Shown here: positions 1 to 64,000 of the stretch, piece by piece
How positions within the stretch are numbered: position 1 is the first letter of the stretch
Layout of the letters: every line of letters starts with the position of its first letter
Assembly: GCF_014207985.1 (NCBI RefSeq)
Contig: NZ_JACHMI010000001.1
Span: 1,161,001 to 1,225,000 of the forward strand
Source: Nonomuraea rubra
GTDB taxonomy: Bacteria > Actinomycetota > Actinomycetes > Streptosporangiales > Streptosporangiaceae
Direction of reading: 5' to 3'
DNA: 64,000 nt
The notes under the pieces: generated by a model
Told to the model about the DNA's origin: nothing
The model's input: the letters and a program-made list of their open reading frames with translations, nothing else
Database searches by the model: none
Made by a program: the position numbers and the translations under genes

Positions 1-1972
<1,972 letters not shown>

Positions 1973-2038
1973 AAGCAGACTTTCTTTTGCTCGCGTCCAC
2001 TATGCAGTTCTGAGACAGCAAACGGCTGTTTCGCAGGG

Positions 2039-2156
2039 TTACGGCGGTTATGGCGGGAAGGAAACACCCGGTTACATTCCGAACCCGGAAGTTAAGCTTC
2101 CCTGCGCCGATGGTACTGCACTCGGGAGGGTGTGGGAGAGTAGGTCACCGCCGGAC
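2039..2156 (+). rRNA. 5S ribosomal RNA
   Basis: About 118 nt, starting near TTACGGCGG and ending near CCGCCGGAC, so the two ends pair as the closing helix I of 5S rRNA. The conserved internal segment CCGAACCCGGAAGTTAAG is at about 2080-2097. It lies about 65 nt after the 23S end, the usual order of a bacterial rrn operon. No tRNA gene is seen in the spacer or downstream. Ends are approximate to a few bases. Confidence 0.95.
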
Positions 2157-2169
2157 AATCTTTATGGGA

Positions 2170-2203
2170 GGGCCCCGACGCCGAGCGTCGGGGCCCTTTC
2201 TGT
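2170..2203 (+). terminator. Intrinsic terminator of the rRNA operon
   Basis: A perfect 12-bp GC stem, GGGCCCCGACGC (2170-2181) pairing with GCGTCGGGGCCC (2185-2196), with a 3-nt loop, followed by TTTCTGT. It begins 13 nt after the 5S gene, where an rrn terminator is expected. Confidence 0.9.
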
Positions 2204-2290
2204 GTTTGCGGCGAGTGCCGGGCCGCGAGGGGCTGAGGTTTCGAAGCAGTCATCTAGCGGTAGGTCGCGACTTTTCGTGATAATGCTGCA

Positions 2291-3451
2291 GTGATCGCGG
2301 TCGGGGTGAAGGCGATACCACGACTGATCATCGTTCTCGTCCTGCTGGCACCGCTCGTGACGGCCAAGAACCAGGGGATGGCCGAGGTCAGTACCGGAGC
2401 CATGCCACCGCCCGCAGCCGACGCCATGGGGCCTGCTGCCGACGTCATAAGGCCTGGTGGCGACGCCATAGGGCCTGGTGGCGACGCCATAGGGCCTGGT
2501 GGCGACGCCATAGGGCCTGGTGTCGGCGTGCCACTCCGTGAGGTGGTCCGTGGGCCGTTGGCCGGGCCGACGGCTCCTGGCGCCGGGCGAGGGGCTGTGC
2601 ACCACGTCGCGGCCGCGCAGGAGAAGCGGCCTGCCGCCAAAGAGCCCGCTGTCAAGGAGCCTGCCGCCAAGGAGCCCACCGCCAAGGAGCCCACCGCCAA
2701 GGAGCAGGAGGCGGTGCCGGCGAAGCGGATTTCGAAGCGGCTCGATCGGTTCCTGGCGGGCAGGCCGGGGCCGGTGACGGCGATGGTGAAGGAGCTGGGG
2801 ACCGGGCGGGTCTTCCGGTATCACGCGGGCGAGCGGCTGATCACCGCGAGCACGGCCAAGGTACAGATCCTCATGACGCTGCTTCTGCGTACCCGGTGGA
2901 AGAAGCTTCCCGCGGCGGTCAGGCGCGATGCGGAGAAGATGATCCGCTACAGCGACAACCACGCGGCCGACCGGCTGTGGTTGCGGATCGGGGGCGCGGA
3001 GGGGTTCAGCGCGGCGGGGCGGAGGTTCGGGTTGAAGCACACCCGAGGAGTGCCGGGGAGCTGCGTCGACCTGTACTGCTGGGGGATCACGAGGACGTCC
3101 GTGGACGACCAGGTGCGGCTCATGGCGGCGCTCGTGTCGGAGCGAAGCCCGCTCAAGGCCGGGGACCGCGAGCAGGTGCTCAGGCTCATGGGCGCGGTCA
3201 TCGACGGCCAGGACTGGGGCATCAGCGCCGCCGCGTGCCGGGGCGAACGGGTGGCGCTGAAGAACGGCTGGCTCAGGCGCGTCTCGAACAAGCTCTGGGC
3301 CACGATCAGCGTCGGGCTGATCAGGGACGGCGGGCGCGACTACGCCGTTGCCGTACTCACCGAGGGCAGCCCTGAGGTGGGGTACGGCATCGCGACGGTC
3401 GAAGGCGTGGCCGAGCGGATCATGCGTGACTTCCGGCGATGCCGGGCGTGA
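2291..3451 (+). CDS. Secreted class A beta-lactamase-fold serine hydrolase
   Basis: 386 aa from a GTG start with no clear Shine-Dalgarno. Residues 8-25 form a hydrophobic signal or anchor segment. Residues about 40-145 are low complexity: a DAIGPGG repeat (about 58-77), then an AKEP repeat (about 116-138). The C-terminal domain has the serine beta-lactamase/D,D-peptidase motifs: STAK (187-190, SxxK), SDN (221-223) and KNG (324-326, in the KTG position). I do not see a clear Glu166 omega-loop motif, so a true beta-lactamase is not certain; a cell-wall-related hydrolase is equally possible. Four Cys lie in the catalytic domain. The 3' end overlaps the convergent regulator gene by 32 nt. Confidence 0.8.
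   Translation: MIAVGVKAIPRLIIVLVLLAPLVTAKNQGMAEVSTGAMPPPAADAMGPAADVIRPGGDAIGPGGDAIGPGGDAIGPGVGVPLREVVRGPLAGPTAPGAGRGAVHHVAAAQEKRPAAKEPAVKEPAAKEPTAKEPTAKEQEAVPAKRISKRLDRFLAGRPGPVTAMVKELGTGRVFRYHAGERLITASTAKVQILMTLLLRTRWKKLPAAVRRDAEKMIRYSDNHAADRLWLRIGGAEGFSAAGRRFGLKHTRGVPGSCVDLYCWGITRTSVDDQVRLMAALVSERSPLKAGDREQVLRLMGAVIDGQDWGISAAACRGERVALKNGWLRRVSNKLWATISVGLIRDGGRDYAVAVLTEGSPEVGYGIATVEGVAERIMRDFRRCRA
2430..2528 (+). repeat. 21-bp tandem repeat inside the beta-lactamase-fold gene
   Basis: Three identical 21-bp units (2451-2471, 2472-2492, 2493-2513) flanked by degenerate copies on both sides. Being a multiple of three, the array keeps frame and encodes the heptapeptide DAIGPGG repeatedly in the linker between the membrane segment and the catalytic domain. 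Copy number could vary by slippage. Confidence 0.9.
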
Positions 3452-4145
3452 CCAGCCGGTAGCCCACCCCGCGTACGGTCTGGATGAGCTGGTCGTCCTC
3501 GTCGCCCAGGCGCGCCCGCAGCCGCTTGACGTGCACCGCGATGGTGTTCGTCGAGGTGTTGGCGGCGGCGTGCCAGACGTGGCGCATGATCTGCTCGCGG
3601 GTGACCGTGCGGTCGGCGTTGCGCATGAGGTACTGCAGCAGCTCGAACTCGCGCAACGGCAGGTGCACGGCGCGCCCGGCCACGCGTACCTGATAGGCCT
3701 GTACGTCCAGCTCGACCCCGCCCACGGCCAGCACCTTGCGGGACTCGGGGGAAGCCGCCTGGATGAACGGCAGCAGCTCCGGCACCCTGTAGGGTCTGGC
3801 CACGCAGGCGGCGGCGCCGGCCGCGAGCGCGCGTACCGCCTGCTCGGCGTGTCCCTCGCCGACGCCGAGCAGCACGGGCACGGCCCGGGCCCGCCGTACG
3901 GCGCGGACGAACTCGACCGCGTCGATGACCGGCAGCGTGGCCGAGACGAGCACCACGTCCGGCTGGAGGGCGCCGGCCTGCAGCAGCCCCTGAGCGCCGT
4001 CCGGGGCGCCGGTCACGGCCACGCCCTCGCGTTCGAGGGCCGTGGCCAGGTCGTCCACGACCGCGTCGTCGGGATCGGCGATGAGCAGTACGGGCTTGGT
4101 CCTCGTGTCCCCGTTCATCGTGGATGCCGCCTGCTGTTGGGTCAT
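3420..4145 (-). CDS. OmpR/PhoB-type regulator with a degenerate receiver domain
   Basis: 241 aa. The ATG overlaps the pstB stop as TGATG, implying translational coupling to the phosphate importer. The N-terminal half aligns with a receiver domain, but the phospho-acceptor is Ser68 in PDVVLVSATLP where an Asp is expected. The acidic pair is reduced to ADPD (23-26), the conserved Lys is Arg in CVARPY, and the switch Thr/Ser position is Gly. The C-terminal winged helix is intact (LREFELLQYLM; about 165-235, ending TVRGVGYRLV). Aspartyl phosphorylation is therefore unlikely and no histidine kinase is adjacent. Probably an atypical response regulator tied to phosphate or a small-molecule signal; the targets are unknown. 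Confidence 0.85.
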   Translation of the reverse strand: MTQQQAASTMNGDTRTKPVLLIADPDDAVVDDLATALEREGVAVTGAPDGAQGLLQAGALQPDVVLVSATLPVIDAVEFVRAVRRARAVPVLLGVGEGHAEQAVRALAAGAAACVARPYRVPELLPFIQAASPESRKVLAVGGVELDVQAYQVRVAGRAVHLPLREFELLQYLMRNADRTVTREQIMRHVWHAAANTSTNTIAVHVKRLRARLGDEDDQLIQTVRGVGYRLVTPGIAGSHA

Positions 4146-4924
4146 CAGCCGAAGCGCCCCGTGATGTAGTCCTCGGTCGCCTTCTGCGTCGGGTTGGTGA
4201 ACATGCGGGACGTCTCGTCCATCTCGATGACCTTGCCGGGCTGGCCCTGCGCGGCGAGGTTGAAGAACGCGGTCCTGTCGCTGACCCGGGCGGCCTGCTG
4301 CATGTTGTGGGTGACGATGACGATGGTGTACTGATCCTTCAGCTTGGCCATCAGGTCCTCGATGGCCAGCGTGGAGATCGGGTCGAGGGCCGAGCACGGC
4401 TCGTCCATCAGCAGGACCTCGGGCTGGACCGCGATGGCGCGGGCGATGCAGAGGCGCTGCTGCTGACCGCCGGACAGGCCGGCGCCGGGCTTGTTGAGGC
4501 GGTCCTTGACCTCGTTCCAGAGGTTGGCGCCCTTGAGGGACTCCTCGACGATGCCGTCCAGCTTGGACTTGGAGATGCGGCCGCGGTTGAGGCGGAGGCC
4601 GGCGGCCACGTTCTCGTAGATCGACATCGTCGGGAACGGGTTGGGGCGCTGGAACACCATGCCGATCATGCGGCGGACCGAGACGGGCTCGATCGTGGGG
4701 GCGTACAGGTCCTCGCCGTCGAGCAGCACCTTGCCCTCCACCCGCGCGCCGGGGATGACCTCGTGCATGCGGTTGAGCGTGCGCAGGAACGTCGACTTGC
4801 CGCATCCCGACGGGCCGATGAAGGCCGTGATCGAGCGGGGCTCGATGGTCATGGACACGTCCTCGATCGCCTTGTGCGACCCGTAGTACGCGTCCAGGCC
4901 CGAGACCTGGATCTGCTTGGACAT
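4145..4924 (-). CDS. pstB: Phosphate ABC transporter ATP-binding protein PstB
   Basis: 259 aa, the normal length of PstB. It energises high-affinity phosphate import by the PstSCAB complex at the inner face of the membrane. Visible motifs: Walker [10 protein letters not shown] (37-45), the PstB-typical FQRPNPFP (91-98), ABC signature LSGGQQQR (150-157), Walker B LLMDEP (171-176) and the H-loop His206. It is the fourth pst gene in the order S-C-A-B, starts 15 nt after pstA and ends overlapping the downstream regulator. Confidence 0.97.
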
Positions 4925-4939
4925 TGTGGTCGTTTCCCC

Positions 4940-5815
4940 CTATCGGCCCTTGGCAGGCGAGCGCCACCAGGCGATCAGGCGCGCCACCAGGTTGAGCAGC
5001 ATGACGATCAGGATGAGCGTGAGGGCTCCGGTCCACGCTCGGTCGATGGCGGTGTCGTTCGGACGGGCCGCCTGGTCGAAGACGAAGAGCGGAAGGCCCA
5101 TCTGCGGCCCGCTGAACGGGTCGTTGTTGATGGAGTTGGTGAAGAACACCGTCATCAGCAGCGGCGCGGTCTCACCGGCGACGCGGGCCACGGCCAGCAT
5201 GACGCCGGTGACGATGCCGGTGAACGAGGTCGGCAGCACCACCTTGACGATGGTGCGCCACTTGGGCACGCCCAGCGCGTACGAGGCCTCGCGCAGGTCG
5301 TTCGGCACCAGTCTGAGCATCTCCTCCGCGGACCGCACGACCGTCGGCATCATCAGGATGGACAGCGCCAGCGCGCCCGCCCAGCCGGAGAACTCGAAGC
5401 CGAGGAAGAGGATCCAGAACGCGAAGACGAACAGGCCCGCAACGACGGAAGGGACGCCGGTCATGACGTCCACGAAGAAGCTGATGGAGCGGCTCAGCCG
5501 GCCGTTGTTGCCGTACTCGACCAGGTAGATGGCGGTGAGCAGGCCGATCGGCACCGAGATGAGCGAGGCCAGCAGGACCTGTTCGAGTGTGCCGACGATG
5601 GCGTGGTACGCGCCGCCGTGGGCGTCCCTGGCCCCGATGCCGTTCATGGAGTGGGTCAGGAAGTCCAGGTCGAAGCGCTCGAGGCCGTTGGAGATGACCA
5701 GCCAGAGCACGGAGACGAGCGGGACCACGGCCAGCGCGAACGCCAGATACACCAGGCCCTGGACGACCCGGTCCTTGATCCGGCGGCCGGTGGAGATGTG
5801 TTGGATCGTGGTCAT
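4940..5815 (-). CDS. pstA: Phosphate ABC transporter permease PstA
   Basis: 291 aa integral membrane protein with about six hydrophobic helices and the permease EAA loop in the region YALGVPKWRTIVKVVLP (about residues 177-193). With PstC it forms the phosphate channel of the importer. Its ATG overlaps the pstC stop by 4 nt (ATGA), so the two permeases are probably translated in a coupled way. Confidence 0.95.
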   Translation of the reverse strand: MTTIQHISTGRRIKDRVVQGLVYLAFALAVVPLVSVLWLVISNGLERFDLDFLTHSMNGIGARDAHGGAYHAIVGTLEQVLLASLISVPIGLLTAIYLVEYGNNGRLSRSISFFVDVMTGVPSVVAGLFVFAFWILFLGFEFSGWAGALALSILMMPTVVRSAEEMLRLVPNDLREASYALGVPKWRTIVKVVLPTSFTGIVTGVMLAVARVAGETAPLLMTVFFTNSINNDPFSGPQMGLPLFVFDQAARPNDTAIDRAWTGALTLILIVMLLNLVARLIAWWRSPAKGR

Positions 5816-6792
5816 GCGCCGGCCCTCGCGTACTCCTTGCGGCGGTTGATGACGAACCGCGCGGCCATGTTGACCAGCAGCGTGATGATGAACAGCACCA
5901 GACCGGACGCGATCAGGGCGCCCCGGCCGATGTCGTTGGCCTCGCCGAAGCCGTTGGCGATGTTCGCCGCGATGCTGTTGGCGTGCGGGGTGAGGATCTG
6001 GATGGTGATGTCGAAGGTGGCGGGGAAGATCAGCGCGACCGCGATGGTCTCGCCCATGGCGCGGCCGAGGCCGAGCATGGCGGCGCTGATGACGCCGGGC
6101 CGGCCGAACGGCAGCACGGCCATCCTGATCATTTCCCAGCGGGTCGCGCCGAGCGCGAGCGCCGCTTCCTCGTTCATCTTGGGGGCCTGGAGGAACACCT
6201 CGCGGGAGATGGCGGCGATGATCGGCAGGATCATGATGGCCAGCACGACGGAGCCGGCGAGCATGGTCTTGCCGCCGATGATGCCTTCACCGGCGAACAG
6301 CGGGAACCAGCCGAAGGTCTCGTTGAGCCACTGCGAGGGGGTCCTGAGCAGGGGCACCAGGAACGCCACGCCCCACAGGCCGTACACCACGCTGGGCACG
6401 GCGGCGAGGAGGTCGATCAGGTAGCCGAGCGGGGCGGCCAGTCTGCGCGGCGCGTAGTGCGAGATGAACAGCGCCACGCCGACCGCGATGGGGGTCGCGA
6501 TGACCAGCGCGAGCAGGGAGCTGAGCACGGTGCCGAACGCCAGTGCCGCGATGCCGAACTCGCGGCTGCTGTTGGGCTCCCAGGTCAGGTCCAGGAAGAA
6601 GTTCGCCTCGTTCGCCCGCAGGGCCGGGATCGCCTCGCTGATGAGGAACACGGCGATGGCCGCCATGATCGCGAGCAGGGCGACGCCGGCCGCGGTGGAC
6701 AGGTAGCGGAAGGGCGCTTCACCGCGGCTGCGCCGCGAGGCGGACCGGCTCGTGGCCGGCCCGCCGTCACGGGTACGTACGTTGGTCGCCAT
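5812..6792 (-). CDS. pstC: Phosphate ABC transporter permease PstC
   Basis: 326 aa. A charged N-terminal stretch of about 30 residues precedes the first membrane helix; about six helices follow. The EAA-type loop is ALALGATRWEMIRMAVLP. It starts 6 nt downstream of the pstS stop and overlaps pstA by 4 nt. Partner of PstA in the phosphate channel. Confidence 0.95.
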   Translation of the reverse strand: MATNVRTRDGGPATSRSASRRSRGEAPFRYLSTAAGVALLAIMAAIAVFLISEAIPALRANEANFFLDLTWEPNSSREFGIAALAFGTVLSSLLALVIATPIAVGVALFISHYAPRRLAAPLGYLIDLLAAVPSVVYGLWGVAFLVPLLRTPSQWLNETFGWFPLFAGEGIIGGKTMLAGSVVLAIMILPIIAAISREVFLQAPKMNEEAALALGATRWEMIRMAVLPFGRPGVISAAMLGLGRAMGETIAVALIFPATFDITIQILTPHANSIAANIANGFGEANDIGRGALIASGLVLFIITLLVNMAARFVINRRKEYARAGA

Positions 6793-6798
6793 AGGGGA

Positions 6799-7917
6799 TT
6801 AGGAGATCGCCTCGACCGCGGTCCGGACCTTGGTGAGCAGAGCGCCCGAGAGCGGGGCGTAGCCCAGCTCCTTGAGCGCCGCCTGGCCCTCGTCGCTGGA
6901 GGTGTACTTGAGGAACTCCTTGACGACCTTGGACTCCTCGGCCGGCAGGCCCTTCTCGCAGGTGATCTCGTAGGTCACCAGGACGATCGGGTAGGCGCCC
7001 GCGGTCTTGGTGGCGTAGTCGATCGACAGGGCCAGGTCGTTGCCGGTGCCCTTGATCTCGGCCGTCTCGACGGTCTTGGCCGCGCTCTCGGGGGTCAGCT
7101 CGACGAACTCGCCGGCGCCGTTGGCGACCTTGGCCTTCTGCAGCGAGGAGTTCTCGGCGTAGGAGAGCTCGACGTAGCTGATGGCGCCCTCGGTGTCCTT
7201 GACGGAGGAGGCGATGCCGTCGGAGCCCTTCGAGCCCTGGCCCTTGGCCTCGGCCGGCCAGGCCTTGGCGGGCTCGTGCGGCCAGTCGGTCTCGGCCGTG
7301 GCCTTGAGGAACTTCGTGAAGTTGTCGCTGGTGCCCGACTCGTCCGAGCGGTGGAACGCCTGGATCGGGGTGGAGGGCAGCGTGGCCTCGGGGTTGTCGG
7401 CCTTGATGGCGGCGTCGTCCCACTTGGTGATCTTGCTGTTGAAGATCCCGGCGAGCGTCTTGGGGGAGAGCTGCAGGCCCTCGACGCCGGGCAGGTTGTA
7501 GACGACCGCGACCGGGCCGGTCACCATCGGGATGTTGATGGCGTTGCCGGTCTTGCAGCGGGCGTTGGCCTGGGCGGGCTCGTCCTCCTTCAGGGCCGAG
7601 TCGGAGCCGGCGAAGGCCACCGTGCCCTGGATGAACGCCTGCACACCCGCGCCCGAGCCGCTGGGCTGGTAGTTCAGGGTGACACCAGGGTTCGTGGCCG
7701 TGAAGTTCTTCGTCCACTCGGTGATCGCGTTGGCCTGGGCCGAGGAGCCCGCGGCGTTGATCGTGCCACTCAGGCCACCGTTGTCGTTGCCCGCGGCGGG
7801 TGCGCTGGCGCTGGCGGAGCTGGTGCTGCCAGCGCCGGCGTTGTTGTCTGTGCCGCACGCAGCGAGCGAGAGCGCGCCGACGACGGCGACGGCGGCGAGC
7901 CGGCCTGCATACTTCAC
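6799..7917 (-). CDS. pstS: Phosphate-binding lipoprotein PstS
   Basis: 372 aa. The signal peptide ends in a lipobox LSLAAC with Cys21 as the predicted lipidated residue, followed by a flexible Ala/Ser/Gly-rich linker (about 26-50). Phosphate-binding segments typical of PstS are visible: AAGSSAQANA near the start of the domain, PSGSGAGVQ and DESGTSDNF. It captures phosphate outside the membrane and hands it to PstCA. First gene of the operon, preceded by a PHO box, so phosphate-starvation control by PhoP is expected. Confidence 0.97.
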   Translation of the reverse strand: MKYAGRLAAVAVVGALSLAACGTDNNAGAGSTSSASASAPAAGNDNGGLSGTINAAGSSAQANAITEWTKNFTATNPGVTLNYQPSGSGAGVQAFIQGTVAFAGSDSALKEDEPAQANARCKTGNAINIPMVTGPVAVVYNLPGVEGLQLSPKTLAGIFNSKITKWDDAAIKADNPEATLPSTPIQAFHRSDESGTSDNFTKFLKATAETDWPHEPAKAWPAEAKGQGSKGSDGIASSVKDTEGAISYVELSYAENSSLQKAKVANGAGEFVELTPESAAKTVETAEIKGTGNDLALSIDYATKTAGAYPIVLVTYEITCEKGLPAEESKVVKEFLKYTSSDEGQAALKELGYAPLSGALLTKVRTAVEAIS

Positions 7918-7990
7918 GGTTGGGTTCCTCCCACTTGGTCCTTAGTCGCCATGAAGCTATGCAGCGAAGGTGACTCAGACCCCCTACCGA

Positions 7991-8010
7991 GGGTGAACGT
8001 TCGGTGAACG
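7991..8010. promoter_or_regulatory. PHO box (PhoP binding site) between pstS and the phosphatase gene
   Basis: On the minus strand two GTTCACC direct repeats (plus-strand GGTGAAC at 7992-7998 and 8003-8009) are spaced exactly 11 nt apart, the repeat architecture known for actinobacterial PhoP. The box lies about 75 nt upstream of pstS and only 29 nt upstream of the divergent phosphatase ATG at 8038, so PhoP could affect both directions. A third full repeat is not obvious. Confidence 0.8.
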
Positions 8011-8037
8011 CGCCAGGTCACCCTCATGATGGGTGTT

Positions 8038-8520
8038 ATGACTTATCGCGTATGCCTGGTGTGCATGGGGAACATCTGCCGATCGCCGATGGCCGAGGTC
8101 GTCCTGCGCCGAACGCTCGCGGATCGCGGTCTCGGCGACCGCGTCATCGTCGAGAGCGCGGGCACCGGCGGGTGGCACGTCGGGGACCCCATGGACGAGC
8201 GGGCGCTGGAGATCCTCACCGAGCACGGCTACGACGGCACCGCGCATCGCGCCCGGCAGTTCACCAAGGACTGGTTCGACCGTTACGACCTCGTGCTCGC
8301 CATGGACCGGGACAACCTGTCCAACCTCCGCCACCTCGCCCCTGGCGGGGTGGAGGTGCGGCTGTTCCGCTCGTTCGACCCGGCGGCGCCCGACGGGGCC
8401 GAGGTGCCGGATCCGTACTACGGGGGCCGGGAGGGATTCGAGGAGGTGCTGGGGCTGGTCGAGGCCGCCTCGGAGGGGGTCGCCAAGCACGTCGCCGACT
8501 CGCTCGATGAGATTCACTGA
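8038..8520 (+). CDS. Low-molecular-weight protein tyrosine phosphatase family protein
   Basis: 160 aa from ATG 8038; an earlier in-frame ATG at 8026 is possible. The P-loop C-x5-R-S is CMGNICRS (Cys9, Arg15), and the general acid Asp125 sits in DPYYGG, so the enzyme looks complete. The family hydrolyses phosphotyrosine or low-molecular-weight phosphoesters. Its 3' end overlaps the downstream fructosamine kinase by 14 nt. LMW-PTP and fructosamine-3-kinase homologues are known to be paired in bacteria in connection with removal of sugar adducts from proteins, which is my preferred role here. Confidence 0.9.
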   Translation: MTYRVCLVCMGNICRSPMAEVVLRRTLADRGLGDRVIVESAGTGGWHVGDPMDERALEILTEHGYDGTAHRARQFTKDWFDRYDLVLAMDRDNLSNLRHLAPGGVEVRLFRSFDPAAPDGAEVPDPYYGGREGFEEVLGLVEAASEGVAKHVADSLDEIH

Positions 8521-9292
8521 GGAGCTCGGCTCGTCGCACGGATGGCGGCTGCGGCGGGGCGTGCTGGACGACGGGCGCGAGGTGTTCGCCAAGAGCGGGA
8601 GCGCCTCCGCGGTGTTCGCCTCGGAGGCTGCGGGGCTGCGCTGGCTGGGCGAGGCCGCCGCGGTGCCCGAGGTGATCGAGGTGGGGCCCGACCTGCTCGT
8701 GCTGTCCTGGGTGCGCCAGGAACGGCCCGGCGCCTCCGCCGCCGAACGGTTCGGGCGTTCGCTGGCCCGGCTGCACCGGGCCGGGGCGCCCGCCTTCGGC
8801 GCGCCGTGGGCCGGGTTCATCGCCGAGCTGCCGATGGACAACTCGCCGTGCGACGGCTGGCCGGCGTTCTACGGTGAACGGCGGGTGCTGCCGTTCCTGC
8901 GGCAGGCCCGGCTGCCCGCCGCCGACGTCGCGCTGGTGGAGCGGGCGGTGGGGCGCTTCGCCGACGTCGCGGGGCCCGCGGAGCCGCCCGCGCGCATCCA
9001 TGGGGACCTGTGGAGCGGGAACGTGCTCTGGTCCGGCGGGGACGGGGTGCTGATCGATCCGGCCGCCCATGGCGGGCATCGGGAGACGGATCTGGCCATG
9101 CTGCGGCTGTTCGGGCTGCCGTACCTGGATCGGGTGCTGGGGGCGTACCGGGAGGAGTGGCCGCTCGCGGAGGGGTGGCGCGAGCGGGTGCCGCTGCATC
9201 AGCTGCATCCGCTGCTCGTGCACGTGGTGCTGTACGGGGAGGGGTACCGCGAGAGCCTGATGAGCGCGGTGCGGCGGGTGCTGGCTCTCTAA
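8507..9292 (+). CDS. Fructosamine/ketosamine-3-kinase family protein
   Basis: 261 aa, slightly shorter than typical family members. The kinase catalytic loop HGDLWSGN is at 165-172 and the metal-binding Asp184 lies in IDPAAHGGHRETDLAM; both are diagnostic of the family. These enzymes phosphorylate ketoamine sugar adducts on proteins so that the adduct becomes unstable and is lost. The start lies inside the phosphatase gene, 14 nt before its stop, indicating a two-gene operon. Substrate (fructosamine or ribulosamine) cannot be told from sequence. Confidence 0.88.
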   Translation: MRFTEELGSSHGWRLRRGVLDDGREVFAKSGSASAVFASEAAGLRWLGEAAAVPEVIEVGPDLLVLSWVRQERPGASAAERFGRSLARLHRAGAPAFGAPWAGFIAELPMDNSPCDGWPAFYGERRVLPFLRQARLPAADVALVERAVGRFADVAGPAEPPARIHGDLWSGNVLWSGGDGVLIDPAAHGGHRETDLAMLRLFGLPYLDRVLGAYREEWPLAEGWRERVPLHQLHPLLVHVVLYGEGYRESLMSAVRRVLAL

Positions 9293-9314
9293 CGGCCCTC
9301 GCGGGTCTGGCCCT

Positions 9315-10166
9315 CTAGCGATCCTCGCGGCTCGGCGAGTGCTGGTTGCGCTTGCGGTAGGCGCGTTGCTGGCATGCGCGCGAGCAATAGAGGCGGGGAC
9401 GGCCCGAGGCGGCCGGCTCCAGCGTCTTGCCGCACTCCCTGCAAGTTTCGTCACGGTTTTCGTCACGCTCGTGGATGAGGGCTTCGATGCCGTCCAGGAG
9501 GCGGCGCAGGCCGAACTCGAAGGAGTCCTCCGGGTGGTTCCAGCCGCCGGACTCCCACAGGTGAGTGATCGCCGGGTAGCGGTCGAGGCGCTCGTACAGG
9601 GAGTCGCGGGAGCCCCACCACTCCTGCTCGGACACGCCGCTGCGGCGCTCCTCGCGCTGCGTCTCGACCAGGACCAGGGCCTCGGCGTCCACGAAGCGGC
9701 CGATCAGGCCGATGACCGCGATCACCTCGGACGGCCTGAGCGCGGTGCCGGTCAGCGTGGCGAGCATGTCGTCGTAGTGGGCGACGGCGTGCGGGCCGGG
9801 GAGGTGGCGGCTGCCGCGCACCTCGGCCAGCCACGGATGCCGCCTGCGGATCTCCCACCCCTGCCTGGCGATCGCCTCCAGCCGGGCACGCCAGCCCTCC
9901 TGCCGGGGCGGGGCCTTCGGGTGCTCGCGCATGACCTCGTCGCTCATGAGGTCGACGAGCTGGTCGCGGCCGGGCACGTGGCGGTAGAGCGACATGGTCG
10001 TGAAGCCCAGCCGGTCGGCGACCTTGCGCATGGACAGGCCCTCCAGGCCCTCGGCGTCGGCCAGCTCGATGGCGGCGCGCACGATCCTGCCCACGCTCAG
10101 GCCCGGGCGCGGCTCGGGCTCCTCCTGCCGCCACAGCAGCTCGACGGGATCCTGGCTCATTGGCAT
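9315..10166 (-). CDS. TetR-family regulator with a C-terminal zinc-binding motif
   Basis: 283 aa. The N-terminal helix-turn-helix is at about 43-64 (LSMRKVADRLGFTTMSLYRHV), followed by a TetR C-terminal ligand domain of the TetR_C type. The last 42 residues add C-x2-C (242/245) and C-x3-C (261/265) in a basic tail, YCSRACQQRAYRKR, resembling a treble-clef zinc finger. It is transcribed divergently from the beta-helix gene over an 8-34 nt region that holds a long dyad, so autoregulation and control of the neighbour are likely. An alternative ATG lies two codons downstream. Confidence 0.88.
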   Translation of the reverse strand: MPMSQDPVELLWRQEEPEPRPGLSVGRIVRAAIELADAEGLEGLSMRKVADRLGFTTMSLYRHVPGRDQLVDLMSDEVMREHPKAPPRQEGWRARLEAIARQGWEIRRRHPWLAEVRGSRHLPGPHAVAHYDDMLATLTGTALRPSEVIAVIGLIGRFVDAEALVLVETQREERRSGVSEQEWWGSRDSLYERLDRYPAITHLWESGGWNHPEDSFEFGLRRLLDGIEALIHERDENRDETCRECGKTLEPAASGRPRLYCSRACQQRAYRKRNQHSPSREDR

Positions 10167-10173
10167 GCCTCTA

Positions 10174-10207
10174 GTTTATGGTGTACTACTTCGTGTACGG
10201 CATAAAC
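10174..10207. promoter_or_regulatory. 34-bp dyad, probable TetR operator
   Basis: Outer arms GTTTATG (10174-10180) and CATAAAC (10201-10207) and inner arms GTAC (10183-10186) and GTAC (10195-10198) are placed symmetrically around one centre. It lies between the TetR gene and the beta-helix gene, ending 6 nt before the latter's Shine-Dalgarno, a repressor-like position. Confidence 0.75.
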
Positions 10208-10225
10208 ACATCGGAGGTGGCTGAG

Positions 10226-11914
10226 ATGTTCTACGTGTCTCCGGCGGGGGACGACTCCTGGGAGGGCTCCTTCGAGCGCCCGTTCCTGACCCTGGAGCGG
10301 GCCCGGTCCGCGGCCCGCGAGGTCCCCGGCGAGGCCGTGGTACGGCTGATGGGCGGCACCCACGTGCTGACCCGGCCGTTCGAGCTCACGGAGGCCGACT
10401 CCGGGACGGTCTACGAGGCGTACGGCCACGGGACCGCCGGGCAGGAGGAGGCGGTGATCAGCGGCGGCCGGCCGATCACGGAGTGGCGGGTGCGGGACGG
10501 CGTCTGGCGGGCCGAGGTCGGCGACCTGGAGGTCCGCCAGCTCTACGTGGACGGCCGCCGGGCCGCCCGCGCCGCCATCCCCGGCCTGCCGGGCGCGGCG
10601 GAGGCGACGGGGACGGGATACGTCACGGACAGCACGGAGCCGCTGGCGTGGCGGAGCGCCGAGTTCGTCCACCGGGGCGTCTACCCCTGGTCCGAGGCGC
10701 GGCTGGGGATGGCCGCGGCCGAGGCCGACGGGGGCCGGACGGTGATCACCATGGCCCAGCCCGGGTTCGGGTGGGCCATGGAGCTGTACAACTCCGTCTG
10801 GGAGGGCAACACCTCCCGCGGCCCCGGCCTGCCGACGGCGATCGAGAACGACCCGGCGTTCCTGCGCGAGCCGGGCACCTTCGCGCTCGACCGGTCGCGG
10901 CCGGGGGAGCACGTGCTGCTGTACCTGCCGCTGCCGGGTGAGGATCCTGCGCGTACGACGGTGGTCGCGCCGGTCCTGGAGACGCTGGTGCGGGTCGCCG
11001 GGGCGCGGGACGTGGCGTTCAAGGGGCTGGTCTTCGCCGAGGCCACGTGGTCGCGGCCAGGCCGTCCCGAGGGGTTCGTGCACTACCACGGGAGCGGGTA
11101 CTACGAGGGCGGCGGGGTCGAGACGGCCGTGCTGGGAGAGGGCTCGTCCGTGACGTATCCCGCGGATTCCGTCACGATTCCGGCCTGTATCCGGTTCGAG
11201 GAGACGGCAGGGGTGCGGGTCGAGGGCTGCCGGTTCACCCGGCTCGGGGCTTCCGGGCTGGGCGTCTCCGGGGGTGAGGGGCTCACGGTACGCGGTTGCG
11301 ACTTCGACACGCTGTCCGCCGGGGGCATCGTGGTGTCCGGCAGCCGGGGGACCACCCTGGAGGACAACCGGGTGCGGCGCGTCGGGCTGGAGTTCAGCGG
11401 GTCGCCGGGGATCTCCGTCATGGGCACGCACGGTTGCGTCGTCGCGAACAACGAGGTCAGCGAGGTGCCGCACTGCGGCATCGTCGTCGGATCGGCCGAC
11501 GGCACCAGGATCCTGCGCAACCTCACGGTGAACACCATGCAGGTGCTGGCCGACGGGGGCGGCGTGTACCTGGCCGGGCCCCAGGGGGCGGGGGCCGAGG
11601 TGCGGGGGAACGTGATCAAGGACACGCGCACGCCGTACAACTTCGGGCTCTACCTCGACTACGGCGCCAGCGGGGTGATCGTCGAGGAGAACGTCGTCAT
11701 GCGGGCCGACAACACGTCCGTCCTGCACGTGGGGCCGCCGCTGGAGAACGTGGTCTTCCGGGGCAACTTCTGGGACGCCGACCCGCTCGGGCACGACGAC
11801 CCGCCGAGCGGGGTCACGTACGAGGGGAACGTGACCATCAAGGATGAACGCGAGTTGAACGCCGCGACCGAGGACATCCGGTCCCGGGCGGGTCTGCTCC
11901 GGCCCCGCGGCTAG
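10226..11914 (+). CDS. Right-handed parallel beta-helix protein, probable carbohydrate-active enzyme
   Basis: 562 aa from ATG 10226, chosen because GGAGGTGG at 10213-10220 gives ideal spacing; a longer frame from 10178 lies in the operator. The start FYVSPAGDDSWEGSFERPF and the later runs of short G/N/V-rich coils (about residues 300-530, e.g. LTVRGCDF, TTLEDNRV, CVVANNEV) are typical of beta-helix repeat proteins related to glycoside hydrolase and polyuronate-lyase families. A glycoside hydrolase 141-like activity is possible but not proved. No signal peptide is visible, so the substrate would be intracellular. Probably repressed by the divergent TetR protein. It ends overlapping hisN tail-to-tail by 4 nt. 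Confidence 0.75.
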   Translation: MFYVSPAGDDSWEGSFERPFLTLERARSAAREVPGEAVVRLMGGTHVLTRPFELTEADSGTVYEAYGHGTAGQEEAVISGGRPITEWRVRDGVWRAEVGDLEVRQLYVDGRRAARAAIPGLPGAAEATGTGYVTDSTEPLAWRSAEFVHRGVYPWSEARLGMAAAEADGGRTVITMAQPGFGWAMELYNSVWEGNTSRGPGLPTAIENDPAFLREPGTFALDRSRPGEHVLLYLPLPGEDPARTTVVAPVLETLVRVAGARDVAFKGLVFAEATWSRPGRPEGFVHYHGSGYYEGGGVETAVLGEGSSVTYPADSVTIPACIRFEETAGVRVEGCRFTRLGASGLGVSGGEGLTVRGCDFDTLSAGGIVVSGSRGTTLEDNRVRRVGLEFSGSPGISVMGTHGCVVANNEVSEVPHCGIVVGSADGTRILRNLTVNTMQVLADGGGVYLAGPQGAGAEVRGNVIKDTRTPYNFGLYLDYGASGVIVEENVVMRADNTSVLHVGPPLENVVFRGNFWDADPLGHDDPPSGVTYEGNVTIKDERELNAATEDIRSRAGLLRPRG

Positions 11915-12708
11915 CTTCTGATCGTGGTGCCGTTGAGGCGGTCGATCACCTCGTTGTGCAGGACCCCGTTCGTGCAGACCAGGCTGCCGCCCTCCAGGCC
12001 CTTCACGCCGGCGGTGTCGGTCCAGACGCCGCCGGCCTCCTCGACGATCACGGTGAGCGCCGCCATGTCCCACGGGGACAGCTCCGGCTCGGCCGACAGG
12101 TCCACCGAGCCCTCGGCGACCATCATGTGCGACCAGAAGTCGCCGTACGCCCGCGTGCGCCAGCAGGCGCGGCTGAGGTCGAGGAAGTTGTCGAGCTTGC
12201 CGCGCTTCTCCCAGCCGCCGAAGCTGGAGTACGAGAACGAGGCGTCCTCCAGGGCCGACACGGAGGACACCTGCATGCGGGACGCCTTGGTCAGGCTCTT
12301 GCCCGTCCACGCGCCGCCTTCGGTCGCCGCCCACCAGCGCCGGCCGAGGGCGGGGGCCGACACCAGGCCGACGACGACCTTGCCGTACTCCATGAGCGCG
12401 ATCAGCGTGGCCCAGACCGGCACGCCGCGCACGTAGTTCTTGGTGCCGTCGATCGGGTCGATGATCCACGACCGGGCGCCCCAGCCGGTCTTGCCGAACT
12501 CCTCGCCCACCACCGCGTCGCGCGGCCTGGCGCGCCGCAGCGTGCCCCGGATGGCCTCCTCCACGGCGCGGTCGGCGTCGCTGACCGGCGTCAGATCGGG
12601 CTTGGTCTCGACCTTGAGGTCGACCGCCTTGAACCGCCGCATGGTCAGGTCATCGGCGGCGTCCGCCATGACATGCGCGAGGCGAAGATCATCGTTGTAA
12701 CCCTGCAC
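11911..12708 (-). CDS. hisN: Inositol-phosphatase-fold histidinol-phosphatase
   Basis: 265 aa from the GTG at 12708, giving an N-terminus QGYNDDLRLAH like family members; a start at 12744 would add 12 residues. Metal-binding motifs of the IMPase fold are all present: GEEFG, WIIDPIDGTKNY and SPWDMAA. In actinobacteria proteins of this type dephosphorylate histidinol phosphate in histidine synthesis; inositol-1-phosphatase is the main alternative. No other his gene is nearby. Confidence 0.85.
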   Translation of the reverse strand: MQGYNDDLRLAHVMADAADDLTMRRFKAVDLKVETKPDLTPVSDADRAVEEAIRGTLRRARPRDAVVGEEFGKTGWGARSWIIDPIDGTKNYVRGVPVWATLIALMEYGKVVVGLVSAPALGRRWWAATEGGAWTGKSLTKASRMQVSSVSALEDASFSYSSFGGWEKRGKLDNFLDLSRACWRTRAYGDFWSHMMVAEGSVDLSAEPELSPWDMAALTVIVEEAGGVWTDTAGVKGLEGGSLVCTNGVLHNEVIDRLNGTTIRS

Positions 12709-12798
12709 GGTCGCCCACGCTACCGTGTCGGGTATACAGAGCATCAGTCACTAAAGCCCCTTTTCTGGTAACTCGCATTCCAGTTACTCGCCAGTAGC

Positions 12799-13257
12799 AT
12801 GGTCGGTATGTCGGTAGATGTCGGTGGCCTCCTGCTGGATACAGTTCCGTTTGCCCGGACCTTGGGGATCGTCTTTGACGTGGTCGAGGACGGGCGGGCG
12901 GTGTGCCGCGTACCGGACCGTCCGGACCTGCGCAACCACGTGTCGGGGCCGCACGCCGGGGTGCTCTTCACGCTCGCGGAGTCCGCGTCGGGGGCCGCCG
13001 TGCTGTCGTCGCTGGGGGACCAGCTCAGCCGGGCGGTGCCGCTGCCCACCACCGCCACCATCGAGTACCGGAAGGTGGCGCTGGGGGAGGTGCGGGCCGA
13101 GGCCCGGTTGCTGGCCTCGCGGGAGGAGGTCGTGGCGAGGCTGGACGCGGGGGAGCGGCCGGTGTTCGACGTGGCGGTGGAGATCACCAACGCGGACGGC
13201 GTCGTGGTGTCGGCCCTGACCGTCACCTGGACCCTCCGCCCGAACCGCCCGCGCTGA
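12799..13257 (+). CDS. Hotdog-fold thioesterase-like protein (DUF4442/PaaI type)
   Basis: 152 aa; a second ATG at 12808 is equally good. The pattern NHVSGPHAGVLFTLAESASGAAV (residues about 47-69) is the hotdog helix region of PaaI-like acyl-CoA thioesterases, followed by a strand TATIEYRKVALG. It is divergent from hisN with only about 90 nt between starts. Substrate unknown. Confidence 0.78.
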   Translation: MVGMSVDVGGLLLDTVPFARTLGIVFDVVEDGRAVCRVPDRPDLRNHVSGPHAGVLFTLAESASGAAVLSSLGDQLSRAVPLPTTATIEYRKVALGEVRAEARLLASREEVVARLDAGERPVFDVAVEITNADGVVVSALTVTWTLRPNRPR

Positions 13258-13637
13258 CCCGCCCCACGGACCCCGCCCCGCTGACCCGCCTCACGGACCC
13301 CGCCCCGGTGACCCGCGCCGCCCGCCTGACCCGGTGACCCGCGCCGCCGACCTGGCCCGCCGACCTGGCCCGCCGACCTGGCCCGCTGACCTGGCCCGCT
13401 GGTCGTCGCGCTCGCCGTCACCGCTCTGCTGGGGCGGCACCCGGTGAGGTGCCGGCGGGCACGCGGCAGCCGGCCGCGAGGGTGTGCCCGTCATCGGGCT
13501 CGGCGTTCCTGACCACCGCCTGCCACAGTGGAGCTGCGGGCCGCGTTCGCCACGTTGCGGGCCATTAGGGTGGCAGGAGCTGATTTGGTGGTGAACGGGG
13601 CTTAGTGGATGGTGGCGATCATGGTCGATGGTCGGGC
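13258..13637. repeat. Gene-free region with GC-rich tandem repeats
   Basis: 380 nt without a convincing gene. The proximal part (about 13259-13345) is built of irregular copies of GACCCGCC/ACGGACCCCGCC. It is followed by four 13-bp tandem units, CGACCTGGCCCGC, at 13348-13399 (the last begins with T). The distal part (13400-13637) shows no feature I can name apart from holding the promoter of the next gene. Confidence 0.7.
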
Positions 13638-14444
13638 ATGAACGCCTTGATCCGGGCCGCCCTGGTGGGGGCGGTGATCGGGCTCGCGGAGCACGCTCTC
13701 GTCACTCCGGCGTTGGAGCATGGAGAACGGCTCGCGTTCCTGGCCCTGCTGGCCGGGCCCTTCCCCGCGGGCATGCTGCTGTCCTTCTGGGCGAAATTGC
13801 CCCGGTGGTGGCTGCTGTCCGTCATGGGGCCCATCGCGGTCGGCATGTGCATGGTGCTGATCTGGCTCTGGCCGGGTGTCACCACGAACCTGGGCGAGTG
13901 GGGCGGCCGTCTGGTGTTCATGGGCCTCGGCGCGTTCGGCTTCACGCTCGCCGCCGCCCTGGTGATGCCGATGCCCCGCGCGACGCGGCTGATCACCGTC
14001 GCGGTGCTGGCCGTCGGCGGGATCGCCGTCAGGCTGGGTACGGGGGCCGGCATCGTGCTGGTCAGCACCCAGGTGGCGGCTCACCAAGGAGTGCCCGTCG
14101 TCGCGCCGGAGCTGCCGGAGCACCGGCTCACCCACGTCCGCGCCACGGGGCAGGAGCTCGCCCTCACCTACGAGCGGGACGGTGCGACGATCGGCGTCGT
14201 CCTGCGGACCAGAGGTGAGCTGACTCCTCAGCGGGTGTGCCAGGAGGAGCATTCGGTGCGGGCCGAGTGCCAGGAGGTGACGCCGGGCGTGTGGACCAAC
14301 GAGCGGAGTCTGGACATGGAGCTGTACTCCGTGCGTGGTGCTGCCCTGGTCGTGCTCAGGAGCAGCTCGGCGACCCGGGTGGAGCTGCTCGACGTGCTGG
14401 GCACTCTGCGGCCGGCCGGGTGGTGGGAGCTGGCCCGGCAGTGA
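13638..14444 (+). CDS. Membrane protein of unknown function
   Basis: 268 aa from ATG 13638; 11 further residues are possible from 13605. Four to five hydrophobic helices occupy residues 1-150 (for example LAFLALLAGPFPAGMLLSF and LITVAVLAVGGIAV). A soluble, presumably extracytoplasmic domain follows, with two Cys (CQEEHS, ECQEV) that could pair. I do not recognise the family. It stands alone, convergent with rsgA. Confidence 0.7.
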   Translation: MNALIRAALVGAVIGLAEHALVTPALEHGERLAFLALLAGPFPAGMLLSFWAKLPRWWLLSVMGPIAVGMCMVLIWLWPGVTTNLGEWGGRLVFMGLGAFGFTLAAALVMPMPRATRLITVAVLAVGGIAVRLGTGAGIVLVSTQVAAHQGVPVVAPELPEHRLTHVRATGQELALTYERDGATIGVVLRTRGELTPQRVCQEEHSVRAECQEVTPGVWTNERSLDMELYSVRGAALVVLRSSSATRVELLDVLGTLRPAGWWELARQ

Positions 14445-14532
14445 CCCCTCGCACGTTCGCGCAGGGCCGCCGCGTCGACCCTCGCGCGTTCGCGCCGGGC
14501 CGCCGCGTTTCAGCTCCCTCAAGTCCCGTGGG

Positions 14533-15609
14533 TCAGGAGGCGTCGTCCGGGACGGGCTCGCGGCGGGGGGCGGACGGGTCGTCTGGGGTGCCCTCGCGGC
14601 TGGACAGGAGGCGGCGGAGTGACTCCAGGCGGGCGGGGTCGGCGTTGCCGGCCGCGACCCAGGCGTCCAGCGCGCAGCTCTCGTCCAGGTGCGTGCAGCC
14701 CTTCGGGCAGGTGACCGTGCCCTCCACCAGGTCGGGGAAGGCCGCCAGCACCGTCTCCACCGACACGTGCGCCAGCCCGAAGCTGCGTACGCCCGGCGTG
14801 TCGATGATCCAGCCGCCCTCGGGCAGCTCCAGGGCCACCGCCGAGGTGGAGGTGTGGCGGCCGCGGCCGGTGACGGCGTTGACCTGGGAGACGGCCCGGT
14901 TGGCATCGGGCACCAGGACGTTGACCAGCGTCGACTTGCCGACGCCCGAATGGCCCACGAGGACGCTGACGCGGCCTGCCAGGTGATCGCGCAGCTCGTC
15001 CAGGGACCCGCCCTTGTGGACCACGACGTGCGACACGCCCAGCGGCTCGTACAGCGCCACCAGCTCGTCGGGTGGCGCGAGGTCGGACTTGGTGAGGCAG
15101 AGCAGGGTGTCGATCTCGGCGTCGAAGGCCGCCACGAGGATCCGGTCGATCATGCGGGGGCGCGGCGGCGGGTCGGCCAGGGCCGTCACGATGACGAGCT
15201 GGTCGGCGTTGGCCACGACCGGCCGCTCGATGCCGTCGGTGTCTTCCGTGTCGTCCGCCGAACGGCGCAGCATCGAGGTGCGCGGCTCCACGCGTACGAC
15301 CCTGGCCAGCGTGTCCGGACGGCCGGAGACGTCTCCCACCAGGGCCACCCTGTCGCCCACGACGATGCCCTTGCGGCCCAGCTCCCGGGCCTTCATGGCG
15401 ACCACGAGCCGGCGCTGCGGCGGCTTGCGCTTCTGGGCCGAGCCCTTCGGGCGCTCCGGCTCGACCAGCGTCGTGTAGCGGCCCCGGTCGACGGCCACCA
15501 CGAACCCCTCGACGGCGTCCTCGTGCGCAGGACGGATCCGGGTCCTGGGGCGGGAACCCTTGCCCGGCCTGACCCGTACGTCGTCCTCGTCGTACTCCCG
15601 CTTACTCAG
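14533..15609 (-). CDS. rsgA: Ribosome small-subunit-dependent GTPase RsgA
   Basis: 358 aa if the rare CTG at 15609-15607 is the start. RsgA assists late 30S assembly. The circularly permuted GTPase motifs are visible: G4 TKSD, then G1 GHSGVGKST, G2 and G3 DTPGVR, and a C-terminal zinc knuckle with CPKGCTHLDESC. The family N-terminus (acidic DEDD, then a GSRPRTR-type basic stretch) is encoded upstream of the first ATG/GTG of the frame (GTG at 15501), and an in-frame stop lies just beyond. A GGGAG Shine-Dalgarno sits 7-8 nt before the CTG. A start at 15501 would remove the conserved N-terminus. Confidence 0.88.
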   Translation of the reverse strand: MSKREYDEDDVRVRPGKGSRPRTRIRPAHEDAVEGFVVAVDRGRYTTLVEPERPKGSAQKRKPPQRRLVVAMKARELGRKGIVVGDRVALVGDVSGRPDTLARVVRVEPRTSMLRRSADDTEDTDGIERPVVANADQLVIVTALADPPPRPRMIDRILVAAFDAEIDTLLCLTKSDLAPPDELVALYEPLGVSHVVVHKGGSLDELRDHLAGRVSVLVGHSGVGKSTLVNVLVPDANRAVSQVNAVTGRGRHTSTSAVALELPEGGWIIDTPGVRSFGLAHVSVETVLAAFPDLVEGTVTCPKGCTHLDESCALDAWVAAGNADPARLESLRRLLSSREGTPDDPSAPRREPVPDDAS

Positions 15610-15789
15610 CGGTCCGCTCCCATGCGCTCGCTACCCCTCTGTCCTTGTGCTGTGTACGTGCGGTCGTGATGGCCAGGCTGCCTTCGTGCCGGCGTCCGCC
15701 ACCGGCGGAGGCCCTGCCCGCGTCACCGATACCGGATGGGCGGTCATCGGCCGTGCCCTGGCGAGCGCCGGTGCGCGCGGTCGAGGCTC

Positions 15790-15924
15790 GTGAAGGGACG
15801 GCACGTGCGGGCGGTGCTGAACGGGTGCGGGCAGCGCGCGGTCACGTGCCGCCCTTTTCCGAAGTGCCCGGCGTGCCACGGGCGAAACCAGCCGCCAGGA
15901 CAGGACGGTGCCGGCCGGGCCTGA
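15790..15924 (+). CDS. Possible small Cys-rich protein (44 aa)
   Basis: A GTG-started frame with a weak GAGG 4 nt upstream encodes a basic 44-residue peptide. It has four Cys: C13, C20 and a C-x2-C pair (C26, C29) in KCPACHGRN, suggestive of metal binding. Third codon positions are strongly G/C, like real genes here. It ends 10 nt before the convergent aroA stop and otherwise fills a 324-nt gap between rsgA and aroA (15610-15933). No family recognised; it may be chance. Confidence 0.28.
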   Translation: MKGRHVRAVLNGCGQRAVTCRPFPKCPACHGRNQPPGQDGAGRA

Positions 15925-15933
15925 TCGCGGAGG

Positions 15934-17295
15934 TCATCGGGCTTCCAGCATCGCCGTCCACATCTGGACGAACTCCGGCAGGGTCTTGGCGGTCGTCGCG
16001 ATGTTCTCCACCTCGACCTCCGGCACGGCCAGGCCGATCACGGCACCCGCGGTGGCCATGCGGTGGTCGTCGTAGCTGTGGAAGGTGCCGCCGTGCAGCG
16101 GGCGGGGGCGGATGATCAGGCCGTCCTCCGTCTCCTCGGCGTCGCCTCCGAGGCGGTTGATCTCGGTGGCGAGGGCGGCGAGGCGGTCGGTCTCGTGGCC
16201 GCGCAGGTGGGACACGCCCCGGATCCGGCTCGGGGTCGAGGCCAGAGCCGCCAGGGCGGCGATCGTCGGGGTCAGCTCGCCCACGTCGCGCAGGTCGGTG
16301 TCGAGGCCGGTGATCCGGCCGGTGCCCGTGACCACCAGGTCGGTGGTGCCTGGCCCCGTGGAGTCGCCGGAGCTCCCGGAAGCGCCAGGGGCTCCCGAGG
16401 CGGGGGCTGCAGGGGAGGAGGCTGCCGGGGCGCGGGTGACCGTGGCGCCCATGGCGGTGAGCAGGTCGCGGAGGGCGTCGCCTGCCTGGGTGGTGCGCAG
16501 CGGCCAGGCGGGGATCGTGACCGTGCCGCCCGTCACCAGGGCCGCCGCCAGGAACGGCGCCGCGTTCGACAGGTCGGGCTCCACCGTCATGTCCCTGGCC
16601 GCGATCGGGCCGGGCTCCACCCGCCAGACGTCGCGCTCGCCGGCGTCGACCCTGACGCCCACCGCCCTGAGCATCTCCACCGTCATCTCGATGTGCGGCA
16701 GCGAGGGGACCGGCGGGCCCACGTGGCGGATCGTGATGCCCTTCTCGAAGCGTGCCGCCGCCAGCAGCAGGCCCGAGACGAACTGCGACGAGCCCGACGC
16801 GTCGAGCGTGACCTCGCCGCCGGCCAGCGGCCCGCTGATCGTGAACGGCAGCGCGTCGTGGTCGATCCTGGCCCCGAGCGAGCGCAGGGCGTCGAGGATG
16901 GGGCCCATCGGGCGCTTGCGCGCGTGCGGGTCGCCGTCGAAGGAGACGGGGCCGTCGGCCAGGGCGGCCACCGGGGGCACGAACCGCATGACGGTGCCCG
17001 CCAGGCCGACGTCGATGTGGGCGCCGCCGCGGACCGGGCCGGGCGTCACCTGCCAGTCGACGCCCGCCGAGGTCTCCCGCACGGCCACCAGCGTGGTGCC
17101 CAGTGCCCGCAGTGCCGCCACCATCAGGTCGGCGTCGCGGCTGCGCAGCGCCTGGCGCACGACCCCCGGGCCGTCGGCGAGGGCGGCGAGGAGGAGCGCG
17201 CGGTTGGTCACCGACTTGGAGCCGGGCAGCGGGACGGTGGCGGTGATCGGGGTGGTCGCCGTCGGCGCGGGCCAGTGCGGAGCGGGCATGGTCAA
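15934..17295 (-). CDS. aroA: 3-phosphoshikimate 1-carboxyvinyltransferase (EPSP synthase)
   Basis: 453 aa. Catalyses the sixth step of the shikimate pathway, joining PEP and shikimate 3-phosphate. Motifs: [21 protein letters not shown] near the N-terminus, GLAGTVMRF (PEP site), and SYDDHRMA near the C-terminus. An unusual Ala/Ser/Gly/Pro-rich insertion of about 30 residues (roughly 288-318) separates two segments of the C-terminal lobe. The gene order aroA-rsgA is conserved in actinobacteria, although here the two are separated by 324 nt. Confidence 0.96.
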
Positions 17296-17330
17296 AGAGT
17301 ACTGGCCGTGGCGGGGCGGGGGTCACAGCC

Positions 17331-17339
17331 TGTGGATAA
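17331..17339 (-). promoter_or_regulatory. Isolated DnaA-box-like sequence
   Basis: TGTGGATAA, the complement of the consensus DnaA box TTATCCACA, lies just upstream of aroA. A weaker relative, TGTGGATGG, follows at 17362-17370. Two boxes do not make an origin; DnaA titration or local regulation, or chance, are all possible. Confidence 0.4.
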
Positions 17340-17422
17340 CGACTGCCGCACTGTTGCGACCTGTGGATGGACACCGGATGAACAGCGTGACCTGGCGTGT
17401 CGGTGGCCGCCGGAACAGCCGC

Positions 17423-17498
17423 GAAAGGCCAGCGCCGCCGTTCCGGCGGCGGAAAGGCCAGCGCCGCCGGAACGGCGGCGGAAAGGCCGGGGCCGCCG
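17423..17498. repeat. Three 29-bp-period repeats with internal palindromes
   Basis: Copies of GAAAGGCCAGCGCCGCCG start at 17423, 17452 and 17481 (the third slightly diverged). The spacers TTCCGGCGGCG and GAACGGCGGCG pair with the CGCCGCC of each unit, so each period can fold into a hairpin. The array lies in the 264-nt gap between aroA and the divergent SRAP gene. Confidence 0.8.
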
Positions 17499-17559
17499 GG
17501 TGGGATGAACCGCACGCGGCAGACATGCGGGCGGAAGCCGGACGTGGCAGTGTGGGGTC

Positions 17560-18306
17560 ATGTGCGGTAGATACGCCTCGGCGCGCAAGAAGCACGAGCT
17601 GCTCGAGGAGTTCCAGGTCGAGCAGGACGCGGAGCCCGACAAGGAGCTCAACGCCGACTACAACGTCGCGCCCACCAAGAACGTCTACGCCGTGCTGAGC
17701 CGCGTGCCCAAGGAGGCCGAGCGGGCGGTCCGGCAGCTCAGGGTCGTGAAGTGGGGCCTGGTGCCGCCGTGGGCCAAGGACCCGTCGATCGGGTCGCGGC
17801 TGATCAACGCCAGGGCCGAGACGCTGGCCGAGAAGCCGTCGTTCCGCCAGGCGTTCGCCAAGCGCAGGTGCCTGCTGCCGGCCGACGGTTACTTCGAGTG
17901 GATGCCCGTGGAGGGCGAAAAGAAGAAGAAGCAGCCGTACTTCATCCATCCCGCGGACGGCGGGGTGCTGGCCATGGCGGGCCTGTACGAGTTCTGGAAG
18001 GACCCGTCGCGTGACGACGACGACCCGCTCAAGTGGCTGGTGACCTGCACCGTCATCACCACGAACGCCGAGGACAAGCTCGGCCGCATCCACGACAGGA
18101 TGCCCATGATGATCGAGCGGGAGCGCTGGGCGGAGTGGCTCGACCCCAAGCTCACCGACACCGAGCAGGCGGGGCGGCTGCTGGTGCCGGCCGAGCCTGG
18201 GCGCCTGACCGCGTACGCGGTGGCGACGGACGTGAACAACGTACGGAACAATGGCCCGGACCTCATCAAACCTCTCCCCGAGGAGGAGGAAACCGCGCTT
18301 TTCTAA
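17560..18306 (+). CDS. SRAP-domain (YedK/HMCES) abasic-site protein
   Basis: 248 aa. Cys2 directly follows the initiator Met (MCGRYA), as required because it becomes the N-terminal nucleophile. The other active-site elements are present: NVAPT, WGLVPPW, NARAET, FEW (YFEWMPV) and HDRMP. The family crosslinks to abasic sites in single-stranded DNA and protects them during replication. It stands alone and is often found near aroA in actinobacteria. Confidence 0.93.
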   Translation: MCGRYASARKKHELLEEFQVEQDAEPDKELNADYNVAPTKNVYAVLSRVPKEAERAVRQLRVVKWGLVPPWAKDPSIGSRLINARAETLAEKPSFRQAFAKRRCLLPADGYFEWMPVEGEKKKKQPYFIHPADGGVLAMAGLYEFWKDPSRDDDDPLKWLVTCTVITTNAEDKLGRIHDRMPMMIERERWAEWLDPKLTDTEQAGRLLVPAEPGRLTAYAVATDVNNVRNNGPDLIKPLPEEEETALF

Positions 18307-18463
18307 AGGTGTAAGAAGCGCGGTAAGTGGGCATCCGGTGAGGAAAGCGATGCATCCGTTTACTCGGTGTCACCGCCAGAAAATGCCCCCTAATTGCACC
18401 GGGCGGGACATCCGGGGAAGTCCTCGCCGCGGGTTGCCCTCATTCACCCGGAGGTGCGGATTC

Positions 18464-18796
18464 GTGGACGTCACGACCGCTCGTGAGCGGCTGGAAGAAA
18501 TGCTCGCGGAACTGGATCGTTCGATCGGGGTCCTCCAGGGGGATCCCGTCGCCGTACGTGAGCACTCCGCGGCGGACGCAGGCTCCGACCTGACCGACGC
18601 CGACCGCGCCCAGGCCATGATGACCGTGGCCACGGCACAACGCCAGGCGATCATGGAGGCGCTCAAGCGCATCGACGAAGGCGTGTACGGGAGGTGCGTC
18701 GACTGCGGCAGCTCCGTTCCGGAGGGCCGGTTGGAGGCCCGCCCGGAGGCCGCGCGCTGCGTGCAGTGCCAGGGCAAGCGCGAACGCCGCCGCTGA
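18464..18796 (+). CDS. DksA/TraR-type zinc finger protein
   Basis: 110 aa from GTG 18464, supported by GGAGGTG at 18450-18456 with 7-nt spacing. An N-terminal coiled-coil region (about 5-75) precedes the C4 zinc finger CVDCGSSVPEGRL...CVQC near the C-terminus. It has the helical hairpin plus zinc finger layout of DksA-like proteins that act in the RNA polymerase secondary channel, but the acidic tip residues cannot be judged by eye. Typical for short actinobacterial homologues. Confidence 0.88.
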   Translation: MDVTTARERLEEMLAELDRSIGVLQGDPVAVREHSAADAGSDLTDADRAQAMMTVATAQRQAIMEALKRIDEGVYGRCVDCGSSVPEGRLEARPEAARCVQCQGKRERRR

Positions 18797-18872
18797 GGAC
18801 GTACGCTCGCCGCCGGACACGAAGAACGGCGGCACGGCAACTCCGGCGGGTCACCCCGACCAGGGGCGCCCA

Positions 18873-19616
18873 TCAAGAAGGACGGCGGGCGCTGGCCACC
18901 AGGTGGATGCCCACCGTGTCGTCGTCGTTGGGCTGGGCTTCGAGCTCGGTGCGCACCAGGTAGTTGAGCGCCCGCGCGTCGGAGCTCAGCACATGATCGA
19001 CCGTGGACGGCGACAGCACGGTACGCGGGCGCATCCACTCCACCTCCAGCCCGGCCCCGATCAGCAGCTCGCGCAGCTGCCCGCTGCTGAAGCAGCGCGT
19101 GATGCTGCCGTCGGGCCAGGGCACGAGCATGACCTCGCCGGTCTGCCGCAGGTGCTGCCACTGCTCCTGCTCGGCCAGGATCGCCATGCCCAGCACCAGC
19201 GAGTCGACGCACACCAGCGCCCGGCCGCCGGGCCGCAGCACCCTGGCCACGTCGTTCATCGCCGACTCGGCCATCAGCTCGATCGACATCACCCGCTCCT
19301 CCGCGAGCACCGCGTCGACGCTCGCGTCGGGCAGGAAGGCCAGGTCGTCGGCGCGTACGTGGCGGACGCGGTCGGCGTCGCGGAGCCGGGACAGCCCGTC
19401 GGGGGTCCGGCGGAAGTCGAGCACCTCGATCACCCGGTGCCCCAGCCTGGCGGCCTGGCCGGACCACTTGCCGCGGCCGCCGGAGAGATCGAGGATCACC
19501 GAGGGTTCGCCGGGGAGCCATCGGTTGAGTTGTTCGGCGGCGACGGCGCGGTAGAAGGTCCAGTACGGCCCGAGCGTCCCTGAGCCGTTCAGTTCCTCGG
19601 CCGGAATGGGCAGCAC
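18873..19616 (-). CDS. Class I SAM-dependent methyltransferase
   Basis: 247 aa from the GTG at 19616, which has AGGAG 6 nt upstream; a longer frame to 19676 overlaps the sigR promoter region. The SAM-binding motif I is [18 protein letters not shown], followed by the acidic EVLDFRR and a [17 protein letters not shown] motif. [15 protein letters not shown] is the post-motif strand of methyltransferase family 11. Substrate unknown. Divergent from sigR. Confidence 0.82.
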
Positions 19617-19703
19617 ACGCGACTCCTGGGTTCCGGAAAAAGGGCTACCAGCCGGTACGTATGACGTTCCCCGCACCGGGTCCTTCGTACCTTCTATCTT
19701 GCG

Positions 19704-19729
19704 GGAACAGACAAGGGCGCGGGCGTGTT
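19704..19729 (+). promoter_or_regulatory. SigR-type autoregulatory promoter of sigR
   Basis: GGGAAC (19703-19708) is followed after exactly 18 nt by GTT (19727-19729), matching the known GGAAT/C-N18-GTT recognition pattern of SigR. The expected transcription start is at or just before the ATG at 19739. Confidence 0.75.
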
Positions 19730-19738
19730 GCGACGAGC

Positions 19739-20455
19739 ATGCTCACATTGGTAGAACCCCAGCCCGCTGACCGACTGGTCACGGGCCAGCGGGTATCCTC
19801 CCCTGAGTACGGTGTTCCGCCACAGCCGGCCACCGGTGATCTTAGGGGGGTGGGTCCGGTGCCCGCGACAGGCGCGGAGACGCTGGAGCAGCGAAGCGAG
19901 CGATTCGAGCGCGACGTCATGCCGTATCTCGAGCAGCTCTACTCCGCCGCGCTCCGGATGACCCGAAATCCCGCGGACGCGGAGGACCTGCTGCAGGAGA
20001 CCTTCGCCAAGGCGTTCGCGTCGTTCCACCAGTTCCAGCAGGGCACGAATCTCAAGGCGTGGCTCTACCGGATCCTCACCAACACCTTCATCAACAGCTA
20101 TCGCAAGAAGCAGCGGGAGCCGAAGCAGTCGGGCACGGAGGAGATCGAGGACTGGCAGCTCGCGCGCGCCGAGTCCCACACCTCCAGCGGGCTGAAGTCG
20201 GCCGAGGTGGAGGCGCTGGAGCACCTGCCCGACGGTGACATCAAGCAGGCGCTCGCCGCACTCCCCGAGGAGTTCAGGATCGCCGTCTACCTGGCCGACG
20301 TGGAAGGCTTCCCCTATAAGGAGATCGCCGACATCATGGGCACTCCGATCGGCACCGTGATGTCGAGGCTGCACAGAGGACGCAGGCAGCTCCGGGGCCT
20401 CCTTGAGGACTATGCTCGCGAGCGTGGCCTGGTCCCGGCGGAGGGATCGAAATGA
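19739..20455 (+). CDS. sigR: Thiol-oxidative-stress sigma factor SigR
   Basis: 238 aa in the long form from ATG 19739. A short form of about 198 aa from GTG 19859 (or 19850) is supported by the AGGGGGG Shine-Dalgarno at 19844-19850. Region 2 is very typical ([40 protein letters not shown]), as is region 4 ([22 protein letters not shown]). SigR transcribes thiol-redox genes when released from RsrA. In Streptomyces an N-terminally extended unstable isoform comes from the autoregulated promoter; the arrangement here suggests the same. The stop overlaps rsrA by 4 nt. Confidence 0.95.
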
Positions 20456-20718
20456 GCTGTGGAAACCCGCATGACACCGACTGTCGCGAGGTCCTCGACA
20501 AGGTGTACTCCTACCTCGACGGTGAGCTGACCGAGGGGGACGTCGCGGAGATCCGCGTGCACCTCGACGAGTGCAGCCCGTGCCTGAAGGAGTACGACCT
20601 CGACAAGGCCATCAAGGCCCTCGTGCACAAGCACTGCGGTTGCGACCCGGTCCCGGCGGACCTGCGCTCGAAGGTGCTGGCCCGCATCGACCAGGTGAGA
20701 TCCGAATTGGCCGACTAG
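20452..20718 (+). CDS. rsrA: Redox-sensing zinc anti-sigma factor RsrA
   Basis: 88 aa. The ZAS motif H-x3-C-x2-C is HLDECSPC; further Cys are C3, C11 and CGC near residue 63. In the family, disulfide formation under oxidation expels zinc and releases SigR. The ATG overlaps the sigR stop (ATGA), ensuring coupled synthesis. Confidence 0.95.
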
Positions 20719-20762
20719 AGGGGCTGGCCGACCGGAAGGGCGGGCCGACTAGGATCGGCTGC

Positions 20763-21704
20763 ATGCGTGTTCTGGTCACCGGGGGTGCCGGCTTCATCGG
20801 TTCGAATCTCGTCGATCGCCTCCTGGCCGACGGGCACGAGGTGCACGTCGTGGACGACCTGTCCTCCGGCACCCGCGACAACCTGGCCGACGCCGCGCGC
20901 AGCGACCGGTTCCGGCTGCACGAGATGGACATCAGGGACCCGGCGCTGATCGGGCTGATGGCCGAGCTGCAGCCGGAGGTCGTCTGCCACCTGGCCGCGC
21001 AGATCAGCGTGCGCAAGAGCGTGACCGACCCGGCGCACGACGCCAGGCTGAACGTCGAGGGCACGGCCGCCGTGCTGAACGCCGCCCACGAGGGGCGAAC
21101 GCGCAAGGTGGTGTTCGCCTCGTCGGTGGCCGTCTACGGCCGTCCCGCCTCGATCCCCGTGCCCGGTGACGCGGCGCCTGACCCGCGCTCGCCGTACGCC
21201 GCCTCCAAGCTCAGCGGCGAGATCTACCTCGCCACGTTCCGCGCGCTGTACGGCATCGAGTACACGACGCTGGTGCTCTCCAACGTCTACGGCCCGCGCC
21301 AATCGCCCGACGGCGAGGCCGGCGTGGTGGCCATCTTCACCGACGCCCTGCTCAACGGCACACCCACGGTCCTGTACGGCGACGGCACCCAGACCCGCGA
21401 CTACGTCTTCGTCGGCGACGTGGTCGACGGCTTCGTCAGGGCGTGCGGCGCCGACGGCAACGGCCGCCGCTTCAACCTCGGCACCGGCATCCAGACCACC
21501 GACCGGCGGCTGCACTCGCTGATCGCCGACGCCGCGGGCGCCCAGGACAAGCCCGGCTTCGCGCCGCCGCGCGTGGGCGACCTGCCGGCGATGGCGGTCG
21601 ATCCGGTGCCCGCCCACGAGGGGCTCGGCTGGCAGCCGCGTACGGACCTGTCGACCGGCGTGAAGAAGACCGTCGAGTGGGCCGCGGGCCGTCGCGCGAA
21701 GTAG
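20763..21704 (+). CDS. NAD-dependent sugar-nucleotide epimerase/dehydratase (GalE-like)
   Basis: 313 aa, extended SDR. The Rossmann motif TGGAGFIGSNLVDRLL is at the N-terminus. The catalytic SSVAVYG Ser/Thr and the YAASK Tyr-Lys pair follow, and NVYGPRQ marks nucleotide-sugar epimerases. It starts 44 nt after rsrA. The substrate is probably a UDP- or GDP-sugar; UDP-glucose 4-epimerase is the first guess. Confidence 0.87.
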   Translation: MRVLVTGGAGFIGSNLVDRLLADGHEVHVVDDLSSGTRDNLADAARSDRFRLHEMDIRDPALIGLMAELQPEVVCHLAAQISVRKSVTDPAHDARLNVEGTAAVLNAAHEGRTRKVVFASSVAVYGRPASIPVPGDAAPDPRSPYAASKLSGEIYLATFRALYGIEYTTLVLSNVYGPRQSPDGEAGVVAIFTDALLNGTPTVLYGDGTQTRDYVFVGDVVDGFVRACGADGNGRRFNLGTGIQTTDRRLHSLIADAAGAQDKPGFAPPRVGDLPAMAVDPVPAHEGLGWQPRTDLSTGVKKTVEWAAGRRAK

Positions 21705-21802
21705 TGGCTTGATTACGCTTTGCTTGCGATTTCCGACTCCGCCCATGTGGCCACGCCCGGTTCTGTAGCGTGAACCCCACAAGTCGACGTGGAGGCATGT
21801 GG

Positions 21803-21907
21803 ATGTTCAAGGCTACGGTCACCCGGTTGCTCACGGCCATCCTTCTGGTCACTCCGGTGATCATGCTGATCGGCGGAGCGTTTCCTCCTGGGGTGTCCTG
21901 GACCTGA
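21803..21907 (+). CDS. 34-residue predicted membrane peptide
   Basis: ATG 21803 (or 21797, two codons earlier) preceded by GGAGG at 21791-21795. The product has a short basic N-terminus (MFKATVTR), one hydrophobic helix (LLTAILLVTPVIMLIGG) and a short FPPGVSWT tail. It ends 18 nt before the HD-GYP gene, so it is probably its operon leader gene or partner. The good ribosome site, classic single-pass topology and position argue for a real gene; no family is recognised. Confidence 0.5.
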   Translation: MFKATVTRLLTAILLVTPVIMLIGGAFPPGVSWT

Positions 21908-21925
21908 TCGCCGTGGGGGGCCGCA

Positions 21926-23281
21926 ATGCGTGATCTGCCGTGGCCCGCAAGGGTCTATCTGGTCGCCGTGATCGGTGCGGCGGCCGCACTCGTCGTACGC
22001 GGCGTGGTCGTCTCGGGCGCGCCCGTGGCCACGGAGGACCTGGACATCCTCCTGGTGCTCGCCCTGCTGTTCCTGGTGTGCGAGTCGATGCCGACGCTGC
22101 TCAACGTGGAGCAGTTCGCCGTGTCGGTGAGCTTCTCCGCCTCGCTCGCCGCCGTGGTGCTGCTCGGCCCCGAGGGCGCGGCCCTTGTGGGGCTGACCGC
22201 CGTGCTCAGCGTGCGGCCGGGGCTGCCGCTGATCAAACGGCTGTTCAACGGCGCGCAGTTCGCCATCTGCGGCTACGTCGCGGGGCGCGTCTACGAGGCG
22301 CTGGACGGCAGCGTGGGCGTGCCCGAGGTCAACGCCTTCGACGACCTCATCGGCCCGTACGCCGCCGCCACGGCCGTCTTCGTGCCGCTCAACATCGCGC
22401 TCACGCTCACCATCATCGGGCTGGCCACCCAGGTGCGGGCCACCGAGGTGCCGATGCGCGGCATGGCCCAGTTCCTGCTGTCCTACCTGGGCTACGGGAC
22501 GTTCGGGCTGCTGGTGGCCGGCCTGTGGGCCACGGTGGCGTCGATCTCGGCGGTGCTGGTGCTGCTGCCGCTGTTCGTGGCGCGCTGGGCGTTCGGCCAG
22601 TACCACGCGCAGCAGCGCTCGTACGACGCCACGATCGCCGCGCTCTGCCAGGCCGTGGAGACGAAGGACTACTACACCAGGGGCCACTGCACGCGCGTCT
22701 CCCACGCCTCCTCGATGATCGCCCAGGAGATCGGCATGGGGCTGGAGCGCGTGCGTGCCATCCGCTACGCCGGCATGCTGCACGACGTGGGCAAGCTCGG
22801 CGTGCCCACGAAGGTGCTGCAGAAGGACGGGCCGCTGACCGAGGAGGAGTTCGCCGCGATCCAGTTGCACCCGATGCGCGGGCTGGAGATCGTCAGGGGC
22901 ATCGGCTTCCTCGACGAGGCGTACGCCGGGATCATGCACCACCACGAGAAGCACGACGGCACCGGCTATCCGATGGGGCTGGCCGGTGACGAGATCCCCG
23001 AGTTCGCCAAGGTGATCGCGGTGGCCGACGCGTTCGACTCGATGACCTCCGACCGCTCCTACCGCGGCGCCAGGCCCGTCCCCGAGGCCGTCGAGGAGCT
23101 GCGCAAGAGCGCGGGCACGCACTTCGACCCGGTGATGGTGGCGGCCTTCATCCGCGCGCTGGAGCACGAGCCGTGGCAGCCGCCGCGCCGGGTGGACGAG
23201 CCGCCGCCCGACGACGCGGAAGCGACGATCAAGGACCACGACGACCCGACCATGCCCATCCAGGTCGTGACCGGCTCATGA
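21926..23281 (+). CDS. Membrane-bound HD-GYP domain protein, probable cyclic-di-nucleotide phosphodiesterase
   Basis: 451 aa. About seven to eight membrane helices (residues 8-222) form an integral sensor region. A cytoplasmic HD-GYP domain follows with HD at 286-287 (LHDVGK), HHHEKHDGTGYP at 338-349 and downstream DAFDSMTSDRSYR. All metal-binding His/Asp and the GYP triplet are intact, so c-di-GMP or related dinucleotide hydrolysis is plausible. It overlaps the next gene by 4 nt. Confidence 0.88.
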   Translation: MRDLPWPARVYLVAVIGAAAALVVRGVVVSGAPVATEDLDILLVLALLFLVCESMPTLLNVEQFAVSVSFSASLAAVVLLGPEGAALVGLTAVLSVRPGLPLIKRLFNGAQFAICGYVAGRVYEALDGSVGVPEVNAFDDLIGPYAAATAVFVPLNIALTLTIIGLATQVRATEVPMRGMAQFLLSYLGYGTFGLLVAGLWATVASISAVLVLLPLFVARWAFGQYHAQQRSYDATIAALCQAVETKDYYTRGHCTRVSHASSMIAQEIGMGLERVRAIRYAGMLHDVGKLGVPTKVLQKDGPLTEEEFAAIQLHPMRGLEIVRGIGFLDEAYAGIMHHHEKHDGTGYPMGLAGDEIPEFAKVIAVADAFDSMTSDRSYRGARPVPEAVEELRKSAGTHFDPVMVAAFIRALEHEPWQPPRRVDEPPPDDAEATIKDHDDPTMPIQVVTGS

Positions 23282-24573
23282 TCACCACTGAGCGCGTCAG
23301 GCGCACCTCCGGGCGGTCGCTGAACACGGTCCTGCGCCGCCTCGACTCCGGCCAGCTCCTGCTCATCTGCGCGGCCGGGCTGGTCGCGCTGGCGGGCGTG
23401 GCGCACACGGCGGCGGTCGGGCTGGAGCGGCCGGAGATCGCGGTCGGGTTCGGCGCGCTGATCGCGGTCGGCGAGCTGGCCAGGCTCACCATGCCGGGCA
23501 ACAGGGAGGTCGCGCCGATCGGCGCCGCCGCCGCGCTGGGCTACACGCTGCTGCTCGACCTCAGCCAGGTCCCGCTGGAGCACTCGGCGCTGCAGGTCGT
23601 GGCCGTGATCGCCGTGGGCATGACGGCGGGGGCGCTCCCGCACCTGGCCGTGGGCCGCCCGCCGCGGCTCGACGCGATGGCCAGACGGCTGCTCACCGGC
23701 GCGCTGCTGGCCTTCGCGTTCCGGCCGCTGGCGGAGCCGCTCTACCTGATGACCAAGCCGCCGACCCAGACGTGGTGGCCGGCGCTCATGGTCATGGTCG
23801 CGCTCATCGCGATCACCCTGCTCATCGACGTGCTGATCGCCGCGCTGCTGCGGGCCGAGCAGGTGCGCACGGCGTTCAGGGTGGCGGTGCGCGACGAGAT
23901 CAACATGGCCTTCCCGCTGGGCGCCGCGGTGGCCTCGTCGGGCGTGCTGCTCGCCCTGGCCACGCACAGCATGGACCTGGTGGCGCTGCTGGTGTTCGCG
24001 GCGCCGCTGCTGGTCACGCAGGTCGCCTTCCGCAAGTACGCCGGGATCAGGGCGACCTACCTGCAGACCGTACGCGCGCTGTCGCGGGTCACCGAGGTGG
24101 GCGGTTACGTCGAGCCGGGGCACTCGCGCCGGGTGAGCCGCCTGGCCGTGGCCATCGGCAGGGAGCTCGGCATGGCCGAGCCCGAGCTGCTGGAGCTGGA
24201 GTACGCCGCGCTGATGCACGACATCGGCCAGCTCTCGCTGCGCGACCCGATCCCCGGCGGCGCGACCGTGCTGACCGAGCCCGAGCAGGCCCGCCGCATC
24301 GCCGAGCTGGGCGCCGAGGTGATCAGGCAGACGGGCGTGCTCGACCGGGTGGCCGAGGTGGTCAGCAGGCAGTGCGACCCGATCACCGATGACCCGCCGC
24401 TGTCGAGCCGCATCATCAAGGTCGCCAACGCCTACGACGACCTGGTCGGGCCCTCCACCGACCGTGACCGCGGCGGGGCGGCGCTGGAGCGGATCCGGCT
24501 GTCGTCGGGCAGCGCGTACGATCCTCACGCGGTCGAGGCGCTCGCCCGGGTGATCGACCGCGGGCGCGTGTGA
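23278..24573 (+). CDS. Membrane protein with a degenerate HD domain
   Basis: 431 aa; the ATG overlaps the upstream HD-GYP stop (ATGA). It has the same architecture as its neighbour: multiple membrane helices to about residue 250, then an HD domain with MHDIGQ (HD at 314-315). The position equivalent to the HD-GYP Lys is Gln, and the HH-GYP signature is missing (the region reads VVSRQCDPITDDPPLSSR). It is probably inactive or changed in activity, perhaps a regulatory partner of the upstream protein. Confidence 0.8.
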   Translation: MITTERVRRTSGRSLNTVLRRLDSGQLLLICAAGLVALAGVAHTAAVGLERPEIAVGFGALIAVGELARLTMPGNREVAPIGAAAALGYTLLLDLSQVPLEHSALQVVAVIAVGMTAGALPHLAVGRPPRLDAMARRLLTGALLAFAFRPLAEPLYLMTKPPTQTWWPALMVMVALIAITLLIDVLIAALLRAEQVRTAFRVAVRDEINMAFPLGAAVASSGVLLALATHSMDLVALLVFAAPLLVTQVAFRKYAGIRATYLQTVRALSRVTEVGGYVEPGHSRRVSRLAVAIGRELGMAEPELLELEYAALMHDIGQLSLRDPIPGGATVLTEPEQARRIAELGAEVIRQTGVLDRVAEVVSRQCDPITDDPPLSSRIIKVANAYDDLVGPSTDRDRGGAALERIRLSSGSAYDPHAVEALARVIDRGRV

Positions 24574-24612
24574 GATCAGCGGAGTGATCCGGAGAAGGCG
24601 ATCCGATCGCCC

Positions 24613-24993
24613 TCAGCGAGTGGCGCGGGCGAGGAACCTGGCACGGTCGACCACGATCCGCTCGATCGTGCCCTTGCCGACCACGGTGTGCTTGTCGTGC
24701 GCCTCGAACGCGAAGACCAGCCGCCGGCCGTCCACCTCGGTCAGCTCCACGCCGACCTGCACGTGCGTGCCGAGCGGGCTGGCGGCCAGGTGCTCCAGCT
24801 CGACCCGGGTGCCGACGGACGTCTCGCCGGGCGCGAGGTGCCGCTCGACGGCGCGTACGGTCGCCGCCTCGGCCAGGGCGAGCAACCGGGGCGTGGCCAG
24901 CACGGGAACGTCTCCGCTGCCGATCCGCTTCGCGGTGTCCTCCATCTCGACCACGATGAGCAGTTGGGCACGGAGACCTGGCGTGAGCGTCAT
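24613..24993 (-). CDS. FlK-type thioesterase family protein
   Basis: 126 aa hotdog protein. The segments VGTRVELEHLAASPLGT and FEAHDKHTVVGKGTIERIVVD match the fluoroacetyl-CoA thioesterase-like family, in which Thr, Glu and His residues of these segments form the active site. General acyl-CoA hydrolysis is more likely than fluoroacetate resistance. Single gene, convergent with the HD protein. Confidence 0.8.
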   Translation of the reverse strand: MTLTPGLRAQLLIVVEMEDTAKRIGSGDVPVLATPRLLALAEAATVRAVERHLAPGETSVGTRVELEHLAASPLGTHVQVGVELTEVDGRRLVFAFEAHDKHTVVGKGTIERIVVDRARFLARATR

Positions 24994-25236
24994 GGGACGA
25001 GCCTCTCATGAGGCCGCCGACTTCCCGGAAACGCGGACAAGTGCGGCTGGAAGGCCCCAGGATAGGCTTTGTACGGCTTGAGGCATTTGAGTGGCATGTG
25101 GGTCAGGTGAGTCGTACACTCTCTGAGTTCCGTGACCACTGTGTTACCTCACCGCGACAAAACTTCGCTTTGTTGGAGATCCGCGGGGTGGGCGAGGTAA
25201 TTGGGTTCCGGGATGTAGGGGGGTAGCGGGGGAATC

Positions 25237-26940
25237 ATGGTGGCCCAAGGGACGACGCTGGCTGGGCGGTATCGGCTGGATACCCGCATCGGCGCCGGTG
25301 GCATGGGCGAGGTGTGGCGAGGCGAGGACGTCGTGCTCGCACGCACCGTCGCCGTCAAAGTGCTGCTCCCCGGCCGCATGGAGGACCCCGGGTTCGTCGC
25401 TCGCTTCCAGGGGGAGGCGCGGGCGATGGCCACGATCAACCACTCCGGCGTGGTCGACGTCTACGACTACGGCGTCAGCGGCGACACCGTCTACCTGGTG
25501 ATGAAGTTCGTCGACGGCGAGCCGCTCGACCGGCTGCTCGGCAGGCTGGGGCGCATCCCGCCGCAGGCGGCCATGGAGCTCATCGCGCAGGCCGCGTCGG
25601 CGCTGCAGGCCGTACACGACCAGGGGATCGTCCACCGCGACGTCAAGCCCGGCAACCTGCTCGTGCAGCGCGACGGCACGCTCGTCCTGACCGACTTCGG
25701 CATCGCCCGCTCCGACATCGCCAGCCGGCTCACCGACGCCGGCATGGTGCTCGGCACCGCCGCCTACTGCGCCCCCGAGCAGGCCGAAGGCGCCCCCGTG
25801 ACGCCCGCCGTGGACATCTACGCGCTCGGCGTGGTCGCGTACGAGTGCCTGGTGGGCCAGCGGCCGTTCGACGGCGACAGCGCGGTCACGATCGCGCTCA
25901 AGCACATCCGCGAGGCCCCGCCCCCGCTGCCCCAGGACATCCCCCAGTCGGTGCGCACGCTGGTGGAGATCGCCCTGTCCAAGGACCCGGCCAGGCGCTA
26001 CCCGAGCGCCCGCGCGATGAGCGAGGCCGCCAGGGCGATCGCCAGCGGCCAGGCGCCCGCCGTGCCCGAGCTGGCCACCGGCTCCACCATGGCCCAGCCC
26101 CCGCAGCAGCAGCCGGTCCAGCAGCACCAGCAGCCCCCCGGACAGCAGCAGTACCCGCAGACGGGCCAGCAGTACGCCCAGACCGGCCAGCAGTACCAGC
26201 AGACCGGCCAGTTCCAGCAGCCCGGGCAGCAGGACGCCGGCCCGTACCAGACGGGCGCCAGGACGGCGCACGAGGACACGGCGATCAGCGACCGGCGCGG
26301 GAGCCGCCGCGCGGCCAAGGCGCCGCGCAGGACGGGCCTGATCGCGGGCATCGCCGCCGCGGTCGTGCTCGGCGTGGGCGCCACCGCGGTCGCGCTGACG
26401 GGCATGCCCATCGGCGGCCCGGAGCAGACGGTGAGCGAAACCCCCGTCGGCAACGCCACGAAGACCACCAAGCCGCCGTCCAAGGCCCCGTCCAAGACCT
26501 CTGAGCCCGAGCCCGAACCCGAGCCGACGAGGCAGTCCAGGCCCCCCACCCGGGACCCGCAGCCCACGCAGACCCCGGACGAGACCGAGGAGCCGACGAA
26601 GACGCCGTCCAGCACGCCCTCGTCCACCCCGTCGACGTCGAAGACGCCCACCCCGACCACGTCCGCCAACAAGGTGCTGATGCCGAACGTGATCGGCAAG
26701 CGCTACCTCGAAGCGGTGGACATGGTCGAGGCGGCCGGCCTGCTGTCCACCCTGGACGACCAGACGACCACGACCGACGGCATGCGCTGCGGCAGGGTCA
26801 AGGCGTCCACGCCGGGCGCGGGCAAGTCGGTGACCAAGGGCACCACGGTCACCCTGGTCGTCGTCGACAGTGTCTGCCCCGAGGACGCCTCGCCCACGCC
26901 CACCCCGACGACCCCCACCCCCACGGTGAAGAAGTCGTAG
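25237..26940 (+). CDS. Membrane Ser/Thr protein kinase with one PASTA domain
   Basis: 567 aa. The kinase domain (about 10-270) is complete: glycine loop GAGGMGEVW, Lys41, HRD catalytic Asp135 in VHRDVKPGN, DFG Asp153 and APE-like CAPEQ. A Gln/Pro/Tyr-rich linker with repeated QTGQQY (about 286-335) leads to one membrane helix (367-388). Outside are a Thr/Pro/Glu-rich stalk and one PASTA-like domain (about 477-546) with two Cys. PASTA kinases sense muropeptides or lipid II in PknB-like proteins; only one such repeat here makes the ligand uncertain. Confidence 0.92.
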   Translation: MVAQGTTLAGRYRLDTRIGAGGMGEVWRGEDVVLARTVAVKVLLPGRMEDPGFVARFQGEARAMATINHSGVVDVYDYGVSGDTVYLVMKFVDGEPLDRLLGRLGRIPPQAAMELIAQAASALQAVHDQGIVHRDVKPGNLLVQRDGTLVLTDFGIARSDIASRLTDAGMVLGTAAYCAPEQAEGAPVTPAVDIYALGVVAYECLVGQRPFDGDSAVTIALKHIREAPPPLPQDIPQSVRTLVEIALSKDPARRYPSARAMSEAARAIASGQAPAVPELATGSTMAQPPQQQPVQQHQQPPGQQQYPQTGQQYAQTGQQYQQTGQFQQPGQQDAGPYQTGARTAHEDTAISDRRGSRRAAKAPRRTGLIAGIAAAVVLGVGATAVALTGMPIGGPEQTVSETPVGNATKTTKPPSKAPSKTSEPEPEPEPTRQSRPPTRDPQPTQTPDETEEPTKTPSSTPSSTPSTSKTPTPTTSANKVLMPNVIGKRYLEAVDMVEAAGLLSTLDDQTTTTDGMRCGRVKASTPGAGKSVTKGTTVTLVVVDSVCPEDASPTPTPTTPTPTVKKS

Positions 26941-28587
26941 TCACACCCCCGTCGTGTTGCGGGGGTAGGCGATCTGCGGGTCGGTGGCGATGTTGACCAG
27001 GTACGGCACGCCGGAGTCGAACGCCCTGCGCAGCGCGGGCCCGATCTCCGACGGCTTCGTCACCAGCTCGCCGCCCCCGCCGAGCGCGGTGACGACCTGG
27101 TCGTAGCGGCACTGCGGCTGCAGCTCGGCGGCCACGTCGTAGCCGTACAACATCTGCATGGGGTGCTTCTCCAGGCCCCACATGCCGTTGTTGCCGCAGA
27201 TCATCACGACCGGCAGGTTGTGGCGGACGAGGGTGTCGACGTCCATCAGCGAGAACCCGGCGGCGCCGTCGCCGAGCAGCAGCACCACCTGCGAGGACGG
27301 CCTGGCCAGGCGGGCGGCGATGGAGTAGCCCAGGCCGGTGCCCAGGCAGCCGTACGGGCCGGGGTCGAGCCAGTTGCCCGGCTGCTTCGGCTCGACGTAC
27401 TTGCCGGCGTAGGAGACGAAGTCGCCGCCGTCGCCGATGACCACGGCGTCGTCGTCGAGCACCCGGTTCAGCTCGCCGTAGATGCGCATCGGGTGGATCG
27501 GGTCGGAGCCGGAGGCCAGCAGCTCAGCGTCGCCGGCGATGGCCGCGGCGGCCGCCTCGGACAGCTTCGTCACCCACGTGGCGTACGAGTCGGGCTTGAC
27601 CCCCGCCTCGCCGCAGGCCGTGCCGAGGCTCCAGAACACCACCGACAGGTCGCCGGCGGCGGACGCGGCCGGTTGCATGTGCGTGGCGAGCTGCGAGGGC
27701 GCGTCGGCGATGTGCACGACCCTGGCCAGCGGCGCGCCGTCCTTGCCGCCGAACCAGCCGTAGCCGAGGCGGAAGTCGAGCGGCGTGCCGACCACGATCA
27801 CCAGGTCGGCCTGGGCGAAGGCGAGGCCGCGGGCCCGGGTGACGAGCAGCTCGTGGCCGGACGGCAGGATGCCGCGCCCCTGGCCGTTGGGGATGACCGG
27901 CAGCCGCCACGTCTCGGCGAAGTCGCGGGCGGCCTCCTCGGCGCGGTCCATCCACACGTCGGAGCCGTACACCAGCACGGGGCGCTCGGCCTCGGCCAGC
28001 AGCCGCGCGATGCCCGCCAGGTCGTCGGGGTCGGGCTCCAGCGGCGACGGCGACTGGGTGCGCACCTCGTGGACCGGCGAGGGGGAGAACAGGTGGTCCA
28101 TGTAGAAGTCGAGGAAGACCGGGCCGCGGTGCGGCGCGACCGCCGTGCGGAAGGCGACCTCGACGTCCTGGCCGACCGACTCGGCGCCCGCGGCGGTGAA
28201 CGACAGCTTGGTGATCGGGTCGAGCAGCGGCGGGTGGTCCATCTCCTGCAGGGCACCGCTGCCCCAGCGGGACTGCGGCGCCCTGCCGCCCAGGACGACC
28301 ACGGGGGAGCCGTTGAAGTGGGCGGTCGCGACGCCGCTGACGCCGTTGGTGATGCCGGGGCCCGCGGTCAGCACGGCCAGGCCGGGGTTCCTGGTCAGCC
28401 TGGCGGTCGCCTCGGCGGCGAAGACCGCGCTCTGCTCGTGGCGTACGTCGAGGATGCGCATGCCCTCGTGCACGGCGCCGTCGTAGATCGGGAAGACGTG
28501 CCCTCCCGACAGGGTGAACATGGTCTCGACACCGTAGGCCTTGGACACGGCGACGGCGGCGTCACCGGCGTGCTTCGCAGACTCCAT
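26941..28587 (-). CDS. Thiamine-diphosphate enzyme, acetolactate synthase-like (IlvG type)
   Basis: 548 aa with the three-domain layout of ThDP enzymes. The catalytic Glu lies in RHEQSAVF (N-terminal domain), and the ThDP motif runs from GDGAAGFSLMDVDTLVRHN to CGNNGMW. It resembles the mycobacterial IlvG/IlvB2-like proteins more than the main biosynthetic AHAS. No regulatory subunit is nearby, so acetolactate formation or a decarboxylase or ligase role on another acyl substrate are open. Its stop abuts the kinase stop directly. Confidence 0.8.
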   Translation of the reverse strand: MESAKHAGDAAVAVSKAYGVETMFTLSGGHVFPIYDGAVHEGMRILDVRHEQSAVFAAEATARLTRNPGLAVLTAGPGITNGVSGVATAHFNGSPVVVLGGRAPQSRWGSGALQEMDHPPLLDPITKLSFTAAGAESVGQDVEVAFRTAVAPHRGPVFLDFYMDHLFSPSPVHEVRTQSPSPLEPDPDDLAGIARLLAEAERPVLVYGSDVWMDRAEEAARDFAETWRLPVIPNGQGRGILPSGHELLVTRARGLAFAQADLVIVVGTPLDFRLGYGWFGGKDGAPLARVVHIADAPSQLATHMQPAASAAGDLSVVFWSLGTACGEAGVKPDSYATWVTKLSEAAAAAIAGDAELLASGSDPIHPMRIYGELNRVLDDDAVVIGDGGDFVSYAGKYVEPKQPGNWLDPGPYGCLGTGLGYSIAARLARPSSQVVLLLGDGAAGFSLMDVDTLVRHNLPVVMICGNNGMWGLEKHPMQMLYGYDVAAELQPQCRYDQVVTALGGGGELVTKPSEIGPALRRAFDSGVPYLVNIATDPQIAYPRNTTGV

Positions 28588-28627
28588 GCCGGGAACTTAC
28601 CAACCAGTCACACACGTAAACAGACTT

Positions 28628-29404
28628 TCACCGGCAGCACACGCTCACGAATCCCTCGGTGGCCCGCATGGTGATCTTCCTTGACGCGCCGGAGGAGCGC
28701 TTGACGTCGAGCGTGGTGTTGGCGCCCTCGGCCGTCACGTCGTACAGGCTCGGCGGCACGTACATGGTGACGTCGCCCGCTGTCCGCACGACCGCCTTGA
28801 CCTCGGAGGGAGCGCTGCGGAACGTCAGCTTGACGTCCCCCGAGCCGACCTCCACGTCGGCCCGCGAGCTGCGCAGGCCGTCTCCGTCCACGTTGCCCGT
28901 GCCGGTCCGCACCCAGAGGTCGCCTGCCAGGGCGTTGGCGCGGACGTTGCCGGAGACGGTGGTCAGGCGCAGGTCGCCGAACAGCTCGCCCACCGAGAGG
29001 TCGCCCCCGGAGGTGCGGGCCTCGAGGGTGGTCTCGGGCGGCACCTGCACCACGTAGTCGGCCCGGCAGACCGGCCCCGTCGGCTGGTCGTGGCCTGGGC
29101 ACACCGCGTCGACCCGCAACGTGCCCGAGCGGGCGTCCCAGTCCTCGGTGACCGTGGGCCTGTCGCGCGTCCAGCGCAGCGCCCGCTGGATGAGCACCTC
29201 GCCCGCCTGCCCCGACATGATCACCAGGTCCACCTGGCCCTTGCCGGCCAGGATCCGCAGCTTCTCGCCGTCGAACGGGATGGACCGGACGGTGACGTCC
29301 GTCGGTGTCCTGGCCCTGGAGAACCCGTGCCAGAGCCCCACCGTGGACAGCGTCAGCGCGACCACGGTGGCCACGGCGCCCGCCGCCAGCCACATGGCTC
29401 TCAC
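28628..29404 (-). CDS. DUF4097-type beta-solenoid protein, membrane anchored
   Basis: 258 aa from a GTG overlapping the response-regulator stop (GTGA); an ATG lies three codons later. One N-terminal membrane helix (about 5-25) is followed by a repetitive beta-rich domain with GGDLSVGEL, VSGNVRANAL, GTGNVDGDGL and GSGDVKLTF, typical of DUF4097. It ends with a CC pair. Third gene of a sensor kinase-regulator-effector operon, so it may be an envelope-stress output or signalling partner. Confidence 0.72.
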   Translation of the reverse strand: MRAMWLAAGAVATVVALTLSTVGLWHGFSRARTPTDVTVRSIPFDGEKLRILAGKGQVDLVIMSGQAGEVLIQRALRWTRDRPTVTEDWDARSGTLRVDAVCPGHDQPTGPVCRADYVVQVPPETTLEARTSGGDLSVGELFGDLRLTTVSGNVRANALAGDLWVRTGTGNVDGDGLRSSRADVEVGSGDVKLTFRSAPSEVKAVVRTAGDVTMYVPPSLYDVTAEGANTTLDVKRSSGASRKITMRATEGFVSVCCR

Positions 29405-30057
29405 GGCAGGCTCCGGATCTTGAGGAACTGCAGCACGGCGAGCACCCGCCGGTGGTCGCCCTCGGCGGGCGGCAGGTCGAGCTTGGTGAAGATGTTGCCG
29501 ATGTGCTTGCCCACGGCCCCCTCGCTGAGCACCAGGGCCTGCCCGATGCCGGCGTTGGAGCGGCCCTCGGCCATCAGCCTGAGCACCTCGTGCTCGCGCG
29601 GCGTGAGCCGCTCCAGCGGGTCGCTGTTGCCGCGCAGCAGGAGCTGGGCCACGACCTCCGGGTCGAGCGCGGTGCCGCCGGAGGCCACCCTGCGCAGCGC
29701 GTCGATGAACTCCGCCACGTCCGCAACGCGGTCCTTGAGCAGGTAGCCGACGCCGCCTGCCGAGGCGGAGGCGAGGAGCTGGGCGGCGTAGCGCTCCTCG
29801 ACGTACTGGGACAGCACCAGCACGGCCAGGCCCGGCTGCTGGCGGCGCAGCACGAGCGCGGCCCGCAGCCCCTCGTCGGTGTGCGTGGGCGGCATCCTGA
29901 CGTCGGTGACGACCAGCTCGGGCCTGTGCTCCTCGGCGGCTCGCAGCAGGCCCTCGGCCTCGTCCACGGCCGCCACCACCTCCATGCCCGCGGCGGCCAG
30001 GAGCCGGATCAGGCCCTCCCTCAGCAGCACGGAATCCTCTGCGAGCACTACTCGCAC
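29401..30057 (-). CDS. NarL/LuxR-family response regulator
   Basis: 218 aa, GTG start inside the kinase gene (10-nt overlap). The receiver is intact: acidic AEDS, phospho-acceptor Asp52 in VVTDVRMPP, and the Lys in YLLKDRV. The C-terminal LuxR helix-turn-helix is LTPREHEVLRLMAEGRSNAG...VGKHIGNIFTKLDL. Cognate partner of the adjacent kinase. Confidence 0.93.
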   Translation of the reverse strand: MRVVLAEDSVLLREGLIRLLAAAGMEVVAAVDEAEGLLRAAEEHRPELVVTDVRMPPTHTDEGLRAALVLRRQQPGLAVLVLSQYVEERYAAQLLASASAGGVGYLLKDRVADVAEFIDALRRVASGGTALDPEVVAQLLLRGNSDPLERLTPREHEVLRLMAEGRSNAGIGQALVLSEGAVGKHIGNIFTKLDLPPAEGDHRRVLAVLQFLKIRSLP

Positions 30058-31208
30058 GGCAGCTCCACCTCGATCGTCGTCGGTCCGCCCAGCGGGCTGG
30101 ACAGCCGTAGCGTCCCGTCCACGGAGTCGATCCGCTGGGCCAGGCCGCGCAGCCCGGTTCCGCCGTCCATCCTGGCACCGCCGCACCCGTCGTCGTAGAC
30201 GAGCACGTGCAGGCGGTCGCGCTCGCGCCGCACGCTCACCTCGGCCCTGGTGGCCGCCGCGTGCTTGGCGATGTTGGTCAGTGCCTCGGACACGATGAAG
30301 AACGCCACCGCCTCGATGGTCGGAGTGGTACGCCGCTCGATGTCGACGCGCAGCTTCACGGGAATGGGCGTACGGGCCGCCACGCCCGACAGTGCCGCGT
30401 CCAGCCCCTGGTCGTTGAGCACGGCGGGGTGCAGGCCGCGGACGAAGTCGCGCAGCTCCTTGAGCGCCTGCTTGGCCTCCTCGTGCGCCTGCTCGATGGC
30501 CTCGCGGGCCGGCTCGGGCAGGTCGGTCAGGGTGGCCCTGGCCAGGCCCAGGTTCATGGCCAGGGAGACGAGCCGCTGCTGGGCGCCGTCGTGCAGGTCG
30601 CGCTCGATCCTGCGGCGCTCGGCGTCGGCCGCGTCGATCACACCGGCCCGGCTCTCGGTCAGCGTCTCGATGCGCTGCCCCAGCTCCGTACGGCTGGGCC
30701 CGAGCAGCGTGCGGGCCACCGACAGGTCCAGCGCGGCCATGCCACGGGCCAGGAGCGGCGCGAGCACCAGCAACGCCAGCCCCACCAGCATGTACGTCCC
30801 CATCACCCGGTTGTCCCTGAGATCGATCATGAACTCCAGCGGCGGCTTCTGCAGCTTCGGCGGCAGGAACGCCAGCAGCCCCACCACCGCCCCGCCCCAC
30901 GCGAACGCCACCAGGGCCGCACCGGCCACCCCCACCACCGGCGACAGCAGGTGGTAGCCGATCTGCCGCCACGTCAGCGGGTCGCGCCAGCTCGCCGGGG
31001 CGGGCACGGGCGGGATGAGCACGCCCTGGAAGGCGCGCAACCGCGAGCGCTGGACCCTGGTGAACCACGGCAGGGCGCGCTTCAGCAGCGGCGGCGCCAC
31101 GGCCGTCAGCAGCGTGAGCCCGCCGAGCAGCACGGCGACCGGGAAACCGATCATCACATGGGCCGTGTCCAGCCAGGCCCGCGCCGACCAGGGACGGGGG
31201 ACTCTCAT
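30048..31208 (-). CDS. NarL-type sensor histidine kinase
   Basis: 386 aa. Four membrane helices in two pairs (about 17-40, 88-116, 137-155) form a small integral sensor. The HisKA_3 dimerisation box is ERRRIERDLHDGAQQR with His206, followed by an HATPase domain (N-box SEALTNIAKHA; G-box DDGCGGA and GTGLRGLAQR). It autophosphorylates and passes phosphate to the overlapping regulator. Signal unknown. Confidence 0.92.
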   Translation of the reverse strand: MRVPRPWSARAWLDTAHVMIGFPVAVLLGGLTLLTAVAPPLLKRALPWFTRVQRSRLRAFQGVLIPPVPAPASWRDPLTWRQIGYHLLSPVVGVAGAALVAFAWGGAVVGLLAFLPPKLQKPPLEFMIDLRDNRVMGTYMLVGLALLVLAPLLARGMAALDLSVARTLLGPSRTELGQRIETLTESRAGVIDAADAERRRIERDLHDGAQQRLVSLAMNLGLARATLTDLPEPAREAIEQAHEEAKQALKELRDFVRGLHPAVLNDQGLDAALSGVAARTPIPVKLRVDIERRTTPTIEAVAFFIVSEALTNIAKHAAATRAEVSVRRERDRLHVLVYDDGCGGARMDGGTGLRGLAQRIDSVDGTLRLSSPLGGPTTIEVELPCE

Positions 31209-31300
31209 GTCTTCAACGGTATTGACCTGGAGCGAGGACGCGAAATGGGTCTGGTGTGCCGGTGCATGGTGGGGCTAGCCCCACCCTCAGGACCCGCGGG

Positions 31301-32020
31301 TCAGAGGCTGTGGCGCTGCCTGAAGGCCAGCGGGTCGAAGGTGCCGCCCAGCGTGGCGCCCAGCCCCTCGCGGGCCGCCTCGGCGAACTCGTGGCGCCCG
31401 CGCAGGCCGCCCAGCCCGTCGGGCAGCACGCCGGCCAGCGGCCTGGCCGCCAGCATCTCCAGGTCCGTCACGCTGCCGCACGCGGTGGGGCCCGGCGTGG
31501 CCGGCCACCGTCCGATGACGATCCCGGCCAGGTCGAGGCCGTGGTGGGCGAGCGACTCCAGGGTGAGCGCGGTGTGGTTGACGGTGTCGCGGCAGGGCCG
31601 TACGACGACGAGGACCTGCGCGCGCAGGGCGCGGGCCAGGTCGGCGAGGGTGGCGCCCTCCTCGTCGTAGCGGTCGAGCAGCCCGCCGGCGCCGTCCACG
31701 ACGACCAGGCGGTTGCTCTCGGCCAGCTCCCGCACCAGCCCGGCGGCCGCGGACAGCGACACGGGCGGCTCTCCGGCGGCCCTGGCGGCCGCTGCGGGCG
31801 GCAGCGGGGCGGGGAAGCGGCCGAGCTCGAACGTGGTGGTGACGCCGGACAGCCGGATGACCTCGTCCACGTCGCCTGGCTCGCCGGCCGCCAGCCCGGT
31901 CTGGGCGGGCTTGACCACCGCCGCGGCGGACCCGCGGGCCAGCGCCAGCGCGCTCAGCGCCGCCGTCACGACCGTCTTGCCGACGCCGGTGCCGGTGCCC
32001 GTGACGACGAGGACGCTCAT
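31301..32020 (-). CDS. bioD: ATP-dependent dethiobiotin synthetase
   Basis: 239 aa from ATG 32020, which overlaps the dasR-type gene stop (ATGA). The P-loop GTGTGVGKT is at the N-terminus, followed by KPAQTG and VDGAGGLL. It closes the ureido ring in biotin synthesis. No other bio gene is in the window, and coupling to a GntR regulator rather than to bioA/bioB is unusual. Confidence 0.92.
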
Positions 32021-32736
32021 GGCCGGCGCAGGCGGGTGACGAACTTGTACCGGTCGCCGCGGTAGAGCGACTGCGCCCACTCGACGGGGTTGCCGTCGGC
32101 GTCGAAGGCGTGCCGGGTGAGCAGGAGCATCGGCAGGCCGACGTCCACGCCGAGCGCCTTGGCGTCGTAGGGGGTGGCCAGGACGGTCTCGATGATCTCC
32201 TCGGCGTCGGTCAGCCGTACGTTGTAGGCGTTGTGCAGCGTCTCGTACAGGGAGGCGTGCACCTCCAGCTCGCGCCGCAGGCGGGGGAAGCGGCGCGCGG
32301 ACAGGTGGGTGGTGTCGATCGAGACCGGCTCGCCGTTGGCCAGCCTGAGCCGGTGGATGCGCAGCACGCGGCCGCCCGGGTTGATGGCCAGGCGCCGCGC
32401 GAGCGCCTCGTCGGCGGTGATGTAGCCGATCTCCAGGATCTTGGTGTCCGGCTCCAGCCCGGCCGTGCGCAGATCCCCGATGTACGAGGTCAGCTGCAGC
32501 ACCTGGGCCACCTTGGGCTGCGCCACGAACGTGCCCTTGCCCTGGATGCGCAGCAGCCGCCCCTCGACGACCAGCTCGGTCAGCGCCTGCCTGACGGTGG
32601 TGCGCGAGGTCTCGAACCGTACGGCCAGCGTGCGCTCGGGCGGCAGGGCCGTGCCGGGGGGCAGGGTCTTGGTGAGCTCGAGCAGGGCCCGTTTCACGTC
32701 GTAGTACTTGGGAACGCGGGGGCTGTCGTCTGTCAC
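32017..32736 (-). CDS. dasR: GntR/HutC-family regulator, DasR type
   Basis: 239 aa from a GTG overlapping the upstream ORF stop (GTGA). The winged helix (about 10-75) contains [21 protein letters not shown], and the UTRA effector domain ends [20 protein letters not shown]. From memory of the family these segments are close to Streptomyces DasR, the GlcNAc-phosphate-responsive regulator of chitin and antibiotic genes; neighbours pdtaS/whiB and sodN fit that chromosomal region. I found no convincing DasR operator nearby. Orthology needs a phylogeny. Confidence 0.82.
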
Positions 32737-33080
32737 GCTCTCACCTTCACTTCTGCCACGGCGGTGAGGGCGTGTCTGATCACCGCGAGATCATCGGAAC
32801 TCACTTTGGCCCGGGCGGTCAACCGCGGGCTGGAGCCGCCCGCAGGCTCCGGGCGCGTACGGGTGTGAGCACACGCGGATCCGGGCAGCTCAGGTTGATT
32901 GTGAAGGATATCCACAGCAGCGCGCGCGATCACAACCGAGGCCGGTCCGCGCGCCGTGTCGCGGTAGAACCACCTGCCCGTGTGGATCACCTCCGGCTCG
33001 CCGCGCACCGTCCCGTCCTGGGATCCGGCGACTTCGACCCTGTGATGGTTCTCACAATATGAGATTGAACCCCCCGTCAT
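32733..33080 (-). CDS. Hypothetical protein upstream of dasR
   Basis: 115 aa from an ATG near a weak ribosome site. The stop overlaps the regulator start by 4 nt (GTGA), the main argument that it is translated. No membrane segment or recognised domain; the C-terminal part ([18 protein letters not shown]) looks helical. A perfect CRP-like palindrome lies within its first 15 codons, which raises the alternative that this is an intergenic regulatory region. Confidence 0.45.
33041..33056. promoter_or_regulatory. CRP-like palindrome TGTGATGGTTCTCACA
   Basis: Exact TGTGA-N6-TCACA match. It lies 144 nt upstream of the pdtaS start and about 305 nt upstream of the dasR-type start, inside the short ORF. 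Confidence 0.6.
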
Positions 33081-33199
33081 ATGGTGCTATGCCGCCGCTG
33101 GCGTGAACACTGCCTGCTCGTCCCTTACCGGCCCGAGCCCGGCCCGTCTCACCGGGAGTCGGTTTGGTTGTTGCGGGGGAAAGCACGCATGATGCACTC

Positions 33200-34675
33200 G
33201 TGCCGACTCTCAGCGACCTCGTAGCCCGCCACACAGCGCTCGACGAGGCGGATCTCGACTGGCTGCACTCGCTGGTCTCCGACTGGCAGCTGCTGGCCGA
33301 CCTGTCCTTCGCCGACCTCATCCTGTGGGCCCCGCTGCTGGGGGAGAGCGGCTGGATCGCGATCGCGCAGATGCGCCCGACGACCGGCCCGACCGTCTAC
33401 CACGACGACATCGTCGGCACCGTGGCCGCCAAGGGCGAGCGCAACCTCATCGACACGGCCTGGAACGAGCGCCGCATCTGCCGCGAGGGCGACCCCGACT
33501 GGTCCACCGGCGTGCCCGTCCGGGAGGAGACCATCCCCGTGCGCCGGGCGGTCGAGGGCGGCGAGGGCCGCTTCCTGGCGGTCATCCAGCGCTCCACGAA
33601 CCTCTCCTCGGCCCGCACGCCGTCCCGCCTGGAGCTGACCTACCTGCAGAGCGCCTCCGACCTGGCGCAGATGGTGGCCGAGGGGCGCTTCCCGTTCTCC
33701 GGCGAGGAGCCGATCCTGGTGCGCTCGCCGCGCGTCGGCGACGGCCTGCTCAGGCTCGACCGGGCCGGGCGCGTCACGTACGCGTCGCCGAACGCGCTGT
33801 CCGCCTACCGCCGGCTCGGCCTGCACGCCGACCTGGTCGGCGCCGAGCTGGGCCGGGTCACCGCCACGCTGTGCTACTCGGACGAGCCGATCAACGAGGA
33901 CCTCATGATCGTGGCCAGCGGGCGCGCGGCCAAGGAGACCGAGGTCGAGTCGGGCGGCACGATCGTGCAGCTGCGGGCCATCCCGCTGATCGTCGGCGGC
34001 GGCCGCATCGGCGCGCTGGTGCTCATCAGGGACGTGACCGAGCTGCGGCGGCGCGAGCGCGAGCTGATGACCAAGGACGCCACCATCCGCGAGATCCACC
34101 ACCGGGTCAAGAACAACCTGCAGACCGTGGCCGCGCTGCTCAGGCTCCAGGCGAGGCGGCTCCAGGTGCCAGAGGGGCGGGAGGCGCTGGAGGAGGCGGT
34201 GCGCCGGGTCGGGTCGATCGCGATCGTGCACGAGACGCTGTCGCACGCGCCCGAGGAGTTCGTGGACTTCGACGAGATCGCCGACCGGGTGATCGCGATG
34301 GCGGGAGAGGTGTCCTCGCCCGAGGTGGGCGTAACGCCGCGCAGGGTGGGGGAGTTCGGGGTGCTGCCCTCGCTCATCGCCACACCGCTGGCCATGGCGC
34401 TGACCGAGCTGCTGCAGAACGCGCTGCAGCACGGCCGGCCCAAGCGGCTGGAGGTGGTGGTCGAGCCCGCGCACGAGCGGCTGAACGTGACCGTCTGGGA
34501 CGACGGCCGCGGCCTGCCCGGCGGCTTCGACCTCGACAGCTCCACCAGTCTGGGGCTGCAGATCGTGCGTACGCTGGTCGAGGGGGAGCTGTCCGGGCGG
34601 CTCACCATTGAGCCGCGCCTGGAAGGCGGCACGGAGGTCGTCCTGTCGATCCCGCTCCCGCTCCAGCCGAACTGA
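33200..34675 (+). CDS. pdtaS: Soluble sensor histidine kinase PdtaS
   Basis: 491 aa from GTG 33200 (MPTLSDLVARHT), matching the family N-terminus; a longer frame begins at 33164. An N-terminal GAF domain (about 20-165, with DWQLLADLSFADL) and a PAS domain (about 180-285) precede a HisKA_2 box EIHHRVKNNLQTVAALL (about 299-315) and an HATPase domain ending GLQIVRTLVEGEL. In mycobacteria PdtaS pairs with an RNA-binding response regulator, PdtaR, encoded elsewhere, and is convergent with whiB1, exactly as seen here. Confidence 0.93.
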   Translation: MPTLSDLVARHTALDEADLDWLHSLVSDWQLLADLSFADLILWAPLLGESGWIAIAQMRPTTGPTVYHDDIVGTVAAKGERNLIDTAWNERRICREGDPDWSTGVPVREETIPVRRAVEGGEGRFLAVIQRSTNLSSARTPSRLELTYLQSASDLAQMVAEGRFPFSGEEPILVRSPRVGDGLLRLDRAGRVTYASPNALSAYRRLGLHADLVGAELGRVTATLCYSDEPINEDLMIVASGRAAKETEVESGGTIVQLRAIPLIVGGGRIGALVLIRDVTELRRRERELMTKDATIREIHHRVKNNLQTVAALLRLQARRLQVPEGREALEEAVRRVGSIAIVHETLSHAPEEFVDFDEIADRVIAMAGEVSSPEVGVTPRRVGEFGVLPSLIATPLAMALTELLQNALQHGRPKRLEVVVEPAHERLNVTVWDDGRGLPGGFDLDSSTSLGLQIVRTLVEGELSGRLTIEPRLEGGTEVVLSIPLPLQPN

Positions 34676-34735
34676 ACGACGGGGGCCGCTGCTGCGCGCG
34701 GACCGGCGTCGCGTATGTTCTTGGGTGTGACAGGG

Positions 34736-34990
34736 TCAGGCGGTGGCGCGGGCGCGAGCCCGGGCGGAGCGGCGCTTGAGCGCGCGGCGCTCGTCCTCGC
34801 TCAGGCCGCCCCAGACGCCGGCGTCCTGGCCGGACTCCAGGGCCCACTTCAGGCAGGCCTCGACGGCCGAGCAGGAACGGCAGACCTGCTTGGCCTCCTC
34901 GATCTGCATGAGTGCCGGGCCGGTGTTGCCGATCGGGAAGAACAGCTCGGGGTCCACGTCACGGCAGGCAGCTCGGTGGCGCCAGTCCAT
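34736..34990 (-). CDS. whiB1: WhiB-family Fe-S transcriptional regulator, WhiB1 type
   Basis: 84 aa. The four cluster-binding Cys are C9, C37, C40 and C46, followed by the GVWGG turn (58-62) and a basic C-terminal tail RRALKRRSARARARA for DNA contact. WhiB1 carries a nitric-oxide-sensitive 4Fe-4S cluster and binds the primary sigma factor. A CRP-like site lies about 60 nt upstream, paralleling the known CRP control of mycobacterial whiB1. Confidence 0.95.
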   Translation of the reverse strand: MDWRHRAACRDVDPELFFPIGNTGPALMQIEEAKQVCRSCSAVEACLKWALESGQDAGVWGGLSEDERRALKRRSARARARATA

Positions 34991-35044
34991 GCGTCCACTC
35001 CTTAGTAGATGGAGCCTCTGGTCGGCTCCGTGCGGCTACTACTT

Positions 35045-35060
35045 TGTGAAGAGTTTCACT
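35045..35060. promoter_or_regulatory. CRP-like site upstream of whiB1
   Basis: TGTGAAGAGTTTCACT matches TGTGA-N6-TCACA with one mismatch; its centre is about 62 nt before the whiB1 ATG. Confidence 0.6.
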
Positions 35061-35262
35061 AACTCGCGCGAACAATTACCCGCATCCTGTGAGGACCGGG
35101 GTTGCCCGCTGACCTTCGGAGGACCCTGGGGTGTTTAAAGGTCCTACGTTCCGACGTCATGAACGAGCCTGTCAGCCACGGAGAGTGCACGCAAGGGGGT
35201 TGGCGGGAAGTTTTGGCGGTTATGGATGTCGGATGCGTCACACAATGACCGAATGTAACCGA

Positions 35263-36228
35263 CTAGACCAGAACTTGTAACGCGTTCGGTGTAGACCGGA
35301 ATGTTACGGTTTCGCGTTCTCCCAGGTAGTCGCCGTCCAGCTGAAAGGCCACGGGACGGTCCGCGGTGAGCGTGATCTCCGCCTCGTCGTGCATCTGGAC
35401 GAGGTGCCGGCCGGACGGAAGGATGTCACTCTCCGTGAGGATGTGCCGGATCACCTTCGCCAGCGTCATCGGTCCCATGCGCCGCATGCCGAGGAGGTCG
35501 AGCCCCGTCTCGAAGCTCGCCCACGGGGTGGGCCGGACCGGCCTGCTGCCCACGTACGTCCATGGCGAGGTGTTGGAGACGATCGCCATGAACACCCCCT
35601 CGGCGGGAGGGATGCCCGGGCCGGTCACGGTCATCGCGGGATGCCGCTTGTCCGTGGCCAGATAGTGCCTCAGAGCCGTGTTCACATACCGTGCAGGGGT
35701 AGCCTTACGCCCCGTGCCCCTGAGGCCCTCCACGGCCCGTACAACCTCCGCGTCGTACCCCATGCCCGAGCAGAAGGTGAAGTAGCGGCTCTGCCCCTCC
35801 CAGAGGGCTTGGCCCAAACCCACGGTCCTGCGCCGGTTCTCCCTGAGCGCCTCCAGCACCTGGCCGGTCGATTCCACCGGGTCGTTCGGCAGGCCCAGCG
35901 CGCGGGCGAAGACGTTCGCGCTGCCGCCGGGGATGACGATCAGGCCGGGGCGGCCGGTGCTGGGGTCGGCCCTCGGCGGGTCGTCGTCGCCGTTCACCGG
36001 GTTCAGCAGGCCGTTGACGGTCTCGTTGATCGTTCCGTCGCCACCCAGCACGGCGACCACGTCGTACCCCTTGGCCCGCGCGGTGGCCGCCAGCGACGCG
36101 GCGTGCCCCCGGTACCGGGTCTCCTCGACGGTGAGGTCGACCGCCGCGCCGAGAGCGCGGATCAGCACGTTCCGCGTACGGGCGTTCGTGGTCGTGGCCT
36201 TGGGGTTGACCAGCAGCATTGCGCGCAT
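35263..36228 (-). CDS. Diacylglycerol kinase family lipid kinase
   Basis: 321 aa from ATG 36228; the open frame extends 39 codons upstream without family similarity. The nucleotide motif LGGDGTINE (61-69) and IPGGSANVFARALGLP are diagnostic of the DagK/YegS family. It phosphorylates diacylglycerol or a related lipid; in actinobacteria some members act in mannoside or polar-lipid pathways. Divergent from the next membrane-protein gene. Confidence 0.88.
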   Translation of the reverse strand: MRAMLLVNPKATTTNARTRNVLIRALGAAVDLTVEETRYRGHAASLAATARAKGYDVVAVLGGDGTINETVNGLLNPVNGDDDPPRADPSTGRPGLIVIPGGSANVFARALGLPNDPVESTGQVLEALRENRRRTVGLGQALWEGQSRYFTFCSGMGYDAEVVRAVEGLRGTGRKATPARYVNTALRHYLATDKRHPAMTVTGPGIPPAEGVFMAIVSNTSPWTYVGSRPVRPTPWASFETGLDLLGMRRMGPMTLAKVIRHILTESDILPSGRHLVQMHDEAEITLTADRPVAFQLDGDYLGERETVTFRSTPNALQVLV

Positions 36229-36316
36229 ATCGCCAGCGTAGCCGGTGGCCTTGTCCGACTTATCGGCCGAACGTCCTATTTTCCGCCCCGTCCGGCCCGG
36301 GAGGTAGGGTACGGAC

Positions 36317-36736
36317 GTGAACGGTCGCCCGCTTACCCTGCTCATCGCCGCCGCGGTCGTCGCCCTGGAGGGGCTGGTCGCGCTCGGGCTCGGCGTCTAC
36401 GTCGCGGTGGAGACCCTGACCGGGGCGCCGGACGACGTCACTTCTGCCCTGGCCGTGGCGGGGTTCGGGCTGCTCGTCGGGGCGGGCCTGCTCTGGGTGG
36501 CCTGGGGCGGGCTGTTCAAGATGGAGCGGTGGGGGCGCTCGCCCGGCGTGCTGACGCAGATCTTCATGCTGCCGGTCGGCGGCACCCTCATCACGTCGAG
36601 CCAGCCGCAGCTCGGGATCCCGATGATCGTCGTGGCCCTGGCGGGGCTGGTGACGCTGCTGGCTCCCCCCACCACGCAGGCCCTCTACGGTGACGGCAAG
36701 GCGTCGGGAGCTGACACCGACCCCTCGCGCCGTTAG
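36317..36736 (+). CDS. Small membrane protein, four helices, unknown function
   Basis: 139 aa from GTG 36317. Four hydrophobic segments (about 7-31, 43-65, 78-93, 99-117) and a short polar tail. Convergent with the sigma-factor gene. Family not recognised. Confidence 0.7.
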   Translation: MNGRPLTLLIAAAVVALEGLVALGLGVYVAVETLTGAPDDVTSALAVAGFGLLVGAGLLWVAWGGLFKMERWGRSPGVLTQIFMLPVGGTLITSSQPQLGIPMIVVALAGLVTLLAPPTTQALYGDGKASGADTDPSRR

Positions 36737-36773
36737 ACCCGTTTCCGCGCAGGCGATGCGCGGAAGCCGGGGA

Positions 36774-37574
36774 TCAGTCGTCGGCGGTCAGGCCCTCGCG
36801 CAGCTGCGCCAGCGTGCGGGCGAGCAGGCGCGAGACGTGCATCTGCGAGATGCCCAGCTCGGTGGCGATCTGCGACTGCGTCATGTTGCCGAAGAACCGC
36901 AGCAACAGGATGCGCTTCTCGCGCGGCGGCAGCCGTTCGAGCAGCGGCTTGAGCGACTCGCGGTACTCCACGCCCTCCAGCGACTCGTCCACGATGCCGA
37001 GCGAGTCGGACACCGCGGGAGCGTCGTCGTCGCCCGAGTCGGGCGCGTCCAGCGACACGGTCGAGTACGCGTTGGCCGACTCGAGCCCTTCGAGCACCTC
37101 CTCCTCGGTCATCTTGAGGTAGGAGGCCAGCTCCGCCACGGTCGGGGCACGGCCCTCGCGCTGGGACAGATCGCTTATCGCCTTGGTCAGCGAGAGCTTC
37201 AGCTCCTGCAGCCTGCGCGGCACGCGGACCGCCCAGCCCTTGTCGCGGAAGTGCCGCTTGATCTCGCCGACGATGGTGGGCGTGGCGTAGGTGGAGAACT
37301 CCACGCCCCGGTTCAGGTCGAACCGGTCGATGGACTTGATCAGCCCGATGGTGGCGACCTGGGTGAGGTCGTCGAGCCACTCGCCCCTGTTGCGGAAGCG
37401 GCGAGCCAGGTATTCGACCAGAGGAAGGTGAAGCTCGACCAGCTCATCCCTGATGCGCTGGCGGCGCGGCTCCTCGGGGCCCAGCTCGGCCAGCTCGGCG
37501 AAGAGCATGCGGGCACGCACCCTGTCGGGCACGGCGTGTTCGCTGGTGGCCATGGCTCCAGTCCTTTCCGTCAC
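36774..37574 (-). CDS. SigB/SigF-family alternative sigma factor
   Basis: 266 aa from a GTG overlapping the anti-sigma stop (GTGA); an ATG at 37553 with GGAG just upstream is an alternative. Region 2 (LPLVEYLARRFRNRGEWLDDLTQVATIGLIKSIDRFD), region 3 and region 4 (LPPREKRILLLRFFGNMTQSQIA) are complete. This family controls stress or sporulation genes and is held by RsbW-type anti-sigma factors such as the one encoded immediately upstream. No anti-anti-sigma gene is adjacent. Confidence 0.9.
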   Translation of the reverse strand: MTERTGAMATSEHAVPDRVRARMLFAELAELGPEEPRRQRIRDELVELHLPLVEYLARRFRNRGEWLDDLTQVATIGLIKSIDRFDLNRGVEFSTYATPTIVGEIKRHFRDKGWAVRVPRRLQELKLSLTKAISDLSQREGRAPTVAELASYLKMTEEEVLEGLESANAYSTVSLDAPDSGDDDAPAVSDSLGIVDESLEGVEYRESLKPLLERLPPREKRILLLRFFGNMTQSQIATELGISQMHVSRLLARTLAQLREGLTADD

Positions 37575-38008
37575 GCCGGCCCTGCCGTACTCCGGGCCGC
37601 GCCTCGGCGCTTACGCAGGACGATCGCCATGCGATCAGGGGAGTCGGTCACCGCGTCGACGTCGTCGGCCAGGGCGGTCAGGACCATCCAGGCGAAGTCG
37701 TCGCGCTTGGGCGCGGAACTGCCGACGGTGGCCACCTCGACCCTGACCTGCATCTCCTGCCCGGTGAGCTCGAACTCCGCGGTGAGGTCGGTGCCGGGCA
37801 CCGCCTCGTTCAGCAACATCGCGCAGGCCTCGTCGACCGCGATCCGCAGGTCCTCGATCTCGTCCAGGGTGAAGTCAAGCCGCGCCGCCAGGCCGGCGGT
37901 TGCCGTACGCAGCACAGACAGGTAGGCACTCGCTGCGGGGAGCCTGATGCTCACCACGTCACGGATGCCGGCCACGCCCTCCGCGCGCGTCTCGGTTTCC
38001 TCGGTCAC
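37571..38008 (-). CDS. RsbW-type anti-sigma factor (HATPase_c_2)
   Basis: 145 aa, GTG start with GGAGG upstream. The N-box ATP-binding helix is EDLRIAVDEACAMLLNEA and the later DFAWMVLTALADDVDAV corresponds to the G-box region, although the usual DxGxG is weak. By family and by the 4-nt overlap with the sigma gene it should bind that sigma factor and may phosphorylate an unlinked anti-anti-sigma protein. Confidence 0.83.
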   Translation of the reverse strand: MTEETETRAEGVAGIRDVVSIRLPAASAYLSVLRTATAGLAARLDFTLDEIEDLRIAVDEACAMLLNEAVPGTDLTAEFELTGQEMQVRVEVATVGSSAPKRDDFAWMVLTALADDVDAVTDSPDRMAIVLRKRRGAARSTAGPA

Positions 38009-38091
38009 GTTCCTCCTCGCGAATCCGACGCTGTCTGCAACTTACCGCCCCTGAGAGGTGCTTGGACGATTCAGACTCGCCATCAACGGAA

Positions 38092-38126
38092 AAGGCTCTG
38101 TGCGGGGTGTGACCGCACAGAGCCTT
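38092..38126 (-). terminator. Intrinsic terminator of sodN
   Basis: Perfect 14-bp stem AAGGCTCTGTGCGG / CCGCACAGAGCCTT with a 7-nt loop, starting 10 nt after the sodN stop in transcript direction and followed by TTCC. Confidence 0.88.
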
Positions 38127-38136
38127 ATGTGCCGTT

Positions 38137-38538
38137 TTAGGCGGCCTTGGTCTCCCAGAAGATCTTGGAGATTTCGTCGATCTTGCCCAGTAGGTCCTCG
38201 GCCTTGGCGACGTCCACGGTGCCCTTGGCGCCCGCGGCGCCGGCGAGCTTTGTGGCGTCCCAGAAGAGCTGGTGGAGCTGAGGGTACTGCTCGAGGTGCG
38301 GCGGCTTGAAGTAGTCGGTCCACAGCACCCACAGGTGGTGCTTGACCAGCTCGGCCCGCTCCTCCTTGATCTTGATCGCGCGGGCGCGGAAGACGGCGTC
38401 CTCGTTGGCCGCGTACTTCTCCATGATCGCCTTGACCGACTCGGCCTCGATGCGGGCCTGAGCGGGGTCGTAGACCCCACAGGGCAGGTCGCAGTGTGCG
38501 GAAGCGACATGCTTGGGTCGTAGCAGTCGTGCGAGCAT
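38137..38538 (-). CDS. sodN: Nickel superoxide dismutase
   Basis: 133 aa precursor. A 14-residue propeptide MLARLLRPKHVASA precedes the nickel hook, which starts at His15 of the precursor: HCDLPCGVYDP, giving mature His1, Cys2 and Cys6 as nickel ligands. The rest is the four-helix bundle. It removes superoxide in the cytoplasm. The divergent sodX protease makes the new N-terminus. Nickel-dependent control by Nur is known in Streptomyces; I see no clear Nur box in the 88-nt promoter gap. Confidence 0.97.
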   Translation of the reverse strand: MLARLLRPKHVASAHCDLPCGVYDPAQARIEAESVKAIMEKYAANEDAVFRARAIKIKEERAELVKHHLWVLWTDYFKPPHLEQYPQLHQLFWDATKLAGAAGAKGTVDVAKAEDLLGKIDEISKIFWETKAA

Positions 38539-38626
38539 CAGAAAGTCCTTCCTGGATGCTGAATCAGCTTGGTCCACAACCGACCTTACTCGTGTCCCAA
38601 CGCCCGCGGAGTGGGGGGTCTTGACG

Positions 38627-38932
38627 ATGAGAGTGCGTGTCGAAGGGGATTCGATGCGGCCCGCGCTGGTGCCCGGAGACTGGCTCCTCGTACGCCGGGG
38701 TGCCACCGTGCATCCCGGCGACCTCGTGGTGGCGAGGCTGCCCGGCGACCCCGACCGGCTCATCGTCAAGCGGGCGCAGTGGCACGGGGCCGGCGGGTGG
38801 TGGCTGGAGAGCGACAACCAGCGGGCCAGCGGCAGGCGCGACAGCTGGGACTTCGGGCCCGTCGACGACATCGTGGGCCGCGTGGTGCTGCGCTACTGGC
38901 CGCTCCTGCGCAGGGCGCCTCGCAAGGGCTAG
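38627..38932 (+). CDS. sodX: Nickel-type superoxide dismutase maturation protease
   Basis: 101 aa S24/S26-like peptidase without a membrane anchor. The catalytic Ser9 is in VEGDSMRP and Lys48 in RLIVKRAQ. It cleaves the SodN propeptide so that the nickel hook can form. Divergent from sodN, the usual arrangement; the 3' end overlaps the CGNR gene by 4 nt. Confidence 0.93.
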   Translation: MRVRVEGDSMRPALVPGDWLLVRRGATVHPGDLVVARLPGDPDRLIVKRAQWHGAGGWWLESDNQRASGRRDSWDFGPVDDIVGRVVLRYWPLLRRAPRKG

Positions 38933-39354
38933 GAACCGTTCCGGCGGCGGGCGCGGAAGGCGGCGACGTTGGCGCGGCTGGCGCAGCGGGCCGAGCAGTA
39001 GCGGCGGGAGCGGTTGGAGGAGGTGTCGAGGAAGGCGAGCCCGCAGTGCGGCTCACGGCACCGCCCGAGGCGGTCCACGCCCAGCTCGGCGACGACCGCG
39101 GCCAGGCCCATGACGGCGGTCGCGGCGGGGTCCTCGGCCAGGTGGAGGTGCCAGGCGTGGCCGTCGTGGTCGGAGAGCTGGGGGCGTACGGGATAGCGCA
39201 CCAGCAGGGCGTTCAGCAGCCCGGCGACGGCGCGCTCGTCGCCTGCCGCGTCGAAGACGGCGGCGAGCTCGTCACGCAGGTTCCTGAGCTCGGGCGGCGG
39301 GTCCGGGTCGTTGGCCAGCCGGACCGCCCACTCGGCGTAAGAGGTGAGGTCCAT
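38929..39354 (-). CDS. CGNR zinc-finger protein (ABATE domain)
   Basis: 141 aa, somewhat short for the family. An N-terminal ABATE-like region is followed by the C-terminal zinc finger CREPHCGLAFLDTSSNRSRRYC...ARC and a basic tail, the hallmark of CGNR proteins, which are presumed transcription regulators. Tail-to-tail with sodX. Confidence 0.85.
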   Translation of the reverse strand: MDLTSYAEWAVRLANDPDPPPELRNLRDELAAVFDAAGDERAVAGLLNALLVRYPVRPQLSDHDGHAWHLHLAEDPAATAVMGLAAVVAELGVDRLGRCREPHCGLAFLDTSSNRSRRYCSARCASRANVAAFRARRRNGS

Positions 39355-39375
39355 CCCGGTCCATTACAGCAGAAA

Positions 39376-39406
39376 GGCGGGGCACCCGGATGGTGAGCGC
39401 CCCGCC
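39376..39406 (-). terminator. Terminator of the amino-acid ABC operon
   Basis: GGCGGGGC (39376-39383) pairs with GCCCCGCC (39399-39406), with an inner ACC/GGT extension; on the minus strand it is followed by TTTCTGC. Confidence 0.7.
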
Positions 39407-39413
39407 CTGCCGG

Positions 39414-40160
39414 TCACTCCTCCGGGTGCAGGACGCGGTGCAGGAACGTGCGGGTGCGCTCCTGCTGGGGGTCGCCGATGACCTGCGCCGGGGCGCCGTC
39501 CTCGACGATCACGCCGCCGTCCATGAACACCACCCGGTCGGCCACCTGCCGCGCGAAGCCCATCTCGTGGGTGACCACCAGCATGGTCATGCCCTCCTCC
39601 GCCAGCTTGCGCATGACGGTGAGCACGTCGCCGACCAGCTCCGGGTCGAGCGCCGAGGTGGGCTCGTCGAAGAGCATCAGGCTGGGGCTCATGGCCAGGG
39701 CCCTGGCGATCGCGACGCGCTGCTGCTGGCCGCCCGAGAGCTGGCCGGGCAGGGAGTCGCACTTGGAGCCGACGCCCACCTTCTCCAGGTTGTCCCGGGC
39801 GATGACCTCGGCCTCGCGCTTGCCGCGCTTCAGCACCCGCTGCTGGGCGATCATGACGTTCTGCAGCGCGGTCATGTGCGGGAACAGGTTGAACTGCTGG
39901 AAGACCATGCCGATGCGGCGGCGTACGGCGTCGATGTCCACGTCGGGGTCGGTGATCTCGACGCCCTCCACGAACACCTTGCCCCTGGTGGGCGTCTCCA
40001 GCAGGTTCACGCAGCGCAGCAGGGTGGACTTGCCCGAGCCCGACGGGCCGATGACGCAGACCACCTGGCCCGGGTCGACGGTCATGTCGATGCCCTTGAG
40101 CACCTCGTTCTTGCCGAAGTACTTGTGCAGGTCGCTCAGCTCGATGGCGTGGGTTGTCAT
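39414..40160 (-). CDS. Polar amino-acid ABC transporter ATP-binding protein (GlnQ type)
   Basis: 248 aa. Walker [20 protein letters not shown], signature [14 protein letters not shown], Walker [15 protein letters not shown] and H-loop VTHEM are all present and typical of the glutamine/glutamate/arginine importer subfamily. Third gene of the operon; its start overlaps the permease stop by 4 nt. Confidence 0.95.
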
Positions 40161-40984
40161 CGATTCCTCCCCTTACGCCCTTCCAGCCGGGACGCGAGGT
40201 AACCCAGCGGGATGGTCACGATCAGGTACGTGATGCCGGCGACCATGATGGGCGTGGCGTTGGCGTACTGGGAGGCCAGGTCGTTGCCGAACTTGGCCAG
40301 CTCGACGTACTCGCCGGACACGCCGAGGAACAGCACCAGCGACGAGTCCTTGAGCAGGGCCACGAACTGGTTGGTGGTGGGCGGGATGACCATCCGGATG
40401 GCCTGCGGGATCACCACGGTGATCTGGGCGCGGGAGGCCGACATGCCGAGCGACCTGGCGGCCTCCGTCTGCCCCTTGGGCACGGCCTGGAGTCCGGCCC
40501 TGAAGATCTCCGCCTGGTAGGCCGCGCCGACCAGGCCGAGGCCGAGGATGCCCTGCCCGTACGTGCCGCCGGGCACCTCGAAGCCCGGCAGCGCCAGCGG
40601 CAGGAACACGATCAGCAGGAAGATCAGCAGCGCGGGCAGCCCGCGGAAGATCTCGATGTAGATGATCGAGATCCACCGGTACGGCCGGACCTGCGAGATC
40701 CGCATCAGCGCCAGCACCAGGCCCAGCACGAACGCGAAGACGAACCCGCCCAGCGTGTAGATGATCGTGTTGCGCAGCGCGATGGTGAACAGATCGGGCA
40801 GCGCGGCACGCGCCACGTCGAGCTTGGCGAAGTTCTGGGCGAGGCTCGGCCAGTCGGCGTACAGTACGACGGCGACGAGCGCGGCGGCCAGTATGACGTA
40901 CTGGACGCCCCGGCTGACCTGCTGCTTTTTCCGAGGGCTGAGCCCGGTACGCCCGGGCTCAGCCGTCTTCGGCTGGTCGGCCAT
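40157..40984 (-). CDS. Polar amino-acid ABC transporter permease
   Basis: 275 aa with a charged cytoplasmic N-terminus (about 1-30) and five or so membrane helices. The EAA-like loop is [24 protein letters not shown], of the HisMQ/GlnP type. Only one permease gene is present, so it probably works as a homodimer. It starts 3 nt before the binding-protein gene ends its stop region. Confidence 0.93.
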
Positions 40985-40987
40985 GGA

Positions 40988-41842
40988 TCAGCCCAGCTCG
41001 CCGGGCTTCTTGCCGAACCACTTCACGTAGATCTTCTCGTAGGTGCCGTCCTGCTTGGCCTTGGCGATCTCCTCGTTGATCGTCTTGAGCAGGACCGGGT
41101 CGGAGCCCTTCTTCAGGCCGATGCCGTACTGCTCGCCGGTGTCGAGGCTGCCGATCATCTCGAACTTGGCGGCGACCTCGGGCTTCTTCAGCCAGGTGAG
41201 GACGACGGGCAGGTCCTGGACGATCACGTCGGCCTGGCCGGCCTGCAGGGCCAGCAGCTCCTTGGCCGAGTCGGCGTACTCGGTGGGGTCGAAGCCCTGC
41301 TTCTTGACGTAGTCGAGGCCGGTGGTGCTGGCCTGGGCGCCGAGCTTGAGCCCCTTGGCCTTGACGTCCTCCAGGGAGGTGGCGCCGGTGCCCTTCTTGG
41401 CCAGCAGGGCCTGCGTGGCGTCGAAGTAGGGGTCGGAGAAGTCGATGTTCTGCTTGCGCTCGTCGGTGATCGTCATGCCGGCGGCGGCGACGTCGCACTT
41501 GCCGGCGGACATGGCGGCACCGCTCTTGATCACGGCGAAGTCGATGTCCACGATGTTCTGGGTCACGCCCAGCTTCTTCGCGGCGAGGTCGACGATGTCC
41601 ACGTCGAACCCGACGATCTTGCCGCTCCCGTCCTTGAACTGGAACGGCTCGTACGGGATGTTCGTGCAGACCGTGAGCTTGCCGGGCTGCACGAGCTTGG
41701 CACCGCCGGCGGCGGAGGCGCTGGCACCGGTCGTGCCGGTGCCGGAGCCGGCGTCACTGCCGCACGCGGTGAGCGTGAGCGCAGTGGCCAAGACGAGCGC
41801 GCCGGCGGCGTAGCCTCGGCGGCTCAGGGGTCTGAGGGCCAT
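40988..41842 (-). CDS. Amino-acid-binding lipoprotein of the ABC importer
   Basis: 284 aa. The lipobox LTLTAC puts lipidated Cys at residue 27, followed by a Ser/Gly/Thr linker. The SBP family 3 fold is shown by GFDVDIVDLAAKKLG and the DxxxAGMTITDERKQNIDFSDPY region. First gene of the importer; probably binds glutamate, glutamine or a basic amino acid, not decidable here. Confidence 0.93.
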   Translation of the reverse strand: MALRPLSRRGYAAGALVLATALTLTACGSDAGSGTGTTGASASAAGGAKLVQPGKLTVCTNIPYEPFQFKDGSGKIVGFDVDIVDLAAKKLGVTQNIVDIDFAVIKSGAAMSAGKCDVAAAGMTITDERKQNIDFSDPYFDATQALLAKKGTGATSLEDVKAKGLKLGAQASTTGLDYVKKQGFDPTEYADSAKELLALQAGQADVIVQDLPVVLTWLKKPEVAAKFEMIGSLDTGEQYGIGLKKGSDPVLLKTINEEIAKAKQDGTYEKIYVKWFGKKPGELG

Positions 41843-42105
41843 GTACGGCCTCCTCGTAGTGAAAAGCCATGAAACTTGCGTTTTGTGCAGTTTAGATGGG
41901 GTTTAGCTGCGGTCTGTCACCCGGGATTTAACGATGCGTCAACAGAACGGCGTCGGCGCCGACACTGAAGAGCATCTCAGCATGTGGCAAGATGGGAAGA
42001 CGGGTGACCCCCGAACCCCCTCACCAGACGACCGGCGAGGGGATCCTGGCAGCTACCGAAGCCAGCCCGCTCGCGCTCGTCCGCCGAAGGTTACTTCCGC
42101 TACCG

Positions 42106-43314
42106 ATGACTACAGGGGTCGCTGTGGCTGCCACGCCCGCTTCTGCTTCCGTCGAAACACCCGATCTCGATCCCGCCTTCGCCCTGCACAGGGGAGGCAA
42201 GATCGAGATCCGCTCCACGGTTCCCGTCCGCGACGCCGACGACCTGTCGCTCGCGTACACGCCCGGCGTCGCCCGGGTCTGCACCGCCATCGCCGACCAG
42301 CCCGCGCTGGCCGACGACTACACCTGGGTCTCCAACGTGGTCGCCGTCGTCTCCGACGGCACCGCGGTGCTCGGCCTCGGCGACATCGGCCCGTCGGCCG
42401 CCATGCCGGTCATGGAGGGCAAGGCGCTGCTGTTCAAGGAGTTCGCGGGCGTCGACGCCGTGCCCATCTGCCTCGACTGCACCGACGTCGACGGGCTCGT
42501 CGAGACCGTGGTGCGCCTGGCGCCCTCGTTCGGCGGCATCAACCTCGAGGACATCAGCGCCCCCCGCTGCTTCGAGATCGAGGACCGGCTGCGCGACCTG
42601 CTCGACATCCCGGTCTTCCACGACGACCAGCACGGCACCGCGATCGTGGCGCTGGCCGCCCTGCAGAACGCCGCCCGCCTGACCGGCCGCACGCTGGGCG
42701 ACCTGCGGGCCGTCGTGGCCGGCGCGGGCGCGTCCGGCGTCGCGGTCACCCGCATCCTGCTGGAGGCGGGCATCGGCGACATCGCGGTCTCCGACTCCAA
42801 GGGCATGATCTACGAGGGCAGGGAGGGCCTCAACCCGGTCAAGCAGGCGCTGGCCCGCGACACCAACCGGGCGGGTCACACCGGCTCCACGGAGGAGGCG
42901 CTGGCGGGCGCCGACCTGTTCCTGGGGCTGTCCGGGTCCACGGTCCCTGAGCAGGCGATCGCGTCCATGGCGCCCGGCGCCATCGTGTTCGCGCTGTCCA
43001 ACCCGACGCCGGAGGTGCACCCCGACGTGGCCGCCAGGCACGTCAGCGTGGTGGCCACCGGGCGCTCCGACTTCCCCAACCAGATCAACAACGTGCTGGC
43101 CTTCCCCGGCGTGTTCAGGGGAGCCCTCGACGTGCGGGCCACCGCGATCACCGAGAACATGAAGGTGGCCGCGGCCAACGCGCTGGCGGGGGTGGTCGGT
43201 GACGACCTCTCGGCGACGTACATCATCCCGAGCCCGTTCGACGAGCGCGTCGCGCCCGCCGTGACGGCCGCCGTGGCCGCCCAGGCCCGGGCGGACGGGG
43301 TCGCGCGCGTCTAG
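42106..43314 (+). CDS. NAD(P)-dependent malic enzyme
   Basis: 402 aa from ATG 42106; the frame is open to an ATG at 41992 with no family similarity upstream, so the start is uncertain. Domain motifs: YTPGVARVC (catalytic Tyr), GLGDIGPSAAMPVMEGK, the metal-binding EDISAPRCFEIE and FHDDQHGTAIV, then the nucleotide site VAGAGASGVAV. It converts malate to pyruvate and CO2. The dinucleotide preference is not clear. Confidence 0.93.
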   Translation: MTTGVAVAATPASASVETPDLDPAFALHRGGKIEIRSTVPVRDADDLSLAYTPGVARVCTAIADQPALADDYTWVSNVVAVVSDGTAVLGLGDIGPSAAMPVMEGKALLFKEFAGVDAVPICLDCTDVDGLVETVVRLAPSFGGINLEDISAPRCFEIEDRLRDLLDIPVFHDDQHGTAIVALAALQNAARLTGRTLGDLRAVVAGAGASGVAVTRILLEAGIGDIAVSDSKGMIYEGREGLNPVKQALARDTNRAGHTGSTEEALAGADLFLGLSGSTVPEQAIASMAPGAIVFALSNPTPEVHPDVAARHVSVVATGRSDFPNQINNVLAFPGVFRGALDVRATAITENMKVAAANALAGVVGDDLSATYIIPSPFDERVAPAVTAAVAAQARADGVARV

Positions 43315-43331
43315 CCCTCACGGGCCGTCCT

Positions 43332-43376
43332 GGCGAGCGAGAGAGCCCTTTCCGGGCCCTCGCTCGCCCCTTTTTT
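43332..43376 (+). terminator. Strong intrinsic terminator of the malic enzyme gene
   Basis: GGCGAGCGAG (43332-43341) pairs with CTCGCTCGCC (43359-43368) with an inner GCCC/GGGC, followed by a C2T6 tract at 43369-43376. Confidence 0.93.
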
Positions 43377-43601
43377 ACCGCCCCTCACCAGGTGGTTCTG
43401 CTTTTCGGGTTACATGGGCGTTTCGTGGGTAGTTGAGATCCCCGTCCAGGAGCCAGGGCCCGCTGACCATGCGCAGACGGCCCGGGGTGTGGGATGGAGT
43501 TTGGGTGACCTTTGGGAACTGCCATAAACCCTTTACGCAAGGTGCTATAACAGTAGCTCTCTGTAATGATGTGGGCGCCGACTCCTGTGACGAGGAGAGC
43601 G

Positions 43602-44960
43602 ATGGAACGCGAGCCGAATCGACTGCTGCAGCAGCTCATCGCAGAGGCGGGTTTTTCCCACAAGGGACTGGCCAGGCGCCTCAACGATCTGGGAGCCGCA
43701 CGTGGCACTCCGGGCCTCAAGTACGACCACAGCTCCGTCCTGCGCTGGATCGGGGGTCAGAGGCCGCGCGATCCGGTCCCGTGCCTGCTCACCGAGATCT
43801 TCGCGCTCCGGCTAGGCAGGCCGGTCTCGTCGGAGGACCTGGGCATGCCGGCCGTCATCACACCCCTCGATCTCGGACAGGAGTTCACGCACACCTGGCA
43901 GGAGGGGGTCGCGACCGTGACGGCGCTGTGGCGGGCCGATGTAGAGAGACGGAGGTTCCTGATCGACTCGACGTTCGCGATAGGAGCAGGCTCTGTTGGA
44001 GCCGTACGCTGGCTGACATCGCCCTCTGAGGGGCGCCCGAGCGGCATGGGGACGCGGCGGGTCGGCCGCGCCGACATCGCCGCCATCCACGAGGTCACCC
44101 GCTCGTTCGGTGAGCTCGACAACCGCTTCGGCAGCGGACGCGTCCGCTCGTCCGTGGTCAAATACCTCGACACCGCCGTCTCCCCCCTGCTCAAGGACGG
44201 CTCGTACGGCGAGTCCACCGGCAGGCAGCTGGCCGCCGCGGCCTCGGAGCTGACCCGCCTGGCGGGGTGGATGGCCTACGACATGGAGCAGCACGGCCTC
44301 GCCCAGCGGTACCTGATCCAGGCCCTGCGCCTGGCCAGGGGCGCCGACGACCAGACGCTGGGCGGCGAGATCCTGGCCGGCATGGCGCACCAGGCCATCT
44401 ACATGGGCCAGCCGGCCCACGCCCTCGACCTGGCCAGGGCCGCCCAGATGGCGGCCCGCAAGGCCGGGGTGAAGACTCTCCTGGCCTCCGCGCACGTCCT
44501 GGAGGCCCACGCGCACGCCGGTCTGGGCGACGCCGGATCCTGCGGCCACGCCCTCCACGAGGCCGAGTGCGCCTTCGATGCCCGCAAGCCCGCCGAGGAG
44601 CCCAAGTGGCTCAGCTACTTCGACGAGGCCTACCTGTCCGCCAAGTTCGCCCACTGCTTCCGCGACCTCGGGGAGGGGGAGCGGGTCGTGCGCCAGGCGC
44701 GGCGCTCGCTCGACATGGACTCCCGGTACGTGCGGGGGCGCATGTTCAACCTGTCGCTGCTGGCGGCCGGGCTGCTGCAGTGCGGTGAGCTGGAGGAGGC
44801 GTGCACGGCCGCGGCCGGCGCGCTGGCGCTGGCCGCCGAGCTCCAGTCGGCGCGGTCGCGGTCGTACGCGGCCGATCTGCGGCGGCGGCTGGAGCCGTAC
44901 AAGAACGAGCGGCCGGTGGCGGCGCTGCGCGAGCGCACGCGCGAGCTCACCGCCGTGTGA
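43602..44960 (+). CDS. HTH-TPR transcriptional regulator (NsdA-like)
   Basis: 452 aa from ATG 43602 with GAGGAGAG just upstream. An N-terminal helix-turn-helix-like region (about 5-80) contains the conserved GLARRLNDLGAARG and YDHSSVLRWIGGQRPRDP. A hydrophobic patch TFAIGAGSVGAV (about 130) and a long series of TPR-like helices (about 190-430) follow. The pattern matches actinobacterial regulators of differentiation such as NsdA. It immediately precedes the protease array in a convergent orientation; regulation of the array is possible but not shown. Confidence 0.8.
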   Translation: MEREPNRLLQQLIAEAGFSHKGLARRLNDLGAARGTPGLKYDHSSVLRWIGGQRPRDPVPCLLTEIFALRLGRPVSSEDLGMPAVITPLDLGQEFTHTWQEGVATVTALWRADVERRRFLIDSTFAIGAGSVGAVRWLTSPSEGRPSGMGTRRVGRADIAAIHEVTRSFGELDNRFGSGRVRSSVVKYLDTAVSPLLKDGSYGESTGRQLAAAASELTRLAGWMAYDMEQHGLAQRYLIQALRLARGADDQTLGGEILAGMAHQAIYMGQPAHALDLARAAQMAARKAGVKTLLASAHVLEAHAHAGLGDAGSCGHALHEAECAFDARKPAEEPKWLSYFDEAYLSAKFAHCFRDLGEGERVVRQARRSLDMDSRYVRGRMFNLSLLAAGLLQCGELEEACTAAAGALALAAELQSARSRSYAADLRRRLEPYKNERPVAALRERTRELTAV

Positions 44961-44969
44961 TCCCTGTGG

Positions 44970-44994
44970 TGGGCCCGGGGCACGCCCGGGCCCA
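44970..44994. terminator. Bidirectional terminator hairpin
   Basis: TGGGCCCGGG (44970-44979) pairs perfectly with CCCGGGCCCA (44985-44994) with a 5-nt loop, between the convergent TPR regulator and first protease-fold gene. Confidence 0.8.
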
Positions 44995-45002
44995 ACGCGG
45001 GG

Positions 45003-46547
45003 TTACTTGAGGAGCTCGCCGTTCGGGCCGACGATCTTCTTCGTCTCGGCGTAGTTCGCCTTGTTGTAGACGTCGGCGGTCTCGCCGTCGAAGATGGCCG
45101 AGCTGATGTAGTCGATCCGGTCGTTGCCGTCGTTGTCGGCGAAGACGCTGGTCACGCCGTTGACGTAGCCGGTGCGCTTGCTGTTGTTGTACTTCATGAG
45201 CCACGGGCCGCCGTCGGCGCCCCACGTCATGGAGCACTTGAGCACCTGGTGGGTCTCGACCTTGAACATGTTGACCTGCACGCTCTTCGTGCCGGTCTTG
45301 CCCGTGCACCACTTGGGGGTGACGCCGGTGAACGGCCTGTCGCCGTCGGGGTGCGGGGCGCTCGGGTAGCCGAAGACGGTCACCTGCTGGCCGAGCGGCT
45401 GGTTCCAGGCGAAGCCCTGGCCGCCGACGACGTCGCCGAGGCGGCCGAGGTCCTTGGCCAGGCCGATGTAGTAGTGGTCGCGGAAGTAGCGGACCGTCTT
45501 GCCTGCCTTCACCCACTGCTTGATGTAGTAGCGGGTCTCGAACCACGCGGTCTCGTTGCCGTTGGCGTCCTTGGTGGCGGTGAGCTTGCCGAGGAACTTG
45601 CCGTCGCCCTTCTCGGCCGTGAGCTTCTTGAACTCCTCCTGGCTGATCGGGTTCGGGCCGGCCTGCTCGTACTGCTCGCCGTTGACGTCGCTCGCGGTGT
45701 CCTTCGGCGCCTTGCCGTACGCGGACTCGGTGACCTCGACCTTGGTCAGGATCTTCTCGCCCGTGTAGTTGTGCGCGACCTTCTCCGGCGTGACGTCGAA
45801 GTCCTTCGACCAATACGGCCCCGCGGGCCCGTACTTGTCGAACCCGGCGTCGTACTCTTCCTTCTTGATCTCTTCGTGCTTGACCCACTTGTCGCCGCCC
45901 CAGGCGTGGAACTCGCTCTTGACGACCTCCTTGGAGCCCGTCAGCGCGAAGCCGTTGTGCACCGCGACGAAGGCGTAGTCGCCGTCGTAGTCGTCGTAGG
46001 TGTCGAGGTCGTAGGCGGTGAAGGCGTAGGCGCCGACGTAGACGCCCCAGGGCGCCTTGCCCTGGTAGTAGCCCGGCACGAAGATCCACTTGCGGTAGAC
46101 CTGGTCCTTGCCGTTCTCGAACACGCAGTGGCCGGCCGTGGCGACCAGGTTGCGGTTCCTGGACTGGATCGAGGTGGCCGAGCACCAGCGGTAGTGGCCC
46201 GACTTGTCGAGGAAGAAGACCTTGCCGATCGTCTTCGGCAGGTTGACGTTCTTGCTCGTGCCGGCCTTGGGGGCGGTGGTCGGGCCGGTCATGCCGGGCT
46301 TGCCGTCAGGCACGCCCTTGCTGCCCGAGCTGACGACCTTCGGTACGTCCTTGGCGTCCAGGTTGTACTGCGTGGCCTTCCGGAGGGCGGCTCCGTTGGA
46401 GTCGAGCCAGAAAGCGGCGGCACCGTACGCGTCGGCCGGCTTGGGGAGGAGGTCTTCCGACTCCCAGGACGGGGCGGCAGTGGCGGGCGAGGCGAGTACG
46501 GCGGCGCTCAGGCCGGCGGCGGCGAGGGGGATGAGCAGGCGCTTCAC
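45003..46547 (-). CDS. Secreted trypsin-fold protein 1, Ser replaced by Asp, with insert domain
   Basis: 514 aa from GTG 46547 (GGAG 6 nt upstream); the frame extends seven codons more. Signal peptide KRLLIPLAAAGLSAAVLASPATA. His140 (TAGHC) and Asp190 (GDYAF) of a chymotrypsin-type triad are present, but the nucleophile motif reads TWGADGGPWL with Asp445 where Ser is required. Four Cys (122, 141, 414, 438) could form two disulfides. An insert of about 165 residues (about 202-366) separates the Asp strand from GRLGDVVGGQGFAWNQP. The protein is predicted to be exported and non-proteolytic. The most diverged of the three insert-bearing members. Confidence 0.88.
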   Translation of the reverse strand: MKRLLIPLAAAGLSAAVLASPATAAPSWESEDLLPKPADAYGAAAFWLDSNGAALRKATQYNLDAKDVPKVVSSGSKGVPDGKPGMTGPTTAPKAGTSKNVNLPKTIGKVFFLDKSGHYRWCSATSIQSRNRNLVATAGHCVFENGKDQVYRKWIFVPGYYQGKAPWGVYVGAYAFTAYDLDTYDDYDGDYAFVAVHNGFALTGSKEVVKSEFHAWGGDKWVKHEEIKKEEYDAGFDKYGPAGPYWSKDFDVTPEKVAHNYTGEKILTKVEVTESAYGKAPKDTASDVNGEQYEQAGPNPISQEEFKKLTAEKGDGKFLGKLTATKDANGNETAWFETRYYIKQWVKAGKTVRYFRDHYYIGLAKDLGRLGDVVGGQGFAWNQPLGQQVTVFGYPSAPHPDGDRPFTGVTPKWCTGKTGTKSVQVNMFKVETHQVLKCSMTWGADGGPWLMKYNNSKRTGYVNGVTSVFADNDGNDRIDYISSAIFDGETADVYNKANYAETKKIVGPNGELLK

Positions 46548-46641
46548 GGGAGGCTCCACAGTTGTCAAAAAGGGTGTAAAGACCCTATCGACCCTTCAGT
46601 CACTCTGGTAAGGGGAATGCTCAGATTTCTCATAGAAAGGC

Positions 46642-46672
46642 CAAAGGGCCCGGCGGAGAGCCGAGCCCTTTG
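46642..46672 (-). terminator. Terminator of trypsin-fold gene 2
   Basis: CAAAGGGC (46642-46649) pairs with GCCCTTTG (46665-46672), with an inner GGC/GCC; on the minus strand the hairpin is followed by GCCTTTCT. Confidence 0.75.
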
Positions 46673-46723
46673 GGTGAAGCATGTGAACGATGACTAGGTC
46701 GTCGTTCTGTCCAGCAGCGAGAA

Positions 46724-48310
46724 CTACGGGATCAGCTTGCCGGACCACGAGGCCGAAGCGGCCTTGTAGATCGCGGCGGTCTCACCGTCGAAGTACGGCG
46801 AGGTGATCGTGTCGTAGCGCTTGTTGCTGTCGGTGTCGGCGATGAGGCTGGTGACACCGTTGACGTAGCCGAGACGCTTGCTGTTGCTGTACTTGTACAG
46901 CCACGGCGCACCGTCGTAACCGGCGGTCACGGTGCACTTGAACGACATCTGCTCCTCGACCTTCTTGGACGGGATGCGGAGGACGTTCTTGGCCGTCTTG
47001 CCGTAGCACCACTTCGGCGTGACACCGGTGAACGGCTTGTTGCCGTCCAGGTGCGGGCCGAAGGGGTAGCCGAAGGTGCGGACGTACTTGCCGGTGGGCT
47101 GGTTCCAGGCGAAGCCCTGGCCACCGACGTTGTCACCGAGGCGGCCAACGCTCTTCACGTTGTGCTCGACGACGTAGTAGTCCTCGACCCAGTACTTCAC
47201 CTGAGCCGTGGTCTTGATCCACTTCTTGACGTAGAACTCCTGCTTGAACCAGGCAGTCTTCGCCTCGTTGGTGGACAGGGTGCCGAGGTACTTGCCGTCA
47301 CCCTTCTGCGCCACCAGGGAGTCGTACTCCTCCTTGGAGATCGCAACCTTCTGGCTGGGCACGCGGTCGCCGTTGTCGAAGCCGACCTTGGCCGCGTTCC
47401 ACACAGCCTCGGTGACCTCGATGCCAACGACCTTGACACCCTTGGTGGGGCCCTCGCCCTTGTAGTACTCGTCGATGTTGCCGAGGTTCACATCGGCGGG
47501 CTTGGCAACCGTCTCGACCTTGGGGTCAGCAGGGGCCGACTTGTACGGGCCAGCCTCGCCGTACTTGTCGTAGCCCGCCGCGAACTCCTCGGCGGTGATC
47601 GGGGTCTCCTTGATGTACCCCTTGCCACCCTTGGCGATGTGCGCCTTGTACTCGCTCGGGGTGACCTTCGTGGACTGGTTGGCGACGCCGCCGATGCCGT
47701 CGTAGACGGTCACGAAGGCGTAGTCGCGGTCGAAGTCCTCGTAGACGTCGAAGTCGTAGTGGGTGAAGGCCTGCTTACCCACGTAGATGCCCCAAGGAGC
47801 CTTGCCCTGGTAGTAGCCCGGCACGAAGACCCAGCGGGAAACGACCTCGTCGTTGCCGGCGATGTCGTAGACGCAGTGACCGGCCGTGGCGACCAGGTTG
47901 CGGTACTGCGACTGGATCGAGGTGCCCGAGCACCAGTAGAGCGAGCCGTCACGGTACTCGAAGAAAACCTTACCGATGGTCTTCGGCAGGTTCACGTTCT
48001 GCACCTTGGCGGTGCTCTTCTTCTCCTCGCCGATGGGGGCGGTCGAGCCCGGCTTGGTGTCGGCGCTGTAGCCACCACCGGAGGAGATCTTCTCAACCTC
48101 GAGAGCGTCGGGGTTGAACGCCACGGCCTTCTTCAGCGCCGCGTTGTCCGACTTGGTCCAGAAGTCGATGACCTCGGCGGCCTGCGCCGCGGTCTTGGCC
48201 AGGTCGTCCTTGGCAACGTCAGTGTCGGCCTGGGCGGTGCTGGCGAGACCAGCAGCCAGCAGACCAGTGGCCAGAATGGCGCCACCGGCCGGGAGGAGGA
48301 TGCGCTTCAA
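46724..48310 (-). CDS. Secreted trypsin-fold protein 2, Ser replaced by Asp, with insert domain
   Basis: 528 aa from TTG 48310, preceded by AAGGAG; an upstream in-frame ATG at 48352 lacks a ribosome site. Signal peptide ends at AQA (about residue 28). His145 and Asp196 are intact; the nucleophile region is TAGYDGAPWL, with Asp466 and also Gly to Ala after it. The insert (about 205-385) contains ETPITAEEFAAGYDKYG and a loosely similar AISKEEYDSLVAQKGDGK, perhaps an internal repeat, and the Trp/Tyr-rich FYVKKWIKTTAQVKYWVEDYY. Closest to protein 3. Confidence 0.88.
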   Translation of the reverse strand: MKRILLPAGGAILATGLLAAGLASTAQADTDVAKDDLAKTAAQAAEVIDFWTKSDNAALKKAVAFNPDALEVEKISSGGGYSADTKPGSTAPIGEEKKSTAKVQNVNLPKTIGKVFFEYRDGSLYWCSGTSIQSQYRNLVATAGHCVYDIAGNDEVVSRWVFVPGYYQGKAPWGIYVGKQAFTHYDFDVYEDFDRDYAFVTVYDGIGGVANQSTKVTPSEYKAHIAKGGKGYIKETPITAEEFAAGYDKYGEAGPYKSAPADPKVETVAKPADVNLGNIDEYYKGEGPTKGVKVVGIEVTEAVWNAAKVGFDNGDRVPSQKVAISKEEYDSLVAQKGDGKYLGTLSTNEAKTAWFKQEFYVKKWIKTTAQVKYWVEDYYVVEHNVKSVGRLGDNVGGQGFAWNQPTGKYVRTFGYPFGPHLDGNKPFTGVTPKWCYGKTAKNVLRIPSKKVEEQMSFKCTVTAGYDGAPWLYKYSNSKRLGYVNGVTSLIADTDSNKRYDTITSPYFDGETAAIYKAASASWSGKLIP

Positions 48311-48585
48311 GGTAACTCCTTGCGCTGTCGTGGAACGCCTCTTGCGTCCCATGCGTCAGTAAAGGGATAGCCAGGAACATACAGTGTCGATCTTGAGATC
48401 CGGTAGCCGCTTTGGTCGGAAAGATGGGGACAAGACGGCCGTGATCGTTCTGTGATGTTTAGATGGCTGATGCGCAGGAGCTGAGGAAAGCGGGCCTCTT
48501 TACCGTTTGCCCAGATCAACATAAGGAAGTTGTCAGTGGGACTCGCGGGGCTGAGGCACCCTCCTGGTTCCGCTCGACCAGGCGA

Positions 48586-48601
48586 TGTGACGCAGATCAC
48601 A
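48586..48601. promoter_or_regulatory. CRP-like palindrome upstream of trypsin-fold gene 2
   Basis: TGTGACGCAGATCACA is an exact TGTGA-N6-TCACA match, about 280 nt before the gene 2 start codon. Confidence 0.65.
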
Positions 48602-48669
48602 TCAGGTTGATGGCACCGTCTGGACGTCCCGTGCGTCCAAACGCGTTCACATTCGGCGGGAAACGCAGA

Positions 48670-48694
48670 AGGGCCCGGCAGGATGCCGGGCCCT
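48670..48694 (-). terminator. Terminator of trypsin-fold gene 3
   Basis: Perfect 11-bp stem AGGGCCCGGCA / TGCCGGGCCCT with a GGA loop; followed on the minus strand by TCTGCGTTTCC. Confidence 0.85.
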
Positions 48695-48745
48695 CCGCTG
48701 GCAACGGTTACACGAACGGTCTAAGCCCGGTCGCTATCCGTTACT

Positions 48746-50350
48746 TCAGACGATCTTGCCGGACCACGAGGCCGCGGCGGCCTTGTAGACGGTGTTCGTC
48801 TCGCCGTCGAAGTACGGCGACGAGATGTAGTCCACGCGGCCGTTGCCGTCCTGGTCGTTGAAGGTGCTGGTGACACCGTTCACGTAGCCGAGACGCTTGC
48901 TGTTGCTGTACTTGTACAGCCACGGGCCACCGTCGGCACCCTCGGTCATGGCGCACTTGAGGGCGACGTGCTCCTCGATCTTCTTGGCAGCCGAACCCAC
49001 CAGCTTCTTCGTGGTGTTGCCGTAGCACCACTTCGGAGTCACGCCGGTGTAGTTCTTGTTGCCGTCGGGGTGAGCAGCGGCCGGGTAGCCGAACACGCGC
49101 ACGGCCTTGCCGGTCGGCTGGTTCCAGGCGAAGCCCTGGCCGCCGACGTTGTCGCCGAGACGACCAGCGTCCTTGCCGGCGATGTCGACGACGTAGTAGT
49201 CCTCGACCCAGTACTTCATCTGAACGGTGGTCTTGACCCACTTCTTGATGAAGAACTGCGTCTTGAACCAGGCGACCTCGGTCTTCTTGTCGTCACCCAG
49301 CTGGGCGCGGACCTCGCCCATGAACTTGCCGTCGCCCTTGGCGGCCTTCAGCTCGTCGTACTGCTCCTTGCTGATGGGCACCTCGGTGCTCAGGCGCTCG
49401 AACTTGTCGCCGTTGTCGAAGCCCGTACCAGCCGCGGTGTACTGCGACTTGTAGACCTCCGCACCAGTGAGCTGGACACCCTTGGTGGGGCCCTCGCCCT
49501 TGATGTAGGCGTCGACGTTGCTGGCCGTCACGTCGGCAGGCTTGGCGACCGTCTCGACCTTCGGGTCGGCGGCCTTCGACTTGAAGGGGCCCGCCTCGCC
49601 GTACTTGTCGTAGCCGGCCTCGAACTCTTCCTTCGTGATCGGCGTTTCCTTGACGAAGCCGACGCCGCCCTTGGCGACGTGCGACTTGTACTCGCTCGGG
49701 GTGACCTTGGTGGTCTTGCCCGAGACGTGGACGCCGTTGTACACGGTCACGAACGCGTAGTCGCGGTCGTAGTCCTCGTAGACATCGAAGTCGTAGTGGG
49801 TGAAGGCCTGCTTACCCACGTAGATGCCCCACGGAGCCTTGCCCTGGTAGTAACCGGGGACGAAGACCCACTTGCCGAGGACGTCCGTGTTGGCGGCCGT
49901 GTCGTACACGCAGTGACCGGCCGTGGCGACCAGGTTGCGGTACTGCGACTGGATCGAAGTGGCGGAGCACCACTTCTTCTCGCCCTTGCTGTTGACGAAG
50001 AAGACCTTGCCGATGGTCTTCGGCATGTTGACGTTCTGGACCTTCGTGGAGGCCTTCTTCTCCTGACCGATCGGAGCGGTCGAGCCCGGCTTGGTGTCCG
50101 AGCTGTAGCCGCCCTTGCTCTGCAGCTTGGCGACGTCAGTCTTGTCCCAGACGTTCGACTCGGTAGCGGCCTTGAGGGCAGCACCGTTGTTCTCCGCCCA
50201 GAACTGAGCGATGGCCTTGGCGTTGGCCGCGCTCGTCGCCATGGCGTCCTTGGCGACGGTGTCGTCGGCCTGGGCGGTGCCGGCGAGGCCGGCGGCCAGG
50301 AGGCCGGTGGCCAGGAGGGCGCCACCGGCGGGGATGAGGATGCGCTTCAA
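48746..50350 (-). CDS. Secreted trypsin-fold protein 3, Ser replaced by Asp, with insert domain
   Basis: 534 aa from TTG 50350 with AAGGAG 8 nt upstream, the same start context as gene 2. Signal peptide ends AQA. His146 and Asp197 are retained, while the nucleophile motif is TEGADGGPWL with Asp473. The insert (about 206-390) is alignable throughout with that of protein 2, including GEGPTKGV and YWVEDYYVV. The conserved C-terminal segment YSNSKRLGYVNGVTS and FDGET are shared with 1, 2 and 4. Export without peptidase activity is predicted. Confidence 0.88.
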   Translation of the reverse strand: MKRILIPAGGALLATGLLAAGLAGTAQADDTVAKDAMATSAANAKAIAQFWAENNGAALKAATESNVWDKTDVAKLQSKGGYSSDTKPGSTAPIGQEKKASTKVQNVNMPKTIGKVFFVNSKGEKKWCSATSIQSQYRNLVATAGHCVYDTAANTDVLGKWVFVPGYYQGKAPWGIYVGKQAFTHYDFDVYEDYDRDYAFVTVYNGVHVSGKTTKVTPSEYKSHVAKGGVGFVKETPITKEEFEAGYDKYGEAGPFKSKAADPKVETVAKPADVTASNVDAYIKGEGPTKGVQLTGAEVYKSQYTAAGTGFDNGDKFERLSTEVPISKEQYDELKAAKGDGKFMGEVRAQLGDDKKTEVAWFKTQFFIKKWVKTTVQMKYWVEDYYVVDIAGKDAGRLGDNVGGQGFAWNQPTGKAVRVFGYPAAAHPDGNKNYTGVTPKWCYGNTTKKLVGSAAKKIEEHVALKCAMTEGADGGPWLYKYSNSKRLGYVNGVTSTFNDQDGNGRVDYISSPYFDGETNTVYKAAAASWSGKIV

Positions 50351-50433
50351 GGGAACTGCTCCTTGCTCTGTCGTGGGTCGCAACTTGCGTCCCATGCGTC
50401 AGTAAAGGGATAGCAAGGAACATAGCGTGGTGA

Positions 50434-50444
50434 TCTCCGCAGGT
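50434..50444 (-). promoter_or_regulatory. Shared 11-bp motif upstream of trypsin-fold gene 3
   Basis: ACCTGCGGAGA on the minus strand, 84 nt before the gene 3 start; identical copies lie upstream of genes 5 and 6. Function unknown. Confidence 0.4.
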
Positions 50445-50619
50445 GAAACCCGCTTTGCGTGATCCGGTATGCCCCCCTTTCGCCGTGACCTTTCCGTGAC
50501 CTGTCAGAGACGTTTGCGCGTTGTGATCGTCAGGTCACGTTTTCGCAGGGTATGAGGGGGTTGTTGCTGCTGGGACGAAAGTGCCGTTAGCGGGCTGACA
50601 CATAACGTAGTCAGTAAAA

Positions 50620-50635
50620 CGTGACTCAGATCACA
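50620..50635. promoter_or_regulatory. CRP-like site upstream of trypsin-fold gene 3
   Basis: CGTGACTCAGATCACA, one mismatch to TGTGA-N6-TCACA and sharing 14 of 16 bases with the gene 2 site. It lies about 277 nt before the gene 3 start, nearly the same distance as for gene 2. Confidence 0.6.
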
Positions 50636-50763
50636 GGAACCAGATGGGAACCTGCTCCGTCTAACTTGGCCTGATCCTCACAGGAGATCTTCAGGTTCGG
50701 CTCTGAAGGCGTCCGGAGAGCCGTGCCCATCGGCGTTCTGGGGCGTCGCCCGGCGCATGAAAC

Positions 50764-50790
50764 GGCCCGCCGACGCATCGTCGGCGGGCC
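50764..50790 (-). terminator. Hairpin downstream of the DUF4096 gene
   Basis: Perfect 12-bp stem GGCCCGCCGACG / CGTCGGCGGGCC with a CAT loop, just after the stop of the minus-strand gene at 50803; followed by GTTTCAT. Confidence 0.75.
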
Positions 50791-50802
50791 GGTGAGGTGT
50801 GG

Positions 50803-51249
50803 TCAGGCTCCCTTGGGCTTGACCGTCTCGCCCAGAAGGACCTGGAGGCTGGCGAGCACCGCAGTGTCCTTGGCCGGGTCCTTCGCGGTGGGCAGGTGGG
50901 GCGTGGCGCTGGGGGAGCCGGGTGGGTGGCTGCGGATGAGGTCGAGCTGCGCCGGGCCGAGCCGGCCTGTACGGGCCGGTGCGCGGTCGCCGGGGTCGTC
51001 GGCGTGCAGTGCCAGGGTCAGGCGCTGCCAGGTGCCGTCCGCCAGCCAGCGGCGGTGGCGCTTGTAGATGGTGACCCAGCAGCCGTACCGCTCGGGGAGG
51101 TAGCGCCATCGGACGCCGGTGCGTGCCTGGTAGAGGAGGCCGTTGATCACTGTGCGGTCGTCGGTCGTGCGGCCGGCGCGGACGCTGGTCTGGGGGAGGA
51201 GGGTGGCGACCCTGGCCCATTCGGCGTCTGTCAGATCATCGCGACGCAT
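50803..51249 (-). CDS. DUF4096 protein, orphan N-terminal part of an IS5-type transposase
   Basis: 148 aa from ATG 51249. The first 80 residues (LTDAEWARVATLLP, DRTVINGLLYQARTGVRWRYLPERYG, TIYKRHRRWLADGTWQRL) are the DUF4096 DNA-binding domain that starts IS5/IS1647-type transposases. The remaining 65 residues do not look like a transposase, and no catalytic DDE part follows. No terminal inverted repeats are evident. It is either a decayed IS remnant or a recruited small regulator, standing alone between trypsin-fold genes 3 and 4. Confidence 0.7.
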   Translation of the reverse strand: MRRDDLTDAEWARVATLLPQTSVRAGRTTDDRTVINGLLYQARTGVRWRYLPERYGCWVTIYKRHRRWLADGTWQRLTLALHADDPGDRAPARTGRLGPAQLDLIRSHPPGSPSATPHLPTAKDPAKDTAVLASLQVLLGETVKPKGA

Positions 51250-51552
51250 GCGCCCATCGTGACAAGGCAAACACGGTCTGTCAGTTGAACAAAGAAAGAT
51301 CTTCGTTCCGTGGAGGGAAGATCCGGCTGTGCGGCATATCGGTGCCGCCCCGCGGGCGTACGGCGGCAGCGCTGCGGCGAGAGGAGCGAGCGGGATTGCT
51401 GGGGGATCGAAGGAGGGCGGAGCCCCTTGGGAGGCGCTGTCTGGAGCTGTGCCGGCGCGAAGCGCCCTCCGGCGGAAGGCCGTGCGTGGAACCCCCGGAA
51501 ACAGCAAGGCGAGGGCCTCGGGATCGAGGCCCTCGCTTTCCCCTGGTAGGGC
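51250..51552. other. Gap between the DUF4096 gene and trypsin-fold gene 4
   Basis: 303 nt without a gene. Near 51297-51324 GATCTTC and GAAGATC form an inverted repeat with a 12-nt loop. The terminator of gene 4 lies at 51509-51536. The middle (about 51330-51500) is GC-rich with several short inverted repeats and nothing I can name; it could be IS debris. Confidence 0.5.
51509..51536 (-). terminator. Terminator of trypsin-fold gene 4
   Basis: Perfect 12-bp stem GCGAGGGCCTCG / CGAGGCCCTCGC with a GGAT loop; followed on the minus strand by TTGCTGTTTCC. Confidence 0.85.
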
Positions 51553-52716
51553 TTACTTGTACAGCTCGCCGTTCGGGCCCACGATCTTCCCGGACCACAC
51601 GTTCTTGGCCGCGTTGTACACCGCGGCGGTCTCACCGTCGAAGTACGGCGAGGTGATGTAGTCGATCCTGTCGTTGGCGTCCTGGTCGGCGAACGTGCTG
51701 GTGACGCCGTTCACGTAGCCGAGGCGCTTGGCGTTGCTGTAGTTCAGGAGCCACGGGCCGCCGTCGTAGCCCGGGGTCACGGCGCACTTGAGGCCGACGT
51801 GCTCCTCGATCTTGAGCCAGGAGGCCCCGACGGTCTTGGCGGTGGTGTTGCCGTAGCAGTGCTTCGGCGTCACGCCGCTGTACGGCTTGTTGCCGTCCGG
51901 GTGCGGGGCGGCCGGGTAGCCGAAGGCACGGACCGGCTTGCCGGTGGGCTGGTTCCAGGCGAAGCCCTGGCCGCCGACGTTGTCGCCGAGGCGGCCCGCG
52001 TCCTTCGACAGCAGGATGTAGTAGCGGCCGCCCCAGGCGCGCTTCGGGCCGGTGAAGCGCTCGAAGTCCTTGCGGTCCACCTGCTTGACACCGTTCGAGG
52101 TGATGCCGTTGTACACGGTGACGAACGCGTAGTCGCGGTCGTAGTCCTCGTAGACGTCGAAGTCGTAGTGGGTGAAGGCCTGCTTGCCCACGTAGATGCC
52201 CCACGGAGCCTTGCCCTGGTAGTAGCCGGGGACGAAGACCCACTTGTCCATCGTGGCGCTGTTGCTGTCGGTGTCGTAGACGCAGTGGCCGGCCGTGGCG
52301 ACCACGTTGCGGTAGTTCGACTGGATGGAGGTGCCCGAGCACCAGCGGAACTTGCCGTGGCCGTCGACGAAGAACACCTTGCCGACGGTCTTGGGGAGGT
52401 TGACGTTCTGGGCCCTGCCGGTCGACTTCGACTCGCCGGTCGGCGCCGTGGTGCCGGGGCTGCCGTCGGGGCTGTAGCCGCCCTTGGAGACGACCTTCCG
52501 AACCTCGTTCGAGTCCCACGTGTACTGGGTCGCGGACCGGAGCGCGGCGCCGTTCGAGGCCAGCCAGAAGGAGGCGACGGAGATCGCGGAGGAGTTGTTG
52601 CGGGCCATCGGGTCGTGGGCGACGTCGCCATCGGCCTGCGCCGTGCCGGACAGGCCGGCGGCCAGCAGACCGGTGGCCAGGATGGCGCCGCCGGCGGGGA
52701 GAAGGATTCGCTTCAA
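51553..52716 (-). CDS. Secreted trypsin-fold protein 4, Ser replaced by Asp, compact
   Basis: 387 aa from TTG 52716 (GGAG 6 nt upstream). Signal peptide ends AQA. His144 and Asp195 are present; the nucleophile motif is TPGYDGGPWL with Asp318. It lacks the long insert: only about 35 residues lie between the Asp strand and GRLGDNVGGQGFAWNQP. It therefore shows the core fold of the Asp-type group without the extra domain. N-terminal and C-terminal parts are close to proteins 1-3, and the end GPNGELYK is nearly that of protein 1. Confidence 0.88.
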   Translation of the reverse strand: MKRILLPAGGAILATGLLAAGLSGTAQADGDVAHDPMARNNSSAISVASFWLASNGAALRSATQYTWDSNEVRKVVSKGGYSPDGSPGTTAPTGESKSTGRAQNVNLPKTVGKVFFVDGHGKFRWCSGTSIQSNYRNVVATAGHCVYDTDSNSATMDKWVFVPGYYQGKAPWGIYVGKQAFTHYDFDVYEDYDRDYAFVTVYNGITSNGVKQVDRKDFERFTGPKRAWGGRYYILLSKDAGRLGDNVGGQGFAWNQPTGKPVRAFGYPAAPHPDGNKPYSGVTPKHCYGNTTAKTVGASWLKIEEHVGLKCAVTPGYDGGPWLLNYSNAKRLGYVNGVTSTFADQDANDRIDYITSPYFDGETAAVYNAAKNVWSGKIVGPNGELYK

Positions 52717-52876
52717 GGTAGCTCCAGGTTGCGCTGACATGAGGCGCCTCATGCACCTCCATAACTCAGCAAACGGACAGCCCGGAACCTACAGGTTTGA
52801 CAATGGTCATGCGCGTTACCGGTAGATCCTGTCAGCGTTCCAAGGCGCGCCGTGACCGTACCGAGACAGAGAAGCC

Positions 52877-52899
52877 GCTGATCACTTGTCGTGATCAGC
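52877..52899 (-). terminator. Terminator of trypsin-fold gene 5
   Basis: Perfect 9-bp stem GCTGATCAC / GTGATCAGC with a TTGTC loop, 14 nt after the stop; followed by GGCTTCTC. Confidence 0.75.
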
Positions 52900-52906
52900 C
52901 GGTTGC

Positions 52907-52922
52907 TATGACTTAGGTCACA
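52907..52922. promoter_or_regulatory. CRP-like site upstream of trypsin-fold gene 4
   Basis: TATGACTTAGGTCACA, one mismatch to TGTGA-N6-TCACA; on the minus strand its centre TGTGACCTAAGTCA resembles the sites of genes 2 and 3. It overlaps the gene 5 stop codon and is about 190 nt before the gene 4 start. Confidence 0.45.
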
Positions 52923-54022
52923 TTTGGCAGGGTGTTGAGCCCCGCGGCGCGTCGGTAGACCTCGCCCGTGGTGGTGTCGAAGTACGGGGCCGACACCGAG
53001 TCGTAGCGGCCCTTGGCGTCCCTGTTCCAGGTCAGGCTGTTGACGCCGGCCAGGCTGCCGAGCCTGCGGTTGTCGTCGTAACCGATCACCCAGGGGCCGC
53101 CGCTGGCGCCCGGGCTGAAGTCGCACGGCGTCAGCTCGACGCCCTTCTGCAGGTCGCGGCCGGGGGCGACGGTGAAGCGGGTGTTGCCGGGCAGGCACTT
53201 CTGCAACGTCTTGCCGTCGTACGGGTGCGACCCGTCGGGCTGCTGGCCCGCCGGGTAGCCGAACGCGGTCACGGTGTACGTCCCCGGCTTCTTGTTCAGC
53301 TCCAGCCCGAGGCCGCCCACGTTGTCCTGGAGCCGGCCGATGTCCTGCATGACGTACCCGCCGTCCTTGGCGGCCCAGGCGAAGCCGCGGTGGACGGTCA
53401 CGAACGCGTAGTCGTAGTCGTAGTCGCCCTTGCCCGACCAGTCCTCGTGCAGGCTGATCGAGGCGCCCACGTAGATGCCCTCGGGCGCCTCGCCGTTCGG
53501 GTCGGGGGTCGGCACGAAGATCCAGTAGTCGGCGGGCTTGGCCGTGCGCGAGTCGTACGCGCAGTGCCCGGCGGTGGCCACCACGCTGCGGTTCTTGGCC
53601 GCGACCGCGGCGGCGGAGCACCAGTACTCCTTGTCCCCGAACCGGAAGAAGACCTTGCCCATGGTGTTCGCGGCGTTGCCCTTGCGCGGCGGTGCCGGGT
53701 CGACGCCGGCCGCGGCGGTCGTCCGCTTCACGGCGGTGGTGGCCGCGGCGGGACCCGCGGCGGCGCCCGACGAGGTCGTCGAGGCGGCACCGGAACCGGG
53801 CGTGGCCGGGGTGGACAGGTCGGTCTTCTTCAGGCGGTCGGGCCGCCAGTAGTCGGCGACCCGCTTCACGTCCGCGAGCGTCTTGGCCAGCGGGACGGCG
53901 TACACCTTGCTGGGGGCGACGGCGGCGTGGGCGGCTTGGGCGGCGATCCCCGTGAAGGCAGGCACGATCAGCAGCGCGCTGCTGAGGGCAGCGGCCACGA
54001 AGTGCCTGGCTCGGGGGATCAT
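52913..54022 (-). CDS. Secreted trypsin-like serine peptidase 5, complete triad
   Basis: 369 aa from ATG 54022. Signal peptide to about residue 33 (HAA), then an Ala/Thr/Ser/Pro-rich linker (about 68-112). The triad is complete: His153 (TAGHC), Asp204 (DYDYAF) and Ser307 in SPGASGGPWV. Cys135, 154, 276 and 300 match the disulfide positions of its paralogs. The compact core lacks the insert. Probably an active extracellular endopeptidase related to V8/glutamyl-endopeptidase-like actinobacterial enzymes; specificity unknown. Confidence 0.88.
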   Translation of the reverse strand: MIPRARHFVAAALSSALLIVPAFTGIAAQAAHAAVAPSKVYAVPLAKTLADVKRVADYWRPDRLKKTDLSTPATPGSGAASTTSSGAAAGPAAATTAVKRTTAAAGVDPAPPRKGNAANTMGKVFFRFGDKEYWCSAAAVAAKNRSVVATAGHCAYDSRTAKPADYWIFVPTPDPNGEAPEGIYVGASISLHEDWSGKGDYDYDYAFVTVHRGFAWAAKDGGYVMQDIGRLQDNVGGLGLELNKKPGTYTVTAFGYPAGQQPDGSHPYDGKTLQKCLPGNTRFTVAPGRDLQKGVELTPCDFSPGASGGPWVIGYDDNRRLGSLAGVNSLTWNRDAKGRYDSVSAPYFDTTTGEVYRRAAGLNTLPNVT

Positions 54023-54186
54023 GAAATGCCTTTCTTGGGGTCGTAAGGGTGGATTTTTCCAGATGTACAGACGGTATTGCAGCTCGGATAGAGATTCGTT
54101 ACCTGATCAAGCGTGCATCGTGAACTATAAGGACACCGTCAGCCGAACGCCCCTGATACGTGTAAATGATCATTAGAGCGGCCATG

Positions 54187-54197
54187 TCTCCGCAGGT
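54187..54197 (-). promoter_or_regulatory. Shared 11-bp motif upstream of trypsin-fold gene 5
   Basis: ACCTGCGGAGA on the minus strand, 165 nt before the gene 5 ATG; the similarity to the gene 6 copy extends a few bases on both sides. Confidence 0.4.
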
Positions 54198-54314
54198 CAG
54201 AGGCCGGTTCGCGAGTGATCCGCGCGCACGGAATTCGCGCCCATTCGCGGTCGCATTCGCACGCTCCAAGTGGCCTACGCCACGCCGGCAAGTGACCCCC
54301 ATTCCACCGAAGGA

Positions 54315-54345
54315 TGGCCCCGGCTCCCTGGGGGAACCGGGGCCA
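54315..54345 (-). terminator. Terminator of trypsin-fold gene 6
   Basis: TGGCCCCGG (54315-54323) pairs perfectly with CCGGGGCCA (54337-54345), 14 nt after the stop in transcript direction. Confidence 0.8.
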
Positions 54346-54358
54346 GGGGTGCCGTCGA

Positions 54359-55483
54359 TCACCGCCAGTTGCCGGTCCAGCGGTTGGCTGCGGCCTTGTA
54401 GACCTTGTAGGTGTCGGTGTTGAAGTACGGCGACGAGATGTGGTCGTAGCGGTCGTTGCCGTCGGTGTCCCACGCGACGCTGTTGACGCCGACCAGGTAG
54501 CCGGTCCGCGACGCGCTCTTGTAGTTGTAGATGAACGGCCCGCCGCTCGCGCCGGCGGTGAAGGCGCACTTGAAGCCGATGTGCTCCTGCAGGTTGTACT
54601 TCTTGGCCTCGGGCATCGCCTTGGTCTTGCCGTAGCAGTACTTCATCGTGCGGCCGGTGAACGGCTTGTCGCCGTCCGGGTGCTCACCGGCGGGGTAGCC
54701 GAACGAGAACACGTTCAGCTTGGTGCTCCGGTTCCAGGTGAAGCCCTGGCCGCCGACGTTGTCGCCGAGGCGGCCGACGTTCTTCACGGTCCACTTCCAG
54801 CGGCCGCCGACCTTCTCCCAGTTGACCTTGATGCCGTTGAAGACGTTGACGAACGCGTAGTCGTAGTCGTAGTCCTCCTTCACGACGAAGTCGTCGTGCG
54901 CGTTGAACGTCTTGGCGGCGTAGATGCCGTAGGGAGCCTTCCCGTTCCAGACCTTGTCGCCGTCCCAGTACGACGGGATGAAGATCCAGTTGTCGTAGAA
55001 GGTGTTCTTCTTGGTGTCGTACACGCAGTGGGCGGAGGTCGCCACGAGGTTGCGGTACTTGCCCTGCACCGAGCTGGCCGAGCAGTAGCGCCAGTTCTTC
55101 GGGTTGCGGGGGTCGGCCTTCGGCAGCGTGAAGAAGACGCGGCCGACCGTGTTCGGCAGGTTGACGTGCTTGCTCTTCTTGGACGAGGTCTTCTCCGCGC
55201 CGATCGGCGGAACGGAGCCGGCCGGGCCGTCGGGGGCGTCGTTGCTGCCCTTGACGCCCTTGGTGCTCAGGTCGACGCCGTCGTCGTGGTCGGTGGCCAG
55301 CTTCACACGGTCCGGCGTCCAGAACTGGACCGCCTGCTCAGCCGGGGTCGCCGAGTTCTTCGAGACGACGTCCGAGGGTGCGGTCGTCGCGTTGGCCGCG
55401 GCGCCGCTGACCATGCCCGCCGCCAGCCCGATGGCCACGAGGCCGGCGAGGGGGATCGCGATGCGCCTTGCTCGGGAATACAT
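54359..55483 (-). CDS. Secreted trypsin-like serine peptidase 6, complete triad
   Basis: 374 aa from ATG 55483 with GAGAGGAG 5 nt upstream. Signal peptide to about residue 31. The triad is complete: His152 (in TSAHC, unlike the TAGHC of the others), Asp208 (DYDYAF) and Ser313 in TAGASGGPFI. Cys134, 153, 283 and 306 correspond to the paralog pattern. A slightly longer loop precedes the His (LPKADPRNPKNWRY). It shares GRLGDNVGGQGFTWN with the Asp-type proteins, so it links both groups. Probably active and extracellular. Confidence 0.88.
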   Translation of the reverse strand: MYSRARRIAIPLAGLVAIGLAAGMVSGAAANATTAPSDVVSKNSATPAEQAVQFWTPDRVKLATDHDDGVDLSTKGVKGSNDAPDGPAGSVPPIGAEKTSSKKSKHVNLPNTVGRVFFTLPKADPRNPKNWRYCSASSVQGKYRNLVATSAHCVYDTKKNTFYDNWIFIPSYWDGDKVWNGKAPYGIYAAKTFNAHDDFVVKEDYDYDYAFVNVFNGIKVNWEKVGGRWKWTVKNVGRLGDNVGGQGFTWNRSTKLNVFSFGYPAGEHPDGDKPFTGRTMKYCYGKTKAMPEAKKYNLQEHIGFKCAFTAGASGGPFIYNYKSASRTGYLVGVNSVAWDTDGNDRYDHISSPYFNTDTYKVYKAAANRWTGNWR

Positions 55484-55660
55484 GGAGCTCCTCTCAGCTT
55501 TCGGCGGCCCAGAGCGGGGTACTGCGCCCCGGTGGGCCAGGAAAACGATCGGAACGTTAATGAACGGCTCGATCCGGCGGCCAGGAATCGACGTGAAAAA
55601 GCATGGGCCGGTTCCATTCCGTTATAGAAATAGCAAATAAGCATGTATTCAAGATTGGCA

Positions 55661-55671
55661 TCTCCGCAGGT
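55661..55671 (-). promoter_or_regulatory. Shared 11-bp motif upstream of trypsin-fold gene 6
   Basis: ACCTGCGGAGA on the minus strand, 178 nt before the gene 6 ATG, followed by an AT-rich stretch with a TATAAC -10-like hexamer near 55621-55626. Confidence 0.4.
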
Positions 55672-55767
55672 CGGCGCCTGGTTTGAATTTCTCTCGTCAC
55701 AACGGTAACGGCAATTATCAAACGCCACTCCCTGTCAAACCGAGCGATGTTCTGGTTAGCATGAGCC

Positions 55768-57201
55768 ATGGACCCTCGCATCCCCTGCCTCATCGGCATC
55801 GCGCAGCGCACCATTCGCGAGCAGCCCGGCCCTGAACCGCTCGACCTCTGGGAGTCGGTGGCGCGTGAGGCCGCCGGCGACGCGCGGCTGCCCGTCGATC
55901 GGCTCGATTCGATCCAGCTCGTCTGGACCGACTCCTGGTACTACGACTCGCCCGTCGGCCGCCTCGCCGAACGCCTCGGCGCCGCGCCGCGCCACCAGGT
56001 CTACTCCAAGGTCGGCGGTACGGCCCCGCACCTGCTCATCGGCGCCGCGGCCGCCGCGATCGCCGCGGGCGAGCTGGACTCGGCGCTGGTCGCCGGTGCC
56101 GAGGCGCTCGCCACGCGCAGGGCGTACAGGAAGGCGGGCGAGCACGCGCCGTGGAGTCACCCCGCCGACCCCAAGCCCCCGTACGGGTGGGAACGGCCGC
56201 CGCACCCGTCGGCGCTCGCGCACGGACTGTTCCTGCCGGTGCACACCTATCCGATCATGGAGACCGCGCGGCGGGCGGCGGCCGGGACCACGATCGAGGA
56301 GGAGATGCGCGAGCGGGCGCGCATCATGGCGCCGATGACCGAGGTCGCCGCCGCGAACCCGTACGCCTGGCGCAGGGCCGCCCGCACCCCCGGCGAGCTC
56401 TCCGGCGGCCGCTTCGTCGGCTGGCCCTACACCACGGACACGGTGGCCGTGCTGGAGGTGGACCAGGCCGCGGCCGTCATCCTGGCCAGCTCGCGGCTGG
56501 CCGACCGGCTGGGGGTTCCGCCGGAACAGCGGGTCTACCTGCGGGGATGGGCGTACGCGGAGGACACCTGGGAGGTCGCGACGCGGCCAGCGCTCGGCGC
56601 CTCGCCCGCCATCGCCCGCGCCGCCGAGGCCGCCTTCGAGCGGGCCGGGCTCGGCCTGGACGACATGAACGCGCTGGACCTGTACAGCTGCTTCGCGATC
56701 GCGCTGCGGCAGGCGTGCGACGCCATCGGCCTCGACCCGCTCGACCCGCGCGGGCTCACCGTGACCGGCGGGCTGCCGTACGCGGGCGGGCCGGCCAGCG
56801 ACTACGTGCTGCACTCGACGGCGACGATGGCCGGGCTGCTGCGGGCGCAGTCGGGGCACGGGCTGGTGAGCGGGGTGGGGATGCATCTGACGAAGCACAC
56901 GTACGCGGTGTGGTCGAGCGAGCCGGGCGGGCGGCTGGGGGATGTCGCGCCGGTGCACGTCGCGAAGGAGGTGCCGCTGGTGGCCTCGTACGAAGGGGTG
57001 GGGGTGGTGGCGGGGTACACGGTGGCGCACGGGCGGGACGGTGAGGCCGAGAAGGGGTTCCTGGTCGTGGACGTGCCCGGGGGGAGGGCTTACGCGGTGG
57101 TGGAGGAACGGGCGCTGCTGGTGGAGGCCGAGGGGCGGGAGCTGGTGGGGGAGGAGGTGCGGGTGTCCAGCGATGGGAAGCTCAATGTGGCTGTCTGGTG
57201 A
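55768..57201 (+). CDS. Thiolase-fold acetyl-CoA acetyltransferase-like protein lacking the usual Cys
   Basis: 477 aa. The N-terminal thiolase fold is recognisable in GAAAAAIAAGELDSALVAGAEAL and the C-terminal half in AFERAGLGLDDMNALDLYSCFAIALRQ and GGLPYAGGPASDYVLHS. The segment that should hold the nucleophilic Cys reads YSKVGGTAPHLL, and the second Cys region reads GVGMHL. An extra C-terminal domain of about 80 residues resembles the OB-like domain of SCP-x-type mycobacterial thiolase-like proteins. Role probably in binding or transfer of acyl-CoA; true thiolase activity is doubtful. Divergent from peptidase 6. Confidence 0.8.
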   Translation: MDPRIPCLIGIAQRTIREQPGPEPLDLWESVAREAAGDARLPVDRLDSIQLVWTDSWYYDSPVGRLAERLGAAPRHQVYSKVGGTAPHLLIGAAAAAIAAGELDSALVAGAEALATRRAYRKAGEHAPWSHPADPKPPYGWERPPHPSALAHGLFLPVHTYPIMETARRAAAGTTIEEEMRERARIMAPMTEVAAANPYAWRRAARTPGELSGGRFVGWPYTTDTVAVLEVDQAAAVILASSRLADRLGVPPEQRVYLRGWAYAEDTWEVATRPALGASPAIARAAEAAFERAGLGLDDMNALDLYSCFAIALRQACDAIGLDPLDPRGLTVTGGLPYAGGPASDYVLHSTATMAGLLRAQSGHGLVSGVGMHLTKHTYAVWSSEPGGRLGDVAPVHVAKEVPLVASYEGVGVVAGYTVAHGRDGEAEKGFLVVDVPGGRAYAVVEERALLVEAEGRELVGEEVRVSSDGKLNVAVW

Positions 57202-57248
57202 CGTAAAGCAGGGGCAAATTCTGTGATCGTGTGACTACTATCTGGTGT

Positions 57249-57264
57249 TGACATTTTTATGTCA
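57249..57264. promoter_or_regulatory. Palindromic operator of the vapBC module
   Basis: TGACAT (57249-57254) and ATGTCA (57259-57264) form a perfect inverted repeat around TTTT, just upstream of the antitoxin start. Position and symmetry suit autoregulation by the ribbon-helix-helix antitoxin. Confidence 0.7.
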
Positions 57265-57282
57265 CGCACGGACGCTGGAGTC

Positions 57283-57561
57283 ATGCGGAGGACTACAGTG
57301 CGCATCGACGAGGTGCTCCTCAACGAGGCGAAGGCGTACGCGGCGAAGAACGGACGCAGTCTCAACTCGGTCATGGAGGACGCCTTGCGACAACTGCTCA
57401 ACCGATCCACGGAGGTGGCCGAGCGGCCCCGCGTGGAGCTGGTCACCACCGACGCGCGGCTCAAGCCGGGCATCGAGCTCACGCCGGAGTTCATCTACGC
57501 CCTCATGGAGCAGGAAGACATCGAGACCGTCTACCGGGTGCAGGCCGATGCTGCTCAATGA
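57283..57561 (+). CDS. vapB: VapB-type ribbon-helix-helix antitoxin
   Basis: 92 aa from ATG 57283; the ATG at 57259 lies inside the operator palindrome. The RHH domain is TTVRIDEVLLNEAKAYAAKNGRSLNSVMEDALRQLL (about residues 4-39), and the C-terminal half (VELVTTDARLKPGIELTPEF) would cover the toxin. The stop overlaps the toxin gene by 14 nt. Confidence 0.88.
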   Translation: MRRTTVRIDEVLLNEAKAYAAKNGRSLNSVMEDALRQLLNRSTEVAERPRVELVTTDARLKPGIELTPEFIYALMEQEDIETVYRVQADAAQ

Positions 57562-57976
57562 CATCAACGTCCTGGTCAATGCCTTTCGCACCGAGGCGCC
57601 CCATCACATCGCGTGCTACAAGCTGGTCGATGAGATGGTCAACGGTGACGCCGCCTACGCGGTCTCCGACCATGTCGTCAACGGCCTCGTCAGGGTTCTC
57701 AGCGTCGAGGCCATCCACGAGGTTCCGCCTTCCATGGAGCGGATCCTCGCCTTCGCCGACCAGGTGCGCAACCAGCCGCACGCCATCGTCGTGGCCCCTG
57801 GCGAGCGTCACTGGGAGATCTTCACGAGGTTGTGCCGGGAGACGAACGCGCGAAGAAAGCTCATCCCCGACGCCTACCTCGCCGCACTCGCCATCGAGCA
57901 CGGTTGTGAATTCGTGACCTGCGACCAGGATTTCGCCAGGTTCCAGGGCTTGCGCTGGCGGTCGCCGCTCAATTGA
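57548..57976 (+). CDS. vapC: VapC-type PIN-domain ribonuclease toxin
   Basis: 142 aa, ATG inside the antitoxin gene. PIN-domain acidic residues are visible: Asp5 in LLNDINVLV (Asn-Asp-Ile-Asn in place of the commoner DTN), and DAYLAALAIEHGCEFVTCDQDF near the C-terminus with the metal-binding Asp residues. The family cleaves tRNA or rRNA when free of antitoxin. Confidence 0.9.
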   Translation: MLLNDINVLVNAFRTEAPHHIACYKLVDEMVNGDAAYAVSDHVVNGLVRVLSVEAIHEVPPSMERILAFADQVRNQPHAIVVAPGERHWEIFTRLCRETNARRKLIPDAYLAALAIEHGCEFVTCDQDFARFQGLRWRSPLN

Positions 57977-58022
57977 ACTGAGTTGCAAGGGCGCAAGCCG
58001 GCACTACTCGGCTAGGAACGTC

Positions 58023-58910
58023 GTGGCTGACCAGTTCGACGTCATCGAGGCAGGCGAGCGCGGCCGTCGCCGGTGGACCGGGCTGGTGGTGGTTCTGGCG
58101 CTCCTGCTGATTCCCGTTGTCGGCCTGCTCGTCAGCCGGGACCCCGAGCCCGGGTCCGAGGCCGCTCCGGCGAGCCGGACGCCGGGGCCCATCAGCTCGC
58201 TGACCACGCTCGACAACGCGCCCAACGTGCTCAGCGTGCCGGCCAGGAAGAAGGGGGACGACGAGGTCATCCAGGTGGTGTTCCCGCACGGGGCGCGGGC
58301 CGAGGTGCGCTATCCGGCCGAGCTGAGGCTGGCCGAGCTGGGGTCGCGGCCGTACAGGGCGGGGTGGATCGACGGGGTGTTCCGGGAGTTCGTCGCGCCC
58401 TACGGGGGTGAGATCGAGGTCACGCGGGGTGGGCGGGCGCTGAGGAACTACGCGGCCAACGTGACGCTCTGGCCGCGCCAGGCCGGCAGCGGGCAGTACG
58501 GGCAGGTGCTGCTGTTCGCGTTCGGGCCGTGGCGGCTGGCGATGTACGACCGGGGGCAGGGGCTGACGTTCGAGCAGCGGACGGCCGTGGCCGAGGGCTT
58601 GAAGGGGCGGGTGACCAAGGACGGGTATCTGGTGCTGACGGCGCGGAGCGGGGTGCGGCTGGCGGAGCCGGGCGAGCATCTGCAGGGAGAGTCGGTCGGG
58701 CCGCAGCTGTGGTTCGGGGGCGGGGCTGGGGAGATGGTCGCGCTCGTGCCCACGCCCGACTGCGGGAAGCAGGCCAGGATGCCCGGGGCGATCGACCGGC
58801 CCGGGCGGCGGGGCGAGATGGTGTGCAGGGGAGACGTGCTGGTCGCCGTCACCGGGCCGCCGTCGTTCCGGACGAAGGCCATCTCCGGCATCCGGGTCAC
58901 GATGAAGTAG
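58023..58910 (+). CDS. Membrane-anchored protein of unknown function
   Basis: 295 aa from GTG 58023. One membrane helix (about 20-41) follows a charged N-terminus, then a Pro/Ser-rich linker and a beta-rich extracytoplasmic domain. Two Cys near the C-terminus (CGKQARM and VCRGDV) could pair. The architecture suggests an envelope protein; no family recognised. Same strand as vapBC, 46 nt downstream. Confidence 0.68.
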   Translation: MADQFDVIEAGERGRRRWTGLVVVLALLLIPVVGLLVSRDPEPGSEAAPASRTPGPISSLTTLDNAPNVLSVPARKKGDDEVIQVVFPHGARAEVRYPAELRLAELGSRPYRAGWIDGVFREFVAPYGGEIEVTRGGRALRNYAANVTLWPRQAGSGQYGQVLLFAFGPWRLAMYDRGQGLTFEQRTAVAEGLKGRVTKDGYLVLTARSGVRLAEPGEHLQGESVGPQLWFGGGAGEMVALVPTPDCGKQARMPGAIDRPGRRGEMVCRGDVLVAVTGPPSFRTKAISGIRVTMK

Positions 58911-58940
58911 CGGGGAGGAGGGCTGAAGTAAGGTGCGGCC

Positions 58941-59897
58941 ATGTTCGCCGTAACCGCCACACAGACCGATCCCGACAACCCGCTCGCCGGCCTGACGCTG
59001 GGCGAGCGCCCGGAGCCGAAGGTGCCCGACGGGTGGACGACCGTCTCCGTACGGGCGGCCGCGCTCAACCACCACGACCTGTGGACGCTCAAGGGCGTCG
59101 GCATCAGGCAGGACCGGCTGCCGATCGTGCTCGGCTGCGACGCCGCCGGCGTGGACGAGGACGGCAACGAGGTCATCGTGCACTCCGTGATCGGCACCGG
59201 GGCCGACGAGACGCTCGACCCCAAGCGCACGCTGCTGTCCGAGGTGCACGACGGCACGTTCGCCGAGCGGGTGGCCGTGCCGCGCCGCAACCTGGTGCCC
59301 AAGCCCGCCGGGCTGGACTTCGAGCACGCCGCCTGCCTGCCGACGGCCTGGCTGACGGCGTACCGGATGTTGTTCGACAAGGCCGGGCTGCAGCCCGGCT
59401 CCACCGTGCTCGTGCAGGGGGCGGGCGGGGGCGTGGCGACGGCGCTGATCGCGCTCGGCCGGGCCGCCGGGTACCGGGTGTGGGCCACCAGCCGTTCGGA
59501 GGAGAAGCGGGAGCGGGCCAGGGAGCTCGGCGCCGACCAGGTCTTCGAGTCCGGGGCGCGGCTGCCGGAGCGGGTGGACGCGGTCATGGAGACGGTCGGG
59601 CAGGCCACCTGGGATCATTCGCTCAAGTCGCTCAGACCCGGCGGCCGCATCGTCGTCTCCGGTGCCACCAGCGGCGCGGTTCCGCCGGCCGATCTGAACC
59701 GGGTCTTCTTCCTGCAGCTGTCCGTGATCGGCACGACGATGGGGACTCGGGAGCAGCTGGGGCGGCTGGCGGTGTTCCTGGAGCAGACCGGGCTGCGGCC
59801 GGTGGTCGATCGGGTGCTGCCGCTGGCCGAGGCGCGGGACGGGTTCGCCGCCATGGAGGCAGGGGAGATCTTCGGAAAGATCGTCTTTACCGTCTGA
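58941..59897 (+). CDS. MDR-family zinc-type/quinone oxidoreductase
   Basis: 318 aa medium-chain dehydrogenase. NHHDLWTLKGVG and LGCDAAGV belong to the catalytic domain; the cofactor site is VLVQGAGGGVATALIALGRAAG. The structural-zinc Cys cluster is absent, so a non-metal quinone-reductase-like or crotonyl-type enzyme is more likely than an alcohol dehydrogenase. NADP preference likely. Follows the membrane protein by 30 nt. Confidence 0.87.
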   Translation: MFAVTATQTDPDNPLAGLTLGERPEPKVPDGWTTVSVRAAALNHHDLWTLKGVGIRQDRLPIVLGCDAAGVDEDGNEVIVHSVIGTGADETLDPKRTLLSEVHDGTFAERVAVPRRNLVPKPAGLDFEHAACLPTAWLTAYRMLFDKAGLQPGSTVLVQGAGGGVATALIALGRAAGYRVWATSRSEEKRERARELGADQVFESGARLPERVDAVMETVGQATWDHSLKSLRPGGRIVVSGATSGAVPPADLNRVFFLQLSVIGTTMGTREQLGRLAVFLEQTGLRPVVDRVLPLAEARDGFAAMEAGEIFGKIVFTV

Positions 59898-59920
59898 ATA
59901 AGTGAAGGGTTACTTCTGAG

Positions 59921-59965
59921 CCTCCTGGGTGATACAAGAGGAAGGGGGTTGTACCACCCAGGAGG
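59921..59965 (+). promoter_or_regulatory. 17-bp inverted repeat covering the Shine-Dalgarno of the MpaB-type gene
   Basis: The left arm 59921-59937 begins CCTCCTGGGTG and the right arm 59949-59965 ends CACCCAGGAGG; the arms pair over 17 bp with one mismatch around an 11-nt loop. The right arm contains AGGAGG, the ribosome site of the ATG at 59974. It may be an operator, an RNA switch-like element or, less likely, a terminator, as no T-tract follows. Confidence 0.7.
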
Positions 59966-59973
59966 CAGTCATC

Positions 59974-60831
59974 ATGGACGTTGAGCCCTTCGGCCCAGGT
60001 TCGATGCACTGGGACACCGCCGGCGAGTACCGCAACCTGCTCGTGGCCGGCAGCGCGCTGGTCCTCCAGACGATGCATCCCGCCGTCGGAGCCGCGGTCG
60101 CCGAGCACTCCACGTACAAGGACGACCCGTGGGGGAGGCTGGAGCGCACGCTCGCCTCCGTGCAGAAGTGGGTCTACGGCGGTCCGGACGGTCCCGCGGA
60201 GGGCCAGCGGCTCAGGGAGCTGCACAAGCCAATCAGCGGGGTGGACGAGCAGGGCCGGCACTACCACGCGCTGAACGGGGAGGCGTGGGCGTGGGTGCAC
60301 CTGTCGCTGTTCGAACGGTTCATCGCGCTCAACCGGTACTTCGGCACCCCGTTCACCACGGCGCAGGAGCGGCGGCTCTATGCGGAGTCGCGGCAGCTCG
60401 GCGCCATCCTGCGGGTGCCAGAGCGGGAGCTGCCCGCGGATCTGGAGGCGTTCTGGCGGTACTTCGACGACATGGTCAGCCGCCGGCTGGAGGCGCACGC
60501 CACCGCGCTCGACGTGCTGACGGTGATGCGCGGCACGCCTGCGCCGCCCCGGCTGCCCGCTCCGTTGCGGCGGTTGTGGACGCCGGTGGGGGTGGGGGCG
60601 GGGGAGTTCAACTACTTCGTCACCGTCGGCACCCTGCCGCCTGCCGTGCGGGAGAAGCTCGGGTTGCGGTGGACGGCCAGGGACGAGCGGCGGTTGCGGC
60701 ATCTCGGGCATGCGGTGGCGATGCTGACGCCGCGGTTGCCGGAGCGGCTGCGGTACATGCCGATCGCGTACCACGCCAGGAGGGCCGCGCGCAGCTCGCG
60801 CCGCCGCCGCCCGGAACGCCTGTCGGCGTAG
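59974..60831 (+). CDS. MpaB/DUF2236-family oxygenase-like protein
   Basis: 285 aa from ATG 59974 with AGGAGG 8 nt upstream; an earlier ATG at 59929 is in the inverted repeat. Characteristic segments are GSALVLQTMHPAVGAAVAEHS, DPWGRLERTL, WVHLSLFERFIAL and the C-terminal FNYFVTVGTLPP. The family includes the heme-dependent oxygenase MpaB and latex-clearing-protein relatives; the conserved His residues (HP, HKP, VH) would be metal or heme ligands. Substrate unknown. Confidence 0.85.
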   Translation: MDVEPFGPGSMHWDTAGEYRNLLVAGSALVLQTMHPAVGAAVAEHSTYKDDPWGRLERTLASVQKWVYGGPDGPAEGQRLRELHKPISGVDEQGRHYHALNGEAWAWVHLSLFERFIALNRYFGTPFTTAQERRLYAESRQLGAILRVPERELPADLEAFWRYFDDMVSRRLEAHATALDVLTVMRGTPAPPRLPAPLRRLWTPVGVGAGEFNYFVTVGTLPPAVREKLGLRWTARDERRLRHLGHAVAMLTPRLPERLRYMPIAYHARRAARSSRRRRPERLSA

Positions 60832-60969
60832 CGGCCTGACGCGCCCGCCGTTTCCAGGCGGCGGCGGGGCGGGCGACCTGCCGCGCGCCGCGTCCTCCAG
60901 ACCAAGGCGACGGCGAGCAGGCGGGCGGAACATGTGGTGCCGGGGAGGCGGGGGGCGCTCCCCGGTGGG

Positions 60970-61725
60970 TCAGCGGTCGAGGATGTCGTGGATGCGGCGG
61001 GAGGCCTCGTCGAGCGTCGTACGCAGCTCGGCCAGCTTCTCCGCGGTCAGCCGCGCCTCCGACGCCTCCTCGCGGGCCGTGGCGACGAAGTCGGCGAGGA
61101 GCTCGCCCAGCTCGGCGTCGAGCTCGGCCCGGTTGGGCGAGGCGCCGCCGGACGAGGGCCCGCCGAGCGTGGCCCAGACCTCCGACCAGATCCTTCGCCA
61201 CTCCTTGCTGATCCGCTCGCCCTCGTCCTGCCAGTGGTAGGCGTGCTCCATCCACTGCCGCTTCTGCTGGTCGCGCAGCCGCTTGAGGTCCTCCTTCTGC
61301 TGGTCGCGCAGGCGCCTGGTGTCCTCGGCCGCCCCCGTGCGGACGTCCTTGGCCATCCGGGTCAGCTCGTCGCGCAGCGACTTGACCGTGTCGCGCACGT
61401 CCTCCTTGACCTCGCGGGCGATGTCGCGGACGGAGGCGGAGATCTCCTGCTCCAGGTCGTCGAGCTCGTCGAGCCGGGCGTTCAGCTCCTCGCGGCCCTT
61501 GTCGGTGATGGAGAACACCTTCTTGCCCTCGATCACCTCGTGCGTCACCAGGCCCTCCTCCTCCAGGCGGGCCAGGCGCGGGTAGATCGTGCCGGGAGAC
61601 GGCGAGTAGACGCCGAGGAAGCGGTCCTGGAGCAGCCGGATGACCTCGTAGCCATGGCGCGGGCTCTCGTCCAGCAGCTTGAGCAGGTACAGCCGGAGCC
61701 GGCCGTGACCGAAGACAGGGCTCAT
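60970..61725 (-). CDS. PadR-family regulator with a long coiled-coil C-terminus
   Basis: 251 aa. The winged helix (about 8-85) contains LLDESPRHGYEVIRLLQDRF and SPGTIYPRLARLEEEGLVT, diagnostic of PadR. About 160 residues of Arg/Glu/Lys-rich helix follow (VKEDVRDTVKSLRDELTRMAKDV), much longer than the usual PadR dimerisation helix. The ATG overlaps the DUF4097 gene stop (ATGA), so the two are co-translated. Confidence 0.9.
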   Translation of the reverse strand: MSPVFGHGRLRLYLLKLLDESPRHGYEVIRLLQDRFLGVYSPSPGTIYPRLARLEEEGLVTHEVIEGKKVFSITDKGREELNARLDELDDLEQEISASVRDIAREVKEDVRDTVKSLRDELTRMAKDVRTGAAEDTRRLRDQQKEDLKRLRDQQKRQWMEHAYHWQDEGERISKEWRRIWSEVWATLGGPSSGGASPNRAELDAELGELLADFVATAREEASEARLTAEKLAELRTTLDEASRRIHDILDR

Positions 61726-62525
61726 TCCTTCTCTCCCTTGAGCAGCGTGACCTCACCGGAGACCGTGATGGCCGACAGTGAGGCCATGCCGCCACCCAGC
61801 CGCCCCGACAGCGACTTCGCCCCGGGGCCGCTCGTGTTGGACAGTTCCTCGAACGTGCTGACCAGCCTGCCGGAGGTGGATCTGATGCTGACGTCCGCCT
61901 CCACGTTCTCTGGCAGCCTGACCAGGATGTCACCGGAAACGCTGTTGAACGTCACGTGACCCGTCGGCCGCAGCGCGAGATCCGCCGTGATGCGGCCCGA
62001 GACGGTGTTGGCCTTCAGCCGGCGCGGGGTGCCGTCGGCCACGGTCAGGTCGCCCGAGATGCTGATGAACGACAGGTCGCCGTCCATGGCCCGGGTCTCG
62101 ACGGCGCCCGAGACGGTGTTGGCGGCGACGTCGCCGCTGACGCCGTCCAGCACGACGTCCCCGGAGACGCTCTTGACGTGCGTCACCCTCTCGAACCCGG
62201 CCAGTACGGCCGGGGCCGACACCACGCCCGCCCTGACCTTGCAGGTCTTGGGAACGGCGATGGACAGCACCGACCTGTGCCGGTCGCGGCGCAGCCAGCC
62301 GAGCACGCCGTCCCAGGTGAGGTCGCGGTCGGCGATGGTGAGTGACCGGGTGGCCTCGTCGTAGGTGACGGTGAGCGGCGAGGCGGGCTCGATGTCGGCG
62401 ATCTCCAGTGTCGGCGGCCCGTCGCTGGCCAGCACGTCCAGGCGGCCGGCGACGATACGGACGTCCAGCGTCTCCACTTCACCGAACGTCAGCTGACCCG
62501 GCTCGTCGATGGTCCATTGCTGCAT
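61722..62525 (-). CDS. DUF4097 family protein, soluble
   Basis: 267 aa from ATG 62525, preceded by GGGGGAG; the frame extends nine codons more. No signal or membrane segment. Repeated beta-turn units SVSGDVVLDG, TVSGAVETRA, SISGDLTVAD, TVSGRITADL and SVSGDILVRL build a beta-solenoid. Upstream gene of a PadR pair, probably the regulator's own operon partner. Unlike the DUF4097 protein at 28628 it looks cytoplasmic. Confidence 0.85.
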   Translation of the reverse strand: MQQWTIDEPGQLTFGEVETLDVRIVAGRLDVLASDGPPTLEIADIEPASPLTVTYDEATRSLTIADRDLTWDGVLGWLRRDRHRSVLSIAVPKTCKVRAGVVSAPAVLAGFERVTHVKSVSGDVVLDGVSGDVAANTVSGAVETRAMDGDLSFISISGDLTVADGTPRRLKANTVSGRITADLALRPTGHVTFNSVSGDILVRLPENVEADVSIRSTSGRLVSTFEELSNTSGPGAKSLSGRLGGGMASLSAITVSGEVTLLKGEKE

Positions 62526-62649
62526 GCTCCCCCGCCCCTCTCTAGGCGACACCTGTTCTCACGAATCACGATATGTCGCGTTTCGCGGAAACTCAAGATG
62601 TATCGCGTTATTCGAGCCTACGGCTTAAGAGCGGCGGCCGCGCAGGTGG

Positions 62650-62829
62650 TCAGTCGTCATCGTCGTCGTCGAGGCGCGCCAGCCACGTGGCCAGCCGCTC
62701 GATCGGCGTCTCGAACTCGGGGTTGAGATCGACGAACTCGCGCAGCCGCTCGCCCAGCCACAACAGGCTGACCTCCTCCTCGCCGCGCCGCTCGACCAGC
62801 TCCTCGATCCCCCGATCGGTGAAGTACAT
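62650..62829 (-). CDS. Small acidic protein, DUF6104 type
   Basis: 59 aa from ATG 62829 with GGAGAG just upstream. The sequence starts MYFTDRGIEELVERRGEEE, continues with WLGERLREFVDLNPEFETP and ends in an Asp run. I recognise this as the short conserved protein often encoded just downstream of the oxoglutarate decarboxylase gene in actinobacteria, as here (same strand, about 110 nt after kgd). Function unknown. Confidence 0.82.
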   Translation of the reverse strand: MYFTDRGIEELVERRGEEEVSLLWLGERLREFVDLNPEFETPIERLATWLARLDDDDDD

Positions 62830-62890
62830 CGCTCTCCATTCACAAGGTCAGCAGGCCTCCGGCCTGCACTTTAGCCTGCCTGAGCAGCAG

Positions 62891-62929
62891 CGAGCCCCCG
62901 GCCGCCCGAACGGGCGGGCCGGGGGCTCG
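62891..62929 (-). terminator. Terminator of kgd
   Basis: CGAGCCCCCGGCC (62891-62903) pairs perfectly with GGCCGGGGGCTCG (62917-62929), with an inner GCCCG/CGGGC extension; 12 nt after the kgd stop. Confidence 0.8.
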
Positions 62930-62941
62930 GAAGCCGGTGAC

Positions 62942-64000
62942 TCAGCCGAAGATCTGGTGCAGGATCTCCTCGAGCTCCGTGTCGTGCGAGTTGTGCGACC
63001 CGGTCGCCGGCGAGCTGTTGGGCGTGCGCGACACGCGCCGCACCGCCCGGCCGTTCAGGGTCTGCGGGTCCTCGGCCAGCTTGAGCGTGAGGTACGGCCA
63101 CGGGCCCATGTTGGCCGGCTCGTCCTGCGCCCAGATCAGCTCCACCTGGTCGCCGTACCGGGCGAGCTCGGCGGCGAGCTCCTCGGACGGGAACGGGTAG
63201 AGCCGCTCCAGCCGGACGATCGCGACGTCGTCGCGGCCGGTCTTGTCGCGGTGCGCCGCCAGGTCGTAGTAGAGCCTGCCGGAGGTGAGCACCACCTTGG
63301 TGACCTTGGCCGCGTCGGCGGTCGTGTCGCCCAGGACCGGCTGGAAGGAGCCCGCGGTGAAGTCGGACGCCTTCGAGGTGGCCGCCTTGTGGCGCAGCAG
63401 CGACTTGGGCGTGAAGACCACCAGCGGCTTGTGCCGCTCCGACTCCACCTGCCAGCGCAGCAGGTGGAAGTAGTTGGCCGGGGTGGTGGGCTGCGCGACC
63501 GTCATGTTGTCCAGCGCGCAGACCTGGAGGAACCGCTCGATGCGGGCGGAGGAGTGGTCGGGGCCCTGGCCCTCGTAGCCGTGCGGCAGCAGCAGCACGA
63601 CCGAGGACTTCTGACCCCACTTCTGCTCGCCCGACGAGATGAACTCGTCGATGATCGTCTGGGCGCCGTTGACGAAGTCGCCGAACTGCGCCTCCCACAG
63701 GACCAGGGCGTCCGGGCGGACGACGCTGTAGCCGTACTCGAAGCCGAGCGCCGCGAACTCGCTGAGCAGCGAGTCGTAGACGTAGAACTTCGTGGTGCCC
63801 TGGTTGAAGGTCTTGAGCGGCGTGTGGTCGGCGCCGGTCATCCGGTCCACCAGGACGGCGTGGCGCTGGGTGAACGTGCCGCGCCGGGAGTCCTGGCCGA
63901 CCAGGCGCACCGGGTGGCCGTCCATGAGCAGCGAGCCGAACGCCAGCGTCTCACCCATCGCCCAGTCGATCGCGTCCTGCTCGACCATCTGGCCGCGGCG
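62942..64000 (-). CDS. kgd: Multifunctional 2-oxoglutarate decarboxylase/dehydrogenase E1, C-terminal part (partial)
   Basis: About 353 residues before the stop; the gene continues beyond the window. The visible part is the transketolase-like C-terminal half: DWAMGETLAFGSLL, GQDSRRGTFTQRHAVL, the SVVRPDALVLWEAQFGDF core and the final AQDEPANMGPWPYL and TGSHNSHDTELEEIL. In actinobacteria the full protein (about 1,200 residues) joins an E2-like domain to E1 and runs the oxoglutarate step of the TCA cycle, controlled by GarA. Confidence 0.95.
   Translation of the reverse strand, partial: RRGQMVEQDAIDWAMGETLAFGSLLMDGHPVRLVGQDSRRGTFTQRHAVLVDRMTGADHTPLKTFNQGTTKFYVYDSLLSEFAALGFEYGYSVVRPDALVLWEAQFGDFVNGAQTIIDEFISSGEQKWGQKSSVVLLLPHGYEGQGPDHSSARIERFLQVCALDNMTVAQPTTPANYFHLLRWQVESERHKPLVVFTPKSLLRHKAATSKASDFTAGSFQPVLGDTTADAAKVTKVVLTSGRLYYDLAAHRDKTGRDDVAIVRLERLYPFPSEELAAELARYGDQVELIWAQDEPANMGPWPYLTLKLAEDPQTLNGRAVRRVSRTPNSSPATGSHNSHDTELEEILHQIFG

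Follow-up and report, generated by a model that had tools for sequence, protein, structure and literature searches.

A Nonomuraea array of exported trypsin-fold proteins, most of them without the cutting serine and probably binders instead of proteases

The Nonomuraea array comprises six genes on the minus strand in the soil bacterium Nonomuraea rubra (45003..55483 of the window, the whole 64,000-nucleotide stretch of DNA that was analysed), which encode exported trypsin-fold paralogs. The nucleophile position, residue 195, is Asp in genes 1-4 and Ser in genes 5-6, with His57 and Asp102 present throughout. Most members thus lack the cutting serine, and these probably bind instead of cutting. 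A second and newly found change marks the Asp type, in which Asp195 is coupled with a bulky residue at the rim of the S1 pocket. The best-supported reading, held with reasonable but not high confidence from sequence comparison, is that genes 1-4 encode exported pseudo-proteases that are maintained by selection and used for binding, their pocket plugged and Asp195 paired with His57.

Array layout

Gene 1 (45003..46547) starts with GTG and encodes an exported protein of 514 aa with the nucleophile motif GADGGP (Asp195 codon, 45213-45215). Genes 2-4 start with TTG and encode proteins of 528 aa (gene 2, 46724..48310; GYDGAP; Asp195 codon, 46913-46915), 534 aa (gene 3, 48746..50350; GADGGP; Asp195 codon, 48932-48934), and 387 aa (gene 4, 51553..52716; GYDGGP; Asp195 codon, 51763-51765). 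Genes 1-3 contain a long insert, and gene 4 is without it. The codon for Phe216 of gene 4, at the S1-pocket rim, lies at 51691..51693, as computed from the residue number. By eye, genes 2, 3, and 4 have a similar leader in common.

The serine types are gene 5 (52913..54022; 369 aa; Ser195 codon, 53102-53104) and gene 6 (54359..55483; 374 aa; Ser195 codon, 54545-54547), both with the motif GASGGP and an AGC codon for Ser195. The gene 5 product matches Pfam Trypsin above the cut-off and is a predicted active serine-type member. The gene 6 product is also predicted to be active at this locus, and Ser195 is lost in some of its relatives. At E up to 1, Pfam matches of proteins 1-4 are to trypsin models only.

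A remnant of an IS4/IS5-family transposase (50678..51507, minus strand) lies between genes 3 and 4 and is outside the array proper; it consists of two overlapping frames, with PF13340 in the 50803-51507 frame. Rfam gave no match over the gathering score at positions 40000-60000, and no tRNA was found within the 64-kb window.

Fold and placement of the nucleophile residue

The array proteins have the chymotrypsin double beta-barrel fold of S1 peptidases. Genes 5-6 encode the Ser nucleophile of the S1 His-Asp-Ser triad, whereas genes 1-4 encode Asp in its place. The latter combine an S1 fold, a replaced essential catalytic residue, and a maintained gene, as S1-type pseudo-proteases do. His57, Asp102, Ser214, Gly193, and four Cys are kept in genes 1-4, and the Asp types keep both their Cys and a DxDxNxRxD loop that follows Ser214.

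Asp is placed at the nucleophile position of gene 4 by alignment to 3wy8 and 3cp7 and, in agreement, by the predicted model and its structural matches. AL20 and Anisep are the best structural relatives in a profile search of PDB sequences and among the matches of the gene 4 model, and the products of genes 1-4 fairly likely belong to the bacterial S1 type closest to these two proteases. Because the gene 3 model is poor overall (pLDDT 61.7, pTM 0.43), the placement of genes 1-3 relies on sequence. The long insert lies between the Asp102 strand and a GRLGD motif in gene 1, and that of gene 3 is predicted confidently (block means of pLDDT 87-98, residues 231-400); a structure search with the whole gene 3 model, insert included, lists trypsin-fold proteases as matches. 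Proteins 1-4 end 60-70 residues past the GxDGGP motif.

These results agree with the initial annotation, which had described six exported trypsin-fold paralogs with Asp at the nucleophile position of genes 1-4, Ser in genes 5-6, and the His, the Asp, and four Cys kept. Its corollary also holds: with Asp in place of Ser195, serine-peptidase activity is very improbable for the products of genes 1-4.

Position 195 across the family

Residue counts were taken over 356 aligned sequences, and the tree contains 339 rows. One clade carries Asp (191 of the 339 rows, 174 of them Asp), and His-Asp-Asp is found in 173 of the 175 Asp-type sequences among the 356 aligned. The gene 1 clade and the gene 3 clade are each His-Asp-Asp in 41/41 members, with zero changes at position 195 on the tree, and Asp195 is present in 39/40 members of the gene 4 clade. 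The gene 2 clade is loose at this position (23 Asp, 8 Asn, 3 Ala, and 2 Ser; n = 36), so gene 2 behaves unlike genes 1, 3, and 4, and the four genes are not the uniform class they had been taken for. The 13 non-Asp members of the gene 2 clade keep Asp102 in every case and His57 in 12. The gene 5 clade is His-Asp-Ser in 49/49.

Position 195 is also occupied by Gly, Asn, Thr, Ala, Leu, or Ile elsewhere in the family, and Asp forms arose again among gene 6 relatives, where Gly forms are found beside Ser forms. The nucleophile serine has therefore been retired repeatedly. Ser is the ancestral state; the 13 distinct S1 homologs read from other families in the class all have His-Asp-Ser, and one further locus there is broken and looks Leu-type. 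The step from Ser (AGC) to Asp (GAC) takes two base changes, and Asp is reachable by two transitions via Gly or Asn. Both intermediates are present in the family, so mutation alone can explain the recurrence of Asp.

Across the 191 sequences of the Asp clade (tree length 31.3), the rest of the active site is far more stable, with two changes at His57, none at Asp102, one at Ser214, and a nearly invariant Gly193. The Leu/Ile clade, its sister group with 46 sequences and a tree length of 6.7, has six, four, and five changes at the first three positions. His57, Asp102, and Ser214 are thus lost in the Leu/Ile clade and not in the Asp clade, despite the roughly fivefold greater tree length of the latter. 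This contrast supports the earlier proposal that retention of the His and Asp reflects a selected function. The retention is not specific to Asp, however, because both residues are also kept by most family members that have Gly, Asn, Thr, or Ala at this position. Since the Asn, Ala, and Gly members of the Asp clade also keep them, with one exception, retention alone does not prove a role for Asp195.

A bulky residue at position 216

In the alignment, residue 216 is bulky, mostly Phe, in 175/175 Asp-type locus sequences, whereas the 114 serine types comprise 102 with a small residue, 10 with a bulky one, and 2 with Lys. The residue aligned with 216 is Ala, Thr, or Gly in most serine types. An alignment-free check agrees, with a bulky residue in 164/164 Asp types and a small one in 91/99 Ser types (38 of the 356 sequences were unmatched). 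The three Asp types among the gene 6 relatives retain Ala216. In a second protein search, 17 of 101 serine types carry Val or Ile here, so a bulky residue at 216 need not by itself imply inactivity. The coupling between 195 and 216 is based on few independent events.

Distribution, gene order, and selection

With Ser and non-Ser types pooled, the family is present in 82 of the 200 sampled genomes of Streptosporangiaceae. All six genes occur in the same order in 14/38 Nonomuraea loci; genes 4-3-2-1 are ordered in 26 of the 38 Nonomuraea loci with gene 4, and several others end at contig ends. The idea that an Asp type always lies beside a Ser type fails: five Asp-type loci have no further family member within 5-10 kb on each side, and four of the five genomes with these solitary loci carry the array elsewhere.

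Genes 1-4 are under purifying selection. Over the gene 4 columns, genes 1-4 have dN/dS values of 0.46, 0.50, 0.35, and 0.34, genes 5-6 have 0.63 and 0.32, and the value is 0.27 for the neighbouring malic enzyme, which serves as the only comparison because GC-rich third positions probably depress dS. With the insert columns included, values for genes 1-6 are 0.71, 0.79, 0.74, 0.34, 0.64, and 0.34. The initial annotation had judged genes 1-4 to be maintained rather than decaying, and the ordered genes, the dN/dS of 0.34-0.50 relative to malic enzyme, and the absence of change at residue 195 in the gene 1 and gene 3 clades bear this out.

Proposed function and alternatives

In the proposed mechanism, the carboxylate of Asp195 would pair with a protonated His57 held by Asp102 and would lie partly in the oxyanion hole. 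This pair would lock the former active site in a stable shape, and Phe216 would fill the S1 entrance; with the pair formed and S1 filled, proteins 1-4 would not cut. They may instead bind a peptide or protein via the groove or the adjoining surface, much as UmbA binds through its groove in umbrella particles, although they are not UmbA proteins themselves. The UmbA case is a precedent for a non-cutting use of the groove (PMC11062931). A candidate partner could come from the secreted set itself (gene 5, gene 6, or their propeptides), where gene 5 is taken as the serine protease that stays constant at this locus. Because solitary Asp-type loci exist, a partner coded next door would not be general. 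We infer the ion pair and the pocket plug from sequence.

A decoy role is unlikely. Here, the Asp types would soak up own or foreign SSI-type inhibitors and protect proteases 5 and 6. This would fit the finding that, among the 56 loci with enough upstream sequence, 23 have an SSI-family gene (PF00720, one member tested) divergently adjoining the serine-type head gene. However, an SSI gene is found in none of the 11 loci that have no Ser type within reach, and this locus has none, the four SSI matches of the genome lying elsewhere. A canonical inhibitor inserts its P1 residue into S1, and Phe216 occupies this region in most Asp types, which disfavours, for canonical inhibitors, the decoy role that had been suggested earlier.

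Similarly improbable is a role as a trans-acting propeptide or scaffold, in which genes 1-4 serve the folding, maturation, or surface assembly of protease 5 or 6 and the prodomain is the working part. The presumed prodomain of gene 4 (residues about 41-110) is folded in the model (pLDDT 83-92), and its positions 67, 69, and 70 differ consistently between Asp and Ser types. This role accounts neither for the solitary loci nor for why the Asp clade conserves its triad region.

It is very unlikely that Asp195-His57-Asp102 is a working triad that attacks a non-peptide electrophile such as an ester, lactone, epoxide, or halide. Asp-His-Asp triads work in the alpha/beta-hydrolase fold of haloalkane dehalogenases and epoxide hydrolases, and the same residues are present in nearly all Asp types on another fold. 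We know of no case of Asp-nucleophile chemistry on the chymotrypsin fold. The near-invariance of the surrounding active site in the Asp clade, set against its loss in the Leu/Ile clade, would suit such an enzyme, as would an Asp195 that took two base changes to reach and is then unchanged in the gene 1 and gene 3 clades. Against this, the gene 2 clade keeps His57 and Asp102 without Asp195, so their retention is independent of the nucleophile; Phe216 should narrow the pocket; and mutation can account for the recurrence of Asp. There is thus only a slim chance that the Asp clade represents new exported hydrolases or transferases with an Asp nucleophile, an ester intermediate, and a non-peptide substrate. 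If so, an active Asp triad would bring a new chemistry to a fold that ranks among the best studied, and the class would be the chymotrypsin-fold counterpart of the dehalogenases and epoxide hydrolases among alpha/beta-hydrolases. Whatever the mechanism, the Asp types are not alpha/beta-hydrolase members, because the gene 4 model is chymotrypsin-like.

Slighter still is the chance that genes 1-4 encode an UmbA-like part of a secreted toxin particle. The trypsin-fold domain of UmbA lacks a complete triad and holds the N terminus of UmbB in its groove (PMC11062931), the Foldseek list for the gene 4 model includes Umb1 chains (rank 12, E 9.9e-07), and the genome has at least three ALF-repeat places over the cut-off among 150/391 candidates scored. 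Proteins 1-4 have no C-terminal lectin domain, however, and AL20 and Anisep are the better structural relatives. Among the same 150/391 candidates, no umbC-like gene was found near the window: the ALF-repeat matches lie at 0.65, 7.05, and 8.95 Mb and the window at 1.16-1.23 Mb, which puts the nearest about 0.5 Mb away. UmbA is also absent among the PDB-sequence matches of the profile at E up to 1, and the umbrella-toxin reading stands as no more than a rival. No more probable is a set of decaying duplicates without function, which would fit the loose position 195 of the gene 2 clade and the recurrent loss of the nucleophile but not the kept gene order in much of Nonomuraea, the kept Cys and DxDxNxRxD loop, or a dN/dS not far from those of gene 6 and malic enzyme.

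The preferred reading, exported pseudo-proteases used for binding, makes the Nonomuraea array a good natural test of the change from protease to non-enzyme. Nucleophile loss is visible at several ages: the Gly and Asp forms among gene 6 relatives, the older Asp clade with its change at 216, and the Leu/Ile clade with a mostly dissolved active site. Because these ages coexist, the order of events from protease to binding protein is testable with natural variants.

Comparison with known systems

Among the literature matches listed, from open-access journals, no publication deals with this family or with an S1 clade bearing GxDGGP. In the main text of the Planobispora rosea proteome (PMC4514598), the sole matching passage concerns trypsin as a reagent.

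AL20 (3cp7) and Anisep (3wy8) are actinobacterial S1 serine proteases described as the group 'S1D new' (PMC6524800). Genes 1-4 differ from both in having Asp for Ser195 and a bulky 216. They also have the DxDxNxRxD loop after Ser214, which is not seen in the aligned AL20 and Anisep, and a presumed propeptide of about 70 residues; genes 1-3 add the long insert.

UmbA is a trypsin-fold protein of Streptomyces umbrella particles with several paralogs per genome, and no activity was found for two of them (PMC11062931). Like UmbA, the products of genes 1-4 are secreted actinobacterial trypsin-fold proteins with an incomplete triad and several paralogs per genome. UmbA carries a lectin at its C terminus, and its gene is linked to umbB and umbC, whereas proteins 1-4 are without a lectin and keep His57 and Asp102.

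Trypsin-fold pseudo-proteases are well known in animals, and UmbA is the bacterial example among the literature matches listed. The serine protease homologs (SPH) of animals and vertebrate pseudo-proteases such as protein Z are secreted trypsin-fold proteins with a replaced nucleophile. The products of genes 1-4 share these features and, as is often the case for SPH and protein Z, are encoded beside paralogs predicted to be active. They belong to an unrelated lineage, however, and form one bacterial clade with a fixed Asp, an altered S1 rim, and otherwise intact triad residues.

Architecture of the six-gene array

The six paralogous genes at 45003-55483 (w1 to w6, numbered by coordinate) lie on the minus strand and encode trypsin-fold proteins with starts that, judged by eye, resemble signal peptides. 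Positions 57, 102, 193, 195, 214, and 216 follow chymotrypsin numbering and were set by alignment to the actinobacterial S1 proteases Anisep (3wy8) and AL20 (3cp7). The nucleophile motif is GADGGP in w1 and w3, GYDGAP in w2, GYDGGP in w4, and GASGGP in w5 and w6. At codon 195, w1-w4 use GAC and w5-w6 use AGC; all paralogs share the triad His and Asp. Motifs and codons thus confirm the initial annotation, which reported Asp for Ser in w1-w4, Ser in w5-w6, and a retained His and Asp throughout; its residue numbers match GTG/TTG starts, at codons 8, 15, 16, and 13 in the four longest ORFs, that are each preceded by a GGAG-like stretch. Among w1-w6, only w5 exceeds the Pfam Trypsin cut-off, and an NCBIfam search gave no match.

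A transposase remnant of the IS4/IS5 family, in two overlapping frames (50678-51507), separates w3 from w4. The leaders upstream of w2, w3, and w4 (about 48310-48420, 50350-50460, and 52716-52830) are alike, with a nearly identical stretch in those of w2 and w3, which suggests shared control or recent copying. Genes w1, w2, and w3 contain a long insert that lies between the Asp102 strand and the GRLGD motif; in w3 (residues 231-400) it is confidently predicted as strands alternating with helices, the rest of the model being poor. A DxDxNxRxD loop, which resembles a calcium-binding loop, directly follows Ser214. In w4 it spans residues 356-364 (minus strand, 51661-51687 of the window); it recurs at the same place in w1, w2, w3, and w6 and not in w5. 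It is kept in the Asp, Leu, and most Ser types (named by residue 195) and is absent from the more distant S1 paralogs compared.

Family composition and history of position 195

The aligned set of 356 members covers 72 loci of named genomes, the window, and four further places in the window's genome, and contains Asp (175), Ser (114), Leu (41), Asn (10), Ala (4), Ile (4), Gly (1), and gaps (7) at position 195. His-Asp-Asp is found in 173 of the 175 Asp types and in all of the best 120 of 1468 w4 homologs. The best 120 of 881 w6 homologs comprise Ser (101), Gly (8), Thr (4), Asp (3), and one each of Asn, Ala, gap, and Glu, the last (P0214) being scrambled around 195. Matches to w4 at E <= 1e-40 occur in 82 of 200 sampled genomes of the window's family and 24 of 68 genera, a count of the whole gene family and not of the Asp type specifically. 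At E <= 1e-10, matches occur in 19 of 118 genomes of the class, 7 of them (own included) from the window's family. Because all 13 distinct homologs read from other families of the class are His-Asp-Ser, Ser is taken as the ancestral residue; a fourteenth place outside the family (L101) is broken and has a Leu-type motif.

A FastTree phylogeny that omits 17 of the 356 members and the three triad columns (339 rows) requires at least 15 changes at position 195, 8 at 57, and 4 at 102. All 174 Asp rows fall in one clade of 191 rows, whose base has low support (38) and whose next 180 rows have support of 90. His-Asp-Asp is universal in the w1 and w3 clades (41/41 each), Asp195 occurs in 39 of 40 w4-clade members, and the w2 clade (n = 36) has Asp (23), Asn (8), Ala (3), and Ser (2). 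Another tree, of 127 rows (117 w6-search matches and 10 others), has 11 changes. Gly and Asp forms are adjacent there in two small clades of w6 relatives (P0147/P0148/P0145 and P0186/P0182/P0184/P0187), so these hold at least one further origin of Asp, and probably two. The codons agree with a putative route from AGC through GGC or AAC to GAC, two transitions, and recurrence of Asp may therefore partly reflect mutational nearness, which leaves its long conservation still needing explanation.

A second change at position 216

A scan for positions that discriminate the Asp rows (174) from the Ser rows (106) identified, besides 195, position 216 (w4 residue 354) and three more outside the propeptide (296, 306, and 347). 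At 216, 86% of the Asp rows have Phe, against 0% of the Ser rows and 0% of the 46 Leu/Ile-clade rows. In the full set, all 175 Asp rows have a bulky residue there, as do all Leu, Ile, Asn, Ala, and Gly rows; the 114 Ser rows have small residues (102), bulky residues (10), or Lys (2). A motif-anchored check without alignment, which left 38 of 356 unmatched, found bulky residues in 164 of 164 Asp types and, among Ser types, 91 small and 8 bulky. Phe216 is likewise present in all of the best 120 of 1468 w4 matches; in the best 120 of 881 w6 matches, the three Asp types retain Ala216, and Val or Ile occupies the position in 17 of the 101 Ser types. Residue 216 of S1 proteases lines the S1-pocket entrance, so Phe216 should block the P1 side chain. 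In the order of events proposed from sequence, the nucleophile would have been lost first and the pocket closed afterwards. Three Asp-clade members have Ser again at 195 (L061:11699-13315 and L084:3191-4753, both GSSGGPW; L087:10888-12399, GYSGAPW), and all three are bulky at 216.

Constraint on the active site

Constraint was measured as parsimony changes per site. In the Asp clade (tree length 31.3; median site 12), His57 changes twice, Asp102 never, Ser214 once, and position 195 nine times, six of them within the w2 clade. In the Leu/Ile sister clade (tree length 6.7; median site 2), by contrast, His57 changes 6 times, Asp102 4, Ser214 5, and C299 11. The Leu/Ile clade, which abandoned catalysis by another route, thus shed much of its active site over a short tree, whereas the Asp clade retained nearly all of it save Ser195. 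The 13 w2-clade members without Asp195 keep Asp102 (13/13) and His57 (12/13), which weakens a strong reading of this constraint; those losses are young. With the comparison restricted to w4's columns and to species pairs also represented in the malic enzyme control, w1-w6 have dN/dS values of 0.46, 0.50, 0.35, 0.34, 0.63, and 0.32, respectively, and the control has 0.27.

Gene order, neighbors, and the inhibitor gene

Family genes lie on one strand in 346 of 346 cases across 72 loci. A w4 gene is present in 38 Nonomuraea loci; the order w6-w5-w4-w3-w2-w1 is found in 14 of them, w5 to w1 in 23, and w4 to w1 in 26, several of the remainder being interrupted by contig ends. Recurring neighbors in 73 stretches are malic enzyme (46), a 464-aa gene without a Pfam match (40), and a thiolase-like gene (34). 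The expectation that Asp types always stand beside Ser types does not hold: five Asp-type loci (L067, L068, L071, L077, and L091) have no other family member within the 5-10 kb examined on each side, and four of these five genomes carry the array elsewhere.

Herbidospora loci (L066, L070, and L072-L076) contain Leu-type copies arrayed in tandem; position 57 in these copies is Ser or His, position 102 is Asn, and their clade has lost a Cys pair. Six of the seven have five or six such copies and L070, which is cut, has two; each also carries a single Asp type together with one or two Ser types. By sequence, the Leu-type copies are a further pseudo-protease kind within the same family.

A subtilisin-inhibitor-like (SSI) gene, assigned by PF00720 in one member tested, is present in 23 of 73 stretches (L036, L038-L040, L042, L048, L050, L054-L057, L059-L061, L063, L064, L078-L081, L086, L092, and L093). 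In 23 of 23 it is divergent from a head gene of the serine type, which is either w5 or a basal Ser member; such a head gene, with enough upstream sequence, is present in 56 loci. SSI genes occur in 0 of 11 loci without a Ser type in reach, and the window has none, its genome having four SSI matches elsewhere. This pairing suggests that w5 is the active protease under regulation at the locus.

Proposed role and known systems

Asp types are very probably not peptidases, and binding is the moderately favored function. Judging from sequence, they are most likely exported binding proteins: Asp195 would form a pair with His57 that Asp102 and Ser214 hold in place, Phe216 would shut S1, and a ligand would bind in the groove or on its rim. 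Among worked-out examples, UmbA, the trypsin-fold protein of umbrella toxin particles, comes nearest; its trypsin groove binds the UmbB N terminus (PMC11062931). Unlike UmbA, Asp-type proteins have no lectin domain, and a search of the window's genome (150 of 391 candidates scored) found no umbC near the array; together these rule out UmbA identity. The literature matches listed contain no account of this Asp clade. Pseudo-proteases of the trypsin fold are already known.
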